NCBI GenBank assembly: GCA_947630705.1
Contig: CANRIK010000007.1
Coordinates: 1-64,000, forward strand
Length of the DNA: 64,000 nucleotides
DNA from: an uncultured Clostridia bacterium
Lineage (GTDB): Bacteria; Bacillota; Clostridia; Christensenellales; Borkfalkiaceae
Reading direction: 5' to 3'
In this document: piece after piece, positions 1 through 64,000 of the stretch
Layout of the letters: each line of letters begins with the position of its first letter
How positions within the stretch are numbered: the first letter of the stretch is position 1
Program-made: the position numbers and the translations under genes
Notes under the pieces: model-generated
Database searches by the model: none
What the model saw: only the letters and a program-made list of their open reading frames with translations
What the model was told of the DNA's origin: nothing

Positions 1-544
1 GCATTCTTATTTTTCTAAGCGCGGCACGAGGAGCGTCAGCGACGAAGTAGCGCATTATCTCGCGCGAACGGTGACCGAATGCGGGTTTCTACCCGCATGA
101 GACGGCTCCGCCGTAGGCGGTGGTGGGGGGATCACGCCCGCCTTATCTCTCGGCGCCCCTCCTAGGGGAGCTGTCGCGCTGCCCTTGCGCGACCGAGGGG
201 TTTCCCTTCTACCGCGTCATCCTGAACCCCAAGGCCTCCCCCTTCGGGGGTGGAGCAACGCGTTCTGCCAAGGATTGATAATCCTTGGCGCGTTGCGACA
301 TGAGTGCCCCGCGCGCATTCTTATTTTTCTAAGCGCGGCACGAGGAGCGTCAGCGACGAAGTAGCGCATTATCTCGCGCGAACGGTGACCGAATGCGGGT
401 TTCTACCCGCATGAGACGGCTCCGCCGTAGGCGGTGGTGGGGGGATCACGCCCGCCTTATCTCTCGGCGCCCCTCCTAGGGGAGCTGTCGCGCTGCCCTT
501 GCGCGACCGAGGGGTTTCCCTTCTACCGCGTCATCCTGAACCCC
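1..544. repeat. Direct duplication of a 230-bp hairpin-rich block
   Basis: Bases 1-230 recur without visible change at 315-544. Each copy holds a TGCGGG/CCCGCA hairpin and the GGGGAGCTGTC-stem motif that recurs elsewhere in the first 25 kb. No plausible gene lies here: the short open frame across the second copy has no ribosome site and lies entirely in repeat sequence. Nothing else is seen in the first 700 bases apart from the nested hairpin between the two copies. Confidence 0.85.
255..296. other. Nested hairpin element (copy 1 of a structured repeat)
   Basis: An outer 8-bp stem (GCAACGCG/CGCGTTGC) encloses a TTCTG bulge and an inner 9-bp stem (CCAAGGATT/AATCCTTGG) with a GAT loop. The same architecture, with different paired bases, occurs at 24519-24569. 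Function unknown; a structured RNA or a folded mobile repeat are both possible. Confidence 0.6.
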
Positions 545-707
545 CGTAGGGGGGTGAAGGATCCCGAAGAACGAAGTCCGAACTTCGGCTCACTGCGTTC
601 GCCGCTTCCCCTAAAAGGGGCAGCGAGGGGACTACCGCCCTATCTTCCTAAAAACGGAAATTATTGACAAAAAAGCGAACTATTTCCAAACAATTTTGGA
701 AAATTTC

Positions 708-736
708 TTGACTTTATGAAACGATAATGATAGAAT
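708..736 (+). promoter_or_regulatory. Sigma-A promoter of first giant surface protein
   Basis: TTGACT, 17-bp spacer, TAGAAT. The predicted start is about 18 bases upstream of the double palindrome in the leader. Confidence 0.75.
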
Positions 737-760
737 AAGAATGAGACCGTGTGGGATTCT

Positions 761-797
761 GCCCCCATGGGGGCAGTTTGTCATTTCATGACAAACT
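761..797 (+). promoter_or_regulatory. Leader double palindrome (copy 1)
   Basis: The palindrome GCCCCCATGGGGGC is followed directly by a 10-bp inverted repeat, AGTTTGTCAT - 3 nt - ATGACAAACT. The identical pair sits in the leaders of the next two paralogues; only the 3-nt loop differs (TTC here, GTT there). It may act as tandem RNA hairpins or as an operator. Confidence 0.7.
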
Positions 798-871
798 AAA
801 AAATCTTAACCGGAAAATAAAATCAGGCAAAGCGGACAAGATAATATCCGTATAGCAATTCAGGAGGAAGT

Positions 872-3800
872 ATGAAAGTATTGAAGAAACAGGGTTTGAC
901 GCTGTTCCTCATCGCTGCGCTTATCGTGACGTTGACGCTCGGCATCGTTTTTATGATGCCTGCCCGCACGGCAAACGCGGAAGAGTTCGTTCCCAAAAAG
1001 ACGGAAACGGTTGCCGACGAGCAAGCTCTTTTAGCCGCGGTTAAAAATGCCGGCGATACGCCCACGTTGATCAAACTCGACGCGAGTATCGAGTTAAAGA
1101 CATCGGCAGTCAGTATCGGTCAGAATCAAACCATTGCAATTGATTTGAACGGCCACACCCTTTCGAGAGCCGGCTGGGTCATTGTCAACTGGTGGGGGAA
1201 ACTTTACCTTCAAGACAGCTCGTCCGAAAAGACGGGGACGATTGCCGACGCGAATACCAATGGCGGCACCAATGTCATGGGGCTCGTTTACAACTACGGC
1301 GAGATGCATTCGAGCGTCAATTATGACGTTGTATACAGTTCTTGCGTAGCAATTACCAACCAACTGCGCCTCACCGGAGAGGACAACACCGAATATATCT
1401 GCAACCCCTCGCTGACGATCACGGGCGGCACCATAAAGCACCGGGGCTCGTCCAACAACGGCGTTACTCTTCTCGAGGTCATCGACGGCGACGTTACGAT
1501 CGAGGGCGGCACGTTTATTACGGAACAATATCACGGGTCGAACACAATGCTTCTCGACGTAAGTTCGACATATGTCTATCCGCCTGATTATCTTAATGTT
1601 CATCTCGATTACGGCACGGACTACGTTCAGAATCCAGAGGGCGGCTTTATGTCGACTCCCGTAGGTGAGGAAAAGTCGCGGCAAGCGATGGAACAACTCC
1701 AACCCATTGTTGAGGCTTACGATGCGCACCGTGAAAGTACGATTACGATAAACGACGGCGATTTTACGTCGTTCGATTCCAAATGCGGTGTGTTAAACGT
1801 CGCCGCCAAAGTCGAGAGATGCACCGGAATTCACTGTGGTTCCTCGAGCGCCGGCTGGGGTTCCGCGGATGCCGAAGATTACAACGCAACCGTTTCGATC
1901 ACGGGCGGCAGATGGGGGAGGGATCTCTCCGGTTATGTGCCCGAGGGTAAGTGGATGGACTTGATCGAGGAAACGACGGGCGACGGCAAAGATACCTACT
2001 ATACGGTGCGTGACGTTGATCGTAGCCGCGTGGGCGCGGAGGTTACCATAAAGGGTGTTACACGTCCGTACATCGATTTCCTGTCGGCATGGAATGCGGC
2101 AAAGACAACCGTAGCGGAAGAGCATATTATTAAATTGTTACAGGATAGCACAATTAAATCTTTGAGCTTGGAACAAGTCAGCGGCGACATGGTTCTTGAT
2201 CTTAACGGTCATAAATTGAAGATAGATCCTGAAGCAAGCAACGCCAAACACATTGCTGTAAGTAATAGTATATTCAGTTATCCGAACCGTTTTATTATCC
2301 GTGATACAAGCGTTTATCAAAATGGCGAACTTGAATTGAGCGCATCAAAAGGCATCGGCAGGCAGTCATACTTTTATTTATATACGGGAGCTACGAAAGT
2401 CGTACTTGAAAGCGGAACGATCCGTCAGACTGGTTTGGCACCGGAGAGCTATAAGGATTATTCTATAGACAGTGTGACAAGTAGCAATGACGATAGATTG
2501 TATGAAATGTCGCTGTTCAAATTTTCTCCCACAGGATTGAGCTCCGGATATCTTGATAAATATGAAAATGAGTTTCTTGATTCCGTCACAATTAAGGGTG
2601 GTAACATTGTCTCTGAATTAAGTTTCGGAACGGCAGAAAATGTTGTGACGACGCACCCTGGGGTTTTGGTTGGATATACGCCCAAGTCTGGAAATTATGA
2701 GTTTGGCGTAGTGTCAAAAGAAAAGGACTTTGTTCCCAATAAAGATAAGATTATAATCCTCGATCTTGAAGCCTATCTTGCAGACGGTACCAAGTCGTGT
2801 ATTTTCTCTTGGAACTTTGATGATATCCTTTCTCCCAAAGGATTGTCGAGCAGCCCGCGCGGCAATGATTATATCGTTTCCAAAGTGGGTGAGGGGGAAT
2901 ATTTCCTCGTCGGTTCTTCCTCTGAAAAATTTGGAACTTTGGCGCAGGCATTGAGCAAAGCGCAAGAGGGCGACACCATTTTTGTCCTGCAAGATGCGAC
3001 GATCGATGAGGCGGTAACGATCAACAAGGGCATAACGCTCGATCTCAATGCGACGACCGACTTCACCGTCACGGTCGGCGAACAAGGTTCGATCACGCTC
3101 ACGGACGGCGCCTCGATCAAATACGGCGCGATCGAGGGCGGCGTTACGGCCGCGGGCGACGCGCAGTTGAGCGGAACAAAAATCACCGGAGAAATCAACG
3201 TTACGGGCGGTACGCTTTCGATCGACAGCGGTATATACGAAGGAGCCTTTACAGTGAGCGGTGCAGAACTTGCAATCACCGGCGGCTCATTCAGGGGCGA
3301 CCAGATCCAGACGCTCGATCAATATTTCGGGAATTTCCTCGGGGCATATATCGAAGCGGGTAAGGAATACGTGCCCGATACGCTCTATCCCGTGCAGATC
3401 GCGCCCAATCTTGCGGCGCAGAAATGGTATAAGGATAATTCGGCGAAAGAGAATTTCGAGATCGCCACGACTGATGAGTGGAACTACTTCTCCCTCTATG
3501 TCAACAGCGGAGCAGATTCGTTCGAAAAGAAAACCGTAAAATTGACTGCCCCGCTCAACTTCGGCGGGAACCCTTCGGGAGTGTCGCTCTTTGCGGCGCG
3601 TGAAGCGGCAACGCCCTTCCTCCCCGCGGGCAATGTCGCGCATCCGTTTATGGGCTCCTTTGACGGGCAGGAAAATGAGATCACCGGAATCGTTGCGCGG
3701 GAAAAATTGGTGGGTTTGTTCGGTTATACCAAATCGGTAACCACTATCAGCAATGTGACGGTACGCAACTCTACGTTCACCGTGGGCAATGGCTACCTCG

Positions 3801-5800
3801 ACGAACTCAACGCGGGAGCGGGAACACTTGCCGGCGGTGCGATCATCGGTGAAGGCTATAACGGAACCGTTCAAAATAATATCATACTCGAAAAAGTTAC
3901 TGTTGATCATGATATTAACGGCTATTCGATTTTCAGCGGCGCACTCATCGGGCATACGTGGGGGAGCGTTACCGTTACAGATTTAAGTATGACGGAATCT
4001 TCCGTAGCCAGCAACTGGAAAGCGGGCGGCTTGGTTGGTTATTATGAGGGCGATTTCACGTTGACAAACGGCGAGATCTCAAATGTAGAGGTCGATACAA
4101 GCGATTCCTTCTTCGCCCCCGGTGTTTTGGCCGGGCACGCAAACGGTACGAATACGACCTTTACAGACTGCAAAGTTGAGGCGCCCGACCAGTCTTTGAT
4201 CGGAACGTCGTACAACAACAGATCAAAGAATGTTACGATTACGGGAGCCGAGACGGATATTCATGTCGAATCGCTTGGAACGACAGGGACGGAAAGCGTT
4301 AAGATCGATCTTACCAAAGATGAAAAGGGCAACGCTTCGCAGGTGCAGTTCTCTGAAAAAGAACTTCCTTCCAACCTGACCATCACCCAAAACGGAACGG
4401 ATATTGTCAAGGAAGGTCAGCCGACAGAAGCTGCGGGCGACCTCAAAACCGATCCCGAGAACGGAAGTTTCATCTTTGAGTCTAATCCAAAGAATATTGA
4501 TCTCTACACGGAGGGCTCACTCCATGTCGGCAGCTATGATACAATCACGGCGGCACTTGCAGATGCGTCCGAAGGTGACAGAATTTACGTCAATGCCGAT
4601 CATACGGAAGAAGTCACGGTCGGCGGGGATAAGAACGTTGCGCTGAACCTTCTCGGGCATACCCTTATGGGTAAGATCACGGTCGAGGGTACGCTTACGC
4701 TTGAAAACGGCTTCGTGAAAGCGGAAAGCGGAGACGCCGTGACGGTAAGGGGCGGGACGCTCACCCTTGCGGTTCCCGCGCTCGGCGAGGACGAAACGGA
4801 GATCGAGGAACTCAAGATCACGGCAACGAGCGGCAAGGCCGTCAACGGTGATTATACCGTTGAAAAGAACGACAATGTGGTCTGCGTCCGCGTGAGCGAA
4901 AACGAAAACGAGATTTATCTTGCCAAGGAGCATGAAGTCGGTACCTACACCGTAGCGGGTGCGGTCATTACAGTGCGTTGCAAGCACGATGACGTTGAAC
5001 TTGGCACAGTGACTCTTGTCGCTCCCGAGAACACAACGTTCAGCGGCGAAAAGATCGAGGCAACGGTCGTTGTGGCGCCCGATGGCTTCGTCGAGGCTCC
5101 CAAGATCACCTATAAGGATGCAAACGGTGCGGAAGTCCAAGAGATCACCGCGGCGGGGACGTACACGGCTAGCATTACGCTTGGCGATGTGACGGCTAGC
5201 ATCACGATCGAGGTAAAACAGAAAGAGCTTGTCATCAGCAACATTCGCGACACGATCACCTATCAGGGTGAAACGGAGCTTACCCTCACGGTCACGGACT
5301 ATGACCTCACGGATCTTGCGGGAAATCCCGTGGAATTGGATGGCGTCACCGTGACGGTTACGCTCCAAAAATCCAAGTACAACGTCGGCGCGAAGCAGGT
5401 CGTCCTTATCTCGGCGATCAATATGACGGGTAATGATAATTATGCGCTGCACACGGCCGGCAACGAGGTCTTTATGGAACTCGACGTCACGCCTGCGGCT
5501 CTCACGGTAAGAGTTGATAAGAGCGGGAAGGTCGTATACGAAGGATTCGCGAAAGGTGATGACGAGAGCGTTCTCGAAGGCGAGCTTCACCTTGAATGGG
5601 TGGACAACGGCGACGGAACATCCACGGTGACCCCGAGCGGACTCACGAGCGCGAACTATGTGATCACGTTCGAGAGCGGCATCGTAGAGAACGAGCAATC
5701 GTCGAACGCGCTTTGGATCACGCTTGCGGTCGTCGGCGGAGTGATCGTTGCCCTTGGAGCGGTTGCGGTCGTCTACGCAGTCCGCCGTAAGAAGAACTAA
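872..5800 (+). CDS. Giant secreted, membrane-anchored surface protein (paralogue 1)
   Basis: 1642 aa. The start is fixed by AGGAGG four bases upstream. An N-terminal signal peptide ends near ANA-EE (about residue 36). The long ectodomain is beta-rich with recurrent DLNGH-type turns (IDLNGHTLS, LDLNGHKLK), typical of right-handed beta-helix or adhesin proteins. A central segment (about 900-1130) has GLUG-like features: FDGQ..ITGI followed by VGLFGY, and repeated GALIGHTWG-like turns. Near 1450-1590 a module resembles MBG/YDG filamentous-protein domains. A single C-terminal transmembrane helix and an RRKKN tail follow; there is no LPXTG, so anchoring is by the membrane helix. The ligand is unknown. 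The last 195 or so residues are almost identical to paralogue 3, which suggests gene conversion. Confidence 0.85.
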   Translation: MKVLKKQGLTLFLIAALIVTLTLGIVFMMPARTANAEEFVPKKTETVADEQALLAAVKNAGDTPTLIKLDASIELKTSAVSIGQNQTIAIDLNGHTLSRAGWVIVNWWGKLYLQDSSSEKTGTIADANTNGGTNVMGLVYNYGEMHSSVNYDVVYSSCVAITNQLRLTGEDNTEYICNPSLTITGGTIKHRGSSNNGVTLLEVIDGDVTIEGGTFITEQYHGSNTMLLDVSSTYVYPPDYLNVHLDYGTDYVQNPEGGFMSTPVGEEKSRQAMEQLQPIVEAYDAHRESTITINDGDFTSFDSKCGVLNVAAKVERCTGIHCGSSSAGWGSADAEDYNATVSITGGRWGRDLSGYVPEGKWMDLIEETTGDGKDTYYTVRDVDRSRVGAEVTIKGVTRPYIDFLSAWNAAKTTVAEEHIIKLLQDSTIKSLSLEQVSGDMVLDLNGHKLKIDPEASNAKHIAVSNSIFSYPNRFIIRDTSVYQNGELELSASKGIGRQSYFYLYTGATKVVLESGTIRQTGLAPESYKDYSIDSVTSSNDDRLYEMSLFKFSPTGLSSGYLDKYENEFLDSVTIKGGNIVSELSFGTAENVVTTHPGVLVGYTPKSGNYEFGVVSKEKDFVPNKDKIIILDLEAYLADGTKSCIFSWNFDDILSPKGLSSSPRGNDYIVSKVGEGEYFLVGSSSEKFGTLAQALSKAQEGDTIFVLQDATIDEAVTINKGITLDLNATTDFTVTVGEQGSITLTDGASIKYGAIEGGVTAAGDAQLSGTKITGEINVTGGTLSIDSGIYEGAFTVSGAELAITGGSFRGDQIQTLDQYFGNFLGAYIEAGKEYVPDTLYPVQIAPNLAAQKWYKDNSAKENFEIATTDEWNYFSLYVNSGADSFEKKTVKLTAPLNFGGNPSGVSLFAAREAATPFLPAGNVAHPFMGSFDGQENEITGIVAREKLVGLFGYTKSVTTISNVTVRNSTFTVGNGYLDELNAGAGTLAGGAIIGEGYNGTVQNNIILEKVTVDHDINGYSIFSGALIGHTWGSVTVTDLSMTESSVASNWKAGGLVGYYEGDFTLTNGEISNVEVDTSDSFFAPGVLAGHANGTNTTFTDCKVEAPDQSLIGTSYNNRSKNVTITGAETDIHVESLGTTGTESVKIDLTKDEKGNASQVQFSEKELPSNLTITQNGTDIVKEGQPTEAAGDLKTDPENGSFIFESNPKNIDLYTEGSLHVGSYDTITAALADASEGDRIYVNADHTEEVTVGGDKNVALNLLGHTLMGKITVEGTLTLENGFVKAESGDAVTVRGGTLTLAVPALGEDETEIEELKITATSGKAVNGDYTVEKNDNVVCVRVSENENEIYLAKEHEVGTYTVAGAVITVRCKHDDVELGTVTLVAPENTTFSGEKIEATVVVAPDGFVEAPKITYKDANGAEVQEITAAGTYTASITLGDVTASITIEVKQKELVISNIRDTITYQGETELTLTVTDYDLTDLAGNPVELDGVTVTVTLQKSKYNVGAKQVVLISAINMTGNDNYALHTAGNEVFMELDVTPAALTVRVDKSGKVVYEGFAKGDDESVLEGELHLEWVDNGDGTSTVTPSGLTSANYVITFESGIVENEQSSNALWITLAVVGGVIVALGAVAVVYAVRRKKN

Positions 5801-5813
5801 AACCAAATACCCC

Positions 5814-5842
5814 AAAGACCGCCGTTTTTTACGGCGGTCTTT
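5814..5842 (+). terminator. Intrinsic terminator
   Basis: AAAGACCGCCGT pairs with ACGGCGGTCTTT around a T-rich loop, just after the stop codon. Confidence 0.85.
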
Positions 5843-5893
5843 ATAAATTGGGGAAAATTTTTTCTTTTTTTCCGATGAAATTGAAACAAATCC

Positions 5894-5922
5894 TTGACAA
5901 TCCTCATTCGGAATGCTATGAT
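5894..5922 (+). promoter_or_regulatory. Promoter of second giant surface protein
   Basis: TTGACA, 17-bp spacer, TATGAT with a TGC extended -10. The same promoter is repeated almost base for base upstream of paralogue 3. Confidence 0.85.
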
Positions 5923-5945
5923 AAAATCAACTTTCTAAGGATTTT

Positions 5946-5982
5946 GCCCCCATGGGGGCAGTTTGTCATGTTATGACAAACT
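5946..5982 (+). promoter_or_regulatory. Leader double palindrome (copy 2)
   Basis: Same GCCCCCATGGGGGC plus AGTTTGTCAT/ATGACAAACT pair, loop GTT, about 17 bases after the predicted transcription start. An ATG inside the loop opens the reading frame early but has no ribosome site. Confidence 0.7.
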
Positions 5983-6013
5983 AAAAAACCTTAACAGAGG
6001 TCAAGGAGGTAGT

Positions 6014-9000
6014 ATGAAAGTACTCAAAAAGAGAGGAACGATGCTGTTCCTGATTGCTGCGCTTATCGTGACGCTGACGCTCGGCATCATTTTTGCAATG
6101 CCCGCCCGCACCGCCAGCGCGGAGGAGTTTACTCTTGTGACGACGCAGGAAGAGATCGAGAATGCGATCAATGCATCGTCGGATGAGAATCCCGCCTATG
6201 TGAAGCTGGACGGGGATGTCACGATGAATGATGGTGATAAGCTGTGGGTACAGCGCGGTCAAAATATCACCATTGATTTGAATGGACACGTTTTTGCGAG
6301 TGCAAAAACTACGTCCGGTTTGATTGTGAATTATTGGGGAACGATTACGATCACCGATAGTTCTCCGAATAAAACAGGCCTCGTAAAATCTTCTCATGTA
6401 GGGGCAAACGCGTATTTGTTCCAAAACCATGGTAATTTGACTGTTGATGCAAACGTTGATTTTACCAATACAGTCGGTATTTATAACTATGTAAGGCTTT
6501 CGGATGGGGAATATGTATGCAAACCCACGGTTACATTCAAGAGTGGGAATATTAAAGTATGCAGAGGGTATAATGCATTTCTGATGTGTGACGCTTCTTT
6601 CGTTTTCGAGGGGGGTACATTCAGTGATGACGCGGACTCTTTACTTGAGATTGATACTTTTTCCGAAGACGGTGCGAAAATCAGCGGAGATAATCAAGAA
6701 GCAGCAATTGCAGCCGATATTGCAAAACGTAAGGCGAATTTTGACGTCATGGCAGAGCATCGCGGGAGCGATATCGTTGTTTCCGGCGGTGATTTTTCAG
6801 CCTTTGACGGATATTATGCAAGTTTATTGGATCTAACCTATGTCTACACCATACAGACGGATATCAAGTTCTACGATACTTATAACGGTTCATGGAGCGA
6901 TTCCGAGGCGGGAACTCGTGGGAAGGCTGATTATACCGTTGAAATTTCGGGCGGCACATGGGGCTACGATATAGGTGCTTACCTTGCTCCCGGATATTGG
7001 ACAGTGGAAAATCCCGATGCTCAAGGTACATACCTTGTTGAACGCGCACAAGAAAATAGAGCTGTTGTGGAAGCAAACGGGGTTTATTTCAGTACGTTTG
7101 ATGCAGCATGGGCAACAGCTCAAGGCCGTGCGGCAATGGGGAAAGATACAACACTCAAGCTCTTAAATAACTGCGAGACGACGACATTGAATTTCCCTGA
7201 CGCGCCGAATGTGGCAACGATCACAATTGATTTGAATGGATTCGATCTCTCCATTACCCAAAGTTCGGAGGATCAATATCATGTATATGGCTACAATAAC
7301 CAGCGCGAACAGATTACTCTTGTTGTTCGCGACGGAAGCGTAGAGCAGAGCGGCGAACTAAAGCTCATCTACTTGGAAAATGCCGAGAATGGCGGCATCT
7401 ATCTTAGTGAGGATTCCAAATTTGTTTTGGAAAGCGGGACGATCCGCAGAACGGGCGGCCCGCTTAAGGCTGTGGGGTCATATAGTCGCGAGAGCGAAGA
7501 GTACGAATATAAAGCTTTTAGGACGATGTTCCACCTTGCCCCCGCCGGATCCACACAGGGATCCAATCTTTCTTCGTACTATGAAGATGATATGGTGGTA
7601 ATTAAGAGCGGTAGCATTATTTCCGAGCTGAATGGGGAGGCAGGATGGACCGAGGCAGATCGCAAGATGTCCTTTGTCTGCTTCGAGTATGGATATAACG
7701 GGTACTCGAGCTACCAATCCACGCAATATTGCTTAAAAATCGAACCCGATACCGACTATGGCAAAAAGGAAGACACATATTACTCTTCTTTCACGCCGGC
7801 ACAGGACGACAGCAAAACATTAGCGACAGAAAAGAGAAAGCAAGTTGTCAGATTCGACCTTGATGCCCTCAATACTTACCTCAATGGCGAAGGCAAAGGG
7901 TGCCGTTTCTCATGGGATTTGAGCATTCTTGCGCCCGATCTCGTTTGGACGCCTTCGAATGGCGGCTATATCGTCACTCAAAAACAGCCAGACGATAACT
8001 ATTCCGTCAATGGAGAAGGGTTTGCCGAGTTCGCCGAAGCGCTCCAAAAGGCACAAACGGGTGATACGATCCTTGTGCTCAATCCTAATCTCACCGTGAA
8101 TGATGAGAGCGTCATTCTCGACGGCGTAACCCTCGACCTCAATACCTATTTGAGGTATGCCATTACGTTTACAAATGGTATTACGCTGAAAAACGGCGCA
8201 GCAATCAAAAACGGCACTGTGATGGGCGGCGGAGTAATTGTTGACGCGCACGAAGACGGCGGAAAATCCGCTTATTTCGAAAAGGCCGAACTGCAATGCG
8301 ACCTCACCGTGAATGCAAATGCCGACCTTGTCATCTCCGAAGGGAAATATGCGGGGGCCGTCACGGTGCAGAGCGGCGCGAATCTTCTCATCACGGGCGG
8401 TTCCTTCAACGGAAGCGCGATAGAAAATGTCGACCCTTATTTCGGGTTTGCGCTGGGCGCATATATCGCGGCGGGAGAAAAATACGCTGACGGTACGCAG
8501 TACGATGTGAAGATCGCACCTGATCTTGATGCGCAGAAGTGGTATGAAAATAACGAGGGTAAAGCGGCGTTCCAAGTCTCCTCGCCCGATGAATGGAACT
8601 ATTTCGCGGTTTATGTCAACAGCGGCGTAGACACTTTCCAAGGAAAGAAAGTAGAACTTACCGGCGAGCTCAACTTCGGAGGGAACCCTTCGGGCGTGTC
8701 GCTCTTTGCTGCACGCGAAGCGCAGACGCCCTTCCTTCCTGCGGGCAACGCGACCTATCGTTTTAATGGCTCGTTCGACGGACATAACCATGAAATCTCC
8801 GGGATCGTGGCAAAAGAGATGTATGTCGGGTTGTTCGGCTACATGGGCAACGGAACTTTGAGCAATATCAATTTGAAGAATTCGAAGTTTACCGTCGGCA
8901 ACGGATATCTCGACGAATTCAATAAATCCGCAGGCTACCTTGCGGGCTCCGCGATCACCGGCGAATCGTCCGGCGCATATTATGAGAACCTGTCGATCGA

Positions 9001-10942
9001 AGGCGTGACTGTCGACTACGATATCACGGGTTATAACATTTTCAGCGGTGCGGTCTTGGGTCATACTTATGCTACGACCACTGTCGACACCTTGAAGATG
9101 AGGGATACTTCCGTCAACGCCAACTGGAAGCTCGGCGGCGTTGTCGGGTTCTACGAGGAATCATTCACATTGAGGAATGCCGACATCGGCGGTATGGAAA
9201 TCGGGGAAGATTCTTTGTTTGCACCCGGCGTTGTGGCTGGGCATGCGAACGGCAATACAACGACCCTCGAAGACTGCAAAGTGGATGCCCCCAACGATTC
9301 TTTGATCGGAACGTCGTACAACAACAGATCAAAGAATGTTACGATTACGGGAGCCGAGACGGATATCCATGTCGAGTCGCTCGGCGCGGATGCAACAGAT
9401 GAGGTCATAGTTGAACTCAGCAAGAACGAGGAAACAGGCGCATCTTCGCAGGTGCAGTTCTCTGCGGATGGGGGAAAACTTCCCTCTAATCTGACCATTA
9501 CCGATAGTAACGGAGAGAATATCGTCGAAAAAGGCGAGCCGGTAGGTGACAGTGGCGTCAAAGTCGACCCCGAGAACGGCAGCTTGATTTTCGAAGCGGA
9601 TCCGCAGCTCGTCGACCTTTACACCGATGAATCGGGCGTGTCGATCCATCATGGAAGCTATGCGACTTTGCAAGAGGCGCTCGCAAATGCACAAAACGGC
9701 GACAGAATTTACGTCAACGGAAAAGTCGTGGAAAACGTCACGATCGAAGCGGGTAAGGAAGTCATAATCAACCTTCTCGGGCATACCCTTACGGGTACGA
9801 TCACGGTGCAGGGAACGCTCACGCTTGAAAACGGCGTTATCACTGCGGAAAGCGGCGATGCCGTGACGGTAAGCGTAAGCGGCGGCAAGCTCATTCTTGC
9901 AGTCCCCGCGCTCGGCGAGGGCGAAACGGCGATCAAAGAACTTACGATCACGACGACGGACGGCAATGCGATCAACGGCGAATATACAGTTGTGACGAAC
10001 GGCAACGACGTCTGCGTCCGCAAGGGCGAGCAAGAAGTAAAACTCGCTGCCGAGCATGATAAGAGCGGAACTTATACCTATACCGCAGACGGCGATACGA
10101 TCACGTTGCATTGCGTCCACGACGACGCAGTGCTCGGTACGGTCACGGTGGTTGCGCCCGCAGATCTTGTGTATTCCGGAACTGCGCTCGAAGCGCAAGT
10201 CGTTGCGGAACCCGTTGGGCTTGTTGCGGCTCCCGAGGTCGTCTATAAGAACGCAAACGGCGACGTTGTGGAAAGCGTTGTAAACGGCGGCGTTTATACG
10301 GCAAATATTACGCTCGGAGAAGTTACCGCGTCGGTAGAGTTCACCGTGAAGAAGGCCTTCGTGCGGATCGGCGGGATCTCCGCCGTGAAGGAGTATGACG
10401 GAAGTGCGGAATTTGAGGGCGAGGCGACGGAAGCGACGGTCACTCTCTCCTCGGGCGAAACAAAGACGGCTGCCGAACTCGGACTTACGGTGACGGTAAA
10501 ACTTGTTTTGAGCGACAGCAATGTCGGGACGCACACGTACGCGAAGATCGTCGAGATCAACGTGACGGGGGACGGTACGGTGAATTATGACGTCGAGCTC
10601 AGCGGTAACCAGGCGTTCATCGAAGTTGAAGTCACGGCAAGAGCGCTGACCGTCCGCGTGAACAGTGACGGAAGCGTAAGCTACGAAGGGTTTGTGTACG
10701 GCGAGGATGAGAGCGTTCTTGAAGGCGAACTTCACCTTGAAAGGGTGGACAACGGTGACGGAACGTCCACGGTGACCCCGAGCGGACTCACGAGCGCGAA
10801 CTATGTGATCACGTTTGAAAGCGGCATTGTAGAGAACGAGCAATCGAACGCGCTTTGGATCACGCTTGCGGTCGTCGGCGGAGTGATCGTTGCCCTCGGA
10901 GCGGTCGCGGTCGTCTACGCAGTCCGCCGTAAGAAGAACTAA
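6014..10942 (+). CDS. Giant secreted, membrane-anchored surface protein (paralogue 2)
   Basis: 1642 aa from the ATG behind AAGGAGGT; an upstream in-frame ATG lies within the leader palindrome and is rejected. Same plan as its neighbours: signal peptide (cleavage near ASA-EE), beta-helix-like repeats with IDLNGH turns, a GLUG-like centre (FDGHNHEISGI then VGLFGY), filamentous MBG/YDG-like modules, one C-terminal helix and an RRKKN tail. A central block beginning SLIGTSYNNRSKN is nucleotide-identical to paralogue 1 over about 65 bases. The N-terminal 700 residues are much more divergent. The C-terminal module before the anchor differs from paralogues 1 and 3 (AFVRIGGISAVKEYDG), so domains appear to shuffle. 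Likely an exposed surface protein; the partner is unknown. Confidence 0.85.
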   Translation: MKVLKKRGTMLFLIAALIVTLTLGIIFAMPARTASAEEFTLVTTQEEIENAINASSDENPAYVKLDGDVTMNDGDKLWVQRGQNITIDLNGHVFASAKTTSGLIVNYWGTITITDSSPNKTGLVKSSHVGANAYLFQNHGNLTVDANVDFTNTVGIYNYVRLSDGEYVCKPTVTFKSGNIKVCRGYNAFLMCDASFVFEGGTFSDDADSLLEIDTFSEDGAKISGDNQEAAIAADIAKRKANFDVMAEHRGSDIVVSGGDFSAFDGYYASLLDLTYVYTIQTDIKFYDTYNGSWSDSEAGTRGKADYTVEISGGTWGYDIGAYLAPGYWTVENPDAQGTYLVERAQENRAVVEANGVYFSTFDAAWATAQGRAAMGKDTTLKLLNNCETTTLNFPDAPNVATITIDLNGFDLSITQSSEDQYHVYGYNNQREQITLVVRDGSVEQSGELKLIYLENAENGGIYLSEDSKFVLESGTIRRTGGPLKAVGSYSRESEEYEYKAFRTMFHLAPAGSTQGSNLSSYYEDDMVVIKSGSIISELNGEAGWTEADRKMSFVCFEYGYNGYSSYQSTQYCLKIEPDTDYGKKEDTYYSSFTPAQDDSKTLATEKRKQVVRFDLDALNTYLNGEGKGCRFSWDLSILAPDLVWTPSNGGYIVTQKQPDDNYSVNGEGFAEFAEALQKAQTGDTILVLNPNLTVNDESVILDGVTLDLNTYLRYAITFTNGITLKNGAAIKNGTVMGGGVIVDAHEDGGKSAYFEKAELQCDLTVNANADLVISEGKYAGAVTVQSGANLLITGGSFNGSAIENVDPYFGFALGAYIAAGEKYADGTQYDVKIAPDLDAQKWYENNEGKAAFQVSSPDEWNYFAVYVNSGVDTFQGKKVELTGELNFGGNPSGVSLFAAREAQTPFLPAGNATYRFNGSFDGHNHEISGIVAKEMYVGLFGYMGNGTLSNINLKNSKFTVGNGYLDEFNKSAGYLAGSAITGESSGAYYENLSIEGVTVDYDITGYNIFSGAVLGHTYATTTVDTLKMRDTSVNANWKLGGVVGFYEESFTLRNADIGGMEIGEDSLFAPGVVAGHANGNTTTLEDCKVDAPNDSLIGTSYNNRSKNVTITGAETDIHVESLGADATDEVIVELSKNEETGASSQVQFSADGGKLPSNLTITDSNGENIVEKGEPVGDSGVKVDPENGSLIFEADPQLVDLYTDESGVSIHHGSYATLQEALANAQNGDRIYVNGKVVENVTIEAGKEVIINLLGHTLTGTITVQGTLTLENGVITAESGDAVTVSVSGGKLILAVPALGEGETAIKELTITTTDGNAINGEYTVVTNGNDVCVRKGEQEVKLAAEHDKSGTYTYTADGDTITLHCVHDDAVLGTVTVVAPADLVYSGTALEAQVVAEPVGLVAAPEVVYKNANGDVVESVVNGGVYTANITLGEVTASVEFTVKKAFVRIGGISAVKEYDGSAEFEGEATEATVTLSSGETKTAAELGLTVTVKLVLSDSNVGTHTYAKIVEINVTGDGTVNYDVELSGNQAFIEVEVTARALTVRVNSDGSVSYEGFVYGEDESVLEGELHLERVDNGDGTSTVTPSGLTSANYVITFESGIVENEQSNALWITLAVVGGVIVALGAVAVVYAVRRKKN

Positions 10943-10955
10943 ACCCCAATACTCC

Positions 10956-10983
10956 AAAGACCGCCGTGAAAACGGCGGTCTTT
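10956..10983 (+). terminator. Intrinsic terminator
   Basis: AAAGACCGCCGT - GAAA - ACGGCGGTCTTT, the same stem as after paralogue 1. Confidence 0.85.
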
Positions 10984-11033
10984 ATACATTGGGGGGAATT
11001 TTCTTTTTTCCTTGGTGAAATTGAAACAAATCC

Positions 11034-11062
11034 TTGACAATCCTCATTCGGAATGCTATGAT
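11034..11062 (+). promoter_or_regulatory. Promoter of third giant surface protein
   Basis: TTGACA, 17-bp spacer, TATGAT. It sits in a block of roughly 150 bases nearly identical to that upstream of paralogue 2. Confidence 0.85.
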
Positions 11063-11085
11063 AAAACCAACTTTATAAGGATTTT

Positions 11086-11122
11086 GCCCCCATGGGGGCA
11101 GTTTGTCATGTTATGACAAACT
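11086..11122 (+). promoter_or_regulatory. Leader double palindrome (copy 3)
   Basis: GCCCCCATGGGGGC followed by AGTTTGTCAT - GTT - ATGACAAACT, at the same distance from the promoter as in copies 1 and 2. Confidence 0.7.
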
Positions 11123-11152
11123 AAAAACCTTAACAGAAGTCAAGGAGGTAGT

Positions 11153-14100
11153 ATGAAAGTACTCAAAAAGAGAGGAGCAATGCTGTTCCTCATCGCGGCG
11201 CTCGTTGTGACGTTGACGCTCGGCGTTGTATTTATGATGCCCGCCCGCACGGCAAACGCGGAAGAAGTCGAACCTCAAACGGTTTCGGACGGCGCAGAGC
11301 TTCAACGTCTTGTTCATGCGGCGGGGAGTGAAAAGAAAGTTTTCAAGCTGGACACGGATGTGGAATTACCGGTCGAGTGGACAGATGATGGGTGGGACGT
11401 CGGACTTTATGTTGAGCGCGGCCAAAATATCACAATCGATGTCAATGGTCATACTCTCACAAACGAATTGGCAGATGTCGGCGGAATTCTTTTTTACAAT
11501 ATGGGCACGCTTTCCGTAATCGACAGTTCCGAAGATCATAGCGGGAAAGCTGTTTCGCATGGTCTTGTCAGCAATCAAAAATGGACTGCCGGTCTCATGG
11601 CACTTACCATGAACTACGGCGATTTGACGCTCGATGTTAATTTTGGCTTGGAACGCCCTGCTCCCACAGCGGCTGGTACACTCGGCTACTATACAGATGT
11701 ACAAAATAGGGCGCCCAGTGTCCTTATTCACAATGAGTTTATTCTCCCCAACTCCGTCAATGATGACGTAAATCACGTCTCCCTCACGATCAACGGCGGC
11801 ACATATGATATGAATACCGATGCGGGAGCAACGAGCTACGGCTTTTTCTATATCAAGGACGCAGATTTGACGATCAATGGCGGCACATTTCGCAATACGT
11901 CAGGGAGCAAACCCGCCTACGGCGGCTTCTTGGGAAAATTAGAATCCGCCGAAAAAAAGGCCTCGGTTGAGGAAAAAATTGTTGAAGATCGCCATGTCGA
12001 GGTAACGATCAACGATTGTGACATGAGGGGGAAATTTTTCGACGACGAATTTTTCAATGTATCGCAATACAAAACGAGTATTCCAAATGAAAAATATACA
12101 GTAAAAATTTTCGGCGGTATGTTCCCCGCAGATTTTTCCGCTTATACGGATGTCGATCATATGATGGTCGAGGAGACGATCACGGAGAACGAGGGGCAGA
12201 CGGTTGTTGATAGCTACTGGGTTGTCGTCAAAGCCGATACGACGAATGTCGGTGCCGTCATTACGCAAAACGGTGTGCCTGTAAAGTATTGCCAAACGTT
12301 CGATGACGCTTGGACTGCCGCCAATCTTATGACGGAGAGCAAGACCATTGTTCTTCATCGGGATGCGGAAGTAACACACAACTTGAAGATAAACACCAAA
12401 TCCAAAGACACGATACTCGATCTGAATGGGTACAGTCTCACAATAATACCGCCCGGTGGGGCTTGGGGTGATACAGATAAATATCATTTTTACTATACAG
12501 GATCACTTAATTCCGGATATGTGGGGAAATTTATCATTCAAGATAATTCTGATGCCAAAGACGGCGAACTTGTTCTGTACTACCATGAAGATTCCAAAGT
12601 CGGCGGATTTAATTTGAGTGCAAGCCACCAAGTCATCCTTGAGAGCGGCACGATCCGCGCTTCCGGTGAAATACCGGGACCGGTTGAGTCTCAAGCAAAG
12701 TATCAGCCTCCCGTTTTCCGCTTCCCGCAGGTAAATAATGCATGGAGAGAGGACGCTGTCATTATCAACGGCGGCAATATCGTTTCGGATTTTGCTCCCG
12801 ATGATATCAAAGTTGCAGTTTGGGAACAAGATTCCTGGGGAAACAAAAACACAGCAGACCTTACGGCTCCGACCGATGCGCAGAAAGCCTCCTTCAAGAT
12901 CGCCGACCCTGAATTTGCGGAAAATCTCGATACTTACCTCGAAGCGTGCGGCGGTATGAGATTCACATGGGATCTCAAAAATTTCGTCGGGCAGGAAATC
13001 AGCGATACTTCTTCCTATAAATGGGCGGAGATCAAGGAAGGCTATGTTTTACTGAAAGCCGCCGAAGTCGCAAATTACTATGCGGCAGGGGGGACTCACG
13101 AAACCTTTGCAGATGCGCTTGTAGCCGTTGCAAACGCCGAAGATAAGACTATCAGCGCACTCACCGATGTAACGGAAGCGGACGGCATCACGATCCCGGA
13201 CGGCGTTACGTTAAATTTGAGCAAATACCTCAACTACACCTTGACGGGCAATGTCACCTTGGCGGGCGGCGCACTTCTCAACGGTACCATTGACGGCGCT
13301 GTCACTGTGAGCGGCGAAGCGAAGATTTCGAACGCCAAGCTTAAGCAGGCTCTCACGGTCACGAACACCGGTTCCGTCAGCCTCTACGACGGCACCTATG
13401 ACGGCGCGATCACCGTCAATGATGGCGGCAAGCTCACCATCTACGGCGGCAGGTTTGCGGAAAAAACACAACTTGAAAGCTACGATAAATACATCTATCC
13501 CGGCTTCGGCGCAACGGATATAAGCGGCGGCTACCGCACCGTAAAACCCGGTGTTCCCAGCCTTGCGGCGTTGGAATGGTACAAAAAAGGCGTTGCAAAA
13601 ACATCTGCGTTCGGATATGGAGTTATGGCGATCGATGAAGTCGCTTCCACCTATACGATCAACAGCGAGGCGGAATGGCTCTACTTCTCGTCCATTGTCA
13701 ACAGCGGGAAGGATTCGTTTAAGGAGGATACGGTCGTCCTGAGCGAGAATCTTGATTTCAGCGGCAAAGTCTTCCTTACGGCAGGTATCAAGGGCGCTCC
13801 GTTTGCGGGCACTTTCAACGGCGTGGTAGACGAAAGCGGAAACGGAAAAACGATTTCCAATGTCGTTGCGCAAGAACTTGCAATCGGCCTCTTCGGCGTC
13901 ACGGGGAGTGGTTGTGTTGTAAACGACATCACCATTGCAAATTCCCACTTCACGGCGGGCAGCGGTTACTTTGATGAAGCCAACCGGTCGCTCGGCTACC
14001 TTGCGGCGGGCTCCGTCGTCGGTGACGGTTATCTCGGCACAAGCTCGGGTCTCAAGATCACTCACGATTACATTGATCAAGAGGGCAGCGGCAGGTCTTT

Positions 14101-15928
14101 CCTCGGCGCCGTAATCGGGCACACATACAGCTCCGTCAGCTTGAAGGATCCCGAGATCACGGATTCTTCCGTCCGGCTCAACTGGAAGAGCGGCGGTATC
14201 GTGGGTTACGTGGAAGGCGGCCTCACGCTTGACGGCGGCACGATTTCCGATCTCGAATTCACGGGCGAAACGGGTTGGTATCCCGGCGGCGTCTTGGCGG
14301 GCGACCTCAACAGCGGCAGTGCAACCGTTACGAATGCGACGATCGATTGCCCCGACCTTCCTTTGAACGGCGGGAGCAGTCGCGGAGTTGAAGTGACTGT
14401 CAGCGGCTCCGAGACGGATATCCATGTCGACAGCCTCGGCAGCGCAAAGAAGTATACATTCAACTTGGAAGCCACGCAGGATGAGGGCGGTAATGTCACC
14501 GAATCTAAGGTGCAAGTGAATCAATTCACCGAAAACGATAAGAACAGGACGGAGATTAACAGGGACGGTGAAACTGTTCCTCCCGAAGAAAATCCCGACG
14601 GCGACGGCTTCATCATGGAAGGCGCGCCCAAGAAGGTGGAGCTGTTCCGCGACAAAGGCGAAGGGGAGGCTGCGATCGGCGAGCTTGTCGGTAGCTACGA
14701 TACGCTTGCGGAAGCTCTCGCGCAAGCGCAAGACGGCGACCGTCTCTATCTCAAAGACAATTTGACGGAAACCGTCACTGTGAATAAGAACGTTACGATC
14801 AACCTTTACGGCAAAATCCTTACGGGGACGATCACGGTCGAGGGCAATCTCACGCTTGAAAACGGCACAGTGAAGGGATCGGTCACGGTCGGCGGCGGCA
14901 CGCTCACGCTTGCAACGGGCGAAACGGGTCTGGTCATCGACAATTCTGTGGCGGCAACCGAGGCGGTCACGGGCGATTATACCGTGAACGGGGACGTCTG
15001 CGTCCGTAAAACGATGGCCGGGGAAGTTGTGACGAAGCTCGAACTTGCAGCTTCTCACGGTTCCACAAAATACTCGGCAGACGGCAACGTCATCACTCTC
15101 TCCTGCGAATATTGCGATAAAGAGTTCGGCACGGTGACGCTGAATGCTCCCGAGAATGCGACATTTGGCGACGAAAAGATCGAAGCGACTGTCGTTGTGG
15201 CTCCCGAAGGACTCATTGAAGAAGTTCCTGCGATCACCTATACGAATGCGGCGGGAGAAAGAGTTGAAGAAATTACCAACGCGGGCAAATACACGGCGAG
15301 CATTCAGCTCGGCGGCGTGACGGTAAGCGTTTCGTTCGAGGTAAAACAGAAAGAGCTTGTCATCAGCAACATTCGCGATACGATCACCTATCAGGGTGAA
15401 ACGGAGCTTACCCTCACGGTCACGGACTATGACCTCACGGATCTTGCTGGAAATCCCGTGGAATTGGATGGCGTCACCGTGACGGTTACGCTCCAAAAAT
15501 CTAAGTACAACGTCGGCGCGAAGCAGGTTGTCCTTATCTCGGCGATCAATATGACGGGTAACGATAATTATGCGCTGCATACGGCAGGCAACGAGGTCTT
15601 TATGGAACTCGACGTCACGCCTGCGGCGCTCACGGTGAGAGTCGATAAGAGCGGGAAGGTCGTTTACGAAGGATTCGCGAAAGGTGATGACGAAAGCGTT
15701 CTCGAAGGCGAGCTTCACCTTGAATGGGTGGACAACGGCGACGGAACGTCCACGGTGACCCCGAGCGGACTTACGAGCGCGAACTATGTGATCACGTTCG
15801 AGAGCGGCATTGTAGAGAACGAGCAATCGTCGAACGCGCTGTGGATCACGCTTGCGGTCGTCGGCGGAGTGATCGTCGCCCTCGGAGCGGTCGCGGTCGT
15901 CTACGCAGTCCGCCGTAAGAAGAACTAA
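11153..15928 (+). CDS. Giant secreted, membrane-anchored surface protein (paralogue 3)
   Basis: 1591 aa; the start follows AAGGAGGTAGT. Signal peptide with ANA-EE cleavage, beta-helix-like ectodomain with DVNGH and DLNGY turns, a GLUG-like region around residues 880-1080 (FAGTFNGV, IGLFGVTGSG), filamentous modules, and the common transmembrane anchor with RRKKN tail. Its last 587 bases are nearly identical to those of paralogue 1, while the N-terminal two thirds have diverged strongly. That pattern of conserved anchor, variable head and shared leader fits a surface-protein family kept similar at the ends by recombination. No enzymatic motif was recognised. Confidence 0.85.
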   Translation: MKVLKKRGAMLFLIAALVVTLTLGVVFMMPARTANAEEVEPQTVSDGAELQRLVHAAGSEKKVFKLDTDVELPVEWTDDGWDVGLYVERGQNITIDVNGHTLTNELADVGGILFYNMGTLSVIDSSEDHSGKAVSHGLVSNQKWTAGLMALTMNYGDLTLDVNFGLERPAPTAAGTLGYYTDVQNRAPSVLIHNEFILPNSVNDDVNHVSLTINGGTYDMNTDAGATSYGFFYIKDADLTINGGTFRNTSGSKPAYGGFLGKLESAEKKASVEEKIVEDRHVEVTINDCDMRGKFFDDEFFNVSQYKTSIPNEKYTVKIFGGMFPADFSAYTDVDHMMVEETITENEGQTVVDSYWVVVKADTTNVGAVITQNGVPVKYCQTFDDAWTAANLMTESKTIVLHRDAEVTHNLKINTKSKDTILDLNGYSLTIIPPGGAWGDTDKYHFYYTGSLNSGYVGKFIIQDNSDAKDGELVLYYHEDSKVGGFNLSASHQVILESGTIRASGEIPGPVESQAKYQPPVFRFPQVNNAWREDAVIINGGNIVSDFAPDDIKVAVWEQDSWGNKNTADLTAPTDAQKASFKIADPEFAENLDTYLEACGGMRFTWDLKNFVGQEISDTSSYKWAEIKEGYVLLKAAEVANYYAAGGTHETFADALVAVANAEDKTISALTDVTEADGITIPDGVTLNLSKYLNYTLTGNVTLAGGALLNGTIDGAVTVSGEAKISNAKLKQALTVTNTGSVSLYDGTYDGAITVNDGGKLTIYGGRFAEKTQLESYDKYIYPGFGATDISGGYRTVKPGVPSLAALEWYKKGVAKTSAFGYGVMAIDEVASTYTINSEAEWLYFSSIVNSGKDSFKEDTVVLSENLDFSGKVFLTAGIKGAPFAGTFNGVVDESGNGKTISNVVAQELAIGLFGVTGSGCVVNDITIANSHFTAGSGYFDEANRSLGYLAAGSVVGDGYLGTSSGLKITHDYIDQEGSGRSFLGAVIGHTYSSVSLKDPEITDSSVRLNWKSGGIVGYVEGGLTLDGGTISDLEFTGETGWYPGGVLAGDLNSGSATVTNATIDCPDLPLNGGSSRGVEVTVSGSETDIHVDSLGSAKKYTFNLEATQDEGGNVTESKVQVNQFTENDKNRTEINRDGETVPPEENPDGDGFIMEGAPKKVELFRDKGEGEAAIGELVGSYDTLAEALAQAQDGDRLYLKDNLTETVTVNKNVTINLYGKILTGTITVEGNLTLENGTVKGSVTVGGGTLTLATGETGLVIDNSVAATEAVTGDYTVNGDVCVRKTMAGEVVTKLELAASHGSTKYSADGNVITLSCEYCDKEFGTVTLNAPENATFGDEKIEATVVVAPEGLIEEVPAITYTNAAGERVEEITNAGKYTASIQLGGVTVSVSFEVKQKELVISNIRDTITYQGETELTLTVTDYDLTDLAGNPVELDGVTVTVTLQKSKYNVGAKQVVLISAINMTGNDNYALHTAGNEVFMELDVTPAALTVRVDKSGKVVYEGFAKGDDESVLEGELHLEWVDNGDGTSTVTPSGLTSANYVITFESGIVENEQSSNALWITLAVVGGVIVALGAVAVVYAVRRKKN

Positions 15929-15941
15929 CCATCGGTTCAAC

Positions 15942-15971
15942 GCCCGCTGTGCATTTGCACAGCGGGCTTTT
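15942..15971 (+). terminator. Intrinsic terminator
   Basis: A 12-bp stem GCCCGCTGTGCA/TGCACAGCGGGC with a 2-nt loop, then TTTT. Confidence 0.85.
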
Positions 15972-16039
15972 GCTATGCCGAAATCTCGGCAAAAATGAGG
16001 TAGAGAATTTTTCGCTCCTCTTTGCTTCGGCCGAGGCAC

Positions 16040-16560
16040 TTTGTGCCCTTAATCGAAATGACAGACGTTCTCTCGGCGCCCCGCTCCCTCATCCTGAACC
16101 CTCGAAAGGGGTAAGGATCCCGAAGAACGAAGTCCGAACTCCGAACTCTTGTCGCCCCTTCCAAGGGAGCTGTCACGCGCCCTTGCCGTGACGGAAGGGG
16201 TGTCGTTCTGATCACGTCATGGTGAGCCGCCCAGTCCTCATCCCGAGGCGAAGCCGAGCGGATCTCATAGACCCACGGGCGTCCGTACTTACGAGGAGAT
16301 TCTCTCGCCCCTTGCGGGGCTCGGAATGAGGGACCCCTCGGCTCCCCACTCCTGCGTCATCCTGAGCGTAGCGAAATATCCCGAAGTCTAGTCCGTCCCT
16401 TGGCGCCCCTTCCAGGGGAGCTGTCACCGCAGGTGACAGAGGGGTTTCCGAAACCCCTTTCCCTCACTACGTTCGGGGACTCCCCCTAAGAGGGGCAGCG
16501 AGAACCCTATCCCCCACTACGCGAGCCACTTCCCAGGGGCAGCAAGGAATAAGGCGGGCA
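16040..16560. repeat. Dispersed hairpin-repeat cluster
   Basis: A non-coding 500-base stretch with at least two copies of the GGCGCCCC..GGGGAGCTGTC motif. Each is followed by a small stem whose bases vary but still pair: GTCACG/CGTGAC in one, GTCACC/GGTGAC in the next. GGGGTTTCCGAAACCCC palindromes are interspersed. No ribosome site or credible gene was seen. Confidence 0.7.
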
Positions 16561-16682
16561 AGGGTTCGGCCTGACATTAGGACATGGGGCGTTCTAAAAC
16601 GTCCTATTTCCCCCCTGTCAACAACTCGTTCCCGACTTCCGAAAAAATTTTCGGTCATGAGCGATTTTTTTGCGAAAAACCC

Positions 16683-16713
16683 TTGACAATCAAAAACCGG
16701 GGGGGGGTAAAAT
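16683..16713 (+). promoter_or_regulatory. Promoter with poly-G spacer (phase-variable candidate)
   Basis: TTGACA and TAAAAT are 19 bp apart, and the 3' end of the spacer is a run of nine G. Loss of two G would give the optimal 17 bp. This is the arrangement known from Neisseria porA, where slippage of a poly-G between -35 and -10 sets expression. Whether it varies here is inference. Confidence 0.6.
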
Positions 16714-16802
16714 AGGGAATGCATAGATATATTAATAGTTCTGTTATTTTCGTGTGGAAAAACGGAGCTGTTGATCATGCAAATTTCAAAAGGAGTAAGG
16801 TT

Positions 16803-19800
16803 ATGAACAAGACAAGAAAGCGTTCTTTTACCGCTTCGCTTTGCGTGCTCGTATGCGCACTTGCGCTTGTCCTGTCGCTCGGCATTTTGAGTGCATGCGG
16901 AAGCGATGAGAGCGCAACTGTCGACGAGAGCGTGAGCGGGGCGACGTGGTACTACGGCGACAAAGAACCCGCGGAAGATCTCGGCAGGGAAGGGGATTAC
17001 TATCTCAATACCGAGACGCTCGCGAGCTACGTCAAGGAAGGCAAGACATGGCGCGAGGCAATGGATGGCGAAACGGGCAGCAGCTGGTACTACGGTTCCG
17101 CCGCCCCGCTGGATACGATCGGCGAAGCAAACGACTTCTACCTCAACACCAAGACGGGCGAACTCTATCAAAAGTCCGAAACCGGCTGGGGGACGGCTAT
17201 CCTTACGCTCAAGGGGACCCCGGGCAGAGACGGCGTGCTTTGGTTCTCTGGCAACAAGGCTCCCGAGAAGGACGATCCCGCCCTCAAAGACGCGCGCAAA
17301 GGGGACTTCTACCTCAACAACAGCACGTTCGACGTCTATCAACTCAAAGAGGACGGGACGTGGGATCATCTCGGCTCTGTTAAGGGAGATCCCGGAGATG
17401 ACGCCGTGGATCCCATTCAGTTCTTCGACGGCGAAGGCGCACCCCAAGGGAAACCGGAGCTTGAGAGCGCCAACGAGGGCGACTTGTATCTCGGCACCTT
17501 CGACGGAATGGACGGCAACGGCACGGGCTCACGGCTTTACAGAAAGGTCGGGGGTGACTGGGTCGTCCTCATGGAGAGCATCAAGGAAAAACAGGCCGCG
17601 ATCCACAACATTGCGGAGCTCAAAGCGTTTGCCGTAAAAGTAAATGACGGTTTCGACTTTAAGGGAATAGAAGTTCATCTGAAATCGAATATCACTTTCC
17701 CGGAGACGGGGTCCGCGCTCGGGCGCCGCGGGTTGGATCCGATCGACGCCGCCACATGGACGCCCATTGGGACGAGCGATAAGCCTTTCCGCGGCACGTT
17801 TGACGGCGAAGGGCACACGATCGAGAACTTCTCGGCAAAGACGACGGACAGCGCGACGGCGGTCGGCTTCTTCGGACATGTCGAAGGGGCGACGATCGAA
17901 CATCTCCATTTTGTCAAGGCAGAAGTGACGGCGAGCGGCGAAGGTTCCGTCGGCGCGATCGTCGTGGGCCAGGCGAAGGGCAACATTACGGTGAAGGACG
18001 TCACCGTCACGGGAGACAGCACCGTCACGGCACAATCGAGCGCCACGACGGGCAGCCTTGTCGGCAAAGCCGAAGAGGGCACCGTCACGGTGGAAAACGT
18101 CGAAGTGGAAGTTACAAGCGCGGGAGAGCACGTTAGCGGCAACGAAAAACACGACCTTGTCGGTAGCGGCGATGTGACGTTCCAAGGCGAGAATAATGCA
18201 GTCGGCTATCCCGTCGTTGAGGGCGTAAATGGCTTTGTCGAAAAGCGCATCCTCGGCACCACGGGCGAAGTCGAGAGCACGATTTACGAAATCTCCACGG
18301 TCGACGGTCTCAAAGCCTTCCGCGACAGCGTGAATGGCACGCTGGAAAGCGGGGAAAAGCCCAATAACTATTCAGGGAAAGATGTCGTCCTTGTGGAGGA
18401 TATTGATCTTGAAAACGAAGCATGGTTGCCGATCGGCTGCTATAAGCGTGCAATCGAAGGCCAGGCGAATAAGGAACAACTTCCTTTTGAAGGCAATTTC
18501 GACGGCGGCAATCACACGATTTCCAATCTCAAAATGTATGCCCTAGAAGATGGGTGGAGCGGTGATAATTACTATGGCCTTTTCGGTCTCACCAAAAAGC
18601 CTATGGAAGGCACGCAGGAAATCAAGAATCTGACGATTATAAATGTTGATATGCCCGCTCCGAAGAATTATGACCCTGATGATCCCTACACTTGGCATGG
18701 GAACCATAATAACGTGGGCTATATCGGTGCATTGGTCGGGGTTGCAACCGGGACGTCGTTCAGCAATGTTCATCTCAAAGGAGATATTTATCTCCGCGCG
18801 AATAGCAATGTCGGTGGCCTCATTGGGGTGCTCGAGCCCGATACGAACTCCGTTTTGAGCGACCTCTCCGTCGAGGGAGACGGCTTTATCTGGGCGACAA
18901 AGACGGCTGGCGGCATTATCGGCTCGGTGAACTATTCGTATGATGGAGCGGCGACCTTGGAGCTGAACAATATTAAAGTTTCGGAGGTCGTGGTCCACGC
19001 TCAAACCATGTTTATTGGCGGCGTCGTCGGAGAGCTTGCAACATCTTCTTCGTCCAAGACGATTGCTGTTACGATCGACGGCGTGCAACTTGACGGCGTG
19101 CGCGTTCAACCCTACAATATCTCAAGCGATAATGCCAAGAAGACGGTCGGCGCAGTTGTCGGCGGATATGAAAAGGAAGTCACGTCCGTGACGATCAAAA
19201 ACGTGACGGGCACCGCGATCGTGGAGAATGCCCCCGATCGTCCGAATGACGCGCATGCGACAATGCTCAACGGCGGTATCATCGGTAAGAATACCGGGAA
19301 TGAAGAGGACAGTCATGTCACTATTGAGGGCTGCGAAGGGCTTACCGTATATTGGTACAGCACGCTCGGGGTAAGATCCGACGGGTATGTTATCAAGGAT
19401 GTAGAGGGGCTGATTGCTTTCCGTGACCTCGTCAACGGCGGCGAGGATTGCACGGGCAAGACGGTCGTCCTTGCGGCGGATATCGATCTTTCCTCCGTCG
19501 ATAATTGGGAGCCGATCGGTACGGTGACAAACGCATTCAAGGGTACATTCGACGGCGGCAACAAAACCATCTCCAACCTCACGATCAACACAACGACGGG
19601 CTACGCGGGGCTGTTCGGTAACGCGGAAAATGTCGTTCTAAAAAATGTTGCGATCAATGGGGCAACTGTCACCGTACACAACGATAGCGCAGTAACATAT
19701 TATATTGGTATTCTTATTGCACGCTGTCTCAACGACAACAGCTCGATTTCGAATGTAAAAGTCTATAATGCCAAAGTACAAGGTACCACCGCGCAATATG

Positions 19801-20411
19801 TCGGCGCTGTGGCCGGATGGATGGCGGGTCCCATTTCCGATTGCTATGCGGAACTTACGGTTACGGCTTCCACGAACGGTTCTCACGGACAGGTGGGCGG
19901 CATCGTCGGGCAGGCCTATGGTGATATTTCCCGTTGCTATGCAAAAGTAGACCTGTCGGGGAGCAGTATTGGCGGGATCGTCGGATATTTTCATTGCAAA
20001 AACACGAATGTCGGTACGCCTGCCATCACCATATCGAATTGCTATGCAACGGGAAAGATCAATGCAAGTATGTATGGCGAAAAGTGTCCGACCTATTCGG
20101 GCGGCATTATCGCTTGCACATATTCCAAAAATATCAGAATTGTGAACAACTTCTTTGACGGCACAATATCCGAATACGCGAATCCTTTTGTAGGCGCGAG
20201 CACGGGAGATGACGGCGCGGAACTTGAAGAGCTTACTTTGGATGTGTTTGAGAACAACAGCTGGAGCGAGAATTTGAGCGCAAGCCAACATGTGCAAGGC
20301 TATCAGGGCAAGATCCAGATCGAGAGTCTTGAAAGAGATGAAGCGTGTTCCTTCACGGCGGGAATGACCTACGAGGATTTCCTTGCGAAACTCGCGGAAT
20401 TGAACGGTTAA
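16803..20411 (+). CDS. GLUG-repeat and collagen-like surface lipoprotein
   Basis: 1202 aa. The start is the ATG after AAGGAGTAAGG; the frame is open 28 codons further upstream but without a ribosome site. A lipobox LSAC puts the lipidated Cys at residue 32. Residues 45-230 carry four similar WYYG/WFSG..DFYLN modules separated by short collagen-like triplets (GTPGRDG, KGDPGDD). From about 260 on come repeated FDG(E/G)xHTIxNxx then VGFFGH/YYGLFG units that match the GLUG motif of secreted adhesins and IgA-protease-like proteins. There is no C-terminal anchor, so the lipid holds it to the membrane. Role inferred as adhesion or host interaction. Expression may be phase-variable through the promoter poly-G. 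Confidence 0.85.
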   Translation: MNKTRKRSFTASLCVLVCALALVLSLGILSACGSDESATVDESVSGATWYYGDKEPAEDLGREGDYYLNTETLASYVKEGKTWREAMDGETGSSWYYGSAAPLDTIGEANDFYLNTKTGELYQKSETGWGTAILTLKGTPGRDGVLWFSGNKAPEKDDPALKDARKGDFYLNNSTFDVYQLKEDGTWDHLGSVKGDPGDDAVDPIQFFDGEGAPQGKPELESANEGDLYLGTFDGMDGNGTGSRLYRKVGGDWVVLMESIKEKQAAIHNIAELKAFAVKVNDGFDFKGIEVHLKSNITFPETGSALGRRGLDPIDAATWTPIGTSDKPFRGTFDGEGHTIENFSAKTTDSATAVGFFGHVEGATIEHLHFVKAEVTASGEGSVGAIVVGQAKGNITVKDVTVTGDSTVTAQSSATTGSLVGKAEEGTVTVENVEVEVTSAGEHVSGNEKHDLVGSGDVTFQGENNAVGYPVVEGVNGFVEKRILGTTGEVESTIYEISTVDGLKAFRDSVNGTLESGEKPNNYSGKDVVLVEDIDLENEAWLPIGCYKRAIEGQANKEQLPFEGNFDGGNHTISNLKMYALEDGWSGDNYYGLFGLTKKPMEGTQEIKNLTIINVDMPAPKNYDPDDPYTWHGNHNNVGYIGALVGVATGTSFSNVHLKGDIYLRANSNVGGLIGVLEPDTNSVLSDLSVEGDGFIWATKTAGGIIGSVNYSYDGAATLELNNIKVSEVVVHAQTMFIGGVVGELATSSSSKTIAVTIDGVQLDGVRVQPYNISSDNAKKTVGAVVGGYEKEVTSVTIKNVTGTAIVENAPDRPNDAHATMLNGGIIGKNTGNEEDSHVTIEGCEGLTVYWYSTLGVRSDGYVIKDVEGLIAFRDLVNGGEDCTGKTVVLAADIDLSSVDNWEPIGTVTNAFKGTFDGGNKTISNLTINTTTGYAGLFGNAENVVLKNVAINGATVTVHNDSAVTYYIGILIARCLNDNSSISNVKVYNAKVQGTTAQYVGAVAGWMAGPISDCYAELTVTASTNGSHGQVGGIVGQAYGDISRCYAKVDLSGSSIGGIVGYFHCKNTNVGTPAITISNCYATGKINASMYGEKCPTYSGGIIACTYSKNIRIVNNFFDGTISEYANPFVGASTGDDGAELEELTLDVFENNSWSENLSASQHVQGYQGKIQIESLERDEACSFTAGMTYEDFLAKLAELNG

Positions 20412-20422
20412 ACCCCGATCAT

Positions 20423-20459
20423 AAAAAACATCGGCTTACAACAAAGCCGATGTTTTTTT
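20423..20459 (+). terminator. Intrinsic terminator
   Basis: AAACATCGGCTT pairs with AAAGCCGATGTTT, followed by a run of T. Confidence 0.85.
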
Positions 20460-20489
20460 ATGGCAAATTTCGTTTCGCATCTCCCTGCG

Positions 20490-20640
20490 AGTGGCGCCGA
20501 GAGAGTCATTCTCGCTTCCCCTTTTAGAGGAGCTGCCCCCTTTGAAGGGGGCGGCTCCGCCGCTTGCGGCGGTGGTGGGGGTTGAAGTATTTGAAGGGAG
20601 CGGGGTAGGGGTGGGGGTATATCCAAATACGTTACCCTGC
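20490..20640. repeat. Dispersed repeat fragment
   Basis: A variant of the GAGCTG-stem repeat with the stem AGCTGCCCCCTT/AAGGGGGCGGCT, then GCCGCTTGCGGCGGTGGTG also seen near position 112. Non-coding. Confidence 0.55.
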
Positions 20641-20659
20641 CATCCGGTCGGGCAATCGC

Positions 20660-20688
20660 TTGCAAATCCGCAAAAAGTATGGTACAAT
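20660..20688 (+). promoter_or_regulatory. Promoter of two-component operon
   Basis: TTGCAA, 17-bp spacer, TACAAT with a TG extended -10. Confidence 0.75.
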
Positions 20689-20702
20689 AGAAAAACGAAA
20701 GG

Positions 20703-20736
20703 ATTTCACAAAATTTTCACGCCGTTATTGTGAAAT
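20703..20736 (+). promoter_or_regulatory. Inverted repeat in the operon leader
   Basis: ATTTCACAA and TTGTGAAAT, 16 bp apart, lie directly after the start region. It could be an autoregulatory operator. Confidence 0.4.
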
Positions 20737-20778
20737 AATGATAAGACGATTATATACTTTATGGAAGGAGCGGAACGC

Positions 20779-21444
20779 ATGAAGATACTCATTGTAGACG
20801 ATGAAGAGATGATCAGAAACGTGCTTCGCGAATATGTGGAGTTCGAGGGCGGCGAAGTGAAGGAGGCGGCGGACGGAATGGAAGCCGTCGCTATGTGCCG
20901 CGAAGAAGAATTCGACGCGGTCGTGATGGACGTCATGATGCCCCGCCTCGACGGGTTTTCCGCGGTCAAGGAGATCAGAAAGTTCTCCTCCGTCCCCGTG
21001 CTCATGCTCTCCGCGCGCGGGGAGGAGTACGATAAGCTCTTCGGCTTCGAGATCGGCTCCGACGACTATGTTACGAAGCCTTTTTCGCCCAAGGAAGTCA
21101 TGGCGCGGCTGCATGCGCTCGTCAAGCGCGGGAAGAACATCCCCGCCGCTTCGGGAGTCTACGAATTCGAGGGCTTAAAGGTGGATACGGTGGGGCGGAG
21201 CGTCTATGTCAACGGCGTCCGCGCCGAACTTACCCCGAAGGAATATGAGCTCCTCTTTTATTTCGTGCAGAACGAAGGAGTCGCCCTCACCCGCGAAAGG
21301 CTTTTGAGCAAGGTCTGGGGCTATGATTTCTACGGGGATGACAGGACGGTGGACACGCACGTCAAAATGCTCCGCGGCAACCTCAAAGAATACAGGAAAT
21401 TCATTGTGACGTTGCGCGGACTCGGATATAAATTCGAGACATAA
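20779..21444 (+). CDS. OmpR/PhoB-family response regulator
   Basis: 221 aa from the ATG eight bases after GGAAGGAG; an ATG six codons upstream overlaps that site and is rejected. Receiver domain (1-115) with acidic pocket DD at 7-8, phospho-acceptor D51 and conserved K100. A C-terminal winged helix (about 125-220) contains the RERLLSKVWGYDFYGDDRTVD recognition region. It overlaps the kinase start by one base, so the two are translationally coupled. It probably controls this operon and perhaps cell-envelope genes; the signal is unknown. Confidence 0.93.
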   Translation: MKILIVDDEEMIRNVLREYVEFEGGEVKEAADGMEAVAMCREEEFDAVVMDVMMPRLDGFSAVKEIRKFSSVPVLMLSARGEEYDKLFGFEIGSDDYVTKPFSPKEVMARLHALVKRGKNIPAASGVYEFEGLKVDTVGRSVYVNGVRAELTPKEYELLFYFVQNEGVALTRERLLSKVWGYDFYGDDRTVDTHVKMLRGNLKEYRKFIVTLRGLGYKFET

Positions 21445-22877
21445 TGGAAAGCAATCCCAAAACGGTCAAAAAGGCGGTGCGGCGCAGAACATTCAGGAGC
21501 CTGAATATCGTTTTATGGCTCGTGATGTCCTGTTTTGCGCTTGCGCTCGTGGCGATCCTCGTCGCCGTCTATCATACGCTCGCGGACAACCGTTTCTATG
21601 AACGCGCGCGGATCAACCTCAAAGAGGCGTATGATATCCTGTCGGAGTCCTTCCCCCTGACGAACCGGGAAGATATCGCGTCCGTCGCCTATCAATACGG
21701 CATCGGCGGGGTCTATCTCATTTCCGAGGGAGAGGACAGTGCGGTCGCCTATGTCGGGGAAGCGCGGAGCGCAAACTCCATCGAGGAGTATGCGCAGGCG
21801 CTCGTCGGGAGCGACGGACCCGTCTGCACGCCGGATGAGACGGAAATGGTCTACGGCGGCGAATTCAATCTGAACGGCAGGACGTGCAGGCTGTATCTCA
21901 CCCTGTCTCTTGCCCCGATCGAAAACTTCCGCGGCGATTTCGTGCAGGTCTCCCTGATCGTATCCCTCATTGCGGTCGTGCTGTCATTTGCGATCAGCTG
22001 GATCATCGCCATCCTGCTCGCCCGCCCGATCTCCGAGGTCACCGAGGAGGCGAAGGCGCTCTCGCGGGGGGATTATGAAGCTCCCGCACGGAAGGAATAT
22101 TTCGTCTCCGAGATCGCGGAGCTCTCCGAGGCGCTCGACGCCGCGCGGGGAGAGGTATTCAAGGCGGCGAACATCCAGCGGGAACTGATCGCCAACGTCT
22201 CGCACGATTTCAAGACGCCGCTCACCATGATCAAGGCGTATGCCTCCATGATCCGTGAGATCTCGGGGGAAAACAAAGTGAAGCGGGACGAACATGCGCA
22301 GATCATCATCGACGAGGCAGACAGGCTCTCGGCGCTCGTCTCGGACGTGCTCGATCTTTCCAAATTGCGTGCGGGCGAGGAAGAGGCGCGGACGGTATTC
22401 GACCTTTCGGAAGAAGTCCATGCCATCGTCTCCCGCTTCGACTATCTCAAAGAGACGCAGGGATACAGGATCGAGACGGTCGTCGAAGACGGGCTCGTCA
22501 TCCGCGCCGACCGCGCCAGGATCGGGCAGGTCGTTTATAACCTCGTCGGGAACGCCGTCAATTACACGGGCGAGGACAAACGCGTGCGCGTCAAGCTCGC
22601 AAAAAAGGAGAATGCGGCGCGGCTCGAAGTCATTGATTCGGGCAAGGGGATCCCGGCGGATGAGGTCGATACGATCTGGGACAGATACTATCGCTCCGCG
22701 GAAACGCACAAGCGTCCCGTGCAGGGGACGGGCTTGGGGCTTTCGATCGTAAAAAGCGTTTTATTGCAGCACGATTCTCCCTTCGGCGTGATCTCCGAAG
22801 TGGGGAAGGGGAGCTGTTTTTGGGCGGAATTTCCGCTCTTTACGCCGGTTACGGCGGATAAGGAGGATGAACTATGA
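21444..22877 (+). CDS. Membrane sensor histidine kinase
   Basis: 477 aa. Transmembrane helices at about 22-44 and 168-193 bracket a 120-residue extracellular sensor. HAMP follows (about 194-245). HisKA has the phospho-acceptor H254 in the motif NVSHDFKTPL. HATPase_c has an N box (NLVGNAVNY), DSGKGIP, and the GTGLGLSIVKS G2 box. It partners the response regulator immediately upstream, and its stop overlaps the next start by four bases (ATGA). The sensor domain resembles nothing I can name. Confidence 0.93.
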   Translation: MESNPKTVKKAVRRRTFRSLNIVLWLVMSCFALALVAILVAVYHTLADNRFYERARINLKEAYDILSESFPLTNREDIASVAYQYGIGGVYLISEGEDSAVAYVGEARSANSIEEYAQALVGSDGPVCTPDETEMVYGGEFNLNGRTCRLYLTLSLAPIENFRGDFVQVSLIVSLIAVVLSFAISWIIAILLARPISEVTEEAKALSRGDYEAPARKEYFVSEIAELSEALDAARGEVFKAANIQRELIANVSHDFKTPLTMIKAYASMIREISGENKVKRDEHAQIIIDEADRLSALVSDVLDLSKLRAGEEEARTVFDLSEEVHAIVSRFDYLKETQGYRIETVVEDGLVIRADRARIGQVVYNLVGNAVNYTGEDKRVRVKLAKKENAARLEVIDSGKGIPADEVDTIWDRYYRSAETHKRPVQGTGLGLSIVKSVLLQHDSPFGVISEVGKGSCFWAEFPLFTPVTADKEDEL

Positions 22878-24424
22878 AACATCGGGGATTCGGCGCACTC
22901 TTGATGGCGCTGCCCCTGTCCGCGGCGGGCGTGGTCTTTCTGCCGCGGAATACGCAGATCGCTTCGGCGAATTCCGCACCCCCCTATTGGGAAGGGGCGA
23001 CGGGCGCAGGCGCGATCATGGCAGGAGAACAATGCCCCATACAGGTAGAAAAAGAGCATTTGAAGCTGGAACTCGGCGACCTTCCGGAAGGCGTTTTCGA
23101 CAGCGAGGAGGATTTCCGCAACTACGGCGGCAAGGTCACTGCCGAATATACTTTCTATAATCCCACCGCGGAAGATCTGGACGTGACCCTCGTTTTCCCG
23201 TTCGGGAAACTGCCCGAGTATGCGCCGCGGTCGGAGGAATTTTTCGAGCGGGAAGCCGCCGGCTACAAGATCACGGCGGACGGCAAGGATGTGCCCTACG
23301 AACTCCGCTATACCTATAACGATTCGCCCTATGACGGGAGATTCGATCTAAGCAAGGAACTTTCCCGTCTCTATCCTTCCCCTAAGGCGTTTTACCGCGA
23401 CGATCTGCCCGTACACATCCATGAATTTGACGTAGACGTGCCCAAACAGGCGGAGGAATACGACTGGACGAATTTCAGCCTGATATTCAGCGGCTCCCAG
23501 AGCAAGACCCGCCTCTTCGCTTCCGAAAATTTCAGTTTCGGCGTGCGGGACGGCAGAGGGAAGCTCATCCACTCCTTCAATTGCGCCGCGGAGAACTCCA
23601 AGAGTTTTATCATCTATGTGCTCGGCGAGGATATCAAAGAGATCGAGTGGGAAGTGTTCCGCTATAAAGACAGGACGGCGGAGATCGACGCCGATGCAGT
23701 CGTCACACACAAAGAGGAACGAGAAACGACCTTTTCGGAGCTGGTGTCCTCTTTCAAACCGAAAAACGGGATCTCGGAAGAGGACTTCAAGAACGCCTTT
23801 ATCGACTATATCGAGGACTCTACCCAAAAGAACAGCTGCGTCTCCTATGTCACGCCGGAGGGACTTGCGGGGAATGACTACGCGTTCATGCGTTGGTTTG
23901 AGTATAAGCTCACCATCCCCGCGGGGGGCAAGACCGTCAATTCGGTGACGGCGCCCATTTATCCGACCATTGATTTTTCGCGCGAACAGGCAAGATATAC
24001 CTACGAATATCTTCTCTCCCCGGCGGACCGTTGGGCGTCCTTCGGCGATCTCACGATCGATATCGAAACACCCTATTTCATGTCGGGGGAATCGTTGACG
24101 TTTACGCCGCGTGAGGACGGGAGCGGATATACGCTCACGCGGAAGGGCTTGCCGATGGGGGATCTTACCTTTACCCTGACGGACGGGGAGCCCGAAGACC
24201 ATAATAATAACCGCTTTCCTGTCGGCAGTGCGGACAATAATGCGGGACTCGTCGCGGCGATCGTCATATTGTGCGTGCTCGTCGCGGGCGCAGTCGTCGC
24301 GATTGTGCTCCTCACCATGCAGTCGCGGAAGAGACGGCTCGTGCGGGAGGAGGAAGAGAGAAAACTCCTGCAAGCGCGGGCACAGGAAGGGAAGATCGAC
24401 CTTCCCGAAGATGAAGAGAAATAA
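22874..24424 (+). CDS. Secreted single-pass membrane protein of unknown function
   Basis: 516 aa, start after AGGAGG inside the end of the kinase gene. N-terminal signal peptide (1-34, cleavage near ASA-NS). A beta-rich extracellular part begins SAPPYWEGATGAG and contains AEYTFYNPTAEDLDVTLVFP, followed by further beta-strand modules. One C-terminal helix (about 455-482) precedes a charged cytoplasmic tail of about 33 residues. Its place as third gene of a two-component operon suggests either an accessory sensor for the kinase or the main output. The N-terminal motif recalls DUF4424-type secreted proteins, but I am not sure of that. Confidence 0.75.
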   Translation: MKHRGFGALLMALPLSAAGVVFLPRNTQIASANSAPPYWEGATGAGAIMAGEQCPIQVEKEHLKLELGDLPEGVFDSEEDFRNYGGKVTAEYTFYNPTAEDLDVTLVFPFGKLPEYAPRSEEFFEREAAGYKITADGKDVPYELRYTYNDSPYDGRFDLSKELSRLYPSPKAFYRDDLPVHIHEFDVDVPKQAEEYDWTNFSLIFSGSQSKTRLFASENFSFGVRDGRGKLIHSFNCAAENSKSFIIYVLGEDIKEIEWEVFRYKDRTAEIDADAVVTHKEERETTFSELVSSFKPKNGISEEDFKNAFIDYIEDSTQKNSCVSYVTPEGLAGNDYAFMRWFEYKLTIPAGGKTVNSVTAPIYPTIDFSREQARYTYEYLLSPADRWASFGDLTIDIETPYFMSGESLTFTPREDGSGYTLTRKGLPMGDLTFTLTDGEPEDHNNNRFPVGSADNNAGLVAAIVILCVLVAGAVVAIVLLTMQSRKRRLVREEEERKLLQARAQEGKIDLPEDEEK

Positions 24425-24430
24425 GAACCT

Positions 24431-24460
24431 CGCCTCCCGAACCCCTCGGGAGGCGGTTTT
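24431..24460 (+). terminator. Intrinsic terminator
   Basis: CGCCTCCCGA/TCGGGAGGCG stem with a 5-nt loop, then GTTTT. Confidence 0.85.
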
Positions 24461-24499
24461 GTAATATTCTTATGGCTTCTCCTATTTCGCGGCCTTGAC

Positions 24500-24770
24500 C
24501 TCGCTGCCCCTCTTAGGGGAAAATTTTGCGGTTCTGTCAAAGATTGATAATCTTTGGCGCAAAATTTTCTTGGCATTTGCCCATATGTTTCGGGCAAATG
24601 CTGACCGAATGCGGGGAACTACCCGCATGAGACAGTCCTCCGAGCTTGCGAGGGGGAAAGGGGTTTCGAAACCCCTCAGTCACGCAAGGGCGCGTGACAG
24701 CTCCCCTACAAGGGGCGCCAAGAAATGCTTCGACTGCGCCCACATGACAGCGTTGCAATAGCGTCGAATT
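24500..24770. repeat. Dispersed hairpin repeat, including nested hairpin copy 2
   Basis: At 24519-24569 an outer stem GAAAATTTTGCG/CGCAAAATTTTC encloses a TTCTG bulge and an inner stem CAAAGATT/AATCTTTG with a GAT loop, the same fold as at 255-296 with different bases. Downstream are a GCATTTGCCC/GGGCAAATGC hairpin, a TGCGGG/CCCGCA hairpin and a reversed copy of the GAGCTGTC motif. Non-coding. Confidence 0.7.
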
Positions 24771-24894
24771 GTAAAATATTATAGGAAAAATATCGAAGAT
24801 AAATCAATATCGTGGAACTCCACGAGAAAATTTTTTGGCGATTTCATATAATTAAATCGCAGAATACCGATATGATGTTTTGCGATGGAAGGAT

Positions 24895-25158
24895 ATGAAA
24901 ACCAACGAAGTGCTCTTAAAGCGTATAAACGAAGCGATCTTAAAGCGTATAGAAGAAATTTGCGCCGAAAAAGGCAAGAATGTCTGTAAGGCGTGTTTGA
25001 GCGGAGGCAAGTCGACGTCAGCTCTGTATGATCTGATAAAGGGCAGAACGAAACGTCCGAAAGTCGCCACGATCAAGAGCTTTTGCAAATGCGTGGGAAT
25101 TACCTTGTCCGAGTTCTTCGATCGGGACTATTTCAACAATTTAGAGGACGATGATTAG
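24895..25158 (+). CDS. XRE-family (Cro/CI) transcriptional regulator
   Basis: 87 aa from ATG; a TTG five codons upstream is also possible because the nearest Shine-Dalgarno-like GGAAGG lies very close to the ATG. The protein is a single helix-turn-helix of the type common in Clostridia: ALYDLIKGRTKRPKVATIK, then GITLSEFFD. It has no other domain. The upstream gap holds an inverted repeat GCGATTT/AAATCGC around a TATAAT-like box, a plausible autoregulatory site. It lies at the left flank of the AT-rich island and may belong to it. Confidence 0.8.
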   Translation: MKTNEVLLKRINEAILKRIEEICAEKGKNVCKACLSGGKSTSALYDLIKGRTKRPKVATIKSFCKCVGITLSEFFDRDYFNNLEDDD

Positions 25159-25184
25159 CATGAAAAAACCCTGCGGGTTGGCGC

Positions 25185-25205
25185 GAACCCCGCGGGGGTT
25201 CTTCA
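25185..25205 (+). terminator. Probable terminator after XRE gene
   Basis: GAACCCC - GCG - GGGGTTC followed by a T-rich stretch. A smaller AACCC/GGGTT hairpin precedes it. Confidence 0.6.
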
Positions 25206-25215
25206 TTCCCTCATT

Positions 25216-25254
25216 CAAATTGAGCGGGGTACTATAAGTACCCCGCTCAATTTG
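25216..25254. repeat. Perfect 18-bp inverted repeat
   Basis: An uninterrupted 18-bp stem (starts CAAATTGAGCGGGG) with a 3-nt ATA loop and no T-run after it on either strand. It could be a bidirectional transcription barrier or a boundary of the AT-rich island. The remaining bases to 25422 show nothing recognisable. Confidence 0.65.
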
Positions 25255-25422
25255 GCGGCGCGTCGGCATCCGAATTTGAACTAAAATTCTATTTAAGCCA
25301 AAAGTATTTCATGGCGCAAATTAAACTATAAACTATAATATCGTGAAACTCCTCTTGCATAGTATATCTCTGTTTTAGAGGTGTCTTGTTTCAAACTACA
25401 ATCCAATACCATTATCTGCTAA

Positions 25423-28400
25423 TTATTGTTGCGATAATAATACTTTTAACTCAAAAAAGGTTATTATGTCGAATCCGACTTTTTTATAAGAGGACGTGAA
25501 TACCTTGTTTGTAATCATGAGGTTTTTGATAGTGTATTCAGATGCGTCATCAATACCTAATGACTCAAAAATATCTTTAAGGTGGGTTGATAAATATTCT
25601 ATTCGTTTCGCGAATTTCTCATCTTTTTTATCATTGACAAAAAAAGTGTTTTGATGATTAGCATATTCCTTTATTGATCCAACTTTAATTAAAAATTTAC
25701 TCTCTAAATTCCAAATAATTTTTTTATCTGTATCTATTGCTAACACATCATAATCTCCTAAATCTGATGGATACTTTTTATTGATTTTGCTCAGCTTCAA
25801 ATTTTTAAATGTAATATAACCGGCGTTCTTACATAATTCATTTATATCGGTTTCCATTTGAGTTTCACATTTCTTTTTCCATTGTCTTAAAACGATAGTG
25901 AAATTATTTAAATTAATTTCATAGGGAGGGTAAAATTCTTGCAGTCCTACTTCCCACATCGTTGCTAACTCATACATTACAACGGGCGAGAAAATAAGCA
26001 TATTCCCGCTTTTGACGATTGGTCTAACATCAAATCGTTGATCTCTTTTCTCTCTTTCCCAAACGGGAACAAACGAATTTTTTTCATCACCAATATTTTT
26101 GATTTTTGAAGTATCAATAGTTAGATAATCTATAGCCTTTACATAATCATCAATTTGATTTTTATCTGTTAAGGCGCTTTCCAAATCAGCTATAAGTTCT
26201 TCTCTATTAATTTCAAAAACATCAGGTTCTGCTTCATGCGTAAATGTGTGGTAAAATTCAAAAGAAAAATAATTATAGCATAGACTAATAATGTCAACAA
26301 GAGAAACAGATGTGTCTTTATAAAATGCACTAAGAGCCTTTTTAAGCCACACTTCATCGTCGGCTCTCTGTGGCACATAATCTTTACTGCTATAAATTCT
26401 TCGATTTTGCACGTTGGCATAATCAGAACCATCGTTTGAATATTTTGTTGAAACTCTATAATCGTCCTCGATTTCTATTTGTGCGTCAAACAATTTGTAA
26501 TGTGCTTGATCTGCGCAATCTTGAAGAAGCATTAGCCAATGAGAGAATGCCAACAAATATTCAACGTCATTGTTGTTAGGAAGTTTACTTACAGTTCTTT
26601 CAAGCGACAAATTAGTATCGATTAGATAGCATAGATCTCGAATTTGATTTTTTTCTTCTTCGCGCAAATTTATTGTGTTGATAATCGTTCGCTCTTTAGC
26701 CTCTTCACTTAAACTGTCTTTATTAGACAGAATATACCGTTTCATATCTAAATTCTTATTGTGAATATATGCCGCAAGGGTTGAAACGACTTTTTTGTGT
26801 AGTGATAGTTTATCATACTGCATTATTTGGTCTTCGAATTTAGGAATAATCAGCTCCTGTAATTTTCTAACTATTTCGGTGGCTCTATCGTTACTATAAA
26901 TTCCCGGTTTTATACCAACCGTTTTACATATTTGTGCAATTTGTTTTCTAACTGCTATATATTTCTCATCACTCGGTTTAATAGTCTGATTATTAAAAGA
27001 AAAATAATATTTCTGTTCAATGGCGATTGCTTCAATATCTTTTTTATTGCCTCTCAATTCGTCTATCTCTTTGTTAATAATATCTACATTAATACCAAAC
27101 TTTTCATTAAGACACGACAATAATTCCGACATGAACTCGCATTCAACATTTTTTGTTGATGAGGACATAATATCATTCATTAAGGCTTCATCATTTACTG
27201 CGTATCGAATTAATATTTTATTTTGAAACGAACTACAGTCACTATACACATATTTTTTGTCCTGTTCCAGAAAGTGAGTATTATCTACCGTTCGAGCATA
27301 GTTCATTGGGAGATATGTTATTTGTACTCCGTCAAAAGAGTATAAATTCGCTTTAATTAAGGCATCTTCAATTAAAACCATATTTCGTTTCAGCAATTCA
27401 TCAATCATGCGAATATGCTCTGCATGTATATTCCATTGCTTAACATCTGTCACCAATTTTAAATTGTGCGCTAAAAAAAGATAAGAATCGGCAACTTTTC
27501 TAAAGTATCCTCCAAACCCTATTACAGCTTTATTTAAAATTAATTTAAATTGTCCATCTTCTTCGTCCTGAACTATCCACTGGAAGGGCTCTTCAAACAT
27601 TTTCGAATAATGATTGAATGGATACCATTTATTGAGAATCAAGTACTTTTCAAATAAATTCCACTCAAAATCGTATACGATAGAAGCAATACCAGAAACT
27701 TCAAATGCCCCTTGAGAAAATTCTTTATTTGATTCAATCCACATTGAAAACAGACCAGACAATCCACTATGGAAATCTATTGTTTTTAAAGTTCCGTCAT
27801 TATATTTAGAAAAAAATTCAGCGATTTCTTCACCATCATGCGCCAGGTCAAAAATCGTTATAAGGTCATATAGATAACAACTTGATATTTTGCCAGTTTC
27901 TTTCAGTTTAAGGACAGGTCCCAAGATTAGAGCATTATCATAGAAAATGATTTCAACTGTTTCCATTTTAGAAAAGTCGAAGAGTACAGTTTTTTCGTTT
28001 TTAATAAGTTGAATTATTTTCAAATCATTTTGTGAGTGTAAATTTTTAACGGCACTATATAGACGTGTCATATCACGTCCATGAAGAGCACTTTCATTCA
28101 TAAACAAAATTAATGATTTTCGGTTAATTAACGCAAAATCAAATAATATTTGTTCTAGGATTTTTTGCTTGTTTAAGTCTTCAACAACACCTATTGAAAA
28201 TAATATATTGGGACTTTCAGGGCTAATATCAAAGTTGCTGCACAATCGCGAATAGACAGCTCTATCTGCAATTTGATTTCGCCTCATTTTTAACTCAGGC
28301 AGATTAAGCATTATTGTATTATAAGCATCAACAATTATACTCGGGTTGAACAACGGTACTAAAACCTTCCCTTGTTCAATTAAGAAATGGGATGTGGTTA

Positions 28401-29064
28401 TATCTTTTTGCTCTTCAAAAGATAACTTTCGTATGAAACAGTCGTCTGGCGGCGAAAGGCGCTGATAGTATTCCAAACAGGCACAAAAATATTTTTCTGA
28501 AGGGCAAGAAAGTTCATTGTACTGATACTTGTTTGAATCAAATGGTTCTATATTTTGGAGCGCATCAACCATTTCTAAAACATATGACAGTACATCTTCC
28601 ATTTCTTTTTCTTTGTTTATTGCTGAAATATTTGTATCTAAGCATTTCATGAGAGGATATGCGTGGTTATATCCATTCCCAATCAATATCGGATAGAACG
28701 TGCTATTAAATACGACTTTTATTTCACCAAAGTCAGGAATAATAGGATCATTCAATGTTGAATTATTATATCCCATGATTGAATCATAAAAGGACATAAA
28801 TTGCTTATAGGTTTGAATTTGCCTTGTCCCGGTTCTATCAATTTTGGAGAGAACATAATTCAGAGTCAAGTAAAATGATAAATTTGGTCGATTATATCTC
28901 CATGAATTGATACAGAAAACTGCTCTACATAGGTCAAAAAATGAATACTCGGATAATATCGGAAATAGTTTTTTGGCTGAATTTTTGTCTATTAATAATG
29001 CCTCATTATTCAAAACTGAATTTGCGTTTTTTGATGCAAACTTGTTGGCGTGTTCTTCTTTCAT
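25423..29064 (-). CDS. Large uncharacterised protein with C-terminal PD-(D/E)XK-like motif
   Basis: 1213 aa, third gene of the leftward restriction-modification operon, 79 bases after the endonuclease gene. Most of the length is helical and matches no family I know. Near the C-terminus the stretch GDYDVLAID..IIWNLESK gives D1106 and E1121-x-K1123 on adjacent predicted strands, the standard layout of a PD-(D/E)XK nuclease core. No Walker motif, Toprim or helicase motif was found. Codon use is AT-rich like the rest of the operon, so it was probably acquired with it. Inferred role: an accessory defence nuclease or effector linked to the type IIS system. It could also be independent of that system. 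Confidence is high for the gene and low for the function. Confidence 0.8.
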   Translation of the reverse strand: MKEEHANKFASKNANSVLNNEALLIDKNSAKKLFPILSEYSFFDLCRAVFCINSWRYNRPNLSFYLTLNYVLSKIDRTGTRQIQTYKQFMSFYDSIMGYNNSTLNDPIIPDFGEIKVVFNSTFYPILIGNGYNHAYPLMKCLDTNISAINKEKEMEDVLSYVLEMVDALQNIEPFDSNKYQYNELSCPSEKYFCACLEYYQRLSPPDDCFIRKLSFEEQKDITTSHFLIEQGKVLVPLFNPSIIVDAYNTIMLNLPELKMRRNQIADRAVYSRLCSNFDISPESPNILFSIGVVEDLNKQKILEQILFDFALINRKSLILFMNESALHGRDMTRLYSAVKNLHSQNDLKIIQLIKNEKTVLFDFSKMETVEIIFYDNALILGPVLKLKETGKISSCYLYDLITIFDLAHDGEEIAEFFSKYNDGTLKTIDFHSGLSGLFSMWIESNKEFSQGAFEVSGIASIVYDFEWNLFEKYLILNKWYPFNHYSKMFEEPFQWIVQDEEDGQFKLILNKAVIGFGGYFRKVADSYLFLAHNLKLVTDVKQWNIHAEHIRMIDELLKRNMVLIEDALIKANLYSFDGVQITYLPMNYARTVDNTHFLEQDKKYVYSDCSSFQNKILIRYAVNDEALMNDIMSSSTKNVECEFMSELLSCLNEKFGINVDIINKEIDELRGNKKDIEAIAIEQKYYFSFNNQTIKPSDEKYIAVRKQIAQICKTVGIKPGIYSNDRATEIVRKLQELIIPKFEDQIMQYDKLSLHKKVVSTLAAYIHNKNLDMKRYILSNKDSLSEEAKERTIINTINLREEEKNQIRDLCYLIDTNLSLERTVSKLPNNNDVEYLLAFSHWLMLLQDCADQAHYKLFDAQIEIEDDYRVSTKYSNDGSDYANVQNRRIYSSKDYVPQRADDEVWLKKALSAFYKDTSVSLVDIISLCYNYFSFEFYHTFTHEAEPDVFEINREELIADLESALTDKNQIDDYVKAIDYLTIDTSKIKNIGDEKNSFVPVWEREKRDQRFDVRPIVKSGNMLIFSPVVMYELATMWEVGLQEFYPPYEINLNNFTIVLRQWKKKCETQMETDINELCKNAGYITFKNLKLSKINKKYPSDLGDYDVLAIDTDKKIIWNLESKFLIKVGSIKEYANHQNTFFVNDKKDEKFAKRIEYLSTHLKDIFESLGIDDASEYTIKNLMITNKVFTSSYKKVGFDIITFFELKVLLSQQ

Positions 29065-29143
29065 ATGGTTCTCCGATATAAGAGTAATTGATTATGTGTT
29101 GTTTTTTTATTTTGGAGCCGTTATATTTTATTAGTTGTTTCTT

Positions 29144-31117
29144 CTATAGCTCAGTAATTCCATCTATAATCTTTTCCTTATACCACTTATTGGGCTCTGT
29201 ATTTGCATGATAGGCGTCCTCAAAAATTTTATAGATTCGTCTATAAGTTATGCCACGCTCTATAATGGTTTTTATTTCGCTTGTTTGGCAAGGGATAATT
29301 TTCATGCCGTCTATTACCTCGGAACCGTCGGATGAGTAGTATTGGCTATGTTTTCTCATCCTGAAATCGGAAATGACATTGATGTGCAGATAAGTCGTTG
29401 CGAACAGGCAATAGGCTTCTTCACCTCTATGAGAGAGAAGATAATCGCCCAAATGCCGTGATACCGGTTCCATCTCCATTCTGCGTTGATTGGTGCCGCC
29501 CGCCAATGTCGCTTCGATCAAAAGCGTGTGCGCGGGATATGCCTCTGTTGCCTCGTAATGGTATGTAATATCTTCGTGCCCGCCCGCGGCATGTGTAATG
29601 GGGAGTAAGTCGGCATCCAAAGACAAGTTCATATATTCGAGAACTTTGCCTTGTCGCCCCGATATTTTATACCATGCAACCGCAAGTACATATTCAAAAA
29701 TCGTCGGCACGTCGGCGTTGTTCGTGACCATTGCTTGAATTTCCGAATCTCTGCGCTCTTCAAATAATGTCATGAGCGAAATCAGCTTTTCATCAGTAAA
29801 CATTTCGTCAACCATACGATTAAACCTGTCATATCGCTCACGATCCACAAAGGCTTGTACATCATACAAATTTCTGACCTGAACGCCGTACAGTGCTTCA
29901 ACCTTTGCAAAAATTTCTTCTTGGGAAATTGCTACGCCGATAATGGCGGGCAACTCAATGTCGGCGGTGAGCGAGGGTTCTTCGTTATAAGCCATTTCAG
30001 GCAATCGTTCCGTCAGCAAATGGAAAAAACAGTTCGGGATAATGTCGAATTTGACCTTATTGTCTTGGAACAGAACAGTATCCGTCGTCTTGAAATATCT
30101 GCGGTTCAAATCAAAATAGTCGGAGAGCAAGCTCTTTGCTTTGAACAAATGCAAAAGTTTGAAAAACTCCAATCTCAACTCCGCCTCGGTATGGCAATCA
30201 AAGATTCGTTGCCCGATGTTCAAAGCAGAATATCCATCTCTTTCCACGGCTTTCGTATTTGTAGTCGCAAATAAATACTGCTTCCAAAGCGTTGCGCCTT
30301 TACCGCTTAAACTCTTGACTGCGCGGAAAAGTTTTACGGCAGATTCGTCCGAATGAGTCTGTAAAACATCCGACAGCGCGACATATAAATCATAGTACGG
30401 CTTATCGTAACTTTTACTCTTCCGATTCATGCCGATTTCCATAATCAACTCTTCGGAAAGTTGGGCTTGTAAAAATGTCGAATATGCCTCGCGGTAATTA
30501 GGCAGATCCATCAAAACCGCGATGATTGTTTCGTCAACAGTCGATTCGCCACGACGGATTTTCTCTATCGCGTTCAAGATATATTCCGTTTTTGTCTGAC
30601 TGATGGCAAGAGGCAGAAGGTATGTAAACTCTTCATCAGAAAGTTCGCCAAGACGATTGAGCGCCATGGCGAGAATTAAGTATGGACGAGCAAAAGCACC
30701 GTCGAGCGAACAAGACACCTTTAATAGCTGTCTGAAATACAGAAAACTATCCGCGGGGATCTGCAACAAATTTTCCCGATTAAAATCTTGTTCGGTGGCG
30801 ATTTTCAGCAGTGCTTTCCCTGTGTCGGTCAGGCGACGTTCATCATCAATTAAGCCGAGATCAACAAGCCCCGAAGTCTTTTCGCGCGCATCTTTGGCTT
30901 TGCGGGGAGCATCACCGACTATAAATTCCTGCGCTTTCAGAAAATTATAATATGCTTCCTGTAACGGTTCGTTTTCAGACCATTTTTGCGTTGCAAATTC
31001 AGGGTTGCGCCAAAACTCATCGAGATACGCAAGTTGTTTCTCGATTTTACGGTTGAACTCAACCATTCTGAAACTCGTTGTCCCAAGCGACCAACAATAA
31101 CTTTTGTACGCTGGCAT
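29144..31117 (-). CDS. AlwI-family type IIS restriction endonuclease
   Basis: 657 aa, 14 bases downstream of the methyltransferase with an AGGAGAG site. The C-terminal third shows the AlwI/MlyI/N.BstNBI-type core: PTIFEYVLAVAWY, then HAAGGHEDI (D516), LLIEATLAGG (E535), and QRRMEMEPVSRHLGDYL. In this family the usual lysine of PD-(D/E)XK is replaced, as seen here (IEAT). The N-terminal half would be the recognition part. Family members cut outside asymmetric sites, and a two-domain methyltransferase next door fits that. The recognition sequence cannot be read from the protein. The family assignment is by motif memory. Confidence 0.75.
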   Translation of the reverse strand: MPAYKSYCWSLGTTSFRMVEFNRKIEKQLAYLDEFWRNPEFATQKWSENEPLQEAYYNFLKAQEFIVGDAPRKAKDAREKTSGLVDLGLIDDERRLTDTGKALLKIATEQDFNRENLLQIPADSFLYFRQLLKVSCSLDGAFARPYLILAMALNRLGELSDEEFTYLLPLAISQTKTEYILNAIEKIRRGESTVDETIIAVLMDLPNYREAYSTFLQAQLSEELIMEIGMNRKSKSYDKPYYDLYVALSDVLQTHSDESAVKLFRAVKSLSGKGATLWKQYLFATTNTKAVERDGYSALNIGQRIFDCHTEAELRLEFFKLLHLFKAKSLLSDYFDLNRRYFKTTDTVLFQDNKVKFDIIPNCFFHLLTERLPEMAYNEEPSLTADIELPAIIGVAISQEEIFAKVEALYGVQVRNLYDVQAFVDRERYDRFNRMVDEMFTDEKLISLMTLFEERRDSEIQAMVTNNADVPTIFEYVLAVAWYKISGRQGKVLEYMNLSLDADLLPITHAAGGHEDITYHYEATEAYPAHTLLIEATLAGGTNQRRMEMEPVSRHLGDYLLSHRGEEAYCLFATTYLHINVISDFRMRKHSQYYSSDGSEVIDGMKIIPCQTSEIKTIIERGITYRRIYKIFEDAYHANTEPNKWYKEKIIDGITEL

Positions 31118-31131
31118 ATACTTCTCTCCTA

Positions 31132-33270
31132 TCAGTAATTGACGATTAAAACCTCATCGGTTTTCGATGTTCTGTCTTTCGTCTGATAATTTGAATTGGC
31201 ATAGGTGTAATCCAAATAAATCACACGATATTTGCCGATATTTCTGTTTACCCAATCAAGCAAGATTTTGTTTTCCTTGCCCTTTGAGTGTAAGACATTC
31301 GATAAAGCAAACCTAATCCCACGTTCATTCAGACCATCTAAATAGGCAAGCAGTTCTCTTTCCAATGTTTCGTTCCAACCGTCTTGCTCGTTATAGGTGG
31401 CGCAGGTAATCAAATACGGGGGATCGACATACACAAAGGTCTTGTCATTCCATGTTTCGGTTGACAGTTCGCGGAAATCACTACTTTCAAAAGTGTAATC
31501 GCCGCTCTTCAACCGATCGATGAAGGATGAGAGTTTTTCGCGCATTTTTCTATTAAAATCACGCTTGCCGGCAGGCAAATTAAACTCTCCTTTTCTGTTA
31601 AACCGAATTTGATTGTTGAACGCATAGATTATAAGGACGTACAAGGTGATATAGTATGCGTAATCATAATTTGTGCGCTTATTAAAATCGGCGCGCAATT
31701 TCATAAAACCGGGAGTATTATATTTTGCCAATCCGTCGGCGCTGTTGCACCCATAATATTCATATCCATATTTATCTGAATCGGATAGACCATATTTTTC
31801 GATAATACTGTCTATCAATTCAAATGTGGCTTGCTTGTCCATGTTTTTGAATGTGCCAAACATATATCGAAGCAAAGAGTTATTATCATTGAAAATGACC
31901 TTATTACAAGGCACATTTATCCCAACGTTACCGCCGCCGCAGAACAAATCGACAAAGCACTCAATATCTATGGGGAAATGCGGCAGAAGCTGTGGCAAGA
32001 GCTTATATTTGCCGCCCGTATAGTTGAGCGGAGATTGAATTATTTCCTTTTGCTTATAGTCATAACACTCGCAAAGGAATAGCCTTTCCTCGTTATCTTT
32101 AATGTCGGACTTGCCTGCGCTGAACGCGCGATACTGTTCCGAAAATACTTTCACGCGACCTTTTTGGGAAAGGATACGCATAATATCGGCATCGCTTATC
32201 TTGGCGTTGGAACGACCGTTCCCTTTCTCTGCCATGTTGTTATAGGAGAGAAGAATATATTTCGCTTTGATTTTTCCAATCAAGTCCTCGAACGCCTTGA
32301 CGGCGTTCGACGTGCAGTAGTCGCTTTTTAAGCTGCTACGATCCATCTTCAATGCTACGCCCGAAACCGTGGGCTTTTGCCATCTTGCAACATTTTCAAG
32401 CAAGTGATATGCATCGCAATATTGACGAGAGTTATAAGGCGGATCAATGTAGACCAAATCTGCTTCAATGCGTTCAACAAGAATATTTGCGTCCTCGTTG
32501 TAGCATTGATTATTTTCATTGTTATTGTTTGCAGCCAAAGGAACGCTCAATTCCAAGTGCCTGTCAAATTGCGCTCCTCTGATATACGCATCATAATGTC
32601 CGCAAGTATTTGCAATTTTGTCCATCGCATAAAGGAGCGATGTAATCAGAATCGCTCTTTCGCGGGCATTAACCTTTTTTTGTCGATAGATTTCCTCAAT
32701 ATCTTCGCGGATAAATCCTATTTTTCTGCAATCTTCCAAAGAGAAGAATGTGTCCGCAAAGTTTTCGGACATATAATTTTCTTCTTGCGGAATTACAGCA
32801 TTATAATAGCAAATCAGATTTTGTATCTTTTCTTCGTCGTAATGTTCGGAGCCGAACCATGCTACATGACAAATGTAATTGAAATAAAGTAAGTCGTTGG
32901 TGATCAGCTTTTTGTCGGAAAAAGCGGAAGCAACCGAGCCTGTGCCGGCAAAAATATCCGCAACAGTATTCACGCCTTGACATTCTTGCGCTACCGTTGA
33001 CTTGATGAAGGTCAGAAGTTTATATTTGTTCCCCAAATAGCGGCGGTTGTTGATATTGGTAGTCTTAAACTTTGGTGCTTCTTCTGCAGGTTTTTCGCTT
33101 TTAGCCGACAACGCTTCACGCATTTTAGAAACCGTCTGCTCATCCCAAATATAGCGTCCCGTTGAAGTGGTAGGAACACTAATCAACCCGTTTTTAACCA
33201 AATAGTAAAAAGTTGATCTGCTTAAATTGAGTTCAGATACGATTCTATTCGATGTTAAAGAGGTCGCCAT
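31132..33270 (-). CDS. Two-domain D12-class adenine-N6 DNA methyltransferase with N-terminal HTH
   Basis: 712 aa, first gene of the operon, AGGAGAACAGC before ATG. Residues 1-55 are a MerR-like helix-turn-helix (STFYYLVKNGLI, then GRYIWDE). Methyltransferase domain 1 has DIFAGTG (105-111) and DPPYN (276-280). Domain 2 has NYTGGKYK (416-423), DLFCGGGN (441-448) and DPPYL (616-620). Two complete D12-type catalytic sites in one chain are as in M.FokI, where each half methylates one strand of an asymmetric site. It should protect host DNA from the endonuclease encoded next. The HTH may let it repress its own promoter. Confidence 0.9.
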   Translation of the reverse strand: MATSLTSNRIVSELNLSRSTFYYLVKNGLISVPTTSTGRYIWDEQTVSKMREALSAKSEKPAEEAPKFKTTNINNRRYLGNKYKLLTFIKSTVAQECQGVNTVADIFAGTGSVASAFSDKKLITNDLLYFNYICHVAWFGSEHYDEEKIQNLICYYNAVIPQEENYMSENFADTFFSLEDCRKIGFIREDIEEIYRQKKVNARERAILITSLLYAMDKIANTCGHYDAYIRGAQFDRHLELSVPLAANNNNENNQCYNEDANILVERIEADLVYIDPPYNSRQYCDAYHLLENVARWQKPTVSGVALKMDRSSLKSDYCTSNAVKAFEDLIGKIKAKYILLSYNNMAEKGNGRSNAKISDADIMRILSQKGRVKVFSEQYRAFSAGKSDIKDNEERLFLCECYDYKQKEIIQSPLNYTGGKYKLLPQLLPHFPIDIECFVDLFCGGGNVGINVPCNKVIFNDNNSLLRYMFGTFKNMDKQATFELIDSIIEKYGLSDSDKYGYEYYGCNSADGLAKYNTPGFMKLRADFNKRTNYDYAYYITLYVLIIYAFNNQIRFNRKGEFNLPAGKRDFNRKMREKLSSFIDRLKSGDYTFESSDFRELSTETWNDKTFVYVDPPYLITCATYNEQDGWNETLERELLAYLDGLNERGIRFALSNVLHSKGKENKILLDWVNRNIGKYRVIYLDYTYANSNYQTKDRTSKTDEVLIVNY

Positions 33271-33310
33271 GCTGTTCTCCTATGCAACATAATATTTGCT
33301 TCCATTGGAC

Positions 33311-33338
33311 ATTATAGCACAATAAGAGGAAAAATCAA
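33311..33338 (-). promoter_or_regulatory. Promoter of the restriction-modification operon
   Basis: On the minus strand: TTGATT, 16-bp spacer, TATAAT with a TGC extended -10, about 40 bases before the methyltransferase start. Confidence 0.7.
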
Positions 33339-33564
33339 AGCGTTTTGCAACTATATATAGCGGAATTTTGGATGCTAATTAAAATTTGCATCTAAATTGC
33401 GGTGGAACATCCCCAAGGCGGGTTTCCCGCTTGTTGAGGGGCGAAGTTGTGGCGGAAACGACCAACTTCCTTATCTTGCTTAGGCATCCGTTTTTCTGCC
33501 CACTTTGTGGCACATTTGGTATGGGGTATGCCCACTAAAATTGCTTCGGAAAATTTTCTAATGG

Positions 33565-33597
33565 TGACAGGTATTGTCATGTTTGATGTGATATAAT
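33565..33597 (+). promoter_or_regulatory. Promoter and palindrome for a leaderless HTH gene
   Basis: TGA-TATAAT extended -10 ends six bases before the ATG. The palindrome TGACAGGTATTGTCA occupies the -35 side, suggesting a repressor or activator site. No Shine-Dalgarno exists, so the mRNA is probably leaderless. Confidence 0.55.
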
Positions 33598-33603
33598 TAT
33601 CGT

Positions 33604-34629
33604 ATGGATAAGTTAGCATATCATCTGAATAAGAAGAAACAGCCTGCGCCTACGGACGGCAAGTTTCTGTACTATTACCCCGCAGACGAGGAGATTGCGA
33701 ACGCGCACGTCGGCAACAAGTATTACATTACAGTCGAAGTCAGCGAACAGGAATGGGAAACGCTCATCGAGATGGATCGATTGGAGTACAACAACACGCA
33801 TACATACCAACGCCATAATACCGTTCTCCCGGACAGAGATACAGAAGCCTTGCTCTCACCCAAAGAGCAGGAGCAGTTCATAGACAAGAATTTCAGCTTT
33901 GCCGAAGCAGAGAAGAAACCGCCGAAAGCGTTGCGGAATACAGACGACCTGACAGACAGAGAGTTCGAGGTTTACAATCTATGCGTAATCGAGGACAAAA
34001 CGCAGGTGGAAGCGGCGGAAGAATTCGGTCTTACGCAGGGCTATATTTCTATGACGCTCAAAAAAGAAAAAGAGAAAGTCACGAACGCAGAATTGAAGAA
34101 CGCAAGCCCCGAAGTATATGTCCGCAAGTGTTGGGATATTTTCCTTGACACAGGCACGATGCCTGATTATTTAGACGTCGAACTCGAATTTGTTATTCGT
34201 TGGCTTTTATTGGATTTGCTCCCGCTTACCCATTGGTTTTACAGTGTCGGGGAGTTCTGCCGCCATCTTATGACCTATTACCTTTTTGACGAGGACAAAA
34301 TAGAAGCAGATATAGCGAAGTACAAAGAAACGGTCGATGTCGAAGAGCGGCAACACTTTGAAGAATATTACGGCGATAGACCGCCCATTGTGCAAGCCGT
34401 TTATGTGCGTCTTATGACGGAGATGAAACGTCGGCAACAATCGGGACTTCACGACTCGGACAAAGCCTATAAGAGCATCTACTCCACGGCGGAGAAGATC
34501 GCAAGCCGCTTGAAAATATCTACTTACGACTTTCTTACCCAACGCTTCTATCCGTTCATTGCCAAGTCAAGAAACAAGCGTATTGAGCAGTTTTACAAAG
34601 CCTATTCAGGCAAAAAGTTACTAAAATAA
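33604..34629 (+). CDS. Integrative-element HTH (sigma-like) protein, element A
   Basis: 341 aa. A helix-turn-helix of sigma-70 region-4 style lies at about 116-158 (LTDREFEVYNLC, then TQVEAAEEFGLTQGYISMTLKK). The N-terminal part (20-70) is a short beta segment with a histidine-rich end. The C-terminal half is helical. The layout matches the 379-aa protein encoded on the minus strand at 45364-46503: same order of beta segment, HTH, RYL/RWLLL helix and C-terminal FYPFIAKSRNKRIEQFYK-like end. Both genes have TATAAT exactly six bases before ATG. Probable regulator of element excision or transfer; precise role unknown. Confidence 0.7.
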   Translation: MDKLAYHLNKKKQPAPTDGKFLYYYPADEEIANAHVGNKYYITVEVSEQEWETLIEMDRLEYNNTHTYQRHNTVLPDRDTEALLSPKEQEQFIDKNFSFAEAEKKPPKALRNTDDLTDREFEVYNLCVIEDKTQVEAAEEFGLTQGYISMTLKKEKEKVTNAELKNASPEVYVRKCWDIFLDTGTMPDYLDVELEFVIRWLLLDLLPLTHWFYSVGEFCRHLMTYYLFDEDKIEADIAKYKETVDVEERQHFEEYYGDRPPIVQAVYVRLMTEMKRRQQSGLHDSDKAYKSIYSTAEKIASRLKISTYDFLTQRFYPFIAKSRNKRIEQFYKAYSGKKLLK

Positions 34630-34705
34630 AAAATTTTTTTGTAATGACTAATAATTTCGGCGTTCCCGTGGCTTACAATTAGAGGGAGTATCGAAACGTG
34701 AACAG

Positions 34706-34733
34706 ACAGTCCTTGAACAAAGGGCTGTTTTTT
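34706..34733 (+). terminator. Terminator or attenuator before the mob-like gene
   Basis: ACAGTCCTT pairs with AAGGGCTGT (one G-U) and is followed by TTTTTT. It lies between the HTH gene and the AGGAGG of the next gene. Confidence 0.65.
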
Positions 34734-34759
34734 CTGCCCTCAAAAGGAGGTGAAACAAG

Positions 34760-35545
34760 ATTTACAAGTATTACGAGAACAAAATGGGAATGCCCGAACA
34801 GAAGTATCTGCGGGACAAGCACGCAACCATTTCCGTCATTACGCACAAGAAAAGCGAATTTGCAAGTATAGACGAATACCTAAAAGACTGCGAACAGCGG
34901 TATAAGGTAGAATACTTAAAAAGAATGTCCACAACCGAACAGGCGTGGAACAAAGTAATGAAGTCTACGAACGCAACGTACAACAACCGAGGCAAGAACA
35001 TTGTCTTGGAGTGCCTGCAATTCGGCGGCAACAGGGAGTTATGGGACGACTTCCCCGACGAAGAAGAAATAAAGGCATACTTCCGTAAGTGCTATGCCTA
35101 CGCCATAGACAAGATAGGCTTTCTGCACACACATGAGAACATCATCTGCGCAGTAATCGTCACCGAGCCGAACAGGCGAAACCTCTTTGTCTATTATCTT
35201 CCCGTCACCGAAGTTTGGCAAAGGAAAGTTTTAAGTAATGACAAAAGCGAAGCAGGCAACAGACTTCAAATGCGCGATGAGTACGATATGCCTATGTATA
35301 GACAACGCATTGAAATAGACGAACCATTACTTTCGCATTCTGAGTTTTGGAAGGCGCGCGGCGGGTTGACTTCCTATTCGGACTTGCAGGAAGATTTCTA
35401 TATCAAAGTATCCAAAAAATACGGAGCCGTCCGAGGTGAGAGTTTCTCGCTTGTCAAGAATACCACCCTTCGGCAACAGGAACGCTATGGCAGGTTTGAG
35501 GGCGACCTCTACGACGAGCTTTACTTCGACGACAGCCCATTTTGA
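34760..35545 (+). CDS. MobV/Pre-like protein lacking the relaxase motif
   Basis: 253 aa from the ATG at 34784, or 261 aa from an ATT start at 34760. The only Shine-Dalgarno (AGGAGG) is nine bases before that ATT and 33 bases before the ATG, so the rare start ATT is favoured; the residues read IYKYYENKMGMPEQKY. The protein follows the MobV/Pre plan: NNRGKNIVLECL, then HTHENIICAVIVTEPNRRN and YLPVTEV. However, the HxDExTPHxH metal-binding stretch of real relaxases is replaced by IVTEPNRRN, so nicking is unlikely. The end keeps the coiled KNTTLRQQERYG segment. Possibly a retooled replication or mobilisation accessory. Confidence 0.6.
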   Translation: MYKYYENKMGMPEQKYLRDKHATISVITHKKSEFASIDEYLKDCEQRYKVEYLKRMSTTEQAWNKVMKSTNATYNNRGKNIVLECLQFGGNRELWDDFPDEEEIKAYFRKCYAYAIDKIGFLHTHENIICAVIVTEPNRRNLFVYYLPVTEVWQRKVLSNDKSEAGNRLQMRDEYDMPMYRQRIEIDEPLLSHSEFWKARGGLTSYSDLQEDFYIKVSKKYGAVRGESFSLVKNTTLRQQERYGRFEGDLYDELYFDDSPF

Positions 35546-35631
35546 ATCCCCGCTCAAAAATTTTCGCGCCAGCTATTGACAAATTTCAAAACCTCGCTAT
35601 AACCGTATTAACATTCAGTAAGGAGGTTTAT

Positions 35632-36000
35632 ATGACGGATAAAGAAATATTGCAAAAGGTTGAAAACGGCGAGGGGCTGACTGTACCCGAAATTAAAAGG
35701 TATCAACAGCTTGTAAAACCGCAAAAGCAGGTTTATGGCAAGTACGGCACACTTGCAAAACAGTATCTTTCGGAACATCAAACCGCGAGGTATTGGGTAA
35801 TGATAGCAAACAACGAGCTTGTAGACTATTTGCACGGAGTAGACAGGCAGGCGGACGAACTGTATGAGGTGATGTACAATAAGCTCTCAAACAGCGAGCA
35901 GTACAAAAGAACGGGTAATTTTATGGAAGATTACCGACGTATCACCGAAATGCAAAAGGTCATAGAAACGGAAATCCTTAACGAGATAGTTTATGTGTGA
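35632..36000 (+). CDS. tnpV: TnpV-family transposon-encoded protein
   Basis: 122 aa from the ATG after AAGGAGG; the frame is open further upstream through the previous stop, but without a site. Conserved TnpV features: YGKYGTLAKQYLSEH near residue 35, helical middle, and a MQKVIETEILNEIVYV C-terminus. These proteins accompany integrative elements in Clostridia; their function is unknown. It lies between the mob-like gene and a 68-aa gene, in the direction of the integrase. Confidence 0.8.
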   Translation: MTDKEILQKVENGEGLTVPEIKRYQQLVKPQKQVYGKYGTLAKQYLSEHQTARYWVMIANNELVDYLHGVDRQADELYEVMYNKLSNSEQYKRTGNFMEDYRRITEMQKVIETEILNEIVYV

Positions 36001-36009
36001 GGTGAAGAA

Positions 36010-36216
36010 ATGAAAACCGAAAAGAAGATAATAGACAAGCGTTACGAGGACAAACACAAGGACGAACGCAAAGCTGCACATGCGGTTTGGGGGACGTCTA
36101 TGAACAGGGCGGACTTTGAAGAGCTGAACAAGTTTCTCAAAGATAACCGCATAACCAAAGTCCAACTGATATACGCAGGTTGGCAAGCGTTAAAAGAACA
36201 ACTTAATCACAACTGA
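36010..36216 (+). CDS. Small highly charged protein of an integrative element
   Basis: 68 aa, nine bases after tnpV, with GAGGTGAAGAA as ribosome site. Lysine- and glutamate-rich N-terminus, then NRADFEELNKFLKDNRITKVQLIYAGW, which could be a small ribbon-helix-helix or helical DNA-binding unit. No close family is recognised. Probably co-transcribed with tnpV. Confidence 0.6.
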   Translation: MKTEKKIIDKRYEDKHKDERKAAHAVWGTSMNRADFEELNKFLKDNRITKVQLIYAGWQALKEQLNHN

Positions 36217-36248
36217 ATACTTTTTAATAAATTAAGGAGGAAACTTTT

Positions 36249-36326
36249 GTGAATATGGTAAACAACCATTTAGTGAGAGAATATTGTAACTACACAAAAA
36301 TAAATTTAAGGAGAATTGAACGATAG
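36249..36326 (+). CDS. 25-aa leader peptide overlapping the integrase start
   Basis: GTG start seven bases after AAGGAGG; stop TAG lies eight bases inside the integrase frame, which opens with TTG. The overlap suggests translational coupling that lets the weak TTG start be used. No known peptide family. Confidence 0.45.
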   Translation: MNMVNNHLVREYCNYTKINLRRIER

Positions 36327-37545
36327 AGAATTACAAAAAGTTTTAAACGCAATAAAGTACATACCCGAAGATGGGCGCGATGAAGTAACTCAAATCATAC
36401 TGAAAGCGGCGTCGGAGAGCATAACGCTTGAAAGGCTGAAAACGCTCACTTCGAGGGAAATAAGAAGTAACGGAAAAGAACACGGGACAAGCGGATTCGT
36501 CAAATTTACTAAAAAGGAGATAGAATCCATGTCCGACAATTTAAAAAAATTATTTGTCGTCAACGACAAAATTGTAACCTACCGCTACATAAACGGCGTG
36601 TATCAAGCGAGATTCCGTCGTGACGGCTACAATATCGAGGTTGCCTCCAAAAACTTCGATATGATGAAACAAAAATTTTTGGAGCGGCTGATTAAAGACG
36701 AAAAGGCAAAAAAGAACGCGCGATATCCTCTGCTCAAAGACTTTTTAGCCGAATGGCTACAAGTCAAAAAACAGACGGTGAAAACAACCACTTACACAGG
36801 CTACTGCACATTGATAGATTACCACGTGTTGCCGCGCTTCGGCGATATGCACATCAACGAGATAACGCGAAGTCATATTCAAAATTTTTTGTTTGAGCTG
36901 ACTGACGCGGGCAAGAACCGCACGGCGGCAAAGCTCAAACAACTGCTTTCGGCGATATTCAACGTTGCGTGCGAGGACTACAACCTCAAATCCCCGATGA
37001 CGAAAATTGCCCTCTCTCACTACGAAGTAAAAAAGGGCAGGGCGTTCACCAAAGACGAGGAGCGCAAAATTGTGGACTTCTGCAAGCGCAATCCGCACTA
37101 CGAGGGCAATTCGGCAATGCTGTTGTTAATGTACAGCGGTATGCGCGTGGGCGAGCTGAAAAGTATGAGGTACGATGGAACGTTTGTTACCTGTGAATCG
37201 GAGAAAACACGCAAGGGCTATGCTACCGTTATAAGAAAAATTCCTGTTTCGCCAATGCTGAAAAGAGTGCTTGACATGATTGACTTCGACCTTGCACGGG
37301 AAGCGAGCAAATATGCGGTGCGCGACGCAGTAAAGCGAATTTTCCCCGACAGACATATTCACGAGCTACGCTACACCTTTATTACAAGGGCGAAAGAGTG
37401 CGGCTGCGATCCCGAACTGATAATGAAATGGGTCGGGCACGAATTTGACCAAGACGTTAAGACTTCGCGCGTGGACAGAGGCTACACAACCTTTTCGGAA
37501 GAATACAGTTTGAAAGAAATCAACAAAATCGACTATATTTTGTAA
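36316..37545 (+). CDS. int: Tyrosine recombinase (integrase) of element A
   Basis: 409 aa from TTG, or 338 aa from an internal ATG at 36529 that has the better ribosome site (AAGGAG nine bases ahead). Residues 1-45 form a separate small helical domain (ELQKVLNAIKYIPEDGRDEV) that in element B is a separate ORF. Core-binding SAM-like domain about 135-225. Catalytic domain with R277 (YSGMRVGEL), H349-x-x-R352 (HELRYTFITR), H375 (WVGHE) and Y390. The gene ends about 110 bases from the 3' end of tRNA-Leu, its likely target. Cargo lies on the other side, so the element extends leftward. Confidence 0.9.
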   Translation: MNDRELQKVLNAIKYIPEDGRDEVTQIILKAASESITLERLKTLTSREIRSNGKEHGTSGFVKFTKKEIESMSDNLKKLFVVNDKIVTYRYINGVYQARFRRDGYNIEVASKNFDMMKQKFLERLIKDEKAKKNARYPLLKDFLAEWLQVKKQTVKTTTYTGYCTLIDYHVLPRFGDMHINEITRSHIQNFLFELTDAGKNRTAAKLKQLLSAIFNVACEDYNLKSPMTKIALSHYEVKKGRAFTKDEERKIVDFCKRNPHYEGNSAMLLLMYSGMRVGELKSMRYDGTFVTCESEKTRKGYATVIRKIPVSPMLKRVLDMIDFDLAREASKYAVRDAVKRIFPDRHIHELRYTFITRAKECGCDPELIMKWVGHEFDQDVKTSRVDRGYTTFSEEYSLKEINKIDYIL

Positions 37546-37592
37546 ATTGCTCACAAAATCGGGCTATTTGGGCAAAAACAGGGCGAAAATCG

Positions 37593-37613
37593 TTTCCCAA
37601 TTATTTCCCAAAA
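37593..37613. other. Arm-like tandem site beside tRNA-Leu
   Basis: Two TTTCCCAA-type units in tandem between the integrase stop and the tRNA. Position and form match the ACTCCCCAA tandem sites at both ends of element B, so this may be an integrase arm site. No left-end partner was found. Confidence 0.4.
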
Positions 37614-37657
37614 GTAACAAAAATGAGAGAAATCTCAAAAAATTCCTCTCATTTCGC

Positions 37658-37745
37658 TGGTGCCCGAGATCGGATTTGAACCGATACGCCCTTGCGAGCT
37701 CTGGATTTTAAGTCCAGTGCGTCTGCCGTTCCGCCACTCGGGCAC
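37658..37745 (-). tRNA. tRNA-Leu (UAA)
   Basis: 88 nt with encoded CCA. Acceptor GTGCCCG/CGGGCAC, anticodon stem CTGGA/TCCAG with loop CTTAAAA (anticodon TAA, U33 present), short variable arm and TTCAAAT T-loop. Its 3' end faces the element-A integrase. Confidence 0.93.
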
Positions 37746-37907
37746 GATTTTTGTGAAGTTTTCATTTATAAATGTTAAAAAAGTGTTAATTTCTTTCTGT
37801 CAATGCTTTTAAGTCCAGTGCGTCTGCCGTTCCGCCACTCGGGCACGATTTTTGTGAAGTTTTCATTTATAAATGTTAAAAAAGTGTTAATTTCTTTCTG
37901 TCAATGC
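37706..37907 (-). repeat. Tandem 101-bp duplication of the tRNA-Leu 5' half and flank
   Basis: The stretch from the anticodon loop to the 5' end of the tRNA plus about 61 bp of upstream flank occurs twice, 101 bp apart, without a mismatch. The second copy therefore contains a truncated tRNA (37807-37846) lacking its 3' half. Each unit boundary is at the anticodon-loop sequence TTTTAAG. Confidence 0.9.
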
Positions 37908-37946
37908 TTTTAAGTCCCTTGCGTCTGCCTATTCCGCCACACAAGC
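37908..37946 (-). pseudogene. 5' half of a second, different tRNA-Leu
   Basis: Reads GCTTGTGTGGCGGAAT..GGACTTAAAA on the minus strand, a tRNA-Leu(UAA) 5' half with its own acceptor and D-arm bases. It ends at exactly the same anticodon-loop point as the neighbouring copies. The rest of this tRNA is missing from the window. Confidence 0.7.
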
Positions 37947-38197
37947 GTGAATATTTAATTTGTTTTTATATTCCAAGCGATATTTTATCAAAGACGCAAA
38001 GAATAGGATCTTCCGAATACGTAATCATATGAGTTTAGATGGGGAAGGGGAGAGGTAACGGAGCATATTTGCAGATTGCGCTTCATAACCTTTTGCCGAA
38101 AATTCACTGTTTTCAAAATGACGGGAATATTGCTTATAACGTTCATCTGTTTGGCAATTTTTCGGATTCGGAACCATAAGGTGGTAATTCAATTTAA

Positions 38198-38230
38198 AAC
38201 GCCTTGACTTATTTCTGTCAAGGCGTTATT
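38198..38230 (+). terminator. Hairpin left of element B
   Basis: AACGCCTTGAC/GTCAAGGCGTT stem followed by ATTTT, abutting the tRNA-Cys fragment. The stretch 37950-38197 holds no gene; it contains an 18-base match (AAGCGATATTTTATCAAA at 37975) to sequence just after the element-B integrase. Confidence 0.6.
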
Positions 38231-38256
38231 TTGGAGGCGCCACCCGGATTTGAACC
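38231..38256 (-). other. Left attachment repeat of element B (tRNA-Cys 3' end copy)
   Basis: 26 bases identical to the 3' end of the intact tRNA-Cys at 50311-50336 (acceptor and T-arm), then sequence divergence. No other tRNA part is present. This is the expected footprint of integration into a tRNA 3' end. Confidence 0.8.
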
Positions 38257-38362
38257 AAGTGGCGTGCCAAAAATTCGCCTTGCCAAAGTGCCGTTTTTGA
38301 GCAAATATAGCTTATTTATTATATAAAAACCGCTATTTTACGTCAAGCATTTTTAAGAAAAA

Positions 38363-38389
38363 TTTTTACTCCCCAATTACTCCCCAAAA
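38363..38389 (+). other. Arm-type repeat, left end of element B
   Basis: TTTTTACTCCCCAA followed by TTACTCCCCAAAA. The same tandem lies just inside the right end of the element. Confidence 0.6.
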
Positions 38390-38418
38390 TAAAACCAAAT
38401 TTGCCGATGATGTTAAGC

Positions 38419-38450
38419 AAAAAACCGAAAGTCACTCTTTCGGTTTTTTT
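38419..38450. terminator. Bidirectional-type terminator before pstS
   Basis: AAACCGAAAG - TCACT - CTTTCGGTTT with A-runs and T-runs on both sides. It isolates the pst operon from upstream reading. Confidence 0.8.
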
Positions 38451-38466
38451 ACGTTTTTATTACAAC

Positions 38467-38501
38467 TTTGTGTAAAGGTTTGTTACTTCTTTTGAGTAAA
38501 A
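38467..38501 (+). promoter_or_regulatory. pst promoter region with Pho-box-like repeat
   Basis: TTTGTGTAA and TTTGTTAC are repeated about one helical turn apart, then TAAAAT as a possible -10. On the minus strand the units read GTAACA and TTTACA, close to the TTAACA-type PhoP boxes of Bacillus but with 10-bp rather than 11-bp spacing. Tentative. Confidence 0.35.
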
Positions 38502-38532
38502 TCGGGGTAGTAAAACGAAAGGAGTAATAAAA

Positions 38533-39420
38533 ATGAGAAAGAAAAAAATTGCAAAGATTATGCTTGCGGCGGCGTGCGTTGCCGCTATGGGTGCAGGCAG
38601 TTTGGCGGCGTTTTCGGGCTGTGCAAACGATACGGAGACAATCACTGTTTCGGGTTCGACCTCTATGACCGAGCTTATGCAGGCTCTCGCCGCCGAGTAC
38701 GAAGACGCTCACCCCAACGTTCAGATTATCGTAAATCAGGGCGGTTCGTCGGTGGGAATTTCCGATACGAAAGAAGGCTTGAACGACTTTGGGCTTGCCT
38801 CCAAAAAAGTTGACGAGGGCGACGGCGTAAAGGGCGTTCAGCTCTGCCTCGACGGAATTGCTTTGACTGTCAACAAAGACTGCAACGTAACACAAGTTAC
38901 CAACGAAGAAGTTTTCGATCTCTACATGAAAGGCACGGCAATCCAAGACACCATAACCACCGCAATTGCCCGCGACCAAGCCAGCGGCACGCGAGAGGCG
39001 TTCAACGAGGGCATAAAAGACCCCGAAGGCAATGATATTAAAACCCACTACAACGGCAACTACGAGCTATCGGGCTACACCCACGCGAAATGGGACGAAC
39101 AGCCGGCGACGGGCAGCGTTATATCGCTTATCGAACAGTCCACCGTGTCAATCGGCTATATCTCGCTCGGCTCGGTGCTTATGAGCAGCGCAAACATAAA
39201 AGCCCTTGCATTTAAGGGCTACGGGCAGGAAGAATACGTTGCCGCGACAGCCGAAAACGTGTTAAACGGCACATACGCTCTTCAAAGACCGTTCACGATA
39301 GTGCTTTCAACCACTCGCGAACTTTCGCCTGCGGCACAGGGATTTTACGACTACATAATGAGTGAAGAGGCGCAGGCTGTGATAACCGACGAAGGATGCG
39401 TATCCACCTATGGAAAGTGA
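38533..39420 (+). CDS. pstS: Phosphate ABC transporter substrate-binding lipoprotein
   Basis: 295 aa, GGAG eight bases ahead. Lipobox FSGC puts the lipidated Cys at residue 30. Typical PstS motifs: TVSGSTSMTELMQALA, FGLASKKV, ARDQASGTREAF, and IGYISLGSV near the C-terminal lobe. It captures inorganic phosphate outside the membrane and delivers it to the permease encoded next, whose start it overlaps by 11 bases. First gene of a pst-phoPR cluster that lies inside element B. Confidence 0.95.
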   Translation: MRKKKIAKIMLAAACVAAMGAGSLAAFSGCANDTETITVSGSTSMTELMQALAAEYEDAHPNVQIIVNQGGSSVGISDTKEGLNDFGLASKKVDEGDGVKGVQLCLDGIALTVNKDCNVTQVTNEEVFDLYMKGTAIQDTITTAIARDQASGTREAFNEGIKDPEGNDIKTHYNGNYELSGYTHAKWDEQPATGSVISLIEQSTVSIGYISLGSVLMSSANIKALAFKGYGQEEYVAATAENVLNGTYALQRPFTIVLSTTRELSPAAQGFYDYIMSEEAQAVITDEGCVSTYGK

Positions 39421-41200
39421 GAAAAAATCGCACATATCCCTGCATTTCAACAGTGAGAAGGTTGCAAGCGCGGTGTTTGCCGTGTTTGCGGCTTTTTCAA
39501 CCGTGGCGGTGTTTGGGATAATTTTTTACATACTCTACGCGGCTATCCCCACTTTCCGTCAAATAGGCTTCTTCAAATTTATTTTTTCTGACGTATGGAA
39601 CGCGCAGACCAATCAATACGGCATACTCCCGATGATAGTCGGCAGTATATTCCTAACTTCGCTTTCGGTGCTTGTCGGCGGAACTCTTGCGGTCGTGACT
39701 GCTGTTTGGATGGTGTATTACTGCCCCCAAAAACTCAAAAAAGCATACGAGCAACTGATAAACCTTTTGGCGGGAATACCATCTGTAATTTATGGACTAT
39801 TCGGCTACACATTTATCGTGCCCACGCTTACAAAGGCGTTCAATCTGGCGGAGAGCGGCACTTCGGGAACGGGACTTCTGGCAAGCAGTATAATTCTTTC
39901 GATAATGATTTTACCCACCGTAACGTCGGTTGCCAAAAACTCGCTCAAAAACGTGCCGTCCAACTATTACGAGGGCGCGCTCGCGTTGGGGTGTACCAAA
40001 AACCAAACGGTGTGGAAGGTGCTCGTGCCTGCCGCTAAAAACGGAATTTTGGCGGGGCTGATTTTGGGAATAGGACGGGCAGTGGGCGAAACAATGGCTG
40101 TGCAGATGCTTGTCGGTGGAGCAAACGCCTACCCATTTTCGTTTTTCACGTCATTTTCGACACTTACTTCGATTATCGTTCGCGACATGGGCTACGCGAG
40201 CGAACTTCAAACTTCCGCGCTTATGGGGTCGGGATTTGTACTTCTCGTGTTCATTTTAATACTCAACCTATTGCTTCTTCTGACAAGGCGGGATAGTTTG
40301 GGCGGCAACCGCTTTTTCACTCGCCGCATTGACGAGAGCAACGGAATAGAGGGGCAACTTCGCTCCTACAAGCGCACGGGGAGCGTGCAGGACGTGCTGT
40401 GGATTATAAGCTGGATAGTCGCCCTGTTTATGGCGTTCGTGCTGTGTTTTATAGTTATTTTCGTGCTTGTCAAAGGTCTTCCTAACCTTTCGGTAAACTT
40501 TTTGTTTGGAAAGAGTTCAAATAGGCAGACCACTTTGCAACCGGCATTTATTTCCACGGGACTTCTGATATTACTGTCGCTAGCAATAGCTTTGCCGCTT
40601 GGAATCGGAGCGGCAATATACCTCAACGAATACGCAAAGAAAGACAATCCGTTTGTAAAAATCATAAGGATTTTTATAGATACGCTTTCGGGTATTCCGT
40701 CGATAATCTTCGGTATGTTCGGAATGTTGTTCTTTGTTACGGCATGCCGCCTCAACTATTCGCTGACAGCCGGCGGAATAACTCTTGCTTTAATGATTTT
40801 GCCAACCGTTATAAGAAGCACGGAGCAGGCTCTTTCCGAAGTTCCGGACAGCATGCGTGAGGCAAGCTATGCCTTGGGCGCCGGCAAGCTCCGCACTGTG
40901 TTCAGAGTGGTGTTGCCACAGGCTCTTTCCGGCATAGTCACGTCCATAATATTATCGATAGGCAGAATAGTTTCCGAAAGCGCGGCTCTCATATACACGG
41001 CAGGGTCATCAATATATATGCCCACGGGATTTTCAAGTCAGGGTTCGACGTTCGCCGTCCTCATTTACAGGTTTATGGTAGAGGGCACGCACACCGAAGA
41101 AGCGTATGCGACAGCCGCAGTTTTAATGTTTGTCGTGGTCGTCTTGAATATACTTGTAACGCTCTGCGAGTGGCTGTTCAAAAGGAGAAATAAGGTATGA
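39410..41200 (+). CDS. pstCA: Fused PstC-PstA phosphate permease
   Basis: 596 aa, about twice the usual size. Residues 1-300 form a PstC-like permease with the EAA-type loop EGALALGCTKNQTVWKVLVPAA. Residues 325-596 form a PstA-like permease with its own loop REASYALGAGKLRTVFRVVLPQA. Both halves have about six membrane helices, joined by a basic linker. In most bacteria these are separate genes whose products form a heterodimer; here a single chain would build the channel. Overlaps pstS upstream and pstB downstream (ATGA), so all three are co-translated. Confidence 0.93.
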   Translation: MESEKKSHISLHFNSEKVASAVFAVFAAFSTVAVFGIIFYILYAAIPTFRQIGFFKFIFSDVWNAQTNQYGILPMIVGSIFLTSLSVLVGGTLAVVTAVWMVYYCPQKLKKAYEQLINLLAGIPSVIYGLFGYTFIVPTLTKAFNLAESGTSGTGLLASSIILSIMILPTVTSVAKNSLKNVPSNYYEGALALGCTKNQTVWKVLVPAAKNGILAGLILGIGRAVGETMAVQMLVGGANAYPFSFFTSFSTLTSIIVRDMGYASELQTSALMGSGFVLLVFILILNLLLLLTRRDSLGGNRFFTRRIDESNGIEGQLRSYKRTGSVQDVLWIISWIVALFMAFVLCFIVIFVLVKGLPNLSVNFLFGKSSNRQTTLQPAFISTGLLILLSLAIALPLGIGAAIYLNEYAKKDNPFVKIIRIFIDTLSGIPSIIFGMFGMLFFVTACRLNYSLTAGGITLALMILPTVIRSTEQALSEVPDSMREASYALGAGKLRTVFRVVLPQALSGIVTSIILSIGRIVSESAALIYTAGSSIYMPTGFSSQGSTFAVLIYRFMVEGTHTEEAYATAAVLMFVVVVLNILVTLCEWLFKRRNKV

Positions 41201-42042
41201 TTTTACTCAAAAAACGTAACATATGTCAGGATATTTCGGCGCAAAAGCCGCAAAAAACAAAGTGCATAACGCCCTTTGAAATCACGGGCGATACCGCCGT
41301 TTCCGTCAGGGAAATGAATTTATATTACGGTAGTTTTCATGCTCTCAAAAGCGTGTTTATGGAGTTTCCCAAAAACAAACTCACCGCCCTTATCGGACCT
41401 TCCGGTTGTGGAAAATCTACACTCATTAAAAGCCTTAACCGAATGAACGATTTAGTTGAAGGCTGTAAAATTACAGGCGAAATAAAAATCGGTAACGACA
41501 ATATCTATGACAGGCGGTGCGATTTGGCGCGGCTTCGCAAAAACGTCGGAATGGTCTTTCAACGTCCCAACCCACTTGCGATGAGCGTGTATGATAACAT
41601 TGCCTACGGTCCGCGCACGTTCGGCATCCGCAAAAAGGAGGATTTGGACGGCATTGTGGAAAGCTCTTTAAAAGGTGCGGCTATGTGGGACGAAGTGAAA
41701 GACAGGCTCTCAAAATCGGCTTTGGGGCTTTCGGGCGGACAACAGCAACGGTTGTGCATTGCAAGAGCGCTTGCAGTCGAACCGCAAATACTTTTAATGG
41801 ACGAGCCGACTAGTGCACTCGACCCCATTTCTACGGCAAAGATAGAGGAACTCTGTTTGGAACTCAAAAAGCGCATGACGGTTATAATGGTCACGCACAA
41901 TATGCAACAGGCGTTCCGCATTGCCGACTTTACAGCTTATTTTCTGCTTGGTGAAATGATTGAAATGAACGAAACAAAAGAATTATTCGCGCACCCGAAA
42001 GACAAAAAGACAGATGACTATATAAACGGTCGCTTCGGCTGA
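41197..42042 (+). CDS. pstB: Phosphate ABC transporter ATP-binding protein
   Basis: 281 aa with an N-terminal extension of about 25 residues relative to typical PstB. Walker A GPSGCGKST (67-75), Q-loop FQRPNPLAMSVYDN, signature LSGGQQQRLCIARALA, Walker B LLMDEPTSALDP and switch histidine VTHNM. It powers the PstCA channel. No phoU follows, although phoU usually ends this operon. Confidence 0.96.
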   Translation: MILLKKRNICQDISAQKPQKTKCITPFEITGDTAVSVREMNLYYGSFHALKSVFMEFPKNKLTALIGPSGCGKSTLIKSLNRMNDLVEGCKITGEIKIGNDNIYDRRCDLARLRKNVGMVFQRPNPLAMSVYDNIAYGPRTFGIRKKEDLDGIVESSLKGAAMWDEVKDRLSKSALGLSGGQQQRLCIARALAVEPQILLMDEPTSALDPISTAKIEELCLELKKRMTVIMVTHNMQQAFRIADFTAYFLLGEMIEMNETKELFAHPKDKKTDDYINGRFG

Positions 42043-42054
42043 TTCAAGTTCACA

Positions 42055-42235
42055 AAAATCTCGTGCGATTGCGCGCACTGCGATTTTTCGTGATTTGAGG
42101 GCGCGTGCCCTCTGCCCACGATTTTTGAGGGCGCACAAATTATATAATCGTGGGCATTCACCCCGCCGAGGCGCAGGTATGCGCAAATTGGGTCTTGCTG
42201 CGCAAAAGTGTGATTTTGCTTGCAACATAAATTAT
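42055..42235 (-). repeat. Dispersed element-B repeat (minus orientation)
   Basis: Non-coding gap between pstB and the response regulator. On the minus strand it shares GACCCAATTTGCG, the TTGCAAGCAAAA region, GTGGGC and a split GAGGGC/GCCCTC hairpin with 50020-50165. Both flank inner parts of element B. Confidence 0.55.
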
Positions 42236-42250
42236 TTAGAATATAAAACA

Positions 42251-42279
42251 TTTTCAAAATTTATTTAAGGTGTTATAAT
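42251..42279 (+). promoter_or_regulatory. Promoter of phoP-like gene
   Basis: TTTTCA, 17 bp, TATAAT, only ten bases before the ATG and without a Shine-Dalgarno; the transcript would be nearly leaderless. Confidence 0.5.
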
Positions 42280-42289
42280 AAAATTAGCT

Positions 42290-42931
42290 ATGAAAGGAAA
42301 AGTATTTTTGTTGGAGGACGATAATAGCATTTGCGGTCTTGTTAAGGTCGCACTTGAAATGAACGACTTTATGTTTTCGTCCTTTTCCACGTTAAAAGAT
42401 TTTACCGCCGCACTGCAAAAGGAGCTACCCGACATCGCCCTTCTCGATATTATGCTCCCCGACGGAAGCGGGCTGGACGCCTTAAAACTTCTCAAAGAAA
42501 AATACCCGTCCGTGAGTTGCATTATGCTGTCCGCGCTTTCGAAAGAGGAGGACAAGGTGAACGGTTTGAATATGGGCGCCGACGACTACATTGCAAAACC
42601 GTTTTCAGTGTTAGAACTCATTGCGCGCGTCAACGCACGACTTCGCAGCAAGCAAAAATCCGCCGTACTTACGGCGCAAAATATCACGCTCGATACCGAA
42701 ACTTTCGCCTGCGAGATAGACGGAAAGCCCGTAACGCTCAATCGCAAGGAGTTTGAACTTTTGAAGTGCTTTATGGAAAATCAGGGCAAAGTCCTCTCGC
42801 GCGATAAACTCCTGACCGAAGTCTGGGGCTACGACACGGGTGAAACGCGCACCCTCGACAACCACGTCGCCCGTCTCCGTAAATTGGGCGTACAAATCGA
42901 AACGGTGTTCGGCGTGGGGTACAAATTATGA
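42290..42931 (+). CDS. phoP: PhoP-like OmpR-family response regulator
   Basis: 213 aa. Receiver domain with EDD at 9-11, phospho-acceptor D53 (LLDIMLPDGSG) and K in IAKPFS. C-terminal winged helix (LNRKEFELLKCFMENQGKVLSRDKLL, then RTLDNHVARLR). Adjacent to pst genes and paired with a PhoR-like kinase through an ATGA overlap, so it probably controls phosphate starvation genes, starting with pstS. The name rests on context, not on a diagnostic residue. Confidence 0.85.
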   Translation: MKGKVFLLEDDNSICGLVKVALEMNDFMFSSFSTLKDFTAALQKELPDIALLDIMLPDGSGLDALKLLKEKYPSVSCIMLSALSKEEDKVNGLNMGADDYIAKPFSVLELIARVNARLRSKQKSAVLTAQNITLDTETFACEIDGKPVTLNRKEFELLKCFMENQGKVLSRDKLLTEVWGYDTGETRTLDNHVARLRKLGVQIETVFGVGYKL

Positions 42932-44265
42932 AGTGGCGCATACTTTTACTTTCGCTCGGCATAACACTGGTGTGTATATTGCTTTTTTCTATCGGCTCAA
43001 CGCAGGTCTACTATAATTCGTCTGTGACCGAAACGGAAAACGCTTTAAAAACCTATATAAATTCATTCGAAAAAGGAGGTTATTTGAGGGATAGTACGGG
43101 GGCAACCGACTATTCCGCCGATTTGAACGGCGTGCGCGTGACCTTTATGGACCTGCAAGGAAAAGTTTTGGGCGACAGCCAGACTGAGGATATTTCCCCC
43201 GACCATTCCGACCGCGAGGAAGTAAAAGAGGCAATCTTAAACGGTGAGGGATTTGCCGCGCGGTCAAGCTCTACCCTCGGTGAAAATATGATTTATTACT
43301 GCAAGAGTATCGGGGGAATTTTGGTGCGGCTCGCCGTGCCGGTGCCGTCCGAATGGGCGATATTCGCTCGCACTCTGCCCACTCTTGCAACCTATATCGG
43401 TATCGACGTCATACTTTGCCTTGTGCTCTCATTTGTCGCGACATATTTCATATTGAATCCCGTAAAAACGCTTGCCAAAGAGGCGGCGAGCGGCGAAGTC
43501 AAAAGTAAATATTCCGAGCTGAAACCTATCGCCGAAATTCTGAACGAGCGTAACCGCAATATCGCCCGTCAAATGGACGAAATCAAGGCCGAAAAAGAGC
43601 TTGTGGAGCGCGCGCAAAGCTCGAAAGACGAATTTATTTCCAATGTCACGCACGAAATGAATACGCCCTTAACGTCCATTCGCGGTTACGCCGAACTCTT
43701 GGAATCGGGCGGCATGACAGAAGAGCAAAAGGACGTTGCGTACTCCACAATCTTAACGCAGAGCGAGCGTCTTTCGAGCCTGATTGCTTGCATAATAAAT
43801 TACAGCAAGCTCGACAGCGACGATTTGCCTGCCTACGAAGTGGACTTTTCGGCGCTCGCGCGAGAGATGATTTCCGCATTGAAGCCCGAAGCGGACAAAC
43901 GGAATATCACGATCATCGAACACATCGACGACAACGTGATGATTATGAGCCGTCACGAAAGGCTTACCGAAATCTTCGGGAATTTGGTGCGGAACGCGAT
44001 AAAGTACAATAAAGACGGTGGGAGCATTACAATCACGCTGAACTATCACGGTCTTACAGTTGAAGATACGGGCATCGGCATTGCCGAGGAAAATATGAGC
44101 AAGGTTTTCTCGCGCTTCTTCACGGTGGATAAATCGCACGGCGGCAAAAACGGCGGCTTCGGCTTGGGGCTTGCCGTCGCAAAGAAGATTTGCCAAAAAT
44201 CCGGATGGAAAATCGGCGTAACCAGCACCCTCGGCGTCGGCAGCACCTTCACCGTTGAGTTTTGA
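42928..44265 (+). CDS. phoR: PhoR-like sensor histidine kinase
   Basis: 445 aa. Helices at about 5-24 and 155-177 enclose an extracellular sensor of some 130 residues. HisKA has H242 (NVTHEMNTPLTSIRGYAELLE). HATPase_c has NLVRNAIKYNKDGG, DTGIGIAEENM and GGFGLGLAVAKKI. Partner of the PhoP-like regulator. The last 35 bases of the gene and just past its stop recur 946 bases downstream, on the other side of the NTF2/HxlR pair. Confidence 0.88.
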   Translation: MKWRILLLSLGITLVCILLFSIGSTQVYYNSSVTETENALKTYINSFEKGGYLRDSTGATDYSADLNGVRVTFMDLQGKVLGDSQTEDISPDHSDREEVKEAILNGEGFAARSSSTLGENMIYYCKSIGGILVRLAVPVPSEWAIFARTLPTLATYIGIDVILCLVLSFVATYFILNPVKTLAKEAASGEVKSKYSELKPIAEILNERNRNIARQMDEIKAEKELVERAQSSKDEFISNVTHEMNTPLTSIRGYAELLESGGMTEEQKDVAYSTILTQSERLSSLIACIINYSKLDSDDLPAYEVDFSALAREMISALKPEADKRNITIIEHIDDNVMIMSRHERLTEIFGNLVRNAIKYNKDGGSITITLNYHGLTVEDTGIGIAEENMSKVFSRFFTVDKSHGGKNGGFGLGLAVAKKICQKSGWKIGVTSTLGVGSTFTVEF

Positions 44266-44267
44266 AA
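44233..44267 (+). repeat. Direct repeat at the 3' end of phoR (left copy)
   Basis: 35 bases (GGCGTCGGCAGCACCTTC onward) that recur at 45179-45213 with one mismatch. They flank a two-gene cassette. Confidence 0.85.
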
Positions 44268-44282
44268 ACAGTAAAATGCAAA

Positions 44283-44309
44283 AAGGAAGCCCCTTTACGG
44301 GACTTCCTT
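44283..44309 (-). terminator. Terminator of the NTF2-like gene
   Basis: On the minus strand AAGGAAGTCCC - GTAAA - GGGGCTTCCTT with one mismatch, followed by TTT. Confidence 0.7.
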
Positions 44310-44331
44310 AAACTATTGTTAATGTTAAAGA

Positions 44332-44715
44332 TTATTTTTTAATGGTATTGGAATTTTGGTTGTAGGCTTTGGCAACGCATTTCCATTCGCCGTTTAATTT
44401 CAGAAGAAGCAAGTAGTCTGTAAAATCAATACTGCCACCCCAGCCTTCTTCCAAAACACGTACGACGGCAAGCGTTTCCTCGACGGTAATAACGTCAACT
44501 CTTGCTTTGAAATTCTCGTCCGCGCCGACCGTATCCACATTTTTATAGAACTGTTCGATAGAACCGTGTTCCAGCTCGCCGTTGAGAATACCGAACAAGA
44601 CAGCTTCGTCGGTAAAAAGTTCTTTTGCATATTTGCTGTTGCCCTCGGCTACGCTCTTGACGAAGTTCATAGCCGCTTTTTCCACGTTCTGATAGTCTTT
44701 CAATGTTGCTCTCAT
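44332..44715 (-). CDS. NTF2-like (putative lumazine-binding/SnoaL-type) protein
   Basis: 127 aa. It has the helix-then-curved-sheet pattern of NTF2-fold proteins: DYQNVEKAAMNFVKSVAEGN, LFTDEAVLFGI, and a C-terminal LLLKLNGEWKCVAKAY strand pair. The function of such proteins is usually unknown. Divergent from the HxlR regulator across 116 bases, so it is the likely target of that regulator. GGAGG lies eight bases before the start on the minus strand. Confidence 0.8.
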   Translation of the reverse strand: MRATLKDYQNVEKAAMNFVKSVAEGNSKYAKELFTDEAVLFGILNGELEHGSIEQFYKNVDTVGADENFKARVDVITVEETLAVVRVLEEGWGGSIDFTDYLLLLKLNGEWKCVAKAYNQNSNTIKK

Positions 44716-44831
44716 AAGATGAGCCTCCTTAAAAATTTATTGACAGGTAGATTTTATGACTGTATAATTATTTTGTCAAGTACGCACATTTATGTGCGGT
44801 ACTTACTATTTAGAAAGTATAGGAGAACATT

Positions 44832-45161
44832 ATGGAACGTTGCATTGCCAATGAAAAACTTTCGGACACGGGCTTTTCATACACTCTTTCGCTCATCAAC
44901 GGAAAATACAAGATGACCATTCTCTACACACTCATGGAATTTTCCGTGGTGCGCTTTAATGAGCTACAAAGGTATATCAAGGGGATTTCTTATAAGACAT
45001 TGAGTGTAATGCTGAAAGAACTCGAAGCGGACAAGCTGATTGTTCGCAAAGAATATCCGCAAATTCCGCCGAAAGTGGAATACAGCCTTTCCGAACGCGG
45101 AAAATCGCTTATGCCTATTCTTGATATGATGTGCGAATGGGGAGATAAGAATAGATTATAG
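44832..45161 (+). CDS. HxlR-family transcriptional regulator
   Basis: 109 aa winged-helix protein: GKYKMTILYTLMEF, RFNELQRYIKGISYKTLSVMLKELEADKLI, then EYSLSERGKSLMPIL. The typical HxlR cysteine is near the N-terminus (ERCIA), so redox or reactive-species sensing is possible. Read divergently from the NTF2-like gene. Both lie between 35-bp direct repeats of the phoR end, so they probably arrived together. Confidence 0.9.
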   Translation: MERCIANEKLSDTGFSYTLSLINGKYKMTILYTLMEFSVVRFNELQRYIKGISYKTLSVMLKELEADKLIVRKEYPQIPPKVEYSLSERGKSLMPILDMMCEWGDKNRL

Positions 45162-45178
45162 ATTGACATTTACTCCTT

Positions 45179-45213
45179 GGCGTCGGCAGCACCTTCACCG
45201 TTGAATTTTGAAA
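45179..45213 (+). repeat. Direct repeat of the phoR 3' end (right copy)
   Basis: A copy of the phoR tail including its stop region, one mismatch from the original, downstream of the HxlR gene. Confidence 0.85.
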
Positions 45214-45240
45214 GTTGAAAAATCTATGCAATAAAATAAT

Positions 45241-45285
45241 ATTTGCTCCAACAAGTTGCGTTGAACACAACTTGTTGGAGCAAAT
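45241..45285. terminator. Perfect 18-bp hairpin between convergent genes
   Basis: Arms beginning ATTTGCTCCAACAAGTTG with a 9-nt loop. It sits between HxlR (+) and the HTH gene (-); probably a two-way terminator, though only short T-runs follow. Confidence 0.6.
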
Positions 45286-45363
45286 CAACTATATAATATC
45301 ATCCACGACAACATTATCATTTCGGATTTTTTGGGATAACCAACTTTTTCCGAAGTGGGAAGA

Positions 45364-46503
45364 TTATTTCTTTGATTTGTTTTTCTGTTTAAAATACTGT
45401 TCAAAGCGAGCGATTATCTTCTGCTTCCCGTGTGGGAACAGAATTTTATCGCGGTATTGGGCGACGGTCATTCCTTTGGATGCCGCCGCTTTTTGCACAG
45501 TCTTTATAAACTTCTCGTTCGGGCGGCTGTCCTTAATGCCGTGTCGCTTCACAAGTCTGTCAAGCTCAATTTCCAACACAATAAAAAGCTGTTTCGCCCA
45601 AACTTTCATTTTTACAGCGTACTTTTTGTAGAGTTGTTTGCCGTACTTACTCATTTCTTCCTTTGTGTGGATAGGCTGTCCGTCATACAAAACAAGCAAT
45701 TTAAAGATAAAACGAATTAGATTTTGTTGTCCCCGAAAGAGGAACAAATACCTTAAAACCATTTCCTGCGGCAGGCTCGTCAGGTAGTCATAGACAAACA
45801 CGTCGGCAAAAGTTTCCGTCTTGCCCGTCCTCGCGTACTTTCGGTATTCAAGCTCGGCAAAAATTTCTTTGGGCGTAAGCTCGCCGTCGTCTATCATGTC
45901 GCGCTCTATTTTGTCCTCGATAAACTTCATTCTGCGCGTTATGTAGCTTTCAGACCTGCCGATAATCCCTGCAATTTGCTTCTGCTTTAAGTGCTTTTCT
46001 TTGGCGTAGAGGTATATGTCCAAGTCCTCGTCGGAAAGATTGTTCAGCACTCGCTCCAAGTCCATTGCGTTTATCCAAAACTGCTCGTGATTGTGGTTGT
46101 CCCACTGCTGTAACATGAAGTCATAGACATTGTAATACCTGTCGTTTCTGTGGACGTCGTACTCCGTCCCCTCGTACTCGTCGCGTGCCATTTCGTAATC
46201 TTTCAAATCGAAATAGTGCAACTGCTTCCATAGCTCGATAGTGACTTCAACAAACTTCTTGCGCGAACGGCAAACGGTGATTTTTTGTTTTTTACCGCCG
46301 ACAACGCGCTCCTCCACGGTGTTGTTACTTTCCATATAGAAGTATTTACAATACCCTTCCCTGTTTGTGGGAACGGGCTTTTTGTTTAAAAGATAGGGCG
46401 AAAAATAGCCGTTTTCCGTCTTGAACATCGGCTTTAATTTTGCCTTTACGCTTGAAGGTCTTATTTTATAGACCGGCTCGTCCCTATAATACTCGTCGTT
46501 CAT
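45364..46503 (-). CDS. Integrative-element HTH (sigma-like) protein, element B
   Basis: 379 aa. N-terminal beta segment (CKYFYMESNN), HTH at about 157-200 (LSDEDLDIYLYAKEKHLKQKQIAGIIGRSESYITRRM, broken here for reference), then a DYLTSLPQEMVLRYLFLF helix and a basic lysine-rich C-terminus. The layout parallels the element-A protein at 33604-34629. TATAAT lies exactly six bases before the ATG with no ribosome site, as in element A. Likely an element-encoded transcription factor for excision or transfer genes. Confidence 0.7.
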   Translation of the reverse strand: MNDEYYRDEPVYKIRPSSVKAKLKPMFKTENGYFSPYLLNKKPVPTNREGYCKYFYMESNNTVEERVVGGKKQKITVCRSRKKFVEVTIELWKQLHYFDLKDYEMARDEYEGTEYDVHRNDRYYNVYDFMLQQWDNHNHEQFWINAMDLERVLNNLSDEDLDIYLYAKEKHLKQKQIAGIIGRSESYITRRMKFIEDKIERDMIDDGELTPKEIFAELEYRKYARTGKTETFADVFVYDYLTSLPQEMVLRYLFLFRGQQNLIRFIFKLLVLYDGQPIHTKEEMSKYGKQLYKKYAVKMKVWAKQLFIVLEIELDRLVKRHGIKDSRPNEKFIKTVQKAAASKGMTVAQYRDKILFPHGKQKIIARFEQYFKQKNKSKK

Positions 46504-46509
46504 AAGAGT

Positions 46510-46515
46510 ATTATA
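46510..46515 (-). promoter_or_regulatory. -10 box of leaderless HTH gene
   Basis: TGT-TATAAT on the minus strand, six bases before ATG; no clear -35. Confidence 0.5.
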
Positions 46516-46602
46516 ACAAGGAAAACAGGACAGGTTTAGTCATAATTAAAAAATTTTTTAAAAAATTATAAAATTCCTGAAATTTTCGGCAAAAAAATTA
46601 TC

Positions 46603-46675
46603 TACTTATTTGAGGGGTGAAATTATTCCCTAAAACATTTTTATGTGCTATAATCTGTTTATGAGCAAATAAGTA
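46603..46675 (+). promoter_or_regulatory. MATE promoter flanked by inverted repeat
   Basis: TGC-TATAAT extended -10 at 46649-46654. TACTTATTTG and CAAATAAGTA bracket it about 53 bp apart, which could be a looping operator. Confidence 0.45.
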
Positions 46676-46695
46676 AACTTACAAAGGATTTGAAT

Positions 46696-47994
46696 ATGAA
46701 AGAAAAATTTAAAAATTTAAAAAGTTTTAATTGGCGACTGTTTATATCGCTTTGCGCTCTTGCGCTCATACCGGCGATATATCAAACGGTGAGAACTTTT
46801 ATTATTTCATCTAACACTGAAAGCGGTGTGTTCGATATCATCGGACAGATGGAGTGGTTTGATTTAATTGACGAAACTCTTCGGGCATTTTTAATAATTC
46901 CGCTCTATTCGGTGTTAAATAAATTGTTGAAACACGATGAAGAAAACTTTGCAAAACATACCTTCAAGGTTGGCGTAATCGCTTTTGCTTTGTATACATT
47001 GTTTTCTGTCGGTGTTTTGATTTACGGCTCTGTGTTGGTTGCCGCGATGAATCCTGCGGAAGTCGATTTTCCCGTAACCAATCATTATTTGCAACTCGAA
47101 ACCGTAGCTTTTATGGTGGGGATTTTGCCGAGCTTCTTCAATGTGGTTTTCGTCGTAGTCGGTAAAGACAAAAACGTGTACATATTTTTGGCAGTGCAAA
47201 CAGTATTGTCTGTCATTGCCGATTTTTTGCTCATTCCGTCAATGGGCGTATACGGAATAGCGGCTTCGAATATTATAGTAAACGCTTTGCTTGCCGTGGC
47301 AGGGTTTTTGGTATTGTTTTTGCAAAGGCTTATCAGACCTGCATGGTACCAAAAGAGCGACTTGCAGACTTTAAAGGAATGGGGTAAAGTAGGCGTATTT
47401 TCCGGAGTGCAACAGTTTATAGATAATTTGATTTATGCCGTAATGATAGGCAAAATGGTAAACATGGTAGCCGAACAGGGCAATTATTGGATAGCAAATA
47501 ACTTTATATGGGGTTGGTTGCTTATTCCGATTACTGCTCTAAGCGAGGTTATACGGCACGACTGTAAAGACGGCTATCTTGCTTTAAAACAGTTCAATTA
47601 CTTTTTTATAGCGGCTTGCGTAGTTTTATTGTGGGCAATTACCATTCCGTTATGGACTCCGTTTTACCGCCATGCCGAAGGGCTTGAAAATGCGCACGAG
47701 ATTTTCTTAATTACCATAAAACTTGCTCCGTTCTACATTGCTTATGTGGGTTGCGCAATTATAGATAACTACTTTATCGGCACGGGGCATACGATATACA
47801 ATGCTATCAACTCACTGATAATAAACCTTGTGTATTACGGAATATTCTTTATTTTGTACTTAACAAATGCTATCAACTTTACAATGGACGTTATTATTTT
47901 AATGTTCGGGTTCGGCATGGTGGTTCACTTAATTGTTTCCGTTATAGAGGAACAACTTTTCTTCCGCAAACGGGAGTTGAAAAACCAAAAATAG
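46696..47994 (+). CDS. MATE-like multidrug/polysaccharide exporter family membrane protein
   Basis: 432 aa, ATG seven bases after AAAGGA; an upstream TTG is rejected. About twelve hydrophobic segments. The middle has the MATE-type turn LIPSMGVYGIAASNIIVNALLAV. The second half has GVQQFIDNLIYAVMIG and a late DNYFIGTGHTIYNAI segment. Probably a cation-coupled exporter; substrate unknown. Cargo of element B, between the HTH gene and the integrase. Confidence 0.75.
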   Translation: MKEKFKNLKSFNWRLFISLCALALIPAIYQTVRTFIISSNTESGVFDIIGQMEWFDLIDETLRAFLIIPLYSVLNKLLKHDEENFAKHTFKVGVIAFALYTLFSVGVLIYGSVLVAAMNPAEVDFPVTNHYLQLETVAFMVGILPSFFNVVFVVVGKDKNVYIFLAVQTVLSVIADFLLIPSMGVYGIAASNIIVNALLAVAGFLVLFLQRLIRPAWYQKSDLQTLKEWGKVGVFSGVQQFIDNLIYAVMIGKMVNMVAEQGNYWIANNFIWGWLLIPITALSEVIRHDCKDGYLALKQFNYFFIAACVVLLWAITIPLWTPFYRHAEGLENAHEIFLITIKLAPFYIAYVGCAIIDNYFIGTGHTIYNAINSLIINLVYYGIFFILYLTNAINFTMDVIILMFGFGMVVHLIVSVIEEQLFFRKRELKNQK

Positions 47995-48043
47995 AACGAA
48001 TTATAAACGGTAACGCAACTTAATAAAAATCAATAATTCAATT

Positions 48044-48080
48044 AAGAAGGCTTATGGCACGCTGCTGTGAGCCTTCTTTA
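48044..48080 (+). terminator. Terminator after MATE-like gene
   Basis: AAGAAGGCT pairs with AGCCTTCTT and is followed by TA. Confidence 0.6.
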
Positions 48081-48109
48081 CGTATGATTAATTTTTAAGG
48101 AGAAAAATA

Positions 48110-48624
48110 ATGACAGTCAGACCGCCATATTCGGTAAGAATTTACATAACGAATGAACGCCGATTACATACCGACATTACAAAACAGGTCTCACGCGGCG
48201 TAAGGACAACACCGCGTTCGGTCACCGTTCGCGTGGGACGGATGCGCTCACTCATTTCGTTCCGCCCAAACAGCGCACTGTGCTGTTTGGAGAACTCGAA
48301 ACTCATCCCACAGGGCGAACGGAACTTATGTAGCGAAGCGCAACTAAGTGTAGTGAGCTACACTGGCGAAACAAGTTAGCCACTACACGACAAATAGGGT
48401 TCCCGAAAATCGCAACGTAGTGAGATTTTTGGAAAAAGGAGCGGCAACGAAGAAAACTTGTTATTCGCGCTTACGCGGATAACATAAAAGCGAAGTTTGC
48501 CGCGGCGCAGGACAAAAGAGCAATGGAATTGCTTGCAAAACTGCGGATAGAAAACCCTGCGGCATACGCACAGCTCATCCACCACACGCCGAAACCCAAA
48601 TCAAACAACAACTTCAAATTTTAA
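48110..48624 (+). pseudogene. Small element gene broken by repeat sequence
   Basis: A good ribosome site (AAGGAG, eight-base gap) and ATG open a frame MTVRPPYSVRIYITNERR. This soon runs into hairpin-rich, repeat-like DNA (about 48190-48420) that does not look coding. A 66-codon open stretch without a start codon follows (48424-48624); its end, AQDKRAMELLAKLRIENPAA..., looks like genuine protein. I read this as one small gene whose middle was replaced by an insertion. Its identity is unknown. Confidence 0.45.
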
Positions 48625-48647
48625 AAAGCGGCAATTTACTTTACCGA

Positions 48648-48683
48648 GGGCGGGACTTTGAGTGTCCCGCCCTTAAATTTTTT
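48648..48683 (+). terminator. Intrinsic terminator before integrase genes
   Basis: GGGCGGGAC - 7 nt - GTCCCGCCC, then TTAAATTTTTT. Confidence 0.85.
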
Positions 48684-48704
48684 CAAAAAATTATGAAATA
48701 CTAC

Positions 48705-48733
48705 TTGAATTTTACGAATAATTGGGGTACAAT
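48705..48733 (+). promoter_or_regulatory. Integrase promoter, element B
   Basis: TTGAAT, 17-bp spacer, TACAAT, 27 bases before the small ORF. Confidence 0.75.
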
Positions 48734-48760
48734 GGGACCCACAATTCAATAAGGAGGACA

Positions 48761-48916
48761 ATGACTTATAAACAATTACAGGAGATAACGGAAATTTTAA
48801 AGGATATTCCCGACGGCGAGCGGCGCGACAAAGCCGTACAGCTAATGTTGCAGTCGGCGGCGGACACAATCACCGAAGAAGTCGTAACCGAGCTTATCGG
48901 GAAAAGCAACAACTAG
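48761..48916 (+). CDS. 51-aa integrase N-terminal-domain ORF
   Basis: Starts after AAGGAGGACA and ends at an amber codon. The protein (YKQLQEITEILKDIPDGERR) is clearly related to residues 1-45 of the element-A integrase, where it is fused to the recombinase. Here the amber codon is the only in-frame stop before the recombinase: 17 more sense codons (AEIKFTKKEIES) lead to its ATG, and those match the element-A protein too. Either a separate small partner or a domain joined by read-through. Confidence 0.7.
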   Translation: MTYKQLQEITEILKDIPDGERRDKAVQLMLQSAADTITEEVVTELIGKSNN

Positions 48917-48967
48917 AAAAAAACATCATCGGCAGAAATCAAATTCACAAAAAAGGAAATTGAAAGT

Positions 48968-49981
48968 ATGTCGAAAACATTTAAAAGAGAATTTATAGCA
49001 AACGGTATGGCGGCTCATATCATTGGGCGACCAAGCGGTAAACACGGAGTCTTTTATGAAATCCGTTACCGCAGAAACGGATACGACATAGCCGTATCCA
49101 ACAAAGAGCTGAAAAGGGCAAAGGCAATGTTTGTCGAGGCAACGCAAAATCTTCCGCCGCCCGAAGTAATCGCAAAAAACAAATTCACTTTCGGCTTTAT
49201 CGCAGACGAATGGTTGAGATACAAGCGCGGCAAGATTGCCGAGGACACGCGGAAGGGCTACGAAAGCCAGATACGCAGATTTATTCCCAAAACGTTTATG
49301 GACAAGCCCATTAAGGAAATCCGCACTTCGGACATAGACGAGGTTATGAACGCGCTTGACACTCCGCGCAAGTACGAGGACATGCGGACGGTGTTCAACA
49401 GCATTTTCAAGTATGCAAAGGCGAGCGGCATTGTTACATACAACCCCGTTGAGATGATACCGTTCAAGCGCGCCGAGCGTGAAAACAGGGACAGACTGAC
49501 CGACGAACAGATTAAAATTTTTCTTGCCAACCTGCAAACTCCGTTCTTCGATAAAACAAGGAATTTTGCTTACGCCATGTACTTCTTCGGGCTTCGCCCG
49601 TGCGAGATAGACGACGAGGCGCACTTTAAAAACGGCTTCTTGATTTGCAGGAACAGAAAGAGAAAAAACGGGAAAAAGGCATACAAAAAGATACCTATTC
49701 CCCGTCAGGCGGAAAAATTGTTTGATTTTGATTCCCCCCTTAAATCCCCGCTTTCATATGATAGGACGCTCGACATAATGAAAAAGGCGTTGCCCGAAGG
49801 GGCTATTCCCTACCAACTTCGCCACACTTTTGCCTCTGTCTGCGATGAAAAGGTAAAAAGAGAGGTCGTAGAGCTTTGGATGGGCGACAGCCCCGAACGG
49901 CTTGTAGGCAAAACCTATGTGCATTACAGCGACGATTTTATGCGGCAGGAAATGGACAAAGTCAACTTTGTCGTAGCATAA
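48968..49981 (+). CDS. int: Tyrosine recombinase (integrase) of element B
   Basis: 337 aa from ATG; AAGGAAAT lies about ten bases ahead. Core-binding domain about 72-165, catalytic domain with R210 (FFGLRPCEI), R285 (YQLRHTFAS; the usual first His is Tyr) and nucleophile Y317 (KTYVHY). Lies 330 bases from tRNA-Cys, whose 3' end is duplicated at 38231, so this enzyme probably integrated element B there. Preceded in frame by the small ORF across one amber codon. Confidence 0.9.
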   Translation: MSKTFKREFIANGMAAHIIGRPSGKHGVFYEIRYRRNGYDIAVSNKELKRAKAMFVEATQNLPPPEVIAKNKFTFGFIADEWLRYKRGKIAEDTRKGYESQIRRFIPKTFMDKPIKEIRTSDIDEVMNALDTPRKYEDMRTVFNSIFKYAKASGIVTYNPVEMIPFKRAERENRDRLTDEQIKIFLANLQTPFFDKTRNFAYAMYFFGLRPCEIDDEAHFKNGFLICRNRKRKNGKKAYKKIPIPRQAEKLFDFDSPLKSPLSYDRTLDIMKKALPEGAIPYQLRHTFASVCDEKVKREVVELWMGDSPERLVGKTYVHYSDDFMRQEMDKVNFVVA

Positions 49982-50019
49982 ATAAGCGATATTTTATCAA
50001 AACGGCTTTAAAATAATTA

Positions 50020-50165
50020 ACGGCGCAAGCAAAACCACGCTTTTGCGCAAGCGCGACCCAATTTGCGATTTATCGCCTCAGTAGGTGAATTTGCAAAATT
50101 TCTTAATTGTGGGCACTTATTTATTTTGCAAAGAGGGCAACGCCCTGAAATCGTAGCAATTTATT
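50020..50165 (+). repeat. Dispersed element-B repeat (plus orientation)
   Basis: Non-coding counterpart of 42055-42235 in the opposite orientation: GCAAGCAAAA, TTTTGCGCA, GACCCAATTTGCG and a GAGGGC/GCCCT pair are shared. Confidence 0.55.
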
Positions 50166-50199
50166 TTCAACGGCTTGAAAATAAATTGCACGAGCCTAC

Positions 50200-50227
50200 T
50201 TTTTACTCCCCAAATTACTCCCCAAAA
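50200..50227 (+). other. Arm-type repeat, right end of element B
   Basis: TTTTTACTCCCCAAA followed by TTACTCCCCAAAA, one A longer than the left-end copy. About 80 bases inside the tRNA-Cys core. Confidence 0.6.
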
Positions 50228-50311
50228 GGTGCGATTTTCGTTCTAAAAATAAAAAATCAACCCCATATCTTGTAGATACAGGGTTGAAATCAACACAATA
50301 TATTGTGTTCT

Positions 50312-50386
<75 letters not shown>

Positions 50387-50413
50387 TTAAAAAAACAGCG
50401 CGAACCGAAATAT

Positions 50414-50488
50414 TGGAGCGGGAGACGAGATTCGAACCCGCGACATTTACCTTGGCAAGGTAACGCTCTACCACTGAGCCACTCCCGC
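50414..50488 (-). tRNA. tRNA-Gly (GCC)
   Basis: 75 nt. Acceptor GCGGGAG, anticodon loop TTGCCAA between TTACC/GGTAA, TTCGAAT T-loop, encoded CCA. Confidence 0.95.
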
Positions 50489-50510
50489 ATATTTTCAGCC
50501 GCACTGTATT

Positions 50511-50586
50511 TGGTGGGAGCTACAGGGCTCGAACCTGTGACCCACTGCTTGTAGGGCAGTTGCTCTCCCAACTGAGCTAAGCTCCC
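50511..50586 (-). tRNA. tRNA-Val (UAC) with C33
   Basis: 76 nt, acceptor GGGAGCT/AGCTCCC, TTCGAGC T-loop, encoded CCA. The anticodon stem ACTGC/GCAGT encloses loop CCTACAA, which gives anticodon TAC but C instead of the near-universal U at position 33. All other parts look normal. Confidence 0.9.
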
Positions 50587-50598
50587 AAACGCTTTATT

Positions 50599-50627
50599 AA
50601 TATATCAAATATAATTTTAAAAATCAA
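50599..50627 (-). promoter_or_regulatory. Promoter of tRNA cluster
   Basis: Minus strand: TTGATT, 17 bp, TATATT, thirteen bases before the tRNA-Val 5' end. Confidence 0.6.
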
Positions 50628-50755
50628 GCGATTTTTTAGTGATTTTTTATAAATCCCTCAAAAAAATTGCGGCATAGTTGAGATGTGTTATCGTCACCAC
50701 AATATATAGTATATGCATCTCTCTTTTGTTTTTTAAGAGCGTCTTTCCAAAAATA

Positions 50756-50784
50756 TTGAATATTATTTTAATTTTTGATATGAT
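50756..50784 (+). promoter_or_regulatory. Promoter of OLD-family gene
   Basis: TTGAAT, 17-bp spacer, TATGAT, 21 bases before ATG. Confidence 0.75.
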
Positions 50785-50804
50785 ATTCAACGGAGAAAGC
50801 GGAC

Positions 50805-52979
50805 ATGAAAATCAAAAGCATAACCATAAAAAATTATAAATCCATAAAGGAAATCAATCTCGATCTGACCGACGGCTTTTCGCCAACAGCTCCGTATACT
50901 TTTATTGGCAAGAACGGCAGCGGCAAGAGCAATATTCTGGAAGCAATCGCAAATATTTTTCGCATAAAAGTTTCCAAAGATTATTACTCCGATATGAGCG
51001 GTATAACCAACAATTCTTACGGTTTTGAAGGCAGGGATTGCGGTTTCACCTTGCAGCTCGACGCCCAAGAGACAGAGGAATACGGCGACGTTGTTGCGCT
51101 CCGTCCGAACGGTGAAATATTTTTTGGCGGAAAAGGGAATTTTGTCGATTATATCGGCGACAGAGAGAAAAAATATCCGCTCGACAAGTATCTTAACGAA
51201 ATTTCAAAACACAAGAGAGTCTATGATTCGTTGTTTGAGAAATTACAATCCGCGTTGAGAGAGGCGGAAGACTACATGATTTCTTGTTTTCCGAACAGCC
51301 GCGATCCGTTTTTGGAAATAGAGAATTATTGCTCCGGCTCTGCGGATGATTTGATTCAAACTCTTCGCGACGACTATCGTCGGGAACCCGACGCTGCGGA
51401 TTTCTTTAAGAATCTTCGCAAGGCAAGAGTCACTCCCACCGAATTTTTGAGGAATGCCGGAATGATAGTTCCCTACTTGCCCGATCTCGATTTACGCAAG
51501 CACGCTTTTAAAATTCGCGACCTCGGAATTTTATCTCCCACCGTAGAGAGAAGTCTCGACAAGGGAGAAGCGGAGCGTATTCGGGCTACTCACAGGCAAA
51601 AAACAGAAGAGCTTACAGACAGAATCGGAGGACTTTTGAACGAATTGACCGACGCTGCACTCTCCGTTACGAAAGTTGTAAAGCAAGGTATAGAGGATTT
51701 TAACGGTTACCGTGAAGAATACGAGCAGAGCCGGCGCGGAAGTTTTGATAAATACGAAAAGTTCATAACAAAAGTGCAAGAAACGGTGGGCAACGTGTAT
51801 TTTTTGGACTATGAGACGGCAATGAATTTTACCGACGGGAATCGCTATGACAGGTATGAAAAAGTACGGACAAATTTACGTTTCAGCGATCCCGAGGGGG
51901 TAATAGAGAACTTCCTTGTCAAAAATGGTCTGCTTAAAAGCGGCGAAACGGTTTTCGGAGTGGGCCAAAAGCCCTCTTCCGACAGACTGCGTCAAATGCA
52001 GGACAGAATAAATAACGAGCTGTTCAAAAATATTCTGCCCGATTTCGACAGAGATGAGGTGAACGGCTTGGAGATTAATTTTACGGAGGCCGAAAAGCGC
52101 ATTGAGTGCGAGCTGTTTGTCAAAGAAAAGAGCGGACACAAAACGCCGTTTCACCAAACGAGCCTCGGCAGGCGGTGGTATATCTGTTACATGCTTATAG
52201 CCGGCGTTTTGAAGAGAGGGGATTTCTTGATTTTGGACGAGCCGGCTTCCACGCTGCATCCGGCGGCGACGGAGGAAATCCGCCAAAAACTGAACGGTTG
52301 CGCCCAAAGAGGCGTACATGTGTTCGTTTCAACGCACAATCCCTACATGTTCCCCGATAATTTCGAAAATATAATAAACGTCAAGATGACGGAAGAGGGC
52401 ACCGTAGCCTGCGCGGTCAAGAGTTCGGGAAGATCCGCCGAAGAAATGCGCCGGCTGGAAAAGCTCGTCGCGGCAGATCTACTATTCAGACTGAACGAGA
52501 AAACCATTCTGGTGGAGGGCAAGTCGGATGAGGCCTGCATAAAAAAGTTTGCCGAGCTCCTCGGCTACGATTTGAGCCGAGTACGCTTCCACATCTGCGA
52601 CGGCGACGCCATTTTGCAGATGACAAAGCTGTGCAAAGAGCTTAACGTAAATTTCGTCGCCCTTCTCGACAACGACAACAAATTCAAGGACGAAGAATAT
52701 AAAAAAAGACACACGGAATACGAAAAAATTATTGAGGAGATAATAAGTGACAAAAAGCACAGAGTGTTCGTGGGCGAAGGAGAAGATGGTAAGATAGAGG
52801 ACTTGTTCGAGGGCAAGGATTTCGACAAATACTGTCCTCTCGCCCGTTATAACGGACAGCGCAAATTAAATGTGAATTCATTGAAAAAAATAACCTCTTT
52901 GGAAGACTGCGAAAAACAAACTCTTGAAAATTTCGAGAATATTTTAAATAAACTCGGTCTCAAAAAACTCAATACGTAA
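50805..52979 (+). CDS. OLD-family ATP-dependent endonuclease (ABC ATPase + Toprim)
   Basis: 724 aa. N-terminal SMC-like ATPase: IKNYKSI, Walker A GKNGSGKSN (35-43), a coiled insert in the middle, then LGRRWYI, Walker B FLILDEPASTLHP and STHNPYMF switch. C-terminal Toprim (about 565-690): TILVEGKSDE, then ALLDNDNKFKDEE and VFVGEGEDGKIEDLF. The domain order is that of OLD/GajA proteins. No UvrD-like gene is beside it, so it fits the stand-alone class 1 OLD rather than Gabija. Family members act in phage defence or DNA repair. Position next to a tRNA cluster, outside element B, is typical of a defence hot spot. Confidence 0.88.
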   Translation: MKIKSITIKNYKSIKEINLDLTDGFSPTAPYTFIGKNGSGKSNILEAIANIFRIKVSKDYYSDMSGITNNSYGFEGRDCGFTLQLDAQETEEYGDVVALRPNGEIFFGGKGNFVDYIGDREKKYPLDKYLNEISKHKRVYDSLFEKLQSALREAEDYMISCFPNSRDPFLEIENYCSGSADDLIQTLRDDYRREPDAADFFKNLRKARVTPTEFLRNAGMIVPYLPDLDLRKHAFKIRDLGILSPTVERSLDKGEAERIRATHRQKTEELTDRIGGLLNELTDAALSVTKVVKQGIEDFNGYREEYEQSRRGSFDKYEKFITKVQETVGNVYFLDYETAMNFTDGNRYDRYEKVRTNLRFSDPEGVIENFLVKNGLLKSGETVFGVGQKPSSDRLRQMQDRINNELFKNILPDFDRDEVNGLEINFTEAEKRIECELFVKEKSGHKTPFHQTSLGRRWYICYMLIAGVLKRGDFLILDEPASTLHPAATEEIRQKLNGCAQRGVHVFVSTHNPYMFPDNFENIINVKMTEEGTVACAVKSSGRSAEEMRRLEKLVAADLLFRLNEKTILVEGKSDEACIKKFAELLGYDLSRVRFHICDGDAILQMTKLCKELNVNFVALLDNDNKFKDEEYKKRHTEYEKIIEEIISDKKHRVFVGEGEDGKIEDLFEGKDFDKYCPLARYNGQRKLNVNSLKKITSLEDCEKQTLENFENILNKLGLKKLNT

Positions 52980-53004
52980 TAATCGTTTGCGTAAAAATAA
53001 AGAG

Positions 53005-53037
53005 CCGCCGCGCGGATTCCCGCGCGGCGGTGTTTTT
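53005..53037 (+). terminator. Intrinsic terminator
   Basis: CCGCCGCGCGG - ATTC - CCGCGCGGCGG then TGTTTTT. Confidence 0.85.
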
Positions 53038-53167
53038 AAAGACAGCGTTTTTTTGCAATGAGAATGGAGAGTATTACGAAACGTTTAAATTTTCTTTAAA
53101 CCTTCGTTCGGGCATATATACGGTCATATCGTAAAAAACGCCATATTATGCCGTCTGCCCTCGCCGC

Positions 53168-53716
53168 TCAATAATTTTCCTTTTTGACTTCGAAAAAGCT
53201 CTGGGGATGCTTGCAAACGGGGCAGAGCTCGGGCGCCTTTGTGCCAACAACGATATGTCCGCAGTTGCGGCATTCCCAAACCTGAACTCCGCTCTTTTCG
53301 AACACCTGCTTGGTCTCCACGTTTTTAAGGAGAGCGCGATATCTCTCCTCGTGCGCCTTTTCTATTGCGGCCACTCCGCGGAACTGTTCGGCAAGAGCCG
53401 TAAAGCCTTCTTCGTCGGCTTCGCGCGCCATTCTCTCGTACATGTCCGTCCATTCGGCGTTTTCGCCCTCGGCGGCGGCAAGCAGATTCTCCTCAACCGT
53501 GCCCAGCTCTCCCAGAGCCTTGAACCACAGCTTTGCATGCTCTTTCTCGTTTTCCGCAGTTTTCAAAAAGAGTTCGGCAATCTGCTCGTAGCCGGCTTTT
53601 TTTGCTACCGAAGCAAAGTATGTATACTTATTTCTCGCCTGCGATTCTCCGGCGAAAGCCTCCCAAAGATTCTTTTCGGTCTTTGTGCCGGCATAGGGAT
53701 TCTTTTTGTTGCTCAT
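53168..53716 (-). CDS. rbr: Rubrerythrin
   Basis: 182 aa; start ATG after GAGGTGAT, rejecting a GTG three codons upstream inside that site. N-terminal ferritin-like diiron domain (about 10-140) with two ExxH-type motifs ([18 protein letters not shown]) and helix [14 protein letters not shown]-terminal rubredoxin-like iron site CRNCGH and CPVCKH. It reduces hydrogen peroxide in the cytoplasm of anaerobes using rubredoxin electrons. Single-gene unit. Confidence 0.96.
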
Positions 53717-53775
53717 TTTTATCACCTCGTAGAATTGATTTTATTTCGGTCGGCGGATGTTTTCCTCCGACTTTT

Positions 53776-53804
53776 ATTGTATCATCGATTGTCCGAAAAA
53801 TCAA
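53776..53804 (-). promoter_or_regulatory. Promoter of rubrerythrin
   Basis: Minus strand TTGATT, 17 bp, TACAAT. Confidence 0.75.
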
Positions 53805-53820
53805 TTTTTTTGCCGAAAAT

Positions 53821-54021
53821 TCAGTAATCGGTCTTTCCCAAGAGAAAATCCAGACTCACTTCCAGAATTTCGCTGATAGACATGAGGTCGGCCAGAGAGG
53901 GTTCGGTCACTCCGTTTTCCCAATACGAAATTTTGCGCTGTGTGGTATTCAGTTTTTCGGCAAGCTGGGTCTGCGTTAGATTTTTTTCCGCCCGCAGCGA
54001 TTTCAGCCTCTCTTTAAACAT
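53821..54021 (-). CDS. XRE-family repressor
   Basis: 66 aa from ATG; an upstream GTG start would add three residues. Classic Cro/CI helix-turn-helix: LKSLRAEKNLTQTQLAEKLN, RKISYWENGVTEP, and the C-terminal LEVSLDFLLGKTDY common to small clostridial repressors. Divergent from a zinc-ribbon membrane protein. The gap contains clear ATTGTCTAT/ATAGACAAT sites, so it most likely controls both genes. Confidence 0.9.
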   Translation of the reverse strand: MFKERLKSLRAEKNLTQTQLAEKLNTTQRKISYWENGVTEPSLADLMSISEILEVSLDFLLGKTDY

Positions 54022-54049
54022 CGGTTTCACAGTTTAATATTAGATAAAA

Positions 54050-54092
54050 ATTGTCTTAATTTCTTGACATAGACAATTATTGTCTATATAAT
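54050..54092 (+). promoter_or_regulatory. Promoter with XRE operator in its spacer
   Basis: TTGACA (54064-54069), 17-bp spacer, TATAAT (54087-54092). The spacer is filled by ATAGACAAT - T - ATTGTCTAT, a perfect dyad; a third half-site, ATTGTCT, lies upstream. Repressor bound here would block polymerase. Confidence 0.85.
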
Positions 54093-54124
54093 CGATATAT
54101 AAAACAAAGGAGAGGGATACGAAA

Positions 54125-55567
54125 GTGAAAATCTGCAAAGGATGCGGAACAGAGAATTCCGAAGCCGCGATATTTTGTAAGTCTTGCGGAAAAAAGTTGG
54201 ATGCGGAGCGCTGCCCGAATTGCGGCGCGGAAGCGGCGGAGGGAGCGGCCTTCTGCGTGAATTGCGGCGCGCGTCTTGAATCGGCGGAAGATTTTACTCC
54301 CGTGCAAAGCGTCAAATTAAAAGAGAGCTCAACCGGCAGCGGAGAAGGCGGCGCGCGGTGGCCGGACGTCGGAAAAATATTGAATATAATTTCTCTGTCA
54401 TGCGGCATTGCCGTTGCGGCTTTCTCTCTGCTGTTCGTCTTTTTGATAGGTTATGCCGTTTACGGGTCTTTGGGGAATTCGGATTCGCTCAACGTGCAAA
54501 ATCAGGGAGTTCCCGAATCGTATACAATTTATTATTTTTTTGGCGAAGTGTATTCGAAGATATCTCGGTCCTTGAAATCTCTTCAACCCAATACATTGAT
54601 ACTTTATGAGAGCACGTCTTATGGCATCGCGGCATTGGGTACGATAGTATCGGCAATAACGCTTTGCGCGACCGCAACGCTTTCGATTCTTTCCGTGATC
54701 GGGGGAGTCAAAAAACTTAAAAGAGGCAATTACGGCAAGGGTGTCTTGCTTCCCCTTTTGACTTATGCCGTATTCTTCGGCGGAGCGCTTTGCATAACGG
54801 CGTTGGCAAAGACGAACGTGAATATAATTTACGTACAGTCTATTGGCAAATTTTCCGAAGCCGGAGTCAATGTCTTGCCTGACGGAGCAACGCTTGCCGG
54901 AATGATAATCTGCGGTTTGCTTTCGCTTGCCTGTGTGGGCACGGCGATAGCAGCCGACGGCAGGAAGCTGTTCAATGCCGAAAACGGTGTGAGCATAGGC
55001 CTGCAAACGGGCAAATCCGTTCTTTTGATAATAATGGCGATACTCTCCGCGACTATGACCATAAACATTACATATACTTACACTTACACTTACACTTACA
55101 CTTACACTTATAGTAATTATTCGTCATATGAAATATCGGCCGCTTTTTCGGCGACGGGACTGACAAATTGTATAAACGGTTCTATACAGAGTTTTTCGGA
55201 TTATTCGTTTTACCAGATAAACCTTCTGCGTTTGGCCGGAATTATTTCATGCATAGGCTATGCGGCCATGGCGTGCTTGATATTCTGCACGCTCGCATAC
55301 GCCGCGCGAGGGCTTTCGGCAATGTCGGACTGTCGGCCGCAAAAAAATTTGCTTGCCTTTGCCATACCTTTCGCGATATTAGCCGTTTTACAACTTGTGC
55401 TTGCAATAGTTCAGGTCAATTATTTTAGCGTACTGTGCAAAGTACTTATTGCCGAAGGTCAGATGAAAATAGGATGCGGCATGCCGATTGCAATCGTTGT
55501 GCTGGCCGCGGCGGTTCTCGGCCTTGAAATAGCCATGACCGTTACGGCGCAAAAAAAGAAAATTTAG
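54125..55567 (+). CDS. Double zinc-ribbon multi-pass membrane protein
   Basis: 480 aa. Two N-terminal zinc ribbons: CKGCG/CKSCG and CPNCG/CVNCG, all eight Cys present, residues 4-52. After a polar linker come about eight hydrophobic helices grouped in pairs. Between two of them is a tract of alternating Thr-Tyr (residues about 315-330) encoded by tandem hexamers. Zinc-ribbon membrane proteins of this kind are common in Clostridia, but their role is not known. Probably repressed by the divergent XRE protein. Confidence 0.8.
   Translation: MKICKGCGTENSEAAIFCKSCGKKLDAERCPNCGAEAAEGAAFCVNCGARLESAEDFTPVQSVKLKESSTGSGEGGARWPDVGKILNIISLSCGIAVAAFSLLFVFLIGYAVYGSLGNSDSLNVQNQGVPESYTIYYFFGEVYSKISRSLKSLQPNTLILYESTSYGIAALGTIVSAITLCATATLSILSVIGGVKKLKRGNYGKGVLLPLLTYAVFFGGALCITALAKTNVNIIYVQSIGKFSEAGVNVLPDGATLAGMIICGLLSLACVGTAIAADGRKLFNAENGVSIGLQTGKSVLLIIMAILSATMTINITYTYTYTYTYTYTYSNYSSYEISAAFSATGLTNCINGSIQSFSDYSFYQINLLRLAGIISCIGYAAMACLIFCTLAYAARGLSAMSDCRPQKNLLAFAIPFAILAVLQLVLAIVQVNYFSVLCKVLIAEGQMKIGCGMPIAIVVLAAAVLGLEIAMTVTAQKKKI
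55074..55112 (+). repeat. In-frame hexanucleotide tandem repeat
   Basis: About six units of ACTTAC/ACTTAT inside the membrane-protein gene. Each unit adds Tyr-Thr and keeps frame, so length can vary without loss of the protein. Confidence 0.85.
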
Positions 55568-55668
55568 TTTTTATGAGTATAATTGCGGCCATCTCGCTTT
55601 TGAGACGGCCGTCTTTTCGTTTTTTGAAATTTTATTGAAATAGTAAAGTTGAAAATTCGGTGAAAATG

Positions 55669-55697
55669 TTGATTAAACGGCGAGGAAGTGATAAAAT
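55669..55697 (+). promoter_or_regulatory. Promoter of carbohydrate operon
   Basis: TTGATT, 17 bp, TAAAAT; AAGGAG follows, eleven bases before the GH43 start. Confidence 0.6.
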
Positions 55698-55747
55698 GAA
55701 AAAGTCAAATTTATCGTCCGCGTTCGCGCGAAGGAGAATTTTCAGAG

Positions 55748-57238
55748 ATGAGATATGAAAATCCGGTTTTGTTTGCAGATTATTCGGATCCCGACGTAAT
55801 CCGCGTCGGAGAAGATTTCTATATGGTCGCGTCCTCTTTCAATCATGTGCCGGGAGTGCCCGTTCTGCACTCCAAAAACCTTGTGGAATGGGAAATAATC
55901 AACTACGTATTGCCCAAAATACCCTTTGAAAGGTTCGACAAGGTATGTCACGGCGATGGGGCATGGGCTCCGTCCATACGTTACAACAACGGCAAATTTT
56001 ATTGCCTCATTCCCTTTCCCGACGAGGGGATATTCGTTTCGGAGACTTCGGATCCCTACGGCAGGTGGTCGCTGATGCGTCCCCTCCTCGTCGGCAAGGG
56101 TTACGAGGACCCCTGCCCCATATGGGCTCACGGGAAGTGCTATGTGGTTTTTGCCTTTGCGAAGAGTCGCGCGGGCTTCAATTCCAAGCTCGCCGTATTC
56201 GAAACGGACGCCGACTTAAAGACGCCGGCCGAAAGATACGCCTTTATATACGACGGCCACGACCATAATCCCAATATAGAGGGCCCCAAATTTTACAGGC
56301 ACGGCAAATATTTTTACATTCTTGCGCCGGCCGGCGGAGTGGGCACGGGTTGGCAGACCGCGCTGCGTTCGGAGAAGATCTACGGCCCCTACGAGAGTAA
56401 AATAATCTTGCGGCAGGGCGATACCGCTGTAAACGGCCCCCATCAGGGTGCGCTCATAGACCTCGACGACGAGGGCAAACGCTGGGCTTTCATGCACTTC
56501 CAGCAGATGGGACCTTTCGGCAGAATAGTGCACCTTCAACCGGCGCGCTGGGTCAACGATTGGGTGCTCTGCGGCGAGGCGGACGACGATAACCTTCCGG
56601 GAGTGCCCGTGCAATCCGGAGATTATCCCGTGGATATCGAGACGGGCTATAACATAAGCGCTAACGACGAGTTCGACGGCGGCAGGCTCTCCCTCATCTG
56701 GCAGACTCCGGCCAATTTGAAGGAGGAATGGTATTCCTTCAAAAACGGCTTGAAACTCAACTGTGCATATTATCCCGAAAGCGCGCTTTCAGATCTTCCG
56801 CAGCTTTTTATGCAGAAGATAAAATACAAAAATTTTTCGGCGAAGTGCAAGTGCAGGCTCAATCTCGTAAACGACGGCGACGAAGTGGGCTTCACAGTGT
56901 TCGGTAAGGAGTACTCGTATATCTGCGTGGTCAGATCCGAGGGTCAGAATTATCTCGAAATACGCAAGGGCACGATAGGCGGAGCCGAGGACGAAACGCT
57001 CTGCCGCAGTCAGCCTTACAACGATAATTACGTGACGTTCCAGATAAGCGCGAGATATGAGGAGCCTCACCGTCTCGCGATAAAATACACGTTCGGCGGA
57101 AGCGCTTTCACGAAAAAATTCTACGCCTCGGCCGGCCGTTGGGTAGGCGCAAAGCTGGGCATATATGCCCGTTCGAACGTAAATTCGAAGGGCTGCGGAA
57201 CGTTCAAATTTTTCCGCGTTACGCCCGTCAACCGCTGA
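55748..57238 (+). CDS. Glycoside hydrolase family 43 (beta-xylosidase/arabinofuranosidase type)
   Basis: 496 aa, no signal peptide, so cytoplasmic. Five-bladed propeller domain (1-300) with the three GH43 acidic residues: D14 (YSDPD), D121 (YEDPCP) and E178 (NIEGPKF). A C-terminal beta-sandwich (about 315-496) as in GH43 beta-xylosidases (ISANDEFDGGRLSLIWQ). It should release xylose or arabinose from short plant oligosaccharides brought into the cell. First of four genes in one direction: GH43, MATE, deacetylase, KduD. Confidence 0.92.
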   Translation: MRYENPVLFADYSDPDVIRVGEDFYMVASSFNHVPGVPVLHSKNLVEWEIINYVLPKIPFERFDKVCHGDGAWAPSIRYNNGKFYCLIPFPDEGIFVSETSDPYGRWSLMRPLLVGKGYEDPCPIWAHGKCYVVFAFAKSRAGFNSKLAVFETDADLKTPAERYAFIYDGHDHNPNIEGPKFYRHGKYFYILAPAGGVGTGWQTALRSEKIYGPYESKIILRQGDTAVNGPHQGALIDLDDEGKRWAFMHFQQMGPFGRIVHLQPARWVNDWVLCGEADDDNLPGVPVQSGDYPVDIETGYNISANDEFDGGRLSLIWQTPANLKEEWYSFKNGLKLNCAYYPESALSDLPQLFMQKIKYKNFSAKCKCRLNLVNDGDEVGFTVFGKEYSYICVVRSEGQNYLEIRKGTIGGAEDETLCRSQPYNDNYVTFQISARYEEPHRLAIKYTFGGSAFTKKFYASAGRWVGAKLGIYARSNVNSKGCGTFKFFRVTPVNR

Positions 57239-57300
57239 AAAAACAAAATTGATATTCAAAACGAAATTCATATTCAAGGAGGACTCATTCGGGAAAGAAT

Positions 57301-58794
57301 ATGTCCGACAGAGTTAAAACCAAAACAAAATACACCCTTTTTACGAACAAGGCTCTGTTCGTGCTCATTATCCCGATTGTGATAGAGTCTGCGCTCTCCA
57401 TGTCGTTGGGAATGATAGACGGCGTAATGGCCTCTCATGCCAAGGACGCGGCCGGCGGAGACATTGTTTCGGCGATAACTTCGGTGGATCAGGTGTCAAA
57501 CCTTCTGATACAGCTTTTCACCGCGTTCGGCGCCGGCGGCGCAATATTGACTTCGCAGTTTTTAGGCGCCGGCAGGAGGGAGGAGGCCAATAAATCGGCC
57601 AAACAGCTTGCGGTAATAATGCTCATCATCTCCATAGTGGTAATGGTGGTGTGTATGGTGTTCAACAGGCAGATAATTCTGCTCCTTTTCAACGAAGCTC
57701 CTCCCAACACAATCGATTACGCAAGCCAATACTTTATGATAATGGCGGCGAGCTATCCATTTCTTGCCATATTCAACTGTTGCGCGGCGCTTCTTCGCGC
57801 TCAACGCAAGAGCATGAACACCATGCTTTCGGGCATAATAAGTTTCTTCCTCAACATAATTTTCAATGCCATCTTCATATATGCCGCCAACCTTGCGGTA
57901 ATAGGCGTTGCGCTCGGCACTCTGCTTGCGCGCATGTTTCCGGCCGGATTTACGCTGTTTCTGATGACGCGGAAGGACAACCTCGTCCGCATAAAGGTAT
58001 TCGAGCGGTTCCGCTTCAACGGCAGACAGCTCGGCAAAATTCTGAAACTCGCCGTACCCAGCGGCATAGAGAATTCCCTCTTCCAGCTGGGTAAAATCCT
58101 CGTAATAGCCTTTATATCAATAGCCAGTTACCGAGTATTTCTTGACGGCAACCCCCTCAACCTCGACCCCCAGAACATAACCAACTACGCCACAGCCGCG
58201 AACTCGGTCGCCTATAACATAAACACGATGAGTTCTATCGTCGGCAACGGTCTGAATACCGCCATACTCACGGTTGTGGGACAGGCGGTGGGCACGGGCG
58301 ATATAGGTCAGGTAAGATACTATATCCGCAAGATGATACTGTTCTCTTATGCCGGCAACGCGCTGTGCGTTGCTCTCATATGGGCGATATCCCCCCTGCT
58401 TATCAACTATGCCTACAACGTTCCGGACGCCGCTCGCGATCAGGCTTGGCAGTGTCTGTGCCTGTGCCTCGCTTTCCAATTTTTGACATATCCGCTGTCG
58501 TTCGGCATGCCGGCCGTGCTGAAAGCGACGAGCGACGTGAAATACGTTATGATAGCGGCTATTGCCTCTATGGTCATATTCCGAGTCGGACTCTGCTACG
58601 TGCTTACCTGCGACTGGGCCAACTGTCACCTCGGCGCGCTCGGACTGTGGATAGGCATGGTAACCGACTGGGTAGTTCGTTCTATTCTGTTCACGGGCAG
58701 ATTTCTTTCGGGCAGATGGAAGAAATCTTCCGGAATGCTCAAAACCGAAGCCTCGGTTTCCTGCGAGGGCACGTTCTGCAATTACGGCAAATAG
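57301..58794 (+). CDS. MATE-family efflux transporter
   Basis: 497 aa, twelve predicted helices. N-half motifs SMSLGMIDGVMASH, then GAGGAILTSQFLGAG (the MATE signature near helix 2). The C-half has VVGQAVGTGD and a second bundle. A drug- or metabolite-proton/sodium antiporter; within a sugar operon it may export a sugar acid or be incidental. Twelve bases before the next gene. Confidence 0.9.
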   Translation: MSDRVKTKTKYTLFTNKALFVLIIPIVIESALSMSLGMIDGVMASHAKDAAGGDIVSAITSVDQVSNLLIQLFTAFGAGGAILTSQFLGAGRREEANKSAKQLAVIMLIISIVVMVVCMVFNRQIILLLFNEAPPNTIDYASQYFMIMAASYPFLAIFNCCAALLRAQRKSMNTMLSGIISFFLNIIFNAIFIYAANLAVIGVALGTLLARMFPAGFTLFLMTRKDNLVRIKVFERFRFNGRQLGKILKLAVPSGIENSLFQLGKILVIAFISIASYRVFLDGNPLNLDPQNITNYATAANSVAYNINTMSSIVGNGLNTAILTVVGQAVGTGDIGQVRYYIRKMILFSYAGNALCVALIWAISPLLINYAYNVPDAARDQAWQCLCLCLAFQFLTYPLSFGMPAVLKATSDVKYVMIAAIASMVIFRVGLCYVLTCDWANCHLGALGLWIGMVTDWVVRSILFTGRFLSGRWKKSSGMLKTEASVSCEGTFCNYGK

Positions 58795-58806
58795 GAGGGA
58801 TACGCA

Positions 58807-59664
58807 ATGTTCCGTCAGATGTTCGAAGAAAAATATATGCGTTTTCCGGAAGGTCTGAATAAGGCGCTCACTTTCAGCTACGACGACGGAGTGAAAGCGG
58901 ACAAACGACTTCTCGAAATTTTAAACCGCCACGGGTTGAAGGGCACTTTCAACCTCAACAGTATGCTGTTCGGCTGTGAGCGTTGGCACGACAGAATGGA
59001 TGAGGAGCAGACCTATCTCACCTTTTACAATCAGCCTCACGAAATAGCTCTCCACGGCGCGAGGCACATATTTTTGGACAAGGTTCCTTTGCCCGAAGCC
59101 GTCAACGAATTGGTTCAGAACAGAGTATATCTCGAAAACAAATTCGGCAGAATAGTACGCGGTCTGGCGTACGCCTACAACGGCTGCAATAAACGCGTGC
59201 TCGAAGTCCTTCCGGCTCTCGGAGTGGCATACGCCAGAACGACTTCTGCGACTTATGACTTTGCCCTTCCCGAAAATTTTCTGCAATGGAATCCCACCTG
59301 CCACCACACCGACCCCCAACTTCTTCCGCTTGCGGAAAAATTCCTCAATCAGGACCCCCTCGGCGAATTCAAACACCGCGAGCCTCTGCTCATGTACATT
59401 TGGGGGCACAGCTACGAATTCGACGACGACGGGAATTGGGACTTGATTGAAAGAGTAGCCGACATGTTGGGCGGCAGAAAGGACATATGGTATGCCACTA
59501 ATATAGAGATATACGACTATGTACAGGCATATAACTCTCTCGTTTTTTCCATGGACGGAGAGAGGGTTTTCAATCCTTCCGCGCGCGCCGTATGGTTGGA
59601 AATACGCGGCAGGTCATATAAAATCGGGCCTTCGGAGACCGTTTTGTTCGAAAGAGAACTATAA
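58807..59664 (+). CDS. Polysaccharide deacetylase-like (NodB fold) protein
   Basis: 285 aa, AGGAGG nine bases ahead. NodB motif 1 TFSYDDG (D26, D27), motif 2 HGARH (H83-x3-H87), further LLMYIWGHSYEF near residue 198. No signal peptide, so cytoplasmic, unlike secreted peptidoglycan deacetylases. Probably removes acetyl groups from imported oligosaccharides handled by the GH43 enzyme. The C-terminal 50 residues form an added beta domain. Confidence 0.85.
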   Translation: MFRQMFEEKYMRFPEGLNKALTFSYDDGVKADKRLLEILNRHGLKGTFNLNSMLFGCERWHDRMDEEQTYLTFYNQPHEIALHGARHIFLDKVPLPEAVNELVQNRVYLENKFGRIVRGLAYAYNGCNKRVLEVLPALGVAYARTTSATYDFALPENFLQWNPTCHHTDPQLLPLAEKFLNQDPLGEFKHREPLLMYIWGHSYEFDDDGNWDLIERVADMLGGRKDIWYATNIEIYDYVQAYNSLVFSMDGERVFNPSARAVWLEIRGRSYKIGPSETVLFEREL

Positions 59665-59689
59665 CTGCCGATAAATTTCAAAAACATTC

Positions 59690-59718
59690 TTGCAAACTCG
59701 CCGAAAATATTGTATGAT
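59690..59718 (+). promoter_or_regulatory. Promoter of kduD
   Basis: TTGCAA, 17 bp, TATGAT within the gap after the deacetylase; kduD can be read separately. Confidence 0.65.
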
Positions 59719-59750
59719 TGATAAAAATGATTTTGGAGGAAAATTTTACC

Positions 59751-60503
59751 ATGATTCTCGATTTGTTTAAACTTGACGGAAAGGTCGCCATCGTGACGGG
59801 CAGCAATACCGGCCTCGGTCAGGGCATATGCAGGGCATACGCGGAAGCCGGAGCAAAAGTTGTCGGAGTTTCGCGCAGACCCAGCACGGAAACGGCCGAA
59901 ATGCTCGGCGACAGCTTCTATAACGTAATAGCCGACCTCTCCACATGCGACGTTATCCCTCGCGTAATAGAGGAAACTTTGAATAAATTCGGAAGAATAG
60001 ACATACTCGTAAACAACGCCGGAGTAATAAAGAGGCAGGACAGCATAGAATTTTCCGAGGAGAATTGGGATACCGTTCTGAACGTGAACTTAAAGACGGT
60101 TTTCTTCCTCTCGCAAGCGGTCGCCCGTCAATTTATGAAACAGGGCGAAGGCGGCAAGATAATTAACATAGCTTCCATGCTCGCATATCAGGGCGGCATA
60201 CGCGTGCCCTCTTACACGGCTTCGAAATCTGCAATTAAGGGAGTTACTATGTGCCTTGCCAACGAATGGGCGAAGTACGGCATAAACGTAAACGGCATAG
60301 CTCCCGGGTATATGGCCACCAACAACACGCAGGCTCTCCGTCAGGACGAGGAGCGTTCCGCCGATATCCTCGCGCGGATACCCGCCGGCAGATGGGGCAC
60401 TCCGGCAGACCTCGAAGGTGCGGCGGTGTTCCTCGCTTCCGCGGCTTCGGACTACGTGAACGGCTTTACCGTCGCAGTAGACGGCGGCTGGCTGGGCAGA
60501 TAA
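59751..60503 (+). CDS. kduD: 2-dehydro-3-deoxy-D-gluconate 5-dehydrogenase
   Basis: 250 aa; ATG after GGAGGA, rejecting a longer frame. Short-chain dehydrogenase with TGSNTGLGQG (16-25), NNAG (88-91) and catalytic S142, Y155, K159 (PSYTASK). The N-terminus MILDLFKLDGKVAIVTG is typical of KduD. It interconverts 2,5-diketo-3-deoxygluconate and KDG in pectin and uronate breakdown. Its partner KduI is not in the window. It could also be a related gluconate 5-dehydrogenase. Confidence 0.88.
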   Translation: MILDLFKLDGKVAIVTGSNTGLGQGICRAYAEAGAKVVGVSRRPSTETAEMLGDSFYNVIADLSTCDVIPRVIEETLNKFGRIDILVNNAGVIKRQDSIEFSEENWDTVLNVNLKTVFFLSQAVARQFMKQGEGGKIINIASMLAYQGGIRVPSYTASKSAIKGVTMCLANEWAKYGINVNGIAPGYMATNNTQALRQDEERSADILARIPAGRWGTPADLEGAAVFLASAASDYVNGFTVAVDGGWLGR

Positions 60504-60544
60504 TACAGTCGCAAATTAAAAATATGGTTTTAAATTCAAACTCG

Positions 60545-60575
60545 ATCCCAAGCGTTCCGCGCTTGGGATTTCTTT
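60545..60575 (+). terminator. Intrinsic terminator
   Basis: ATCCCAAGCG - 5 nt - CGCTTGGGAT, then TTCTTT. Confidence 0.85.
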
Positions 60576-60709
60576 GTGCCCTATATGATTTTTAAAAATT
60601 ATTCGGAGCAAATCCGCCCGTACGCGTAATCCGGAGCAAACTCTGACCGTGCGCGGCGCGTCTTGACGACTTTTCAAACTTCGTTTGCCGCAGAATTATC
60701 GGCGTAGCC

Positions 60710-60738
60710 TTGACAAATTTTTCACGCGGTGATATAGT
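60710..60738 (+). promoter_or_regulatory. Promoter of the leader before the BspA-like gene
   Basis: TTGACA, 17 bp, TATAGT. The start point is about 280 bases before the next gene. The stretch 60576-60709 shows nothing recognisable. Confidence 0.8.
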
Positions 60739-60744
60739 AAAACT

Positions 60745-60971
60745 ACCACATTATAGAAACTTAATATCTCTGTACGGTATTTTTATGCTTTTTTTCGTTT
60801 ACGAAATTTTTGACGGCAAATTATATCGCTTTTTTGGGTATAAATTTTTCTCTGTACGTCAACAAGAGCAAAAAGAAATGGCATTGCGTATCTCTATTGC
60901 TTTTGTTGACCGATTTAAATCCGATCGTACAGGAAGTTTCTATGGTGTGGTGACCGTAAGAGATACCGTGC
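60745..60971 (+). ncRNA. Long transcribed leader or small RNA
   Basis: About 230 bases between a strong promoter and a strong terminator, with no ribosome site and no protein I can credit. CTCTGTACG occurs twice. It matches no RNA family I can recognise. Either a small RNA or an attenuator leader. Confidence 0.4.
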
Positions 60972-61006
60972 GGTGTGCTCTTTCGGGAGCACACCTTATT
61001 TTTTTA
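60972..61006 (+). terminator. Terminator inside the leader
   Basis: GGTGTGCTC - TTTCGG - GAGCACACC followed by TTATTTTTTT, only about 20 bases before the BspA-like start codon. Confidence 0.85.
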
Positions 61007-61025
61007 CCGCACAAAAGGAGAAAGC

Positions 61026-64000
61026 ATGAAAAAGAAACTGATCATTCTTCTATTGAGCTTTGCCGCGACCCTATGTTGCGCCTTTGCATTCTCGGCATGC
61101 TTTGAAAAGGATGATAATAATCAACAAGATAACGACTTGTCAAATTCCAATAACGAAAATGAACAGAGCAGTGAAAATTCGTCGGGGAAACAAGGCGCCT
61201 CGGGTGAATGTAACCACGTTTGGGGTGATTGGCAAGTTATAACCAAGGCCACATGCGTTTCGGAGGGCGAAGAGATCCGCTATTGCAAACTCAGTTCCCT
61301 GCATTATGAAAAACGCAAAACGGAAATTGACCCTGACGCACATACCTACGCCGAAAGCAATCAATGCCTTGCTTGCAGTAGCGTTTGGGATTATACCCAA
61401 AATTTGAAATATACTTTAAACGAGAGCAATAATTCATACAGCGTCAGTGGTATAGGAAATTCCAAAGAAGCCGAAATAGTCTTACCTTACGGTTATAAAG
61501 GTCTGCCCGTGACTGCCATAGATGAAGGTGCGTTTGCCGATTGTGAAAATCTTACAAGCATAGTTTTAAGCAAAAATATTACTTCCATAGGCGACGAAGC
61601 GTTTGCGAACTGCACGAATCTTGAAAGTATAACTTTTCAGGAAGGACTTAATTCTATCGGCAACAGGGTGTTTACAAACTGCTTAAACCTCAAAAATATT
61701 TTCATAAACTCAGGTAATAATTTTTATTATTACGAAGACGGAATACTCTATAACAGAAATAAAACGGAAATAAAATGTGTTCTGCAAACTAAAAAGTCGG
61801 TAACCATACCCGATAACGTTTTTATTATCGATGATTATGCGCTCTACGGTTACACGAATCTTGAAAGTATAAGTCTTTCGGACAAAATTCATACTATCGG
61901 CGACTATGCGTTCTACGGCTGTAAAAATCTTGAAAGCATAACGCTACACAGCATTTACTCTATGGGTCAAAGTGCGTTCGGTGAATGTACTGATCTTAAA
62001 ACCGTAACGATAGAAAACGGAGACTACTTTTATATTTTTCCGGAAATATTCAAAGGTTGTATTAATCTTGAAAGTATTAATATTATAAGAAGCGAGTATC
62101 ATTATTCGATTATAGATGGTATTATCTACAATAAGGAAATGACAGAACTGCTTTTCGTTCCTAAAAAAATAACTTCCGTCGTTGTGCCCGACAGTGTCAC
62201 TTCTATCTCTTATGAGGCGTTTGCAGATTGCACGAGTATTGAGAGCATAACTATGGGCAACGGCTTTACATTTATCGACTTGGATACATTCAAGGATTGC
62301 ATAAATCTTACAAGCATATCCATAGGCAGCGGCGTTACTGAAATCTATGGTTTAGGTTATGGCAGTTTGGATTATGTCCATTCAAGCCTTGAAAGTATTA
62401 CGGTTGACGCAAACAATCCCGTATATTCAAGTAGGGACGGAATTTTGTATGATAAAAACATAACTCAAATCGAATATGTACCCAAAGCAATAAAGGGCGA
62501 TATTACAATACCCGACAGTGTTGTAACTCCTATCTGCGATAATGCCGCCGGCCTTTATTTCGACGGTTCTGCGTTCCATGGCCGCGCAAATATTGAAGGC
62601 ATAACCATAGGTAACGGAATTACTTTTATCGATATGGGCACATTCGAGGGTTGCACAAACCTTAAAAGAATTGATACGGGCAACAGTGTGACTTCTATCT
62701 ACATGAATGCATTCAGGGATTGCATAAATCTTGCAAGTATATCCATAGGCGGCGGCGTTACGGAAATCTATGATTTGGATTATGTCGATGATTTGGATTA
62801 TGTAGATCTTGCAAGCCTTGAAAGTATTACGGTTGACGCAAACAATTCCGAATATACGAGTCAGGACGGAATTTTGTATGACAAAAACATGACTAAAATC
62901 GAATATGTTCCCAAAGCAATAAAAGGAAATGTTACAATACCCGACAGCGTGACTTACATAAGTGACGAGGCGTTCAAAGGTCGTACACAAATAATACAAA
63001 CTCAAAACGGATTACAGTATGTTGATAAATGGATAATAGATTGTGACAAAACCGTAACTTCGGTAACTTTAAAGCCGGACACAAAAGGTATTGCAGATAA
63101 AGCATTCTATGGTTGCAAAAACCTTACAAGCATATCACTGCCGAGCAGTATTACTGCTATCGGCTATGAGGCGTTTGAAGGTTGCGAGAACCTTACGGGA
63201 GTTTATATAACGGATTTGAAATCATGGTTTAATATCGAATTTTATTCGAATCCGTTGAGTATGGCTCATAATCTTTATTTGAACGATAAACTTCTAACAT
63301 CGCTGGATATACCAACAGAAATAACTAAAATAAAAAATCTTGCTTTTGACGGTTGCTACTGCCTTGAACGTGTTATCATTCACGAAAATATTACTTCCAT
63401 CGATTATGAAGCATTCAGGCGGTGCGTTAAATTAATAGAAGTTGTAAATTTATCAAAGTTATCCATTGTAAAGGAAGGAATCTCTTACGGTTACGTGGCG
63501 GCGTATGCCAAGAACGTAGTAAATTCCGCCCAAGAAAGCAAAATAAAAAATTTAGATGGTTATATAATTTACGAGAACGACGAAACCGTCTATTTGTTGG
63601 GATATGAAGGCAATGATACAGAGTTGCAGCTGCCCGATAAATTAGATGGTAAAAATTATAAGATTTATTATTATGCTTTTTACAATGATAATAGAATAAC
63701 CAAAGTAACAATACCGGCCAGCGTTACTTTTTTAGATTATTCTTTCTCCAATGAAAATTTTGCCGGTTGCACAAACCTTGAAAGTATTACGGTTGACGCA
63801 AACAATCCCGAATATTCAAGTCAGGACGGAATTTTGTATGATAAAAATAAAAAATATTTGATACGAGTTCCGGCGGCAAAAACTTCGGTTACAATACCGA
63901 ACGGCGTTACATCTATATCCAGTAGAGCATTTAAGGGTTGCACAAAACTTACGAGCATAACCATACCCGACAGCGTTACCTCTATCGGCAGCTATGCGTT
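61026..64000 (+). CDS. BspA-like leucine-rich-repeat surface lipoprotein (partial)
   Basis: At least 991 residues, open to the window end. Start ATG after AAAAGGAG. Lipobox FSAC puts the lipidated Cys at residue 25, followed by a Ser/Asn/Glu-rich linker, then a Cys/His module (ECNHVWGDW, TCVSEG, CLACSSVW). From about residue 135 come Treponema-type LRR_5 repeats: AFADCENLTSI, IPDSVTSIGDEAF and variants. A longer unit, LESITVDANNP then DGILYDKN, recurs at least three times and is near-identical at base level. Such proteins mediate adhesion and host contact in gut anaerobes. More AT-rich than the preceding operon. Confidence 0.92.
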   Translation, partial: MKKKLIILLLSFAATLCCAFAFSACFEKDDNNQQDNDLSNSNNENEQSSENSSGKQGASGECNHVWGDWQVITKATCVSEGEEIRYCKLSSLHYEKRKTEIDPDAHTYAESNQCLACSSVWDYTQNLKYTLNESNNSYSVSGIGNSKEAEIVLPYGYKGLPVTAIDEGAFADCENLTSIVLSKNITSIGDEAFANCTNLESITFQEGLNSIGNRVFTNCLNLKNIFINSGNNFYYYEDGILYNRNKTEIKCVLQTKKSVTIPDNVFIIDDYALYGYTNLESISLSDKIHTIGDYAFYGCKNLESITLHSIYSMGQSAFGECTDLKTVTIENGDYFYIFPEIFKGCINLESINIIRSEYHYSIIDGIIYNKEMTELLFVPKKITSVVVPDSVTSISYEAFADCTSIESITMGNGFTFIDLDTFKDCINLTSISIGSGVTEIYGLGYGSLDYVHSSLESITVDANNPVYSSRDGILYDKNITQIEYVPKAIKGDITIPDSVVTPICDNAAGLYFDGSAFHGRANIEGITIGNGITFIDMGTFEGCTNLKRIDTGNSVTSIYMNAFRDCINLASISIGGGVTEIYDLDYVDDLDYVDLASLESITVDANNSEYTSQDGILYDKNMTKIEYVPKAIKGNVTIPDSVTYISDEAFKGRTQIIQTQNGLQYVDKWIIDCDKTVTSVTLKPDTKGIADKAFYGCKNLTSISLPSSITAIGYEAFEGCENLTGVYITDLKSWFNIEFYSNPLSMAHNLYLNDKLLTSLDIPTEITKIKNLAFDGCYCLERVIIHENITSIDYEAFRRCVKLIEVVNLSKLSIVKEGISYGYVAAYAKNVVNSAQESKIKNLDGYIIYENDETVYLLGYEGNDTELQLPDKLDGKNYKIYYYAFYNDNRITKVTIPASVTFLDYSFSNENFAGCTNLESITVDANNPEYSSQDGILYDKNKKYLIRVPAAKTSVTIPNGVTSISSRAFKGCTKLTSITIPDSVTSIGSYA
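62388..63849 (+). repeat. Three near-identical intragenic units
   Basis: Units of about 72 bases at 62388-62459, 62817-62889 and 63777-63849 within the BspA-like gene differ at only a few positions. Confidence 0.8.

Follow-up and report, generated by a model that had tools for sequence, protein, structure and literature searches.

The 1213-aa protein encoded beside a type IIS restriction-modification (R-M) pair in an uncultured Clostridia bacterium (the stretch of 64,000 nucleotides that was analyzed is called the window below) is a divergent member, and thus a distant relative, of the Upx superfamily, as judged by sequence profiles and fold. It is probably a single-gene anti-invader nuclease that acts independently of the R-M pair, with both carried by the same island (Table 1).

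Table 1. Features of the R-M and Upx-like region and of the adjoining island in the window.
Feature	Position	Strand	Basis or remark
87-aa ORF, HTH-regulator-like, convergent with the Upx-like gene	24895..25158	+	by-eye reading; near the left side of the island
Upx-like protein, 1213 aa, predicted stand-alone defence nuclease	25423..29064	-	profile kinship, fold, motif
C-terminal PD-(D/E)XK motif, residues 1103-1123 (GDYD-x14-ESK)	25696..25758	-	family conservation
AlwI-type (type IIS) restriction endonuclease, 657 aa	29144..31117	-	PF09491; N.BspD6I match
Double-domain D12 adenine-N6 DNA methyltransferase, 712 aa	31132..33270	-	PF02086, PADLOC MTase_II
341-aa island protein, sigma-70 region-4-like HTH	33604..34629	+	PF04545 E 3.4e-5, just under cut-off
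253-aa island protein, weak MobV resemblance	34784..35545	+	NCBIfam MobV E 0.0024, below cut-off
TnpV-like transposon protein, 152 aa	35542..36000	+	PF14198 E 2.1e-13
Tyrosine integrase of the island, 409 aa	36316..37545	+	PF14659, PF22022, PF00589
tRNA-Leu (taa)	37658..37743	-	ARAGORN; tandem repeats

Searches with the 1213-aa protein as a single sequence are nearly blind. No Pfam, PADLOC or NCBIfam match was obtained up to an E value of 1, and the same holds for the PADLOC Upx model. The corresponding PDB search gave two chance matches (E 0.28 and 0.29), and matches were found in 2 of 150 related genomes and in 2 of 398 genomes of a phylum sample, the protein's own genome counted each time. 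Comparison of the window protein side with four PADLOC-Upx proteins by hhalign resulted in an E value of 1.1e-20, and the profile of a 19-row alignment that includes the window protein matches 9wuf_A at E 8e-12. Five of the 19 clade members reach the PADLOC Upx model at E <= 0.1, the best at 1.4e-7. The predicted structure of the 1213-aa protein (pLDDT 85.1, pTM 0.78) matches the fold of PDB 9WUF over its whole length, at an identity of only about 10%.

Upx (PADLOC PDLC02221, solved structure PDB 9WUF) is a single-gene bacterial anti-virus nuclease. A table entry in a later paper supports its origin in one earlier report, and literature searches listed no article describing its structure. A table of antiphage systems places Upx under nuclease activity (PMC10855318), and in Pseudomonas PAGI-1 islands Upx is described as concentrated in one hotspot (PMC12629846). 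The "Upx" of PMC12691588 refers to Bacteroides capsule genes and has only the letters in common.

In contrast to recognized Upx proteins, the window protein lies beyond the reach of the PADLOC model and outside their clade. The tree places it in a sister clade of 18 rows (support 96/93), apart from the Upx clade of five rows (97/96). Branches in this tree are long, which leaves the depth of the split unsure, and composition varies among the rows. Within the 19-row alignment, an N-terminal SEC-C zinc motif is present in five rows and absent from the window protein. A third clade (100/100) is formed by proteins from linear or large plasmids of Streptomyces that are of the size of the window protein, such as WP_331759446.1, annotated as hypothetical. 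A search with one Streptomyces protein yielded 15 Streptomyces records, 10 with at least 80% coverage; the features of this clade rest on five of those records, all of which hold the nuclease motif (5/5), and the profile match extends across 493 columns (E 1.8e-9). A PADLOC scan of one member gave no match.

Relatives are spread widely. A first scan of genome contigs revealed none among 16 stretches; a second scan with a four-row alignment, through two short peptide patterns and tblastn, identified at least 19 loci, a number that is a lower bound. These come from Clostridia, Bacilli, Acholeplasma, Omnitrophota, an actinomycetotal and a Pacearchaeota MAG. Genome searches contributed the relatives in G005, G286, G743 and G651, and a plasmid search added two distant ones, on Lactococcus pFI430 and on a Streptomyces plasmid. 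The PADLOC Upx model gave one match in 249 phylum genomes and none in 14 controls, so that the control is uninformative on sensitivity. No relative was present in 50,697 phage records or in three viral-contig scans, an absence that is neutral with respect to a role in defence.

The initial annotation had described a putative nuclease of unknown family, with a D-x14-E-x-K arrangement on nuclease-like strands. The reading as a putative nuclease with this triad holds, the motif being found at exactly D1106, E1121 and K1123, whereas the family is Upx-like by profile comparison and fold. All 30 of the 30 family proteins, that of the window included, preserve the motif (with a spacing of x13 in one), and the model places it on two beta strands (residues 1085-1092 and 1097-1104), which makes it more than a chance occurrence. 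Invariant in the 19-row alignment, again with the window protein, are G1103, D1104, Y1105, D1106, E1121, K1123 and R1154.

The three minus-strand reading frames are present as previously described, and so is the type IIS R-M pair, an AlwI-type endonuclease with a two-domain adenine methyltransferase, supported by Pfam, PADLOC, NCBIfam and N.BspD6I. The 712-aa protein contains two D12 methyltransferase stretches (PF02086, E 6.2e-67; PADLOC MTase_II, E 1.6e-262), and its second half belongs to the Dam subfamily. The 657-aa protein covers the complete RE_AlwI profile (PF09491, E 9.6e-70, 1-441/441); its closest solved relative is N.BspD6I (E 6.7e-9) and the closest known systems are the AlwI / Nt.BspD6I type IIS restriction enzymes. 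Gaps of 14 nt and 79 nt separate methyltransferase from endonuclease and endonuclease from Upx-like gene, respectively. The 79-nt gap holds a GGAG ribosome site immediately 5' of the Upx-like ATG, and a consensus scan detected no minus-strand terminator-like site in it; co-transcription of the Upx-like gene with the R-M genes is possible. At 31.7% G+C, the Upx-like gene is 9 to 12 points away from the endonuclease (43.9%) and the methyltransferase (40.7%).

Pairing with AlwI-type systems does not recur. Using blastp at E 1e-4, an AlwI-type endonuclease or double methyltransferase gene was found in 0 of 31 other family loci (L003, L004, L009-L012, L014, L015, L017-L035, L037-L040), some of them limited by a short contig or by a contig end close to the gene (e.g. 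L015, L023, L025, L030, L031, L033). Loci on the same contig were counted once (L021 = L013; L023 = L016 = L002), and L036, a short stretch of contig that encodes a 162-aa piece of Upx and is not one of the 31, likewise lacks an AlwI-type match. Conversely, two Upx-family profiles at E 1e-3 detected nothing in nine AlwI-type loci (L078-L086; six from genomes and three from plasmids, out of 4 other genomes, 9 genomes in a second search and 42 plasmid records), with the visible region of L083 ending right after the endonuclease. A recurrent neighborhood, as expected for a third component of AlwI-type systems, was thus not found (0/31, 0/9). The absence of cross-pairing and the difference in G+C point to separate origins of the R-M pair and the Upx-like gene. 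In the AlwI-type locus of a Priestia megaterium plasmid (L084 1853-9959), one double-domain methyltransferase is flanked by two AlwI-type endonuclease genes.

The neighbors of the relatives are diverse. A Pfam scan of 20 neighboring genes, chosen by eye from 12 loci, identified GmrSD twice and a recombinase (L017), AIPR and FRG proteins (L024), AAA_15 (L019), an OLD-like ATPase and Fic (L014), a type ISP enzyme (L032), a Schlafen-like protein (L033), an ArdC-like protein (L035) and relaxases (L020, and L022, where the neighbors were read in part; the contig of L021 was seen whole via L013). Four of the 20 genes had no Pfam match (L019:7583, L029:2805, L033:2623, L035:96), the one from L026 gave only a sub-threshold match, and by eye no recognizable defence gene was seen among the ordinary neighbors in L018 and L027. 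This mixture of restriction genes, other defence genes and relaxases indicates that the family belongs to the regular content of defence islands and mobile elements and is not bound to one partner.

Individual loci show further particulars. On a Deinococcus plasmid (L037), an Avs2-like gene (1-3207) directly precedes the Upx gene (3613-7308). In Acholeplasma oculi (L019), a second copy of the beginning of a uvrB-like gene lies upstream of the region of the Upx-like gene (5452-5727, 16632-18587). It shares its first residues with the full gene, a pattern suggestive of an element inserted at the 5' end. One ORF that ends at a contig edge (L015 111-1487, contig C36 of G286) joins an HsdM N-terminal domain, a SEC-C motif and an Upx-like start, and is either a chimera, a relic or an assembly error.

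The initial annotation had offered three roles for the protein: a back-up effector, a modification-sensing partner, or an independent defence gene traveling with the system. A functional partnership with the R-M genes, as back-up effector or modification sensor from the same transcript, would fit the common strand and the short gap free of terminator-like sites, and restriction genes of other types adjoin relatives in L017, L032 and L015 (in the last an HsdM N-terminal fragment). As a recurrent arrangement, however, it is supported by neither survey, the difference in G+C argues against it, and close relatives of the R-M genes (L078, L079) are methyltransferase and endonuclease pairs that are complete without an Upx-like gene, in line with the earlier view that the pair needs no third component. 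We consider such a partnership very unlikely. Homologs consistently away from restriction loci had been named as evidence against a link; this is what is seen for AlwI-type loci, although other restriction types adjoin two or three relatives. Coupling in a narrower form, for example as a guard firing when phage methylation or anti-restriction defeats the AlwI-type enzyme, appears highly improbable; if true, no earlier Upx relative would have had a restriction partner, and the Upx trigger would gain a concrete candidate. Among the three roles, the independent defence gene is best supported.

In another reading, the Upx-like nuclease would stabilize the island or exclude competing plasmids or elements instead of phages. 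Many relatives are plasmid-borne (Lactococcus pFI430, large plasmids of Streptomyces, plasmids of Deinococcus, Bosea and Sinorhizobium) or lie on conjugative elements, two with the relaxase neighbors mentioned above. Yet a mobile location does not discriminate, since defence genes usually ride mobile elements, and Upx is listed as an antiphage system (PMC10855318); this alternative is unlikely. That the protein is a degenerate or inactive relic with a merely persisting reading frame is hardly plausible: broken relatives do occur (the pFI430 copy is split by IS981, that of L. garvieae lies in two frames and the L015 chimera stops early), but in the window the frame is open across 1213 codons and retains both the motif and R1154, and the structure is predicted with confidence.

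The R-M pair and the single-gene nuclease that we favor as its independent neighbor appear to share an integrase-carrying island beside a tRNA-Leu gene. The integrase gene points at this tRNA, the likely integration target. Two identical 101-bp tandem units (37706-37806 and 37807-37907) each hold the first part of the tRNA-Leu and are followed by a third, diverged copy of the start of the unit; these repeats are possibly scars of repeated integration. Positions 34528-64000 of the window recur in the same assembly on contig C2 (697-30169; 99.6-100% identity over ~29.5 kb; L089, L090), including an identical copy of the 253-aa protein, and a 53% relative of the 341-aa protein is encoded at the equivalent place. 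On C2, the cargo next to the same integrase, TnpV and 253-aa genes is a different one and consists of BrxP/DndC-like, SspC, SspA/DndA, PbeA, PbeC and DndB-like genes. The two contigs thus diverge within the island, with the R-M and Upx-like cargo on one and an Ssp/Pbe/Dnd-type cargo on the other. They stem either from two strains assembled together or from a genuine duplication, and in both cases the integrase-tRNA arm carries exchangeable defence cargo. A 20/21 copy of the 3' part of the tRNA-Leu (C2:46882-46902), with two C5 methyltransferases beyond it, may on sequence grounds be the far attachment site. The left end of the island was not located in the window, where this 21-mer (<= 3 mismatches) was found only within the tRNA itself. 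Loci retrieved with flank proteins (L087, L088) contain the right flank without this integrase, but neither offers a clean empty site in which the two flanks meet.

From these data we infer two layers of defence. The R-M pair would cut unmethylated incoming DNA. The Upx-like protein, in which a large scaffold makes up the N-terminal and central parts and is followed by a PD-(D/E)XK nuclease domain at the C terminus (D1106, E1121, K1123), would act independently: its N-terminal part may sense some feature of infection, upon which the C-terminal domain would cut nucleic acid (DNA or RNA).

The protein formerly of unknown family is thereby placed on a divergent branch of a defence family with a public structure. 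Current defence models miss this branch, as four model searches with the window protein gave no match. With relatives in Bacillota, Omnitrophota and an archaeal MAG, and a sister clade in Streptomyces, Upx-type nucleases look under-counted. In addition, the integrase-tRNA arm is joined to two distinct sets of defence genes within a single assembly.
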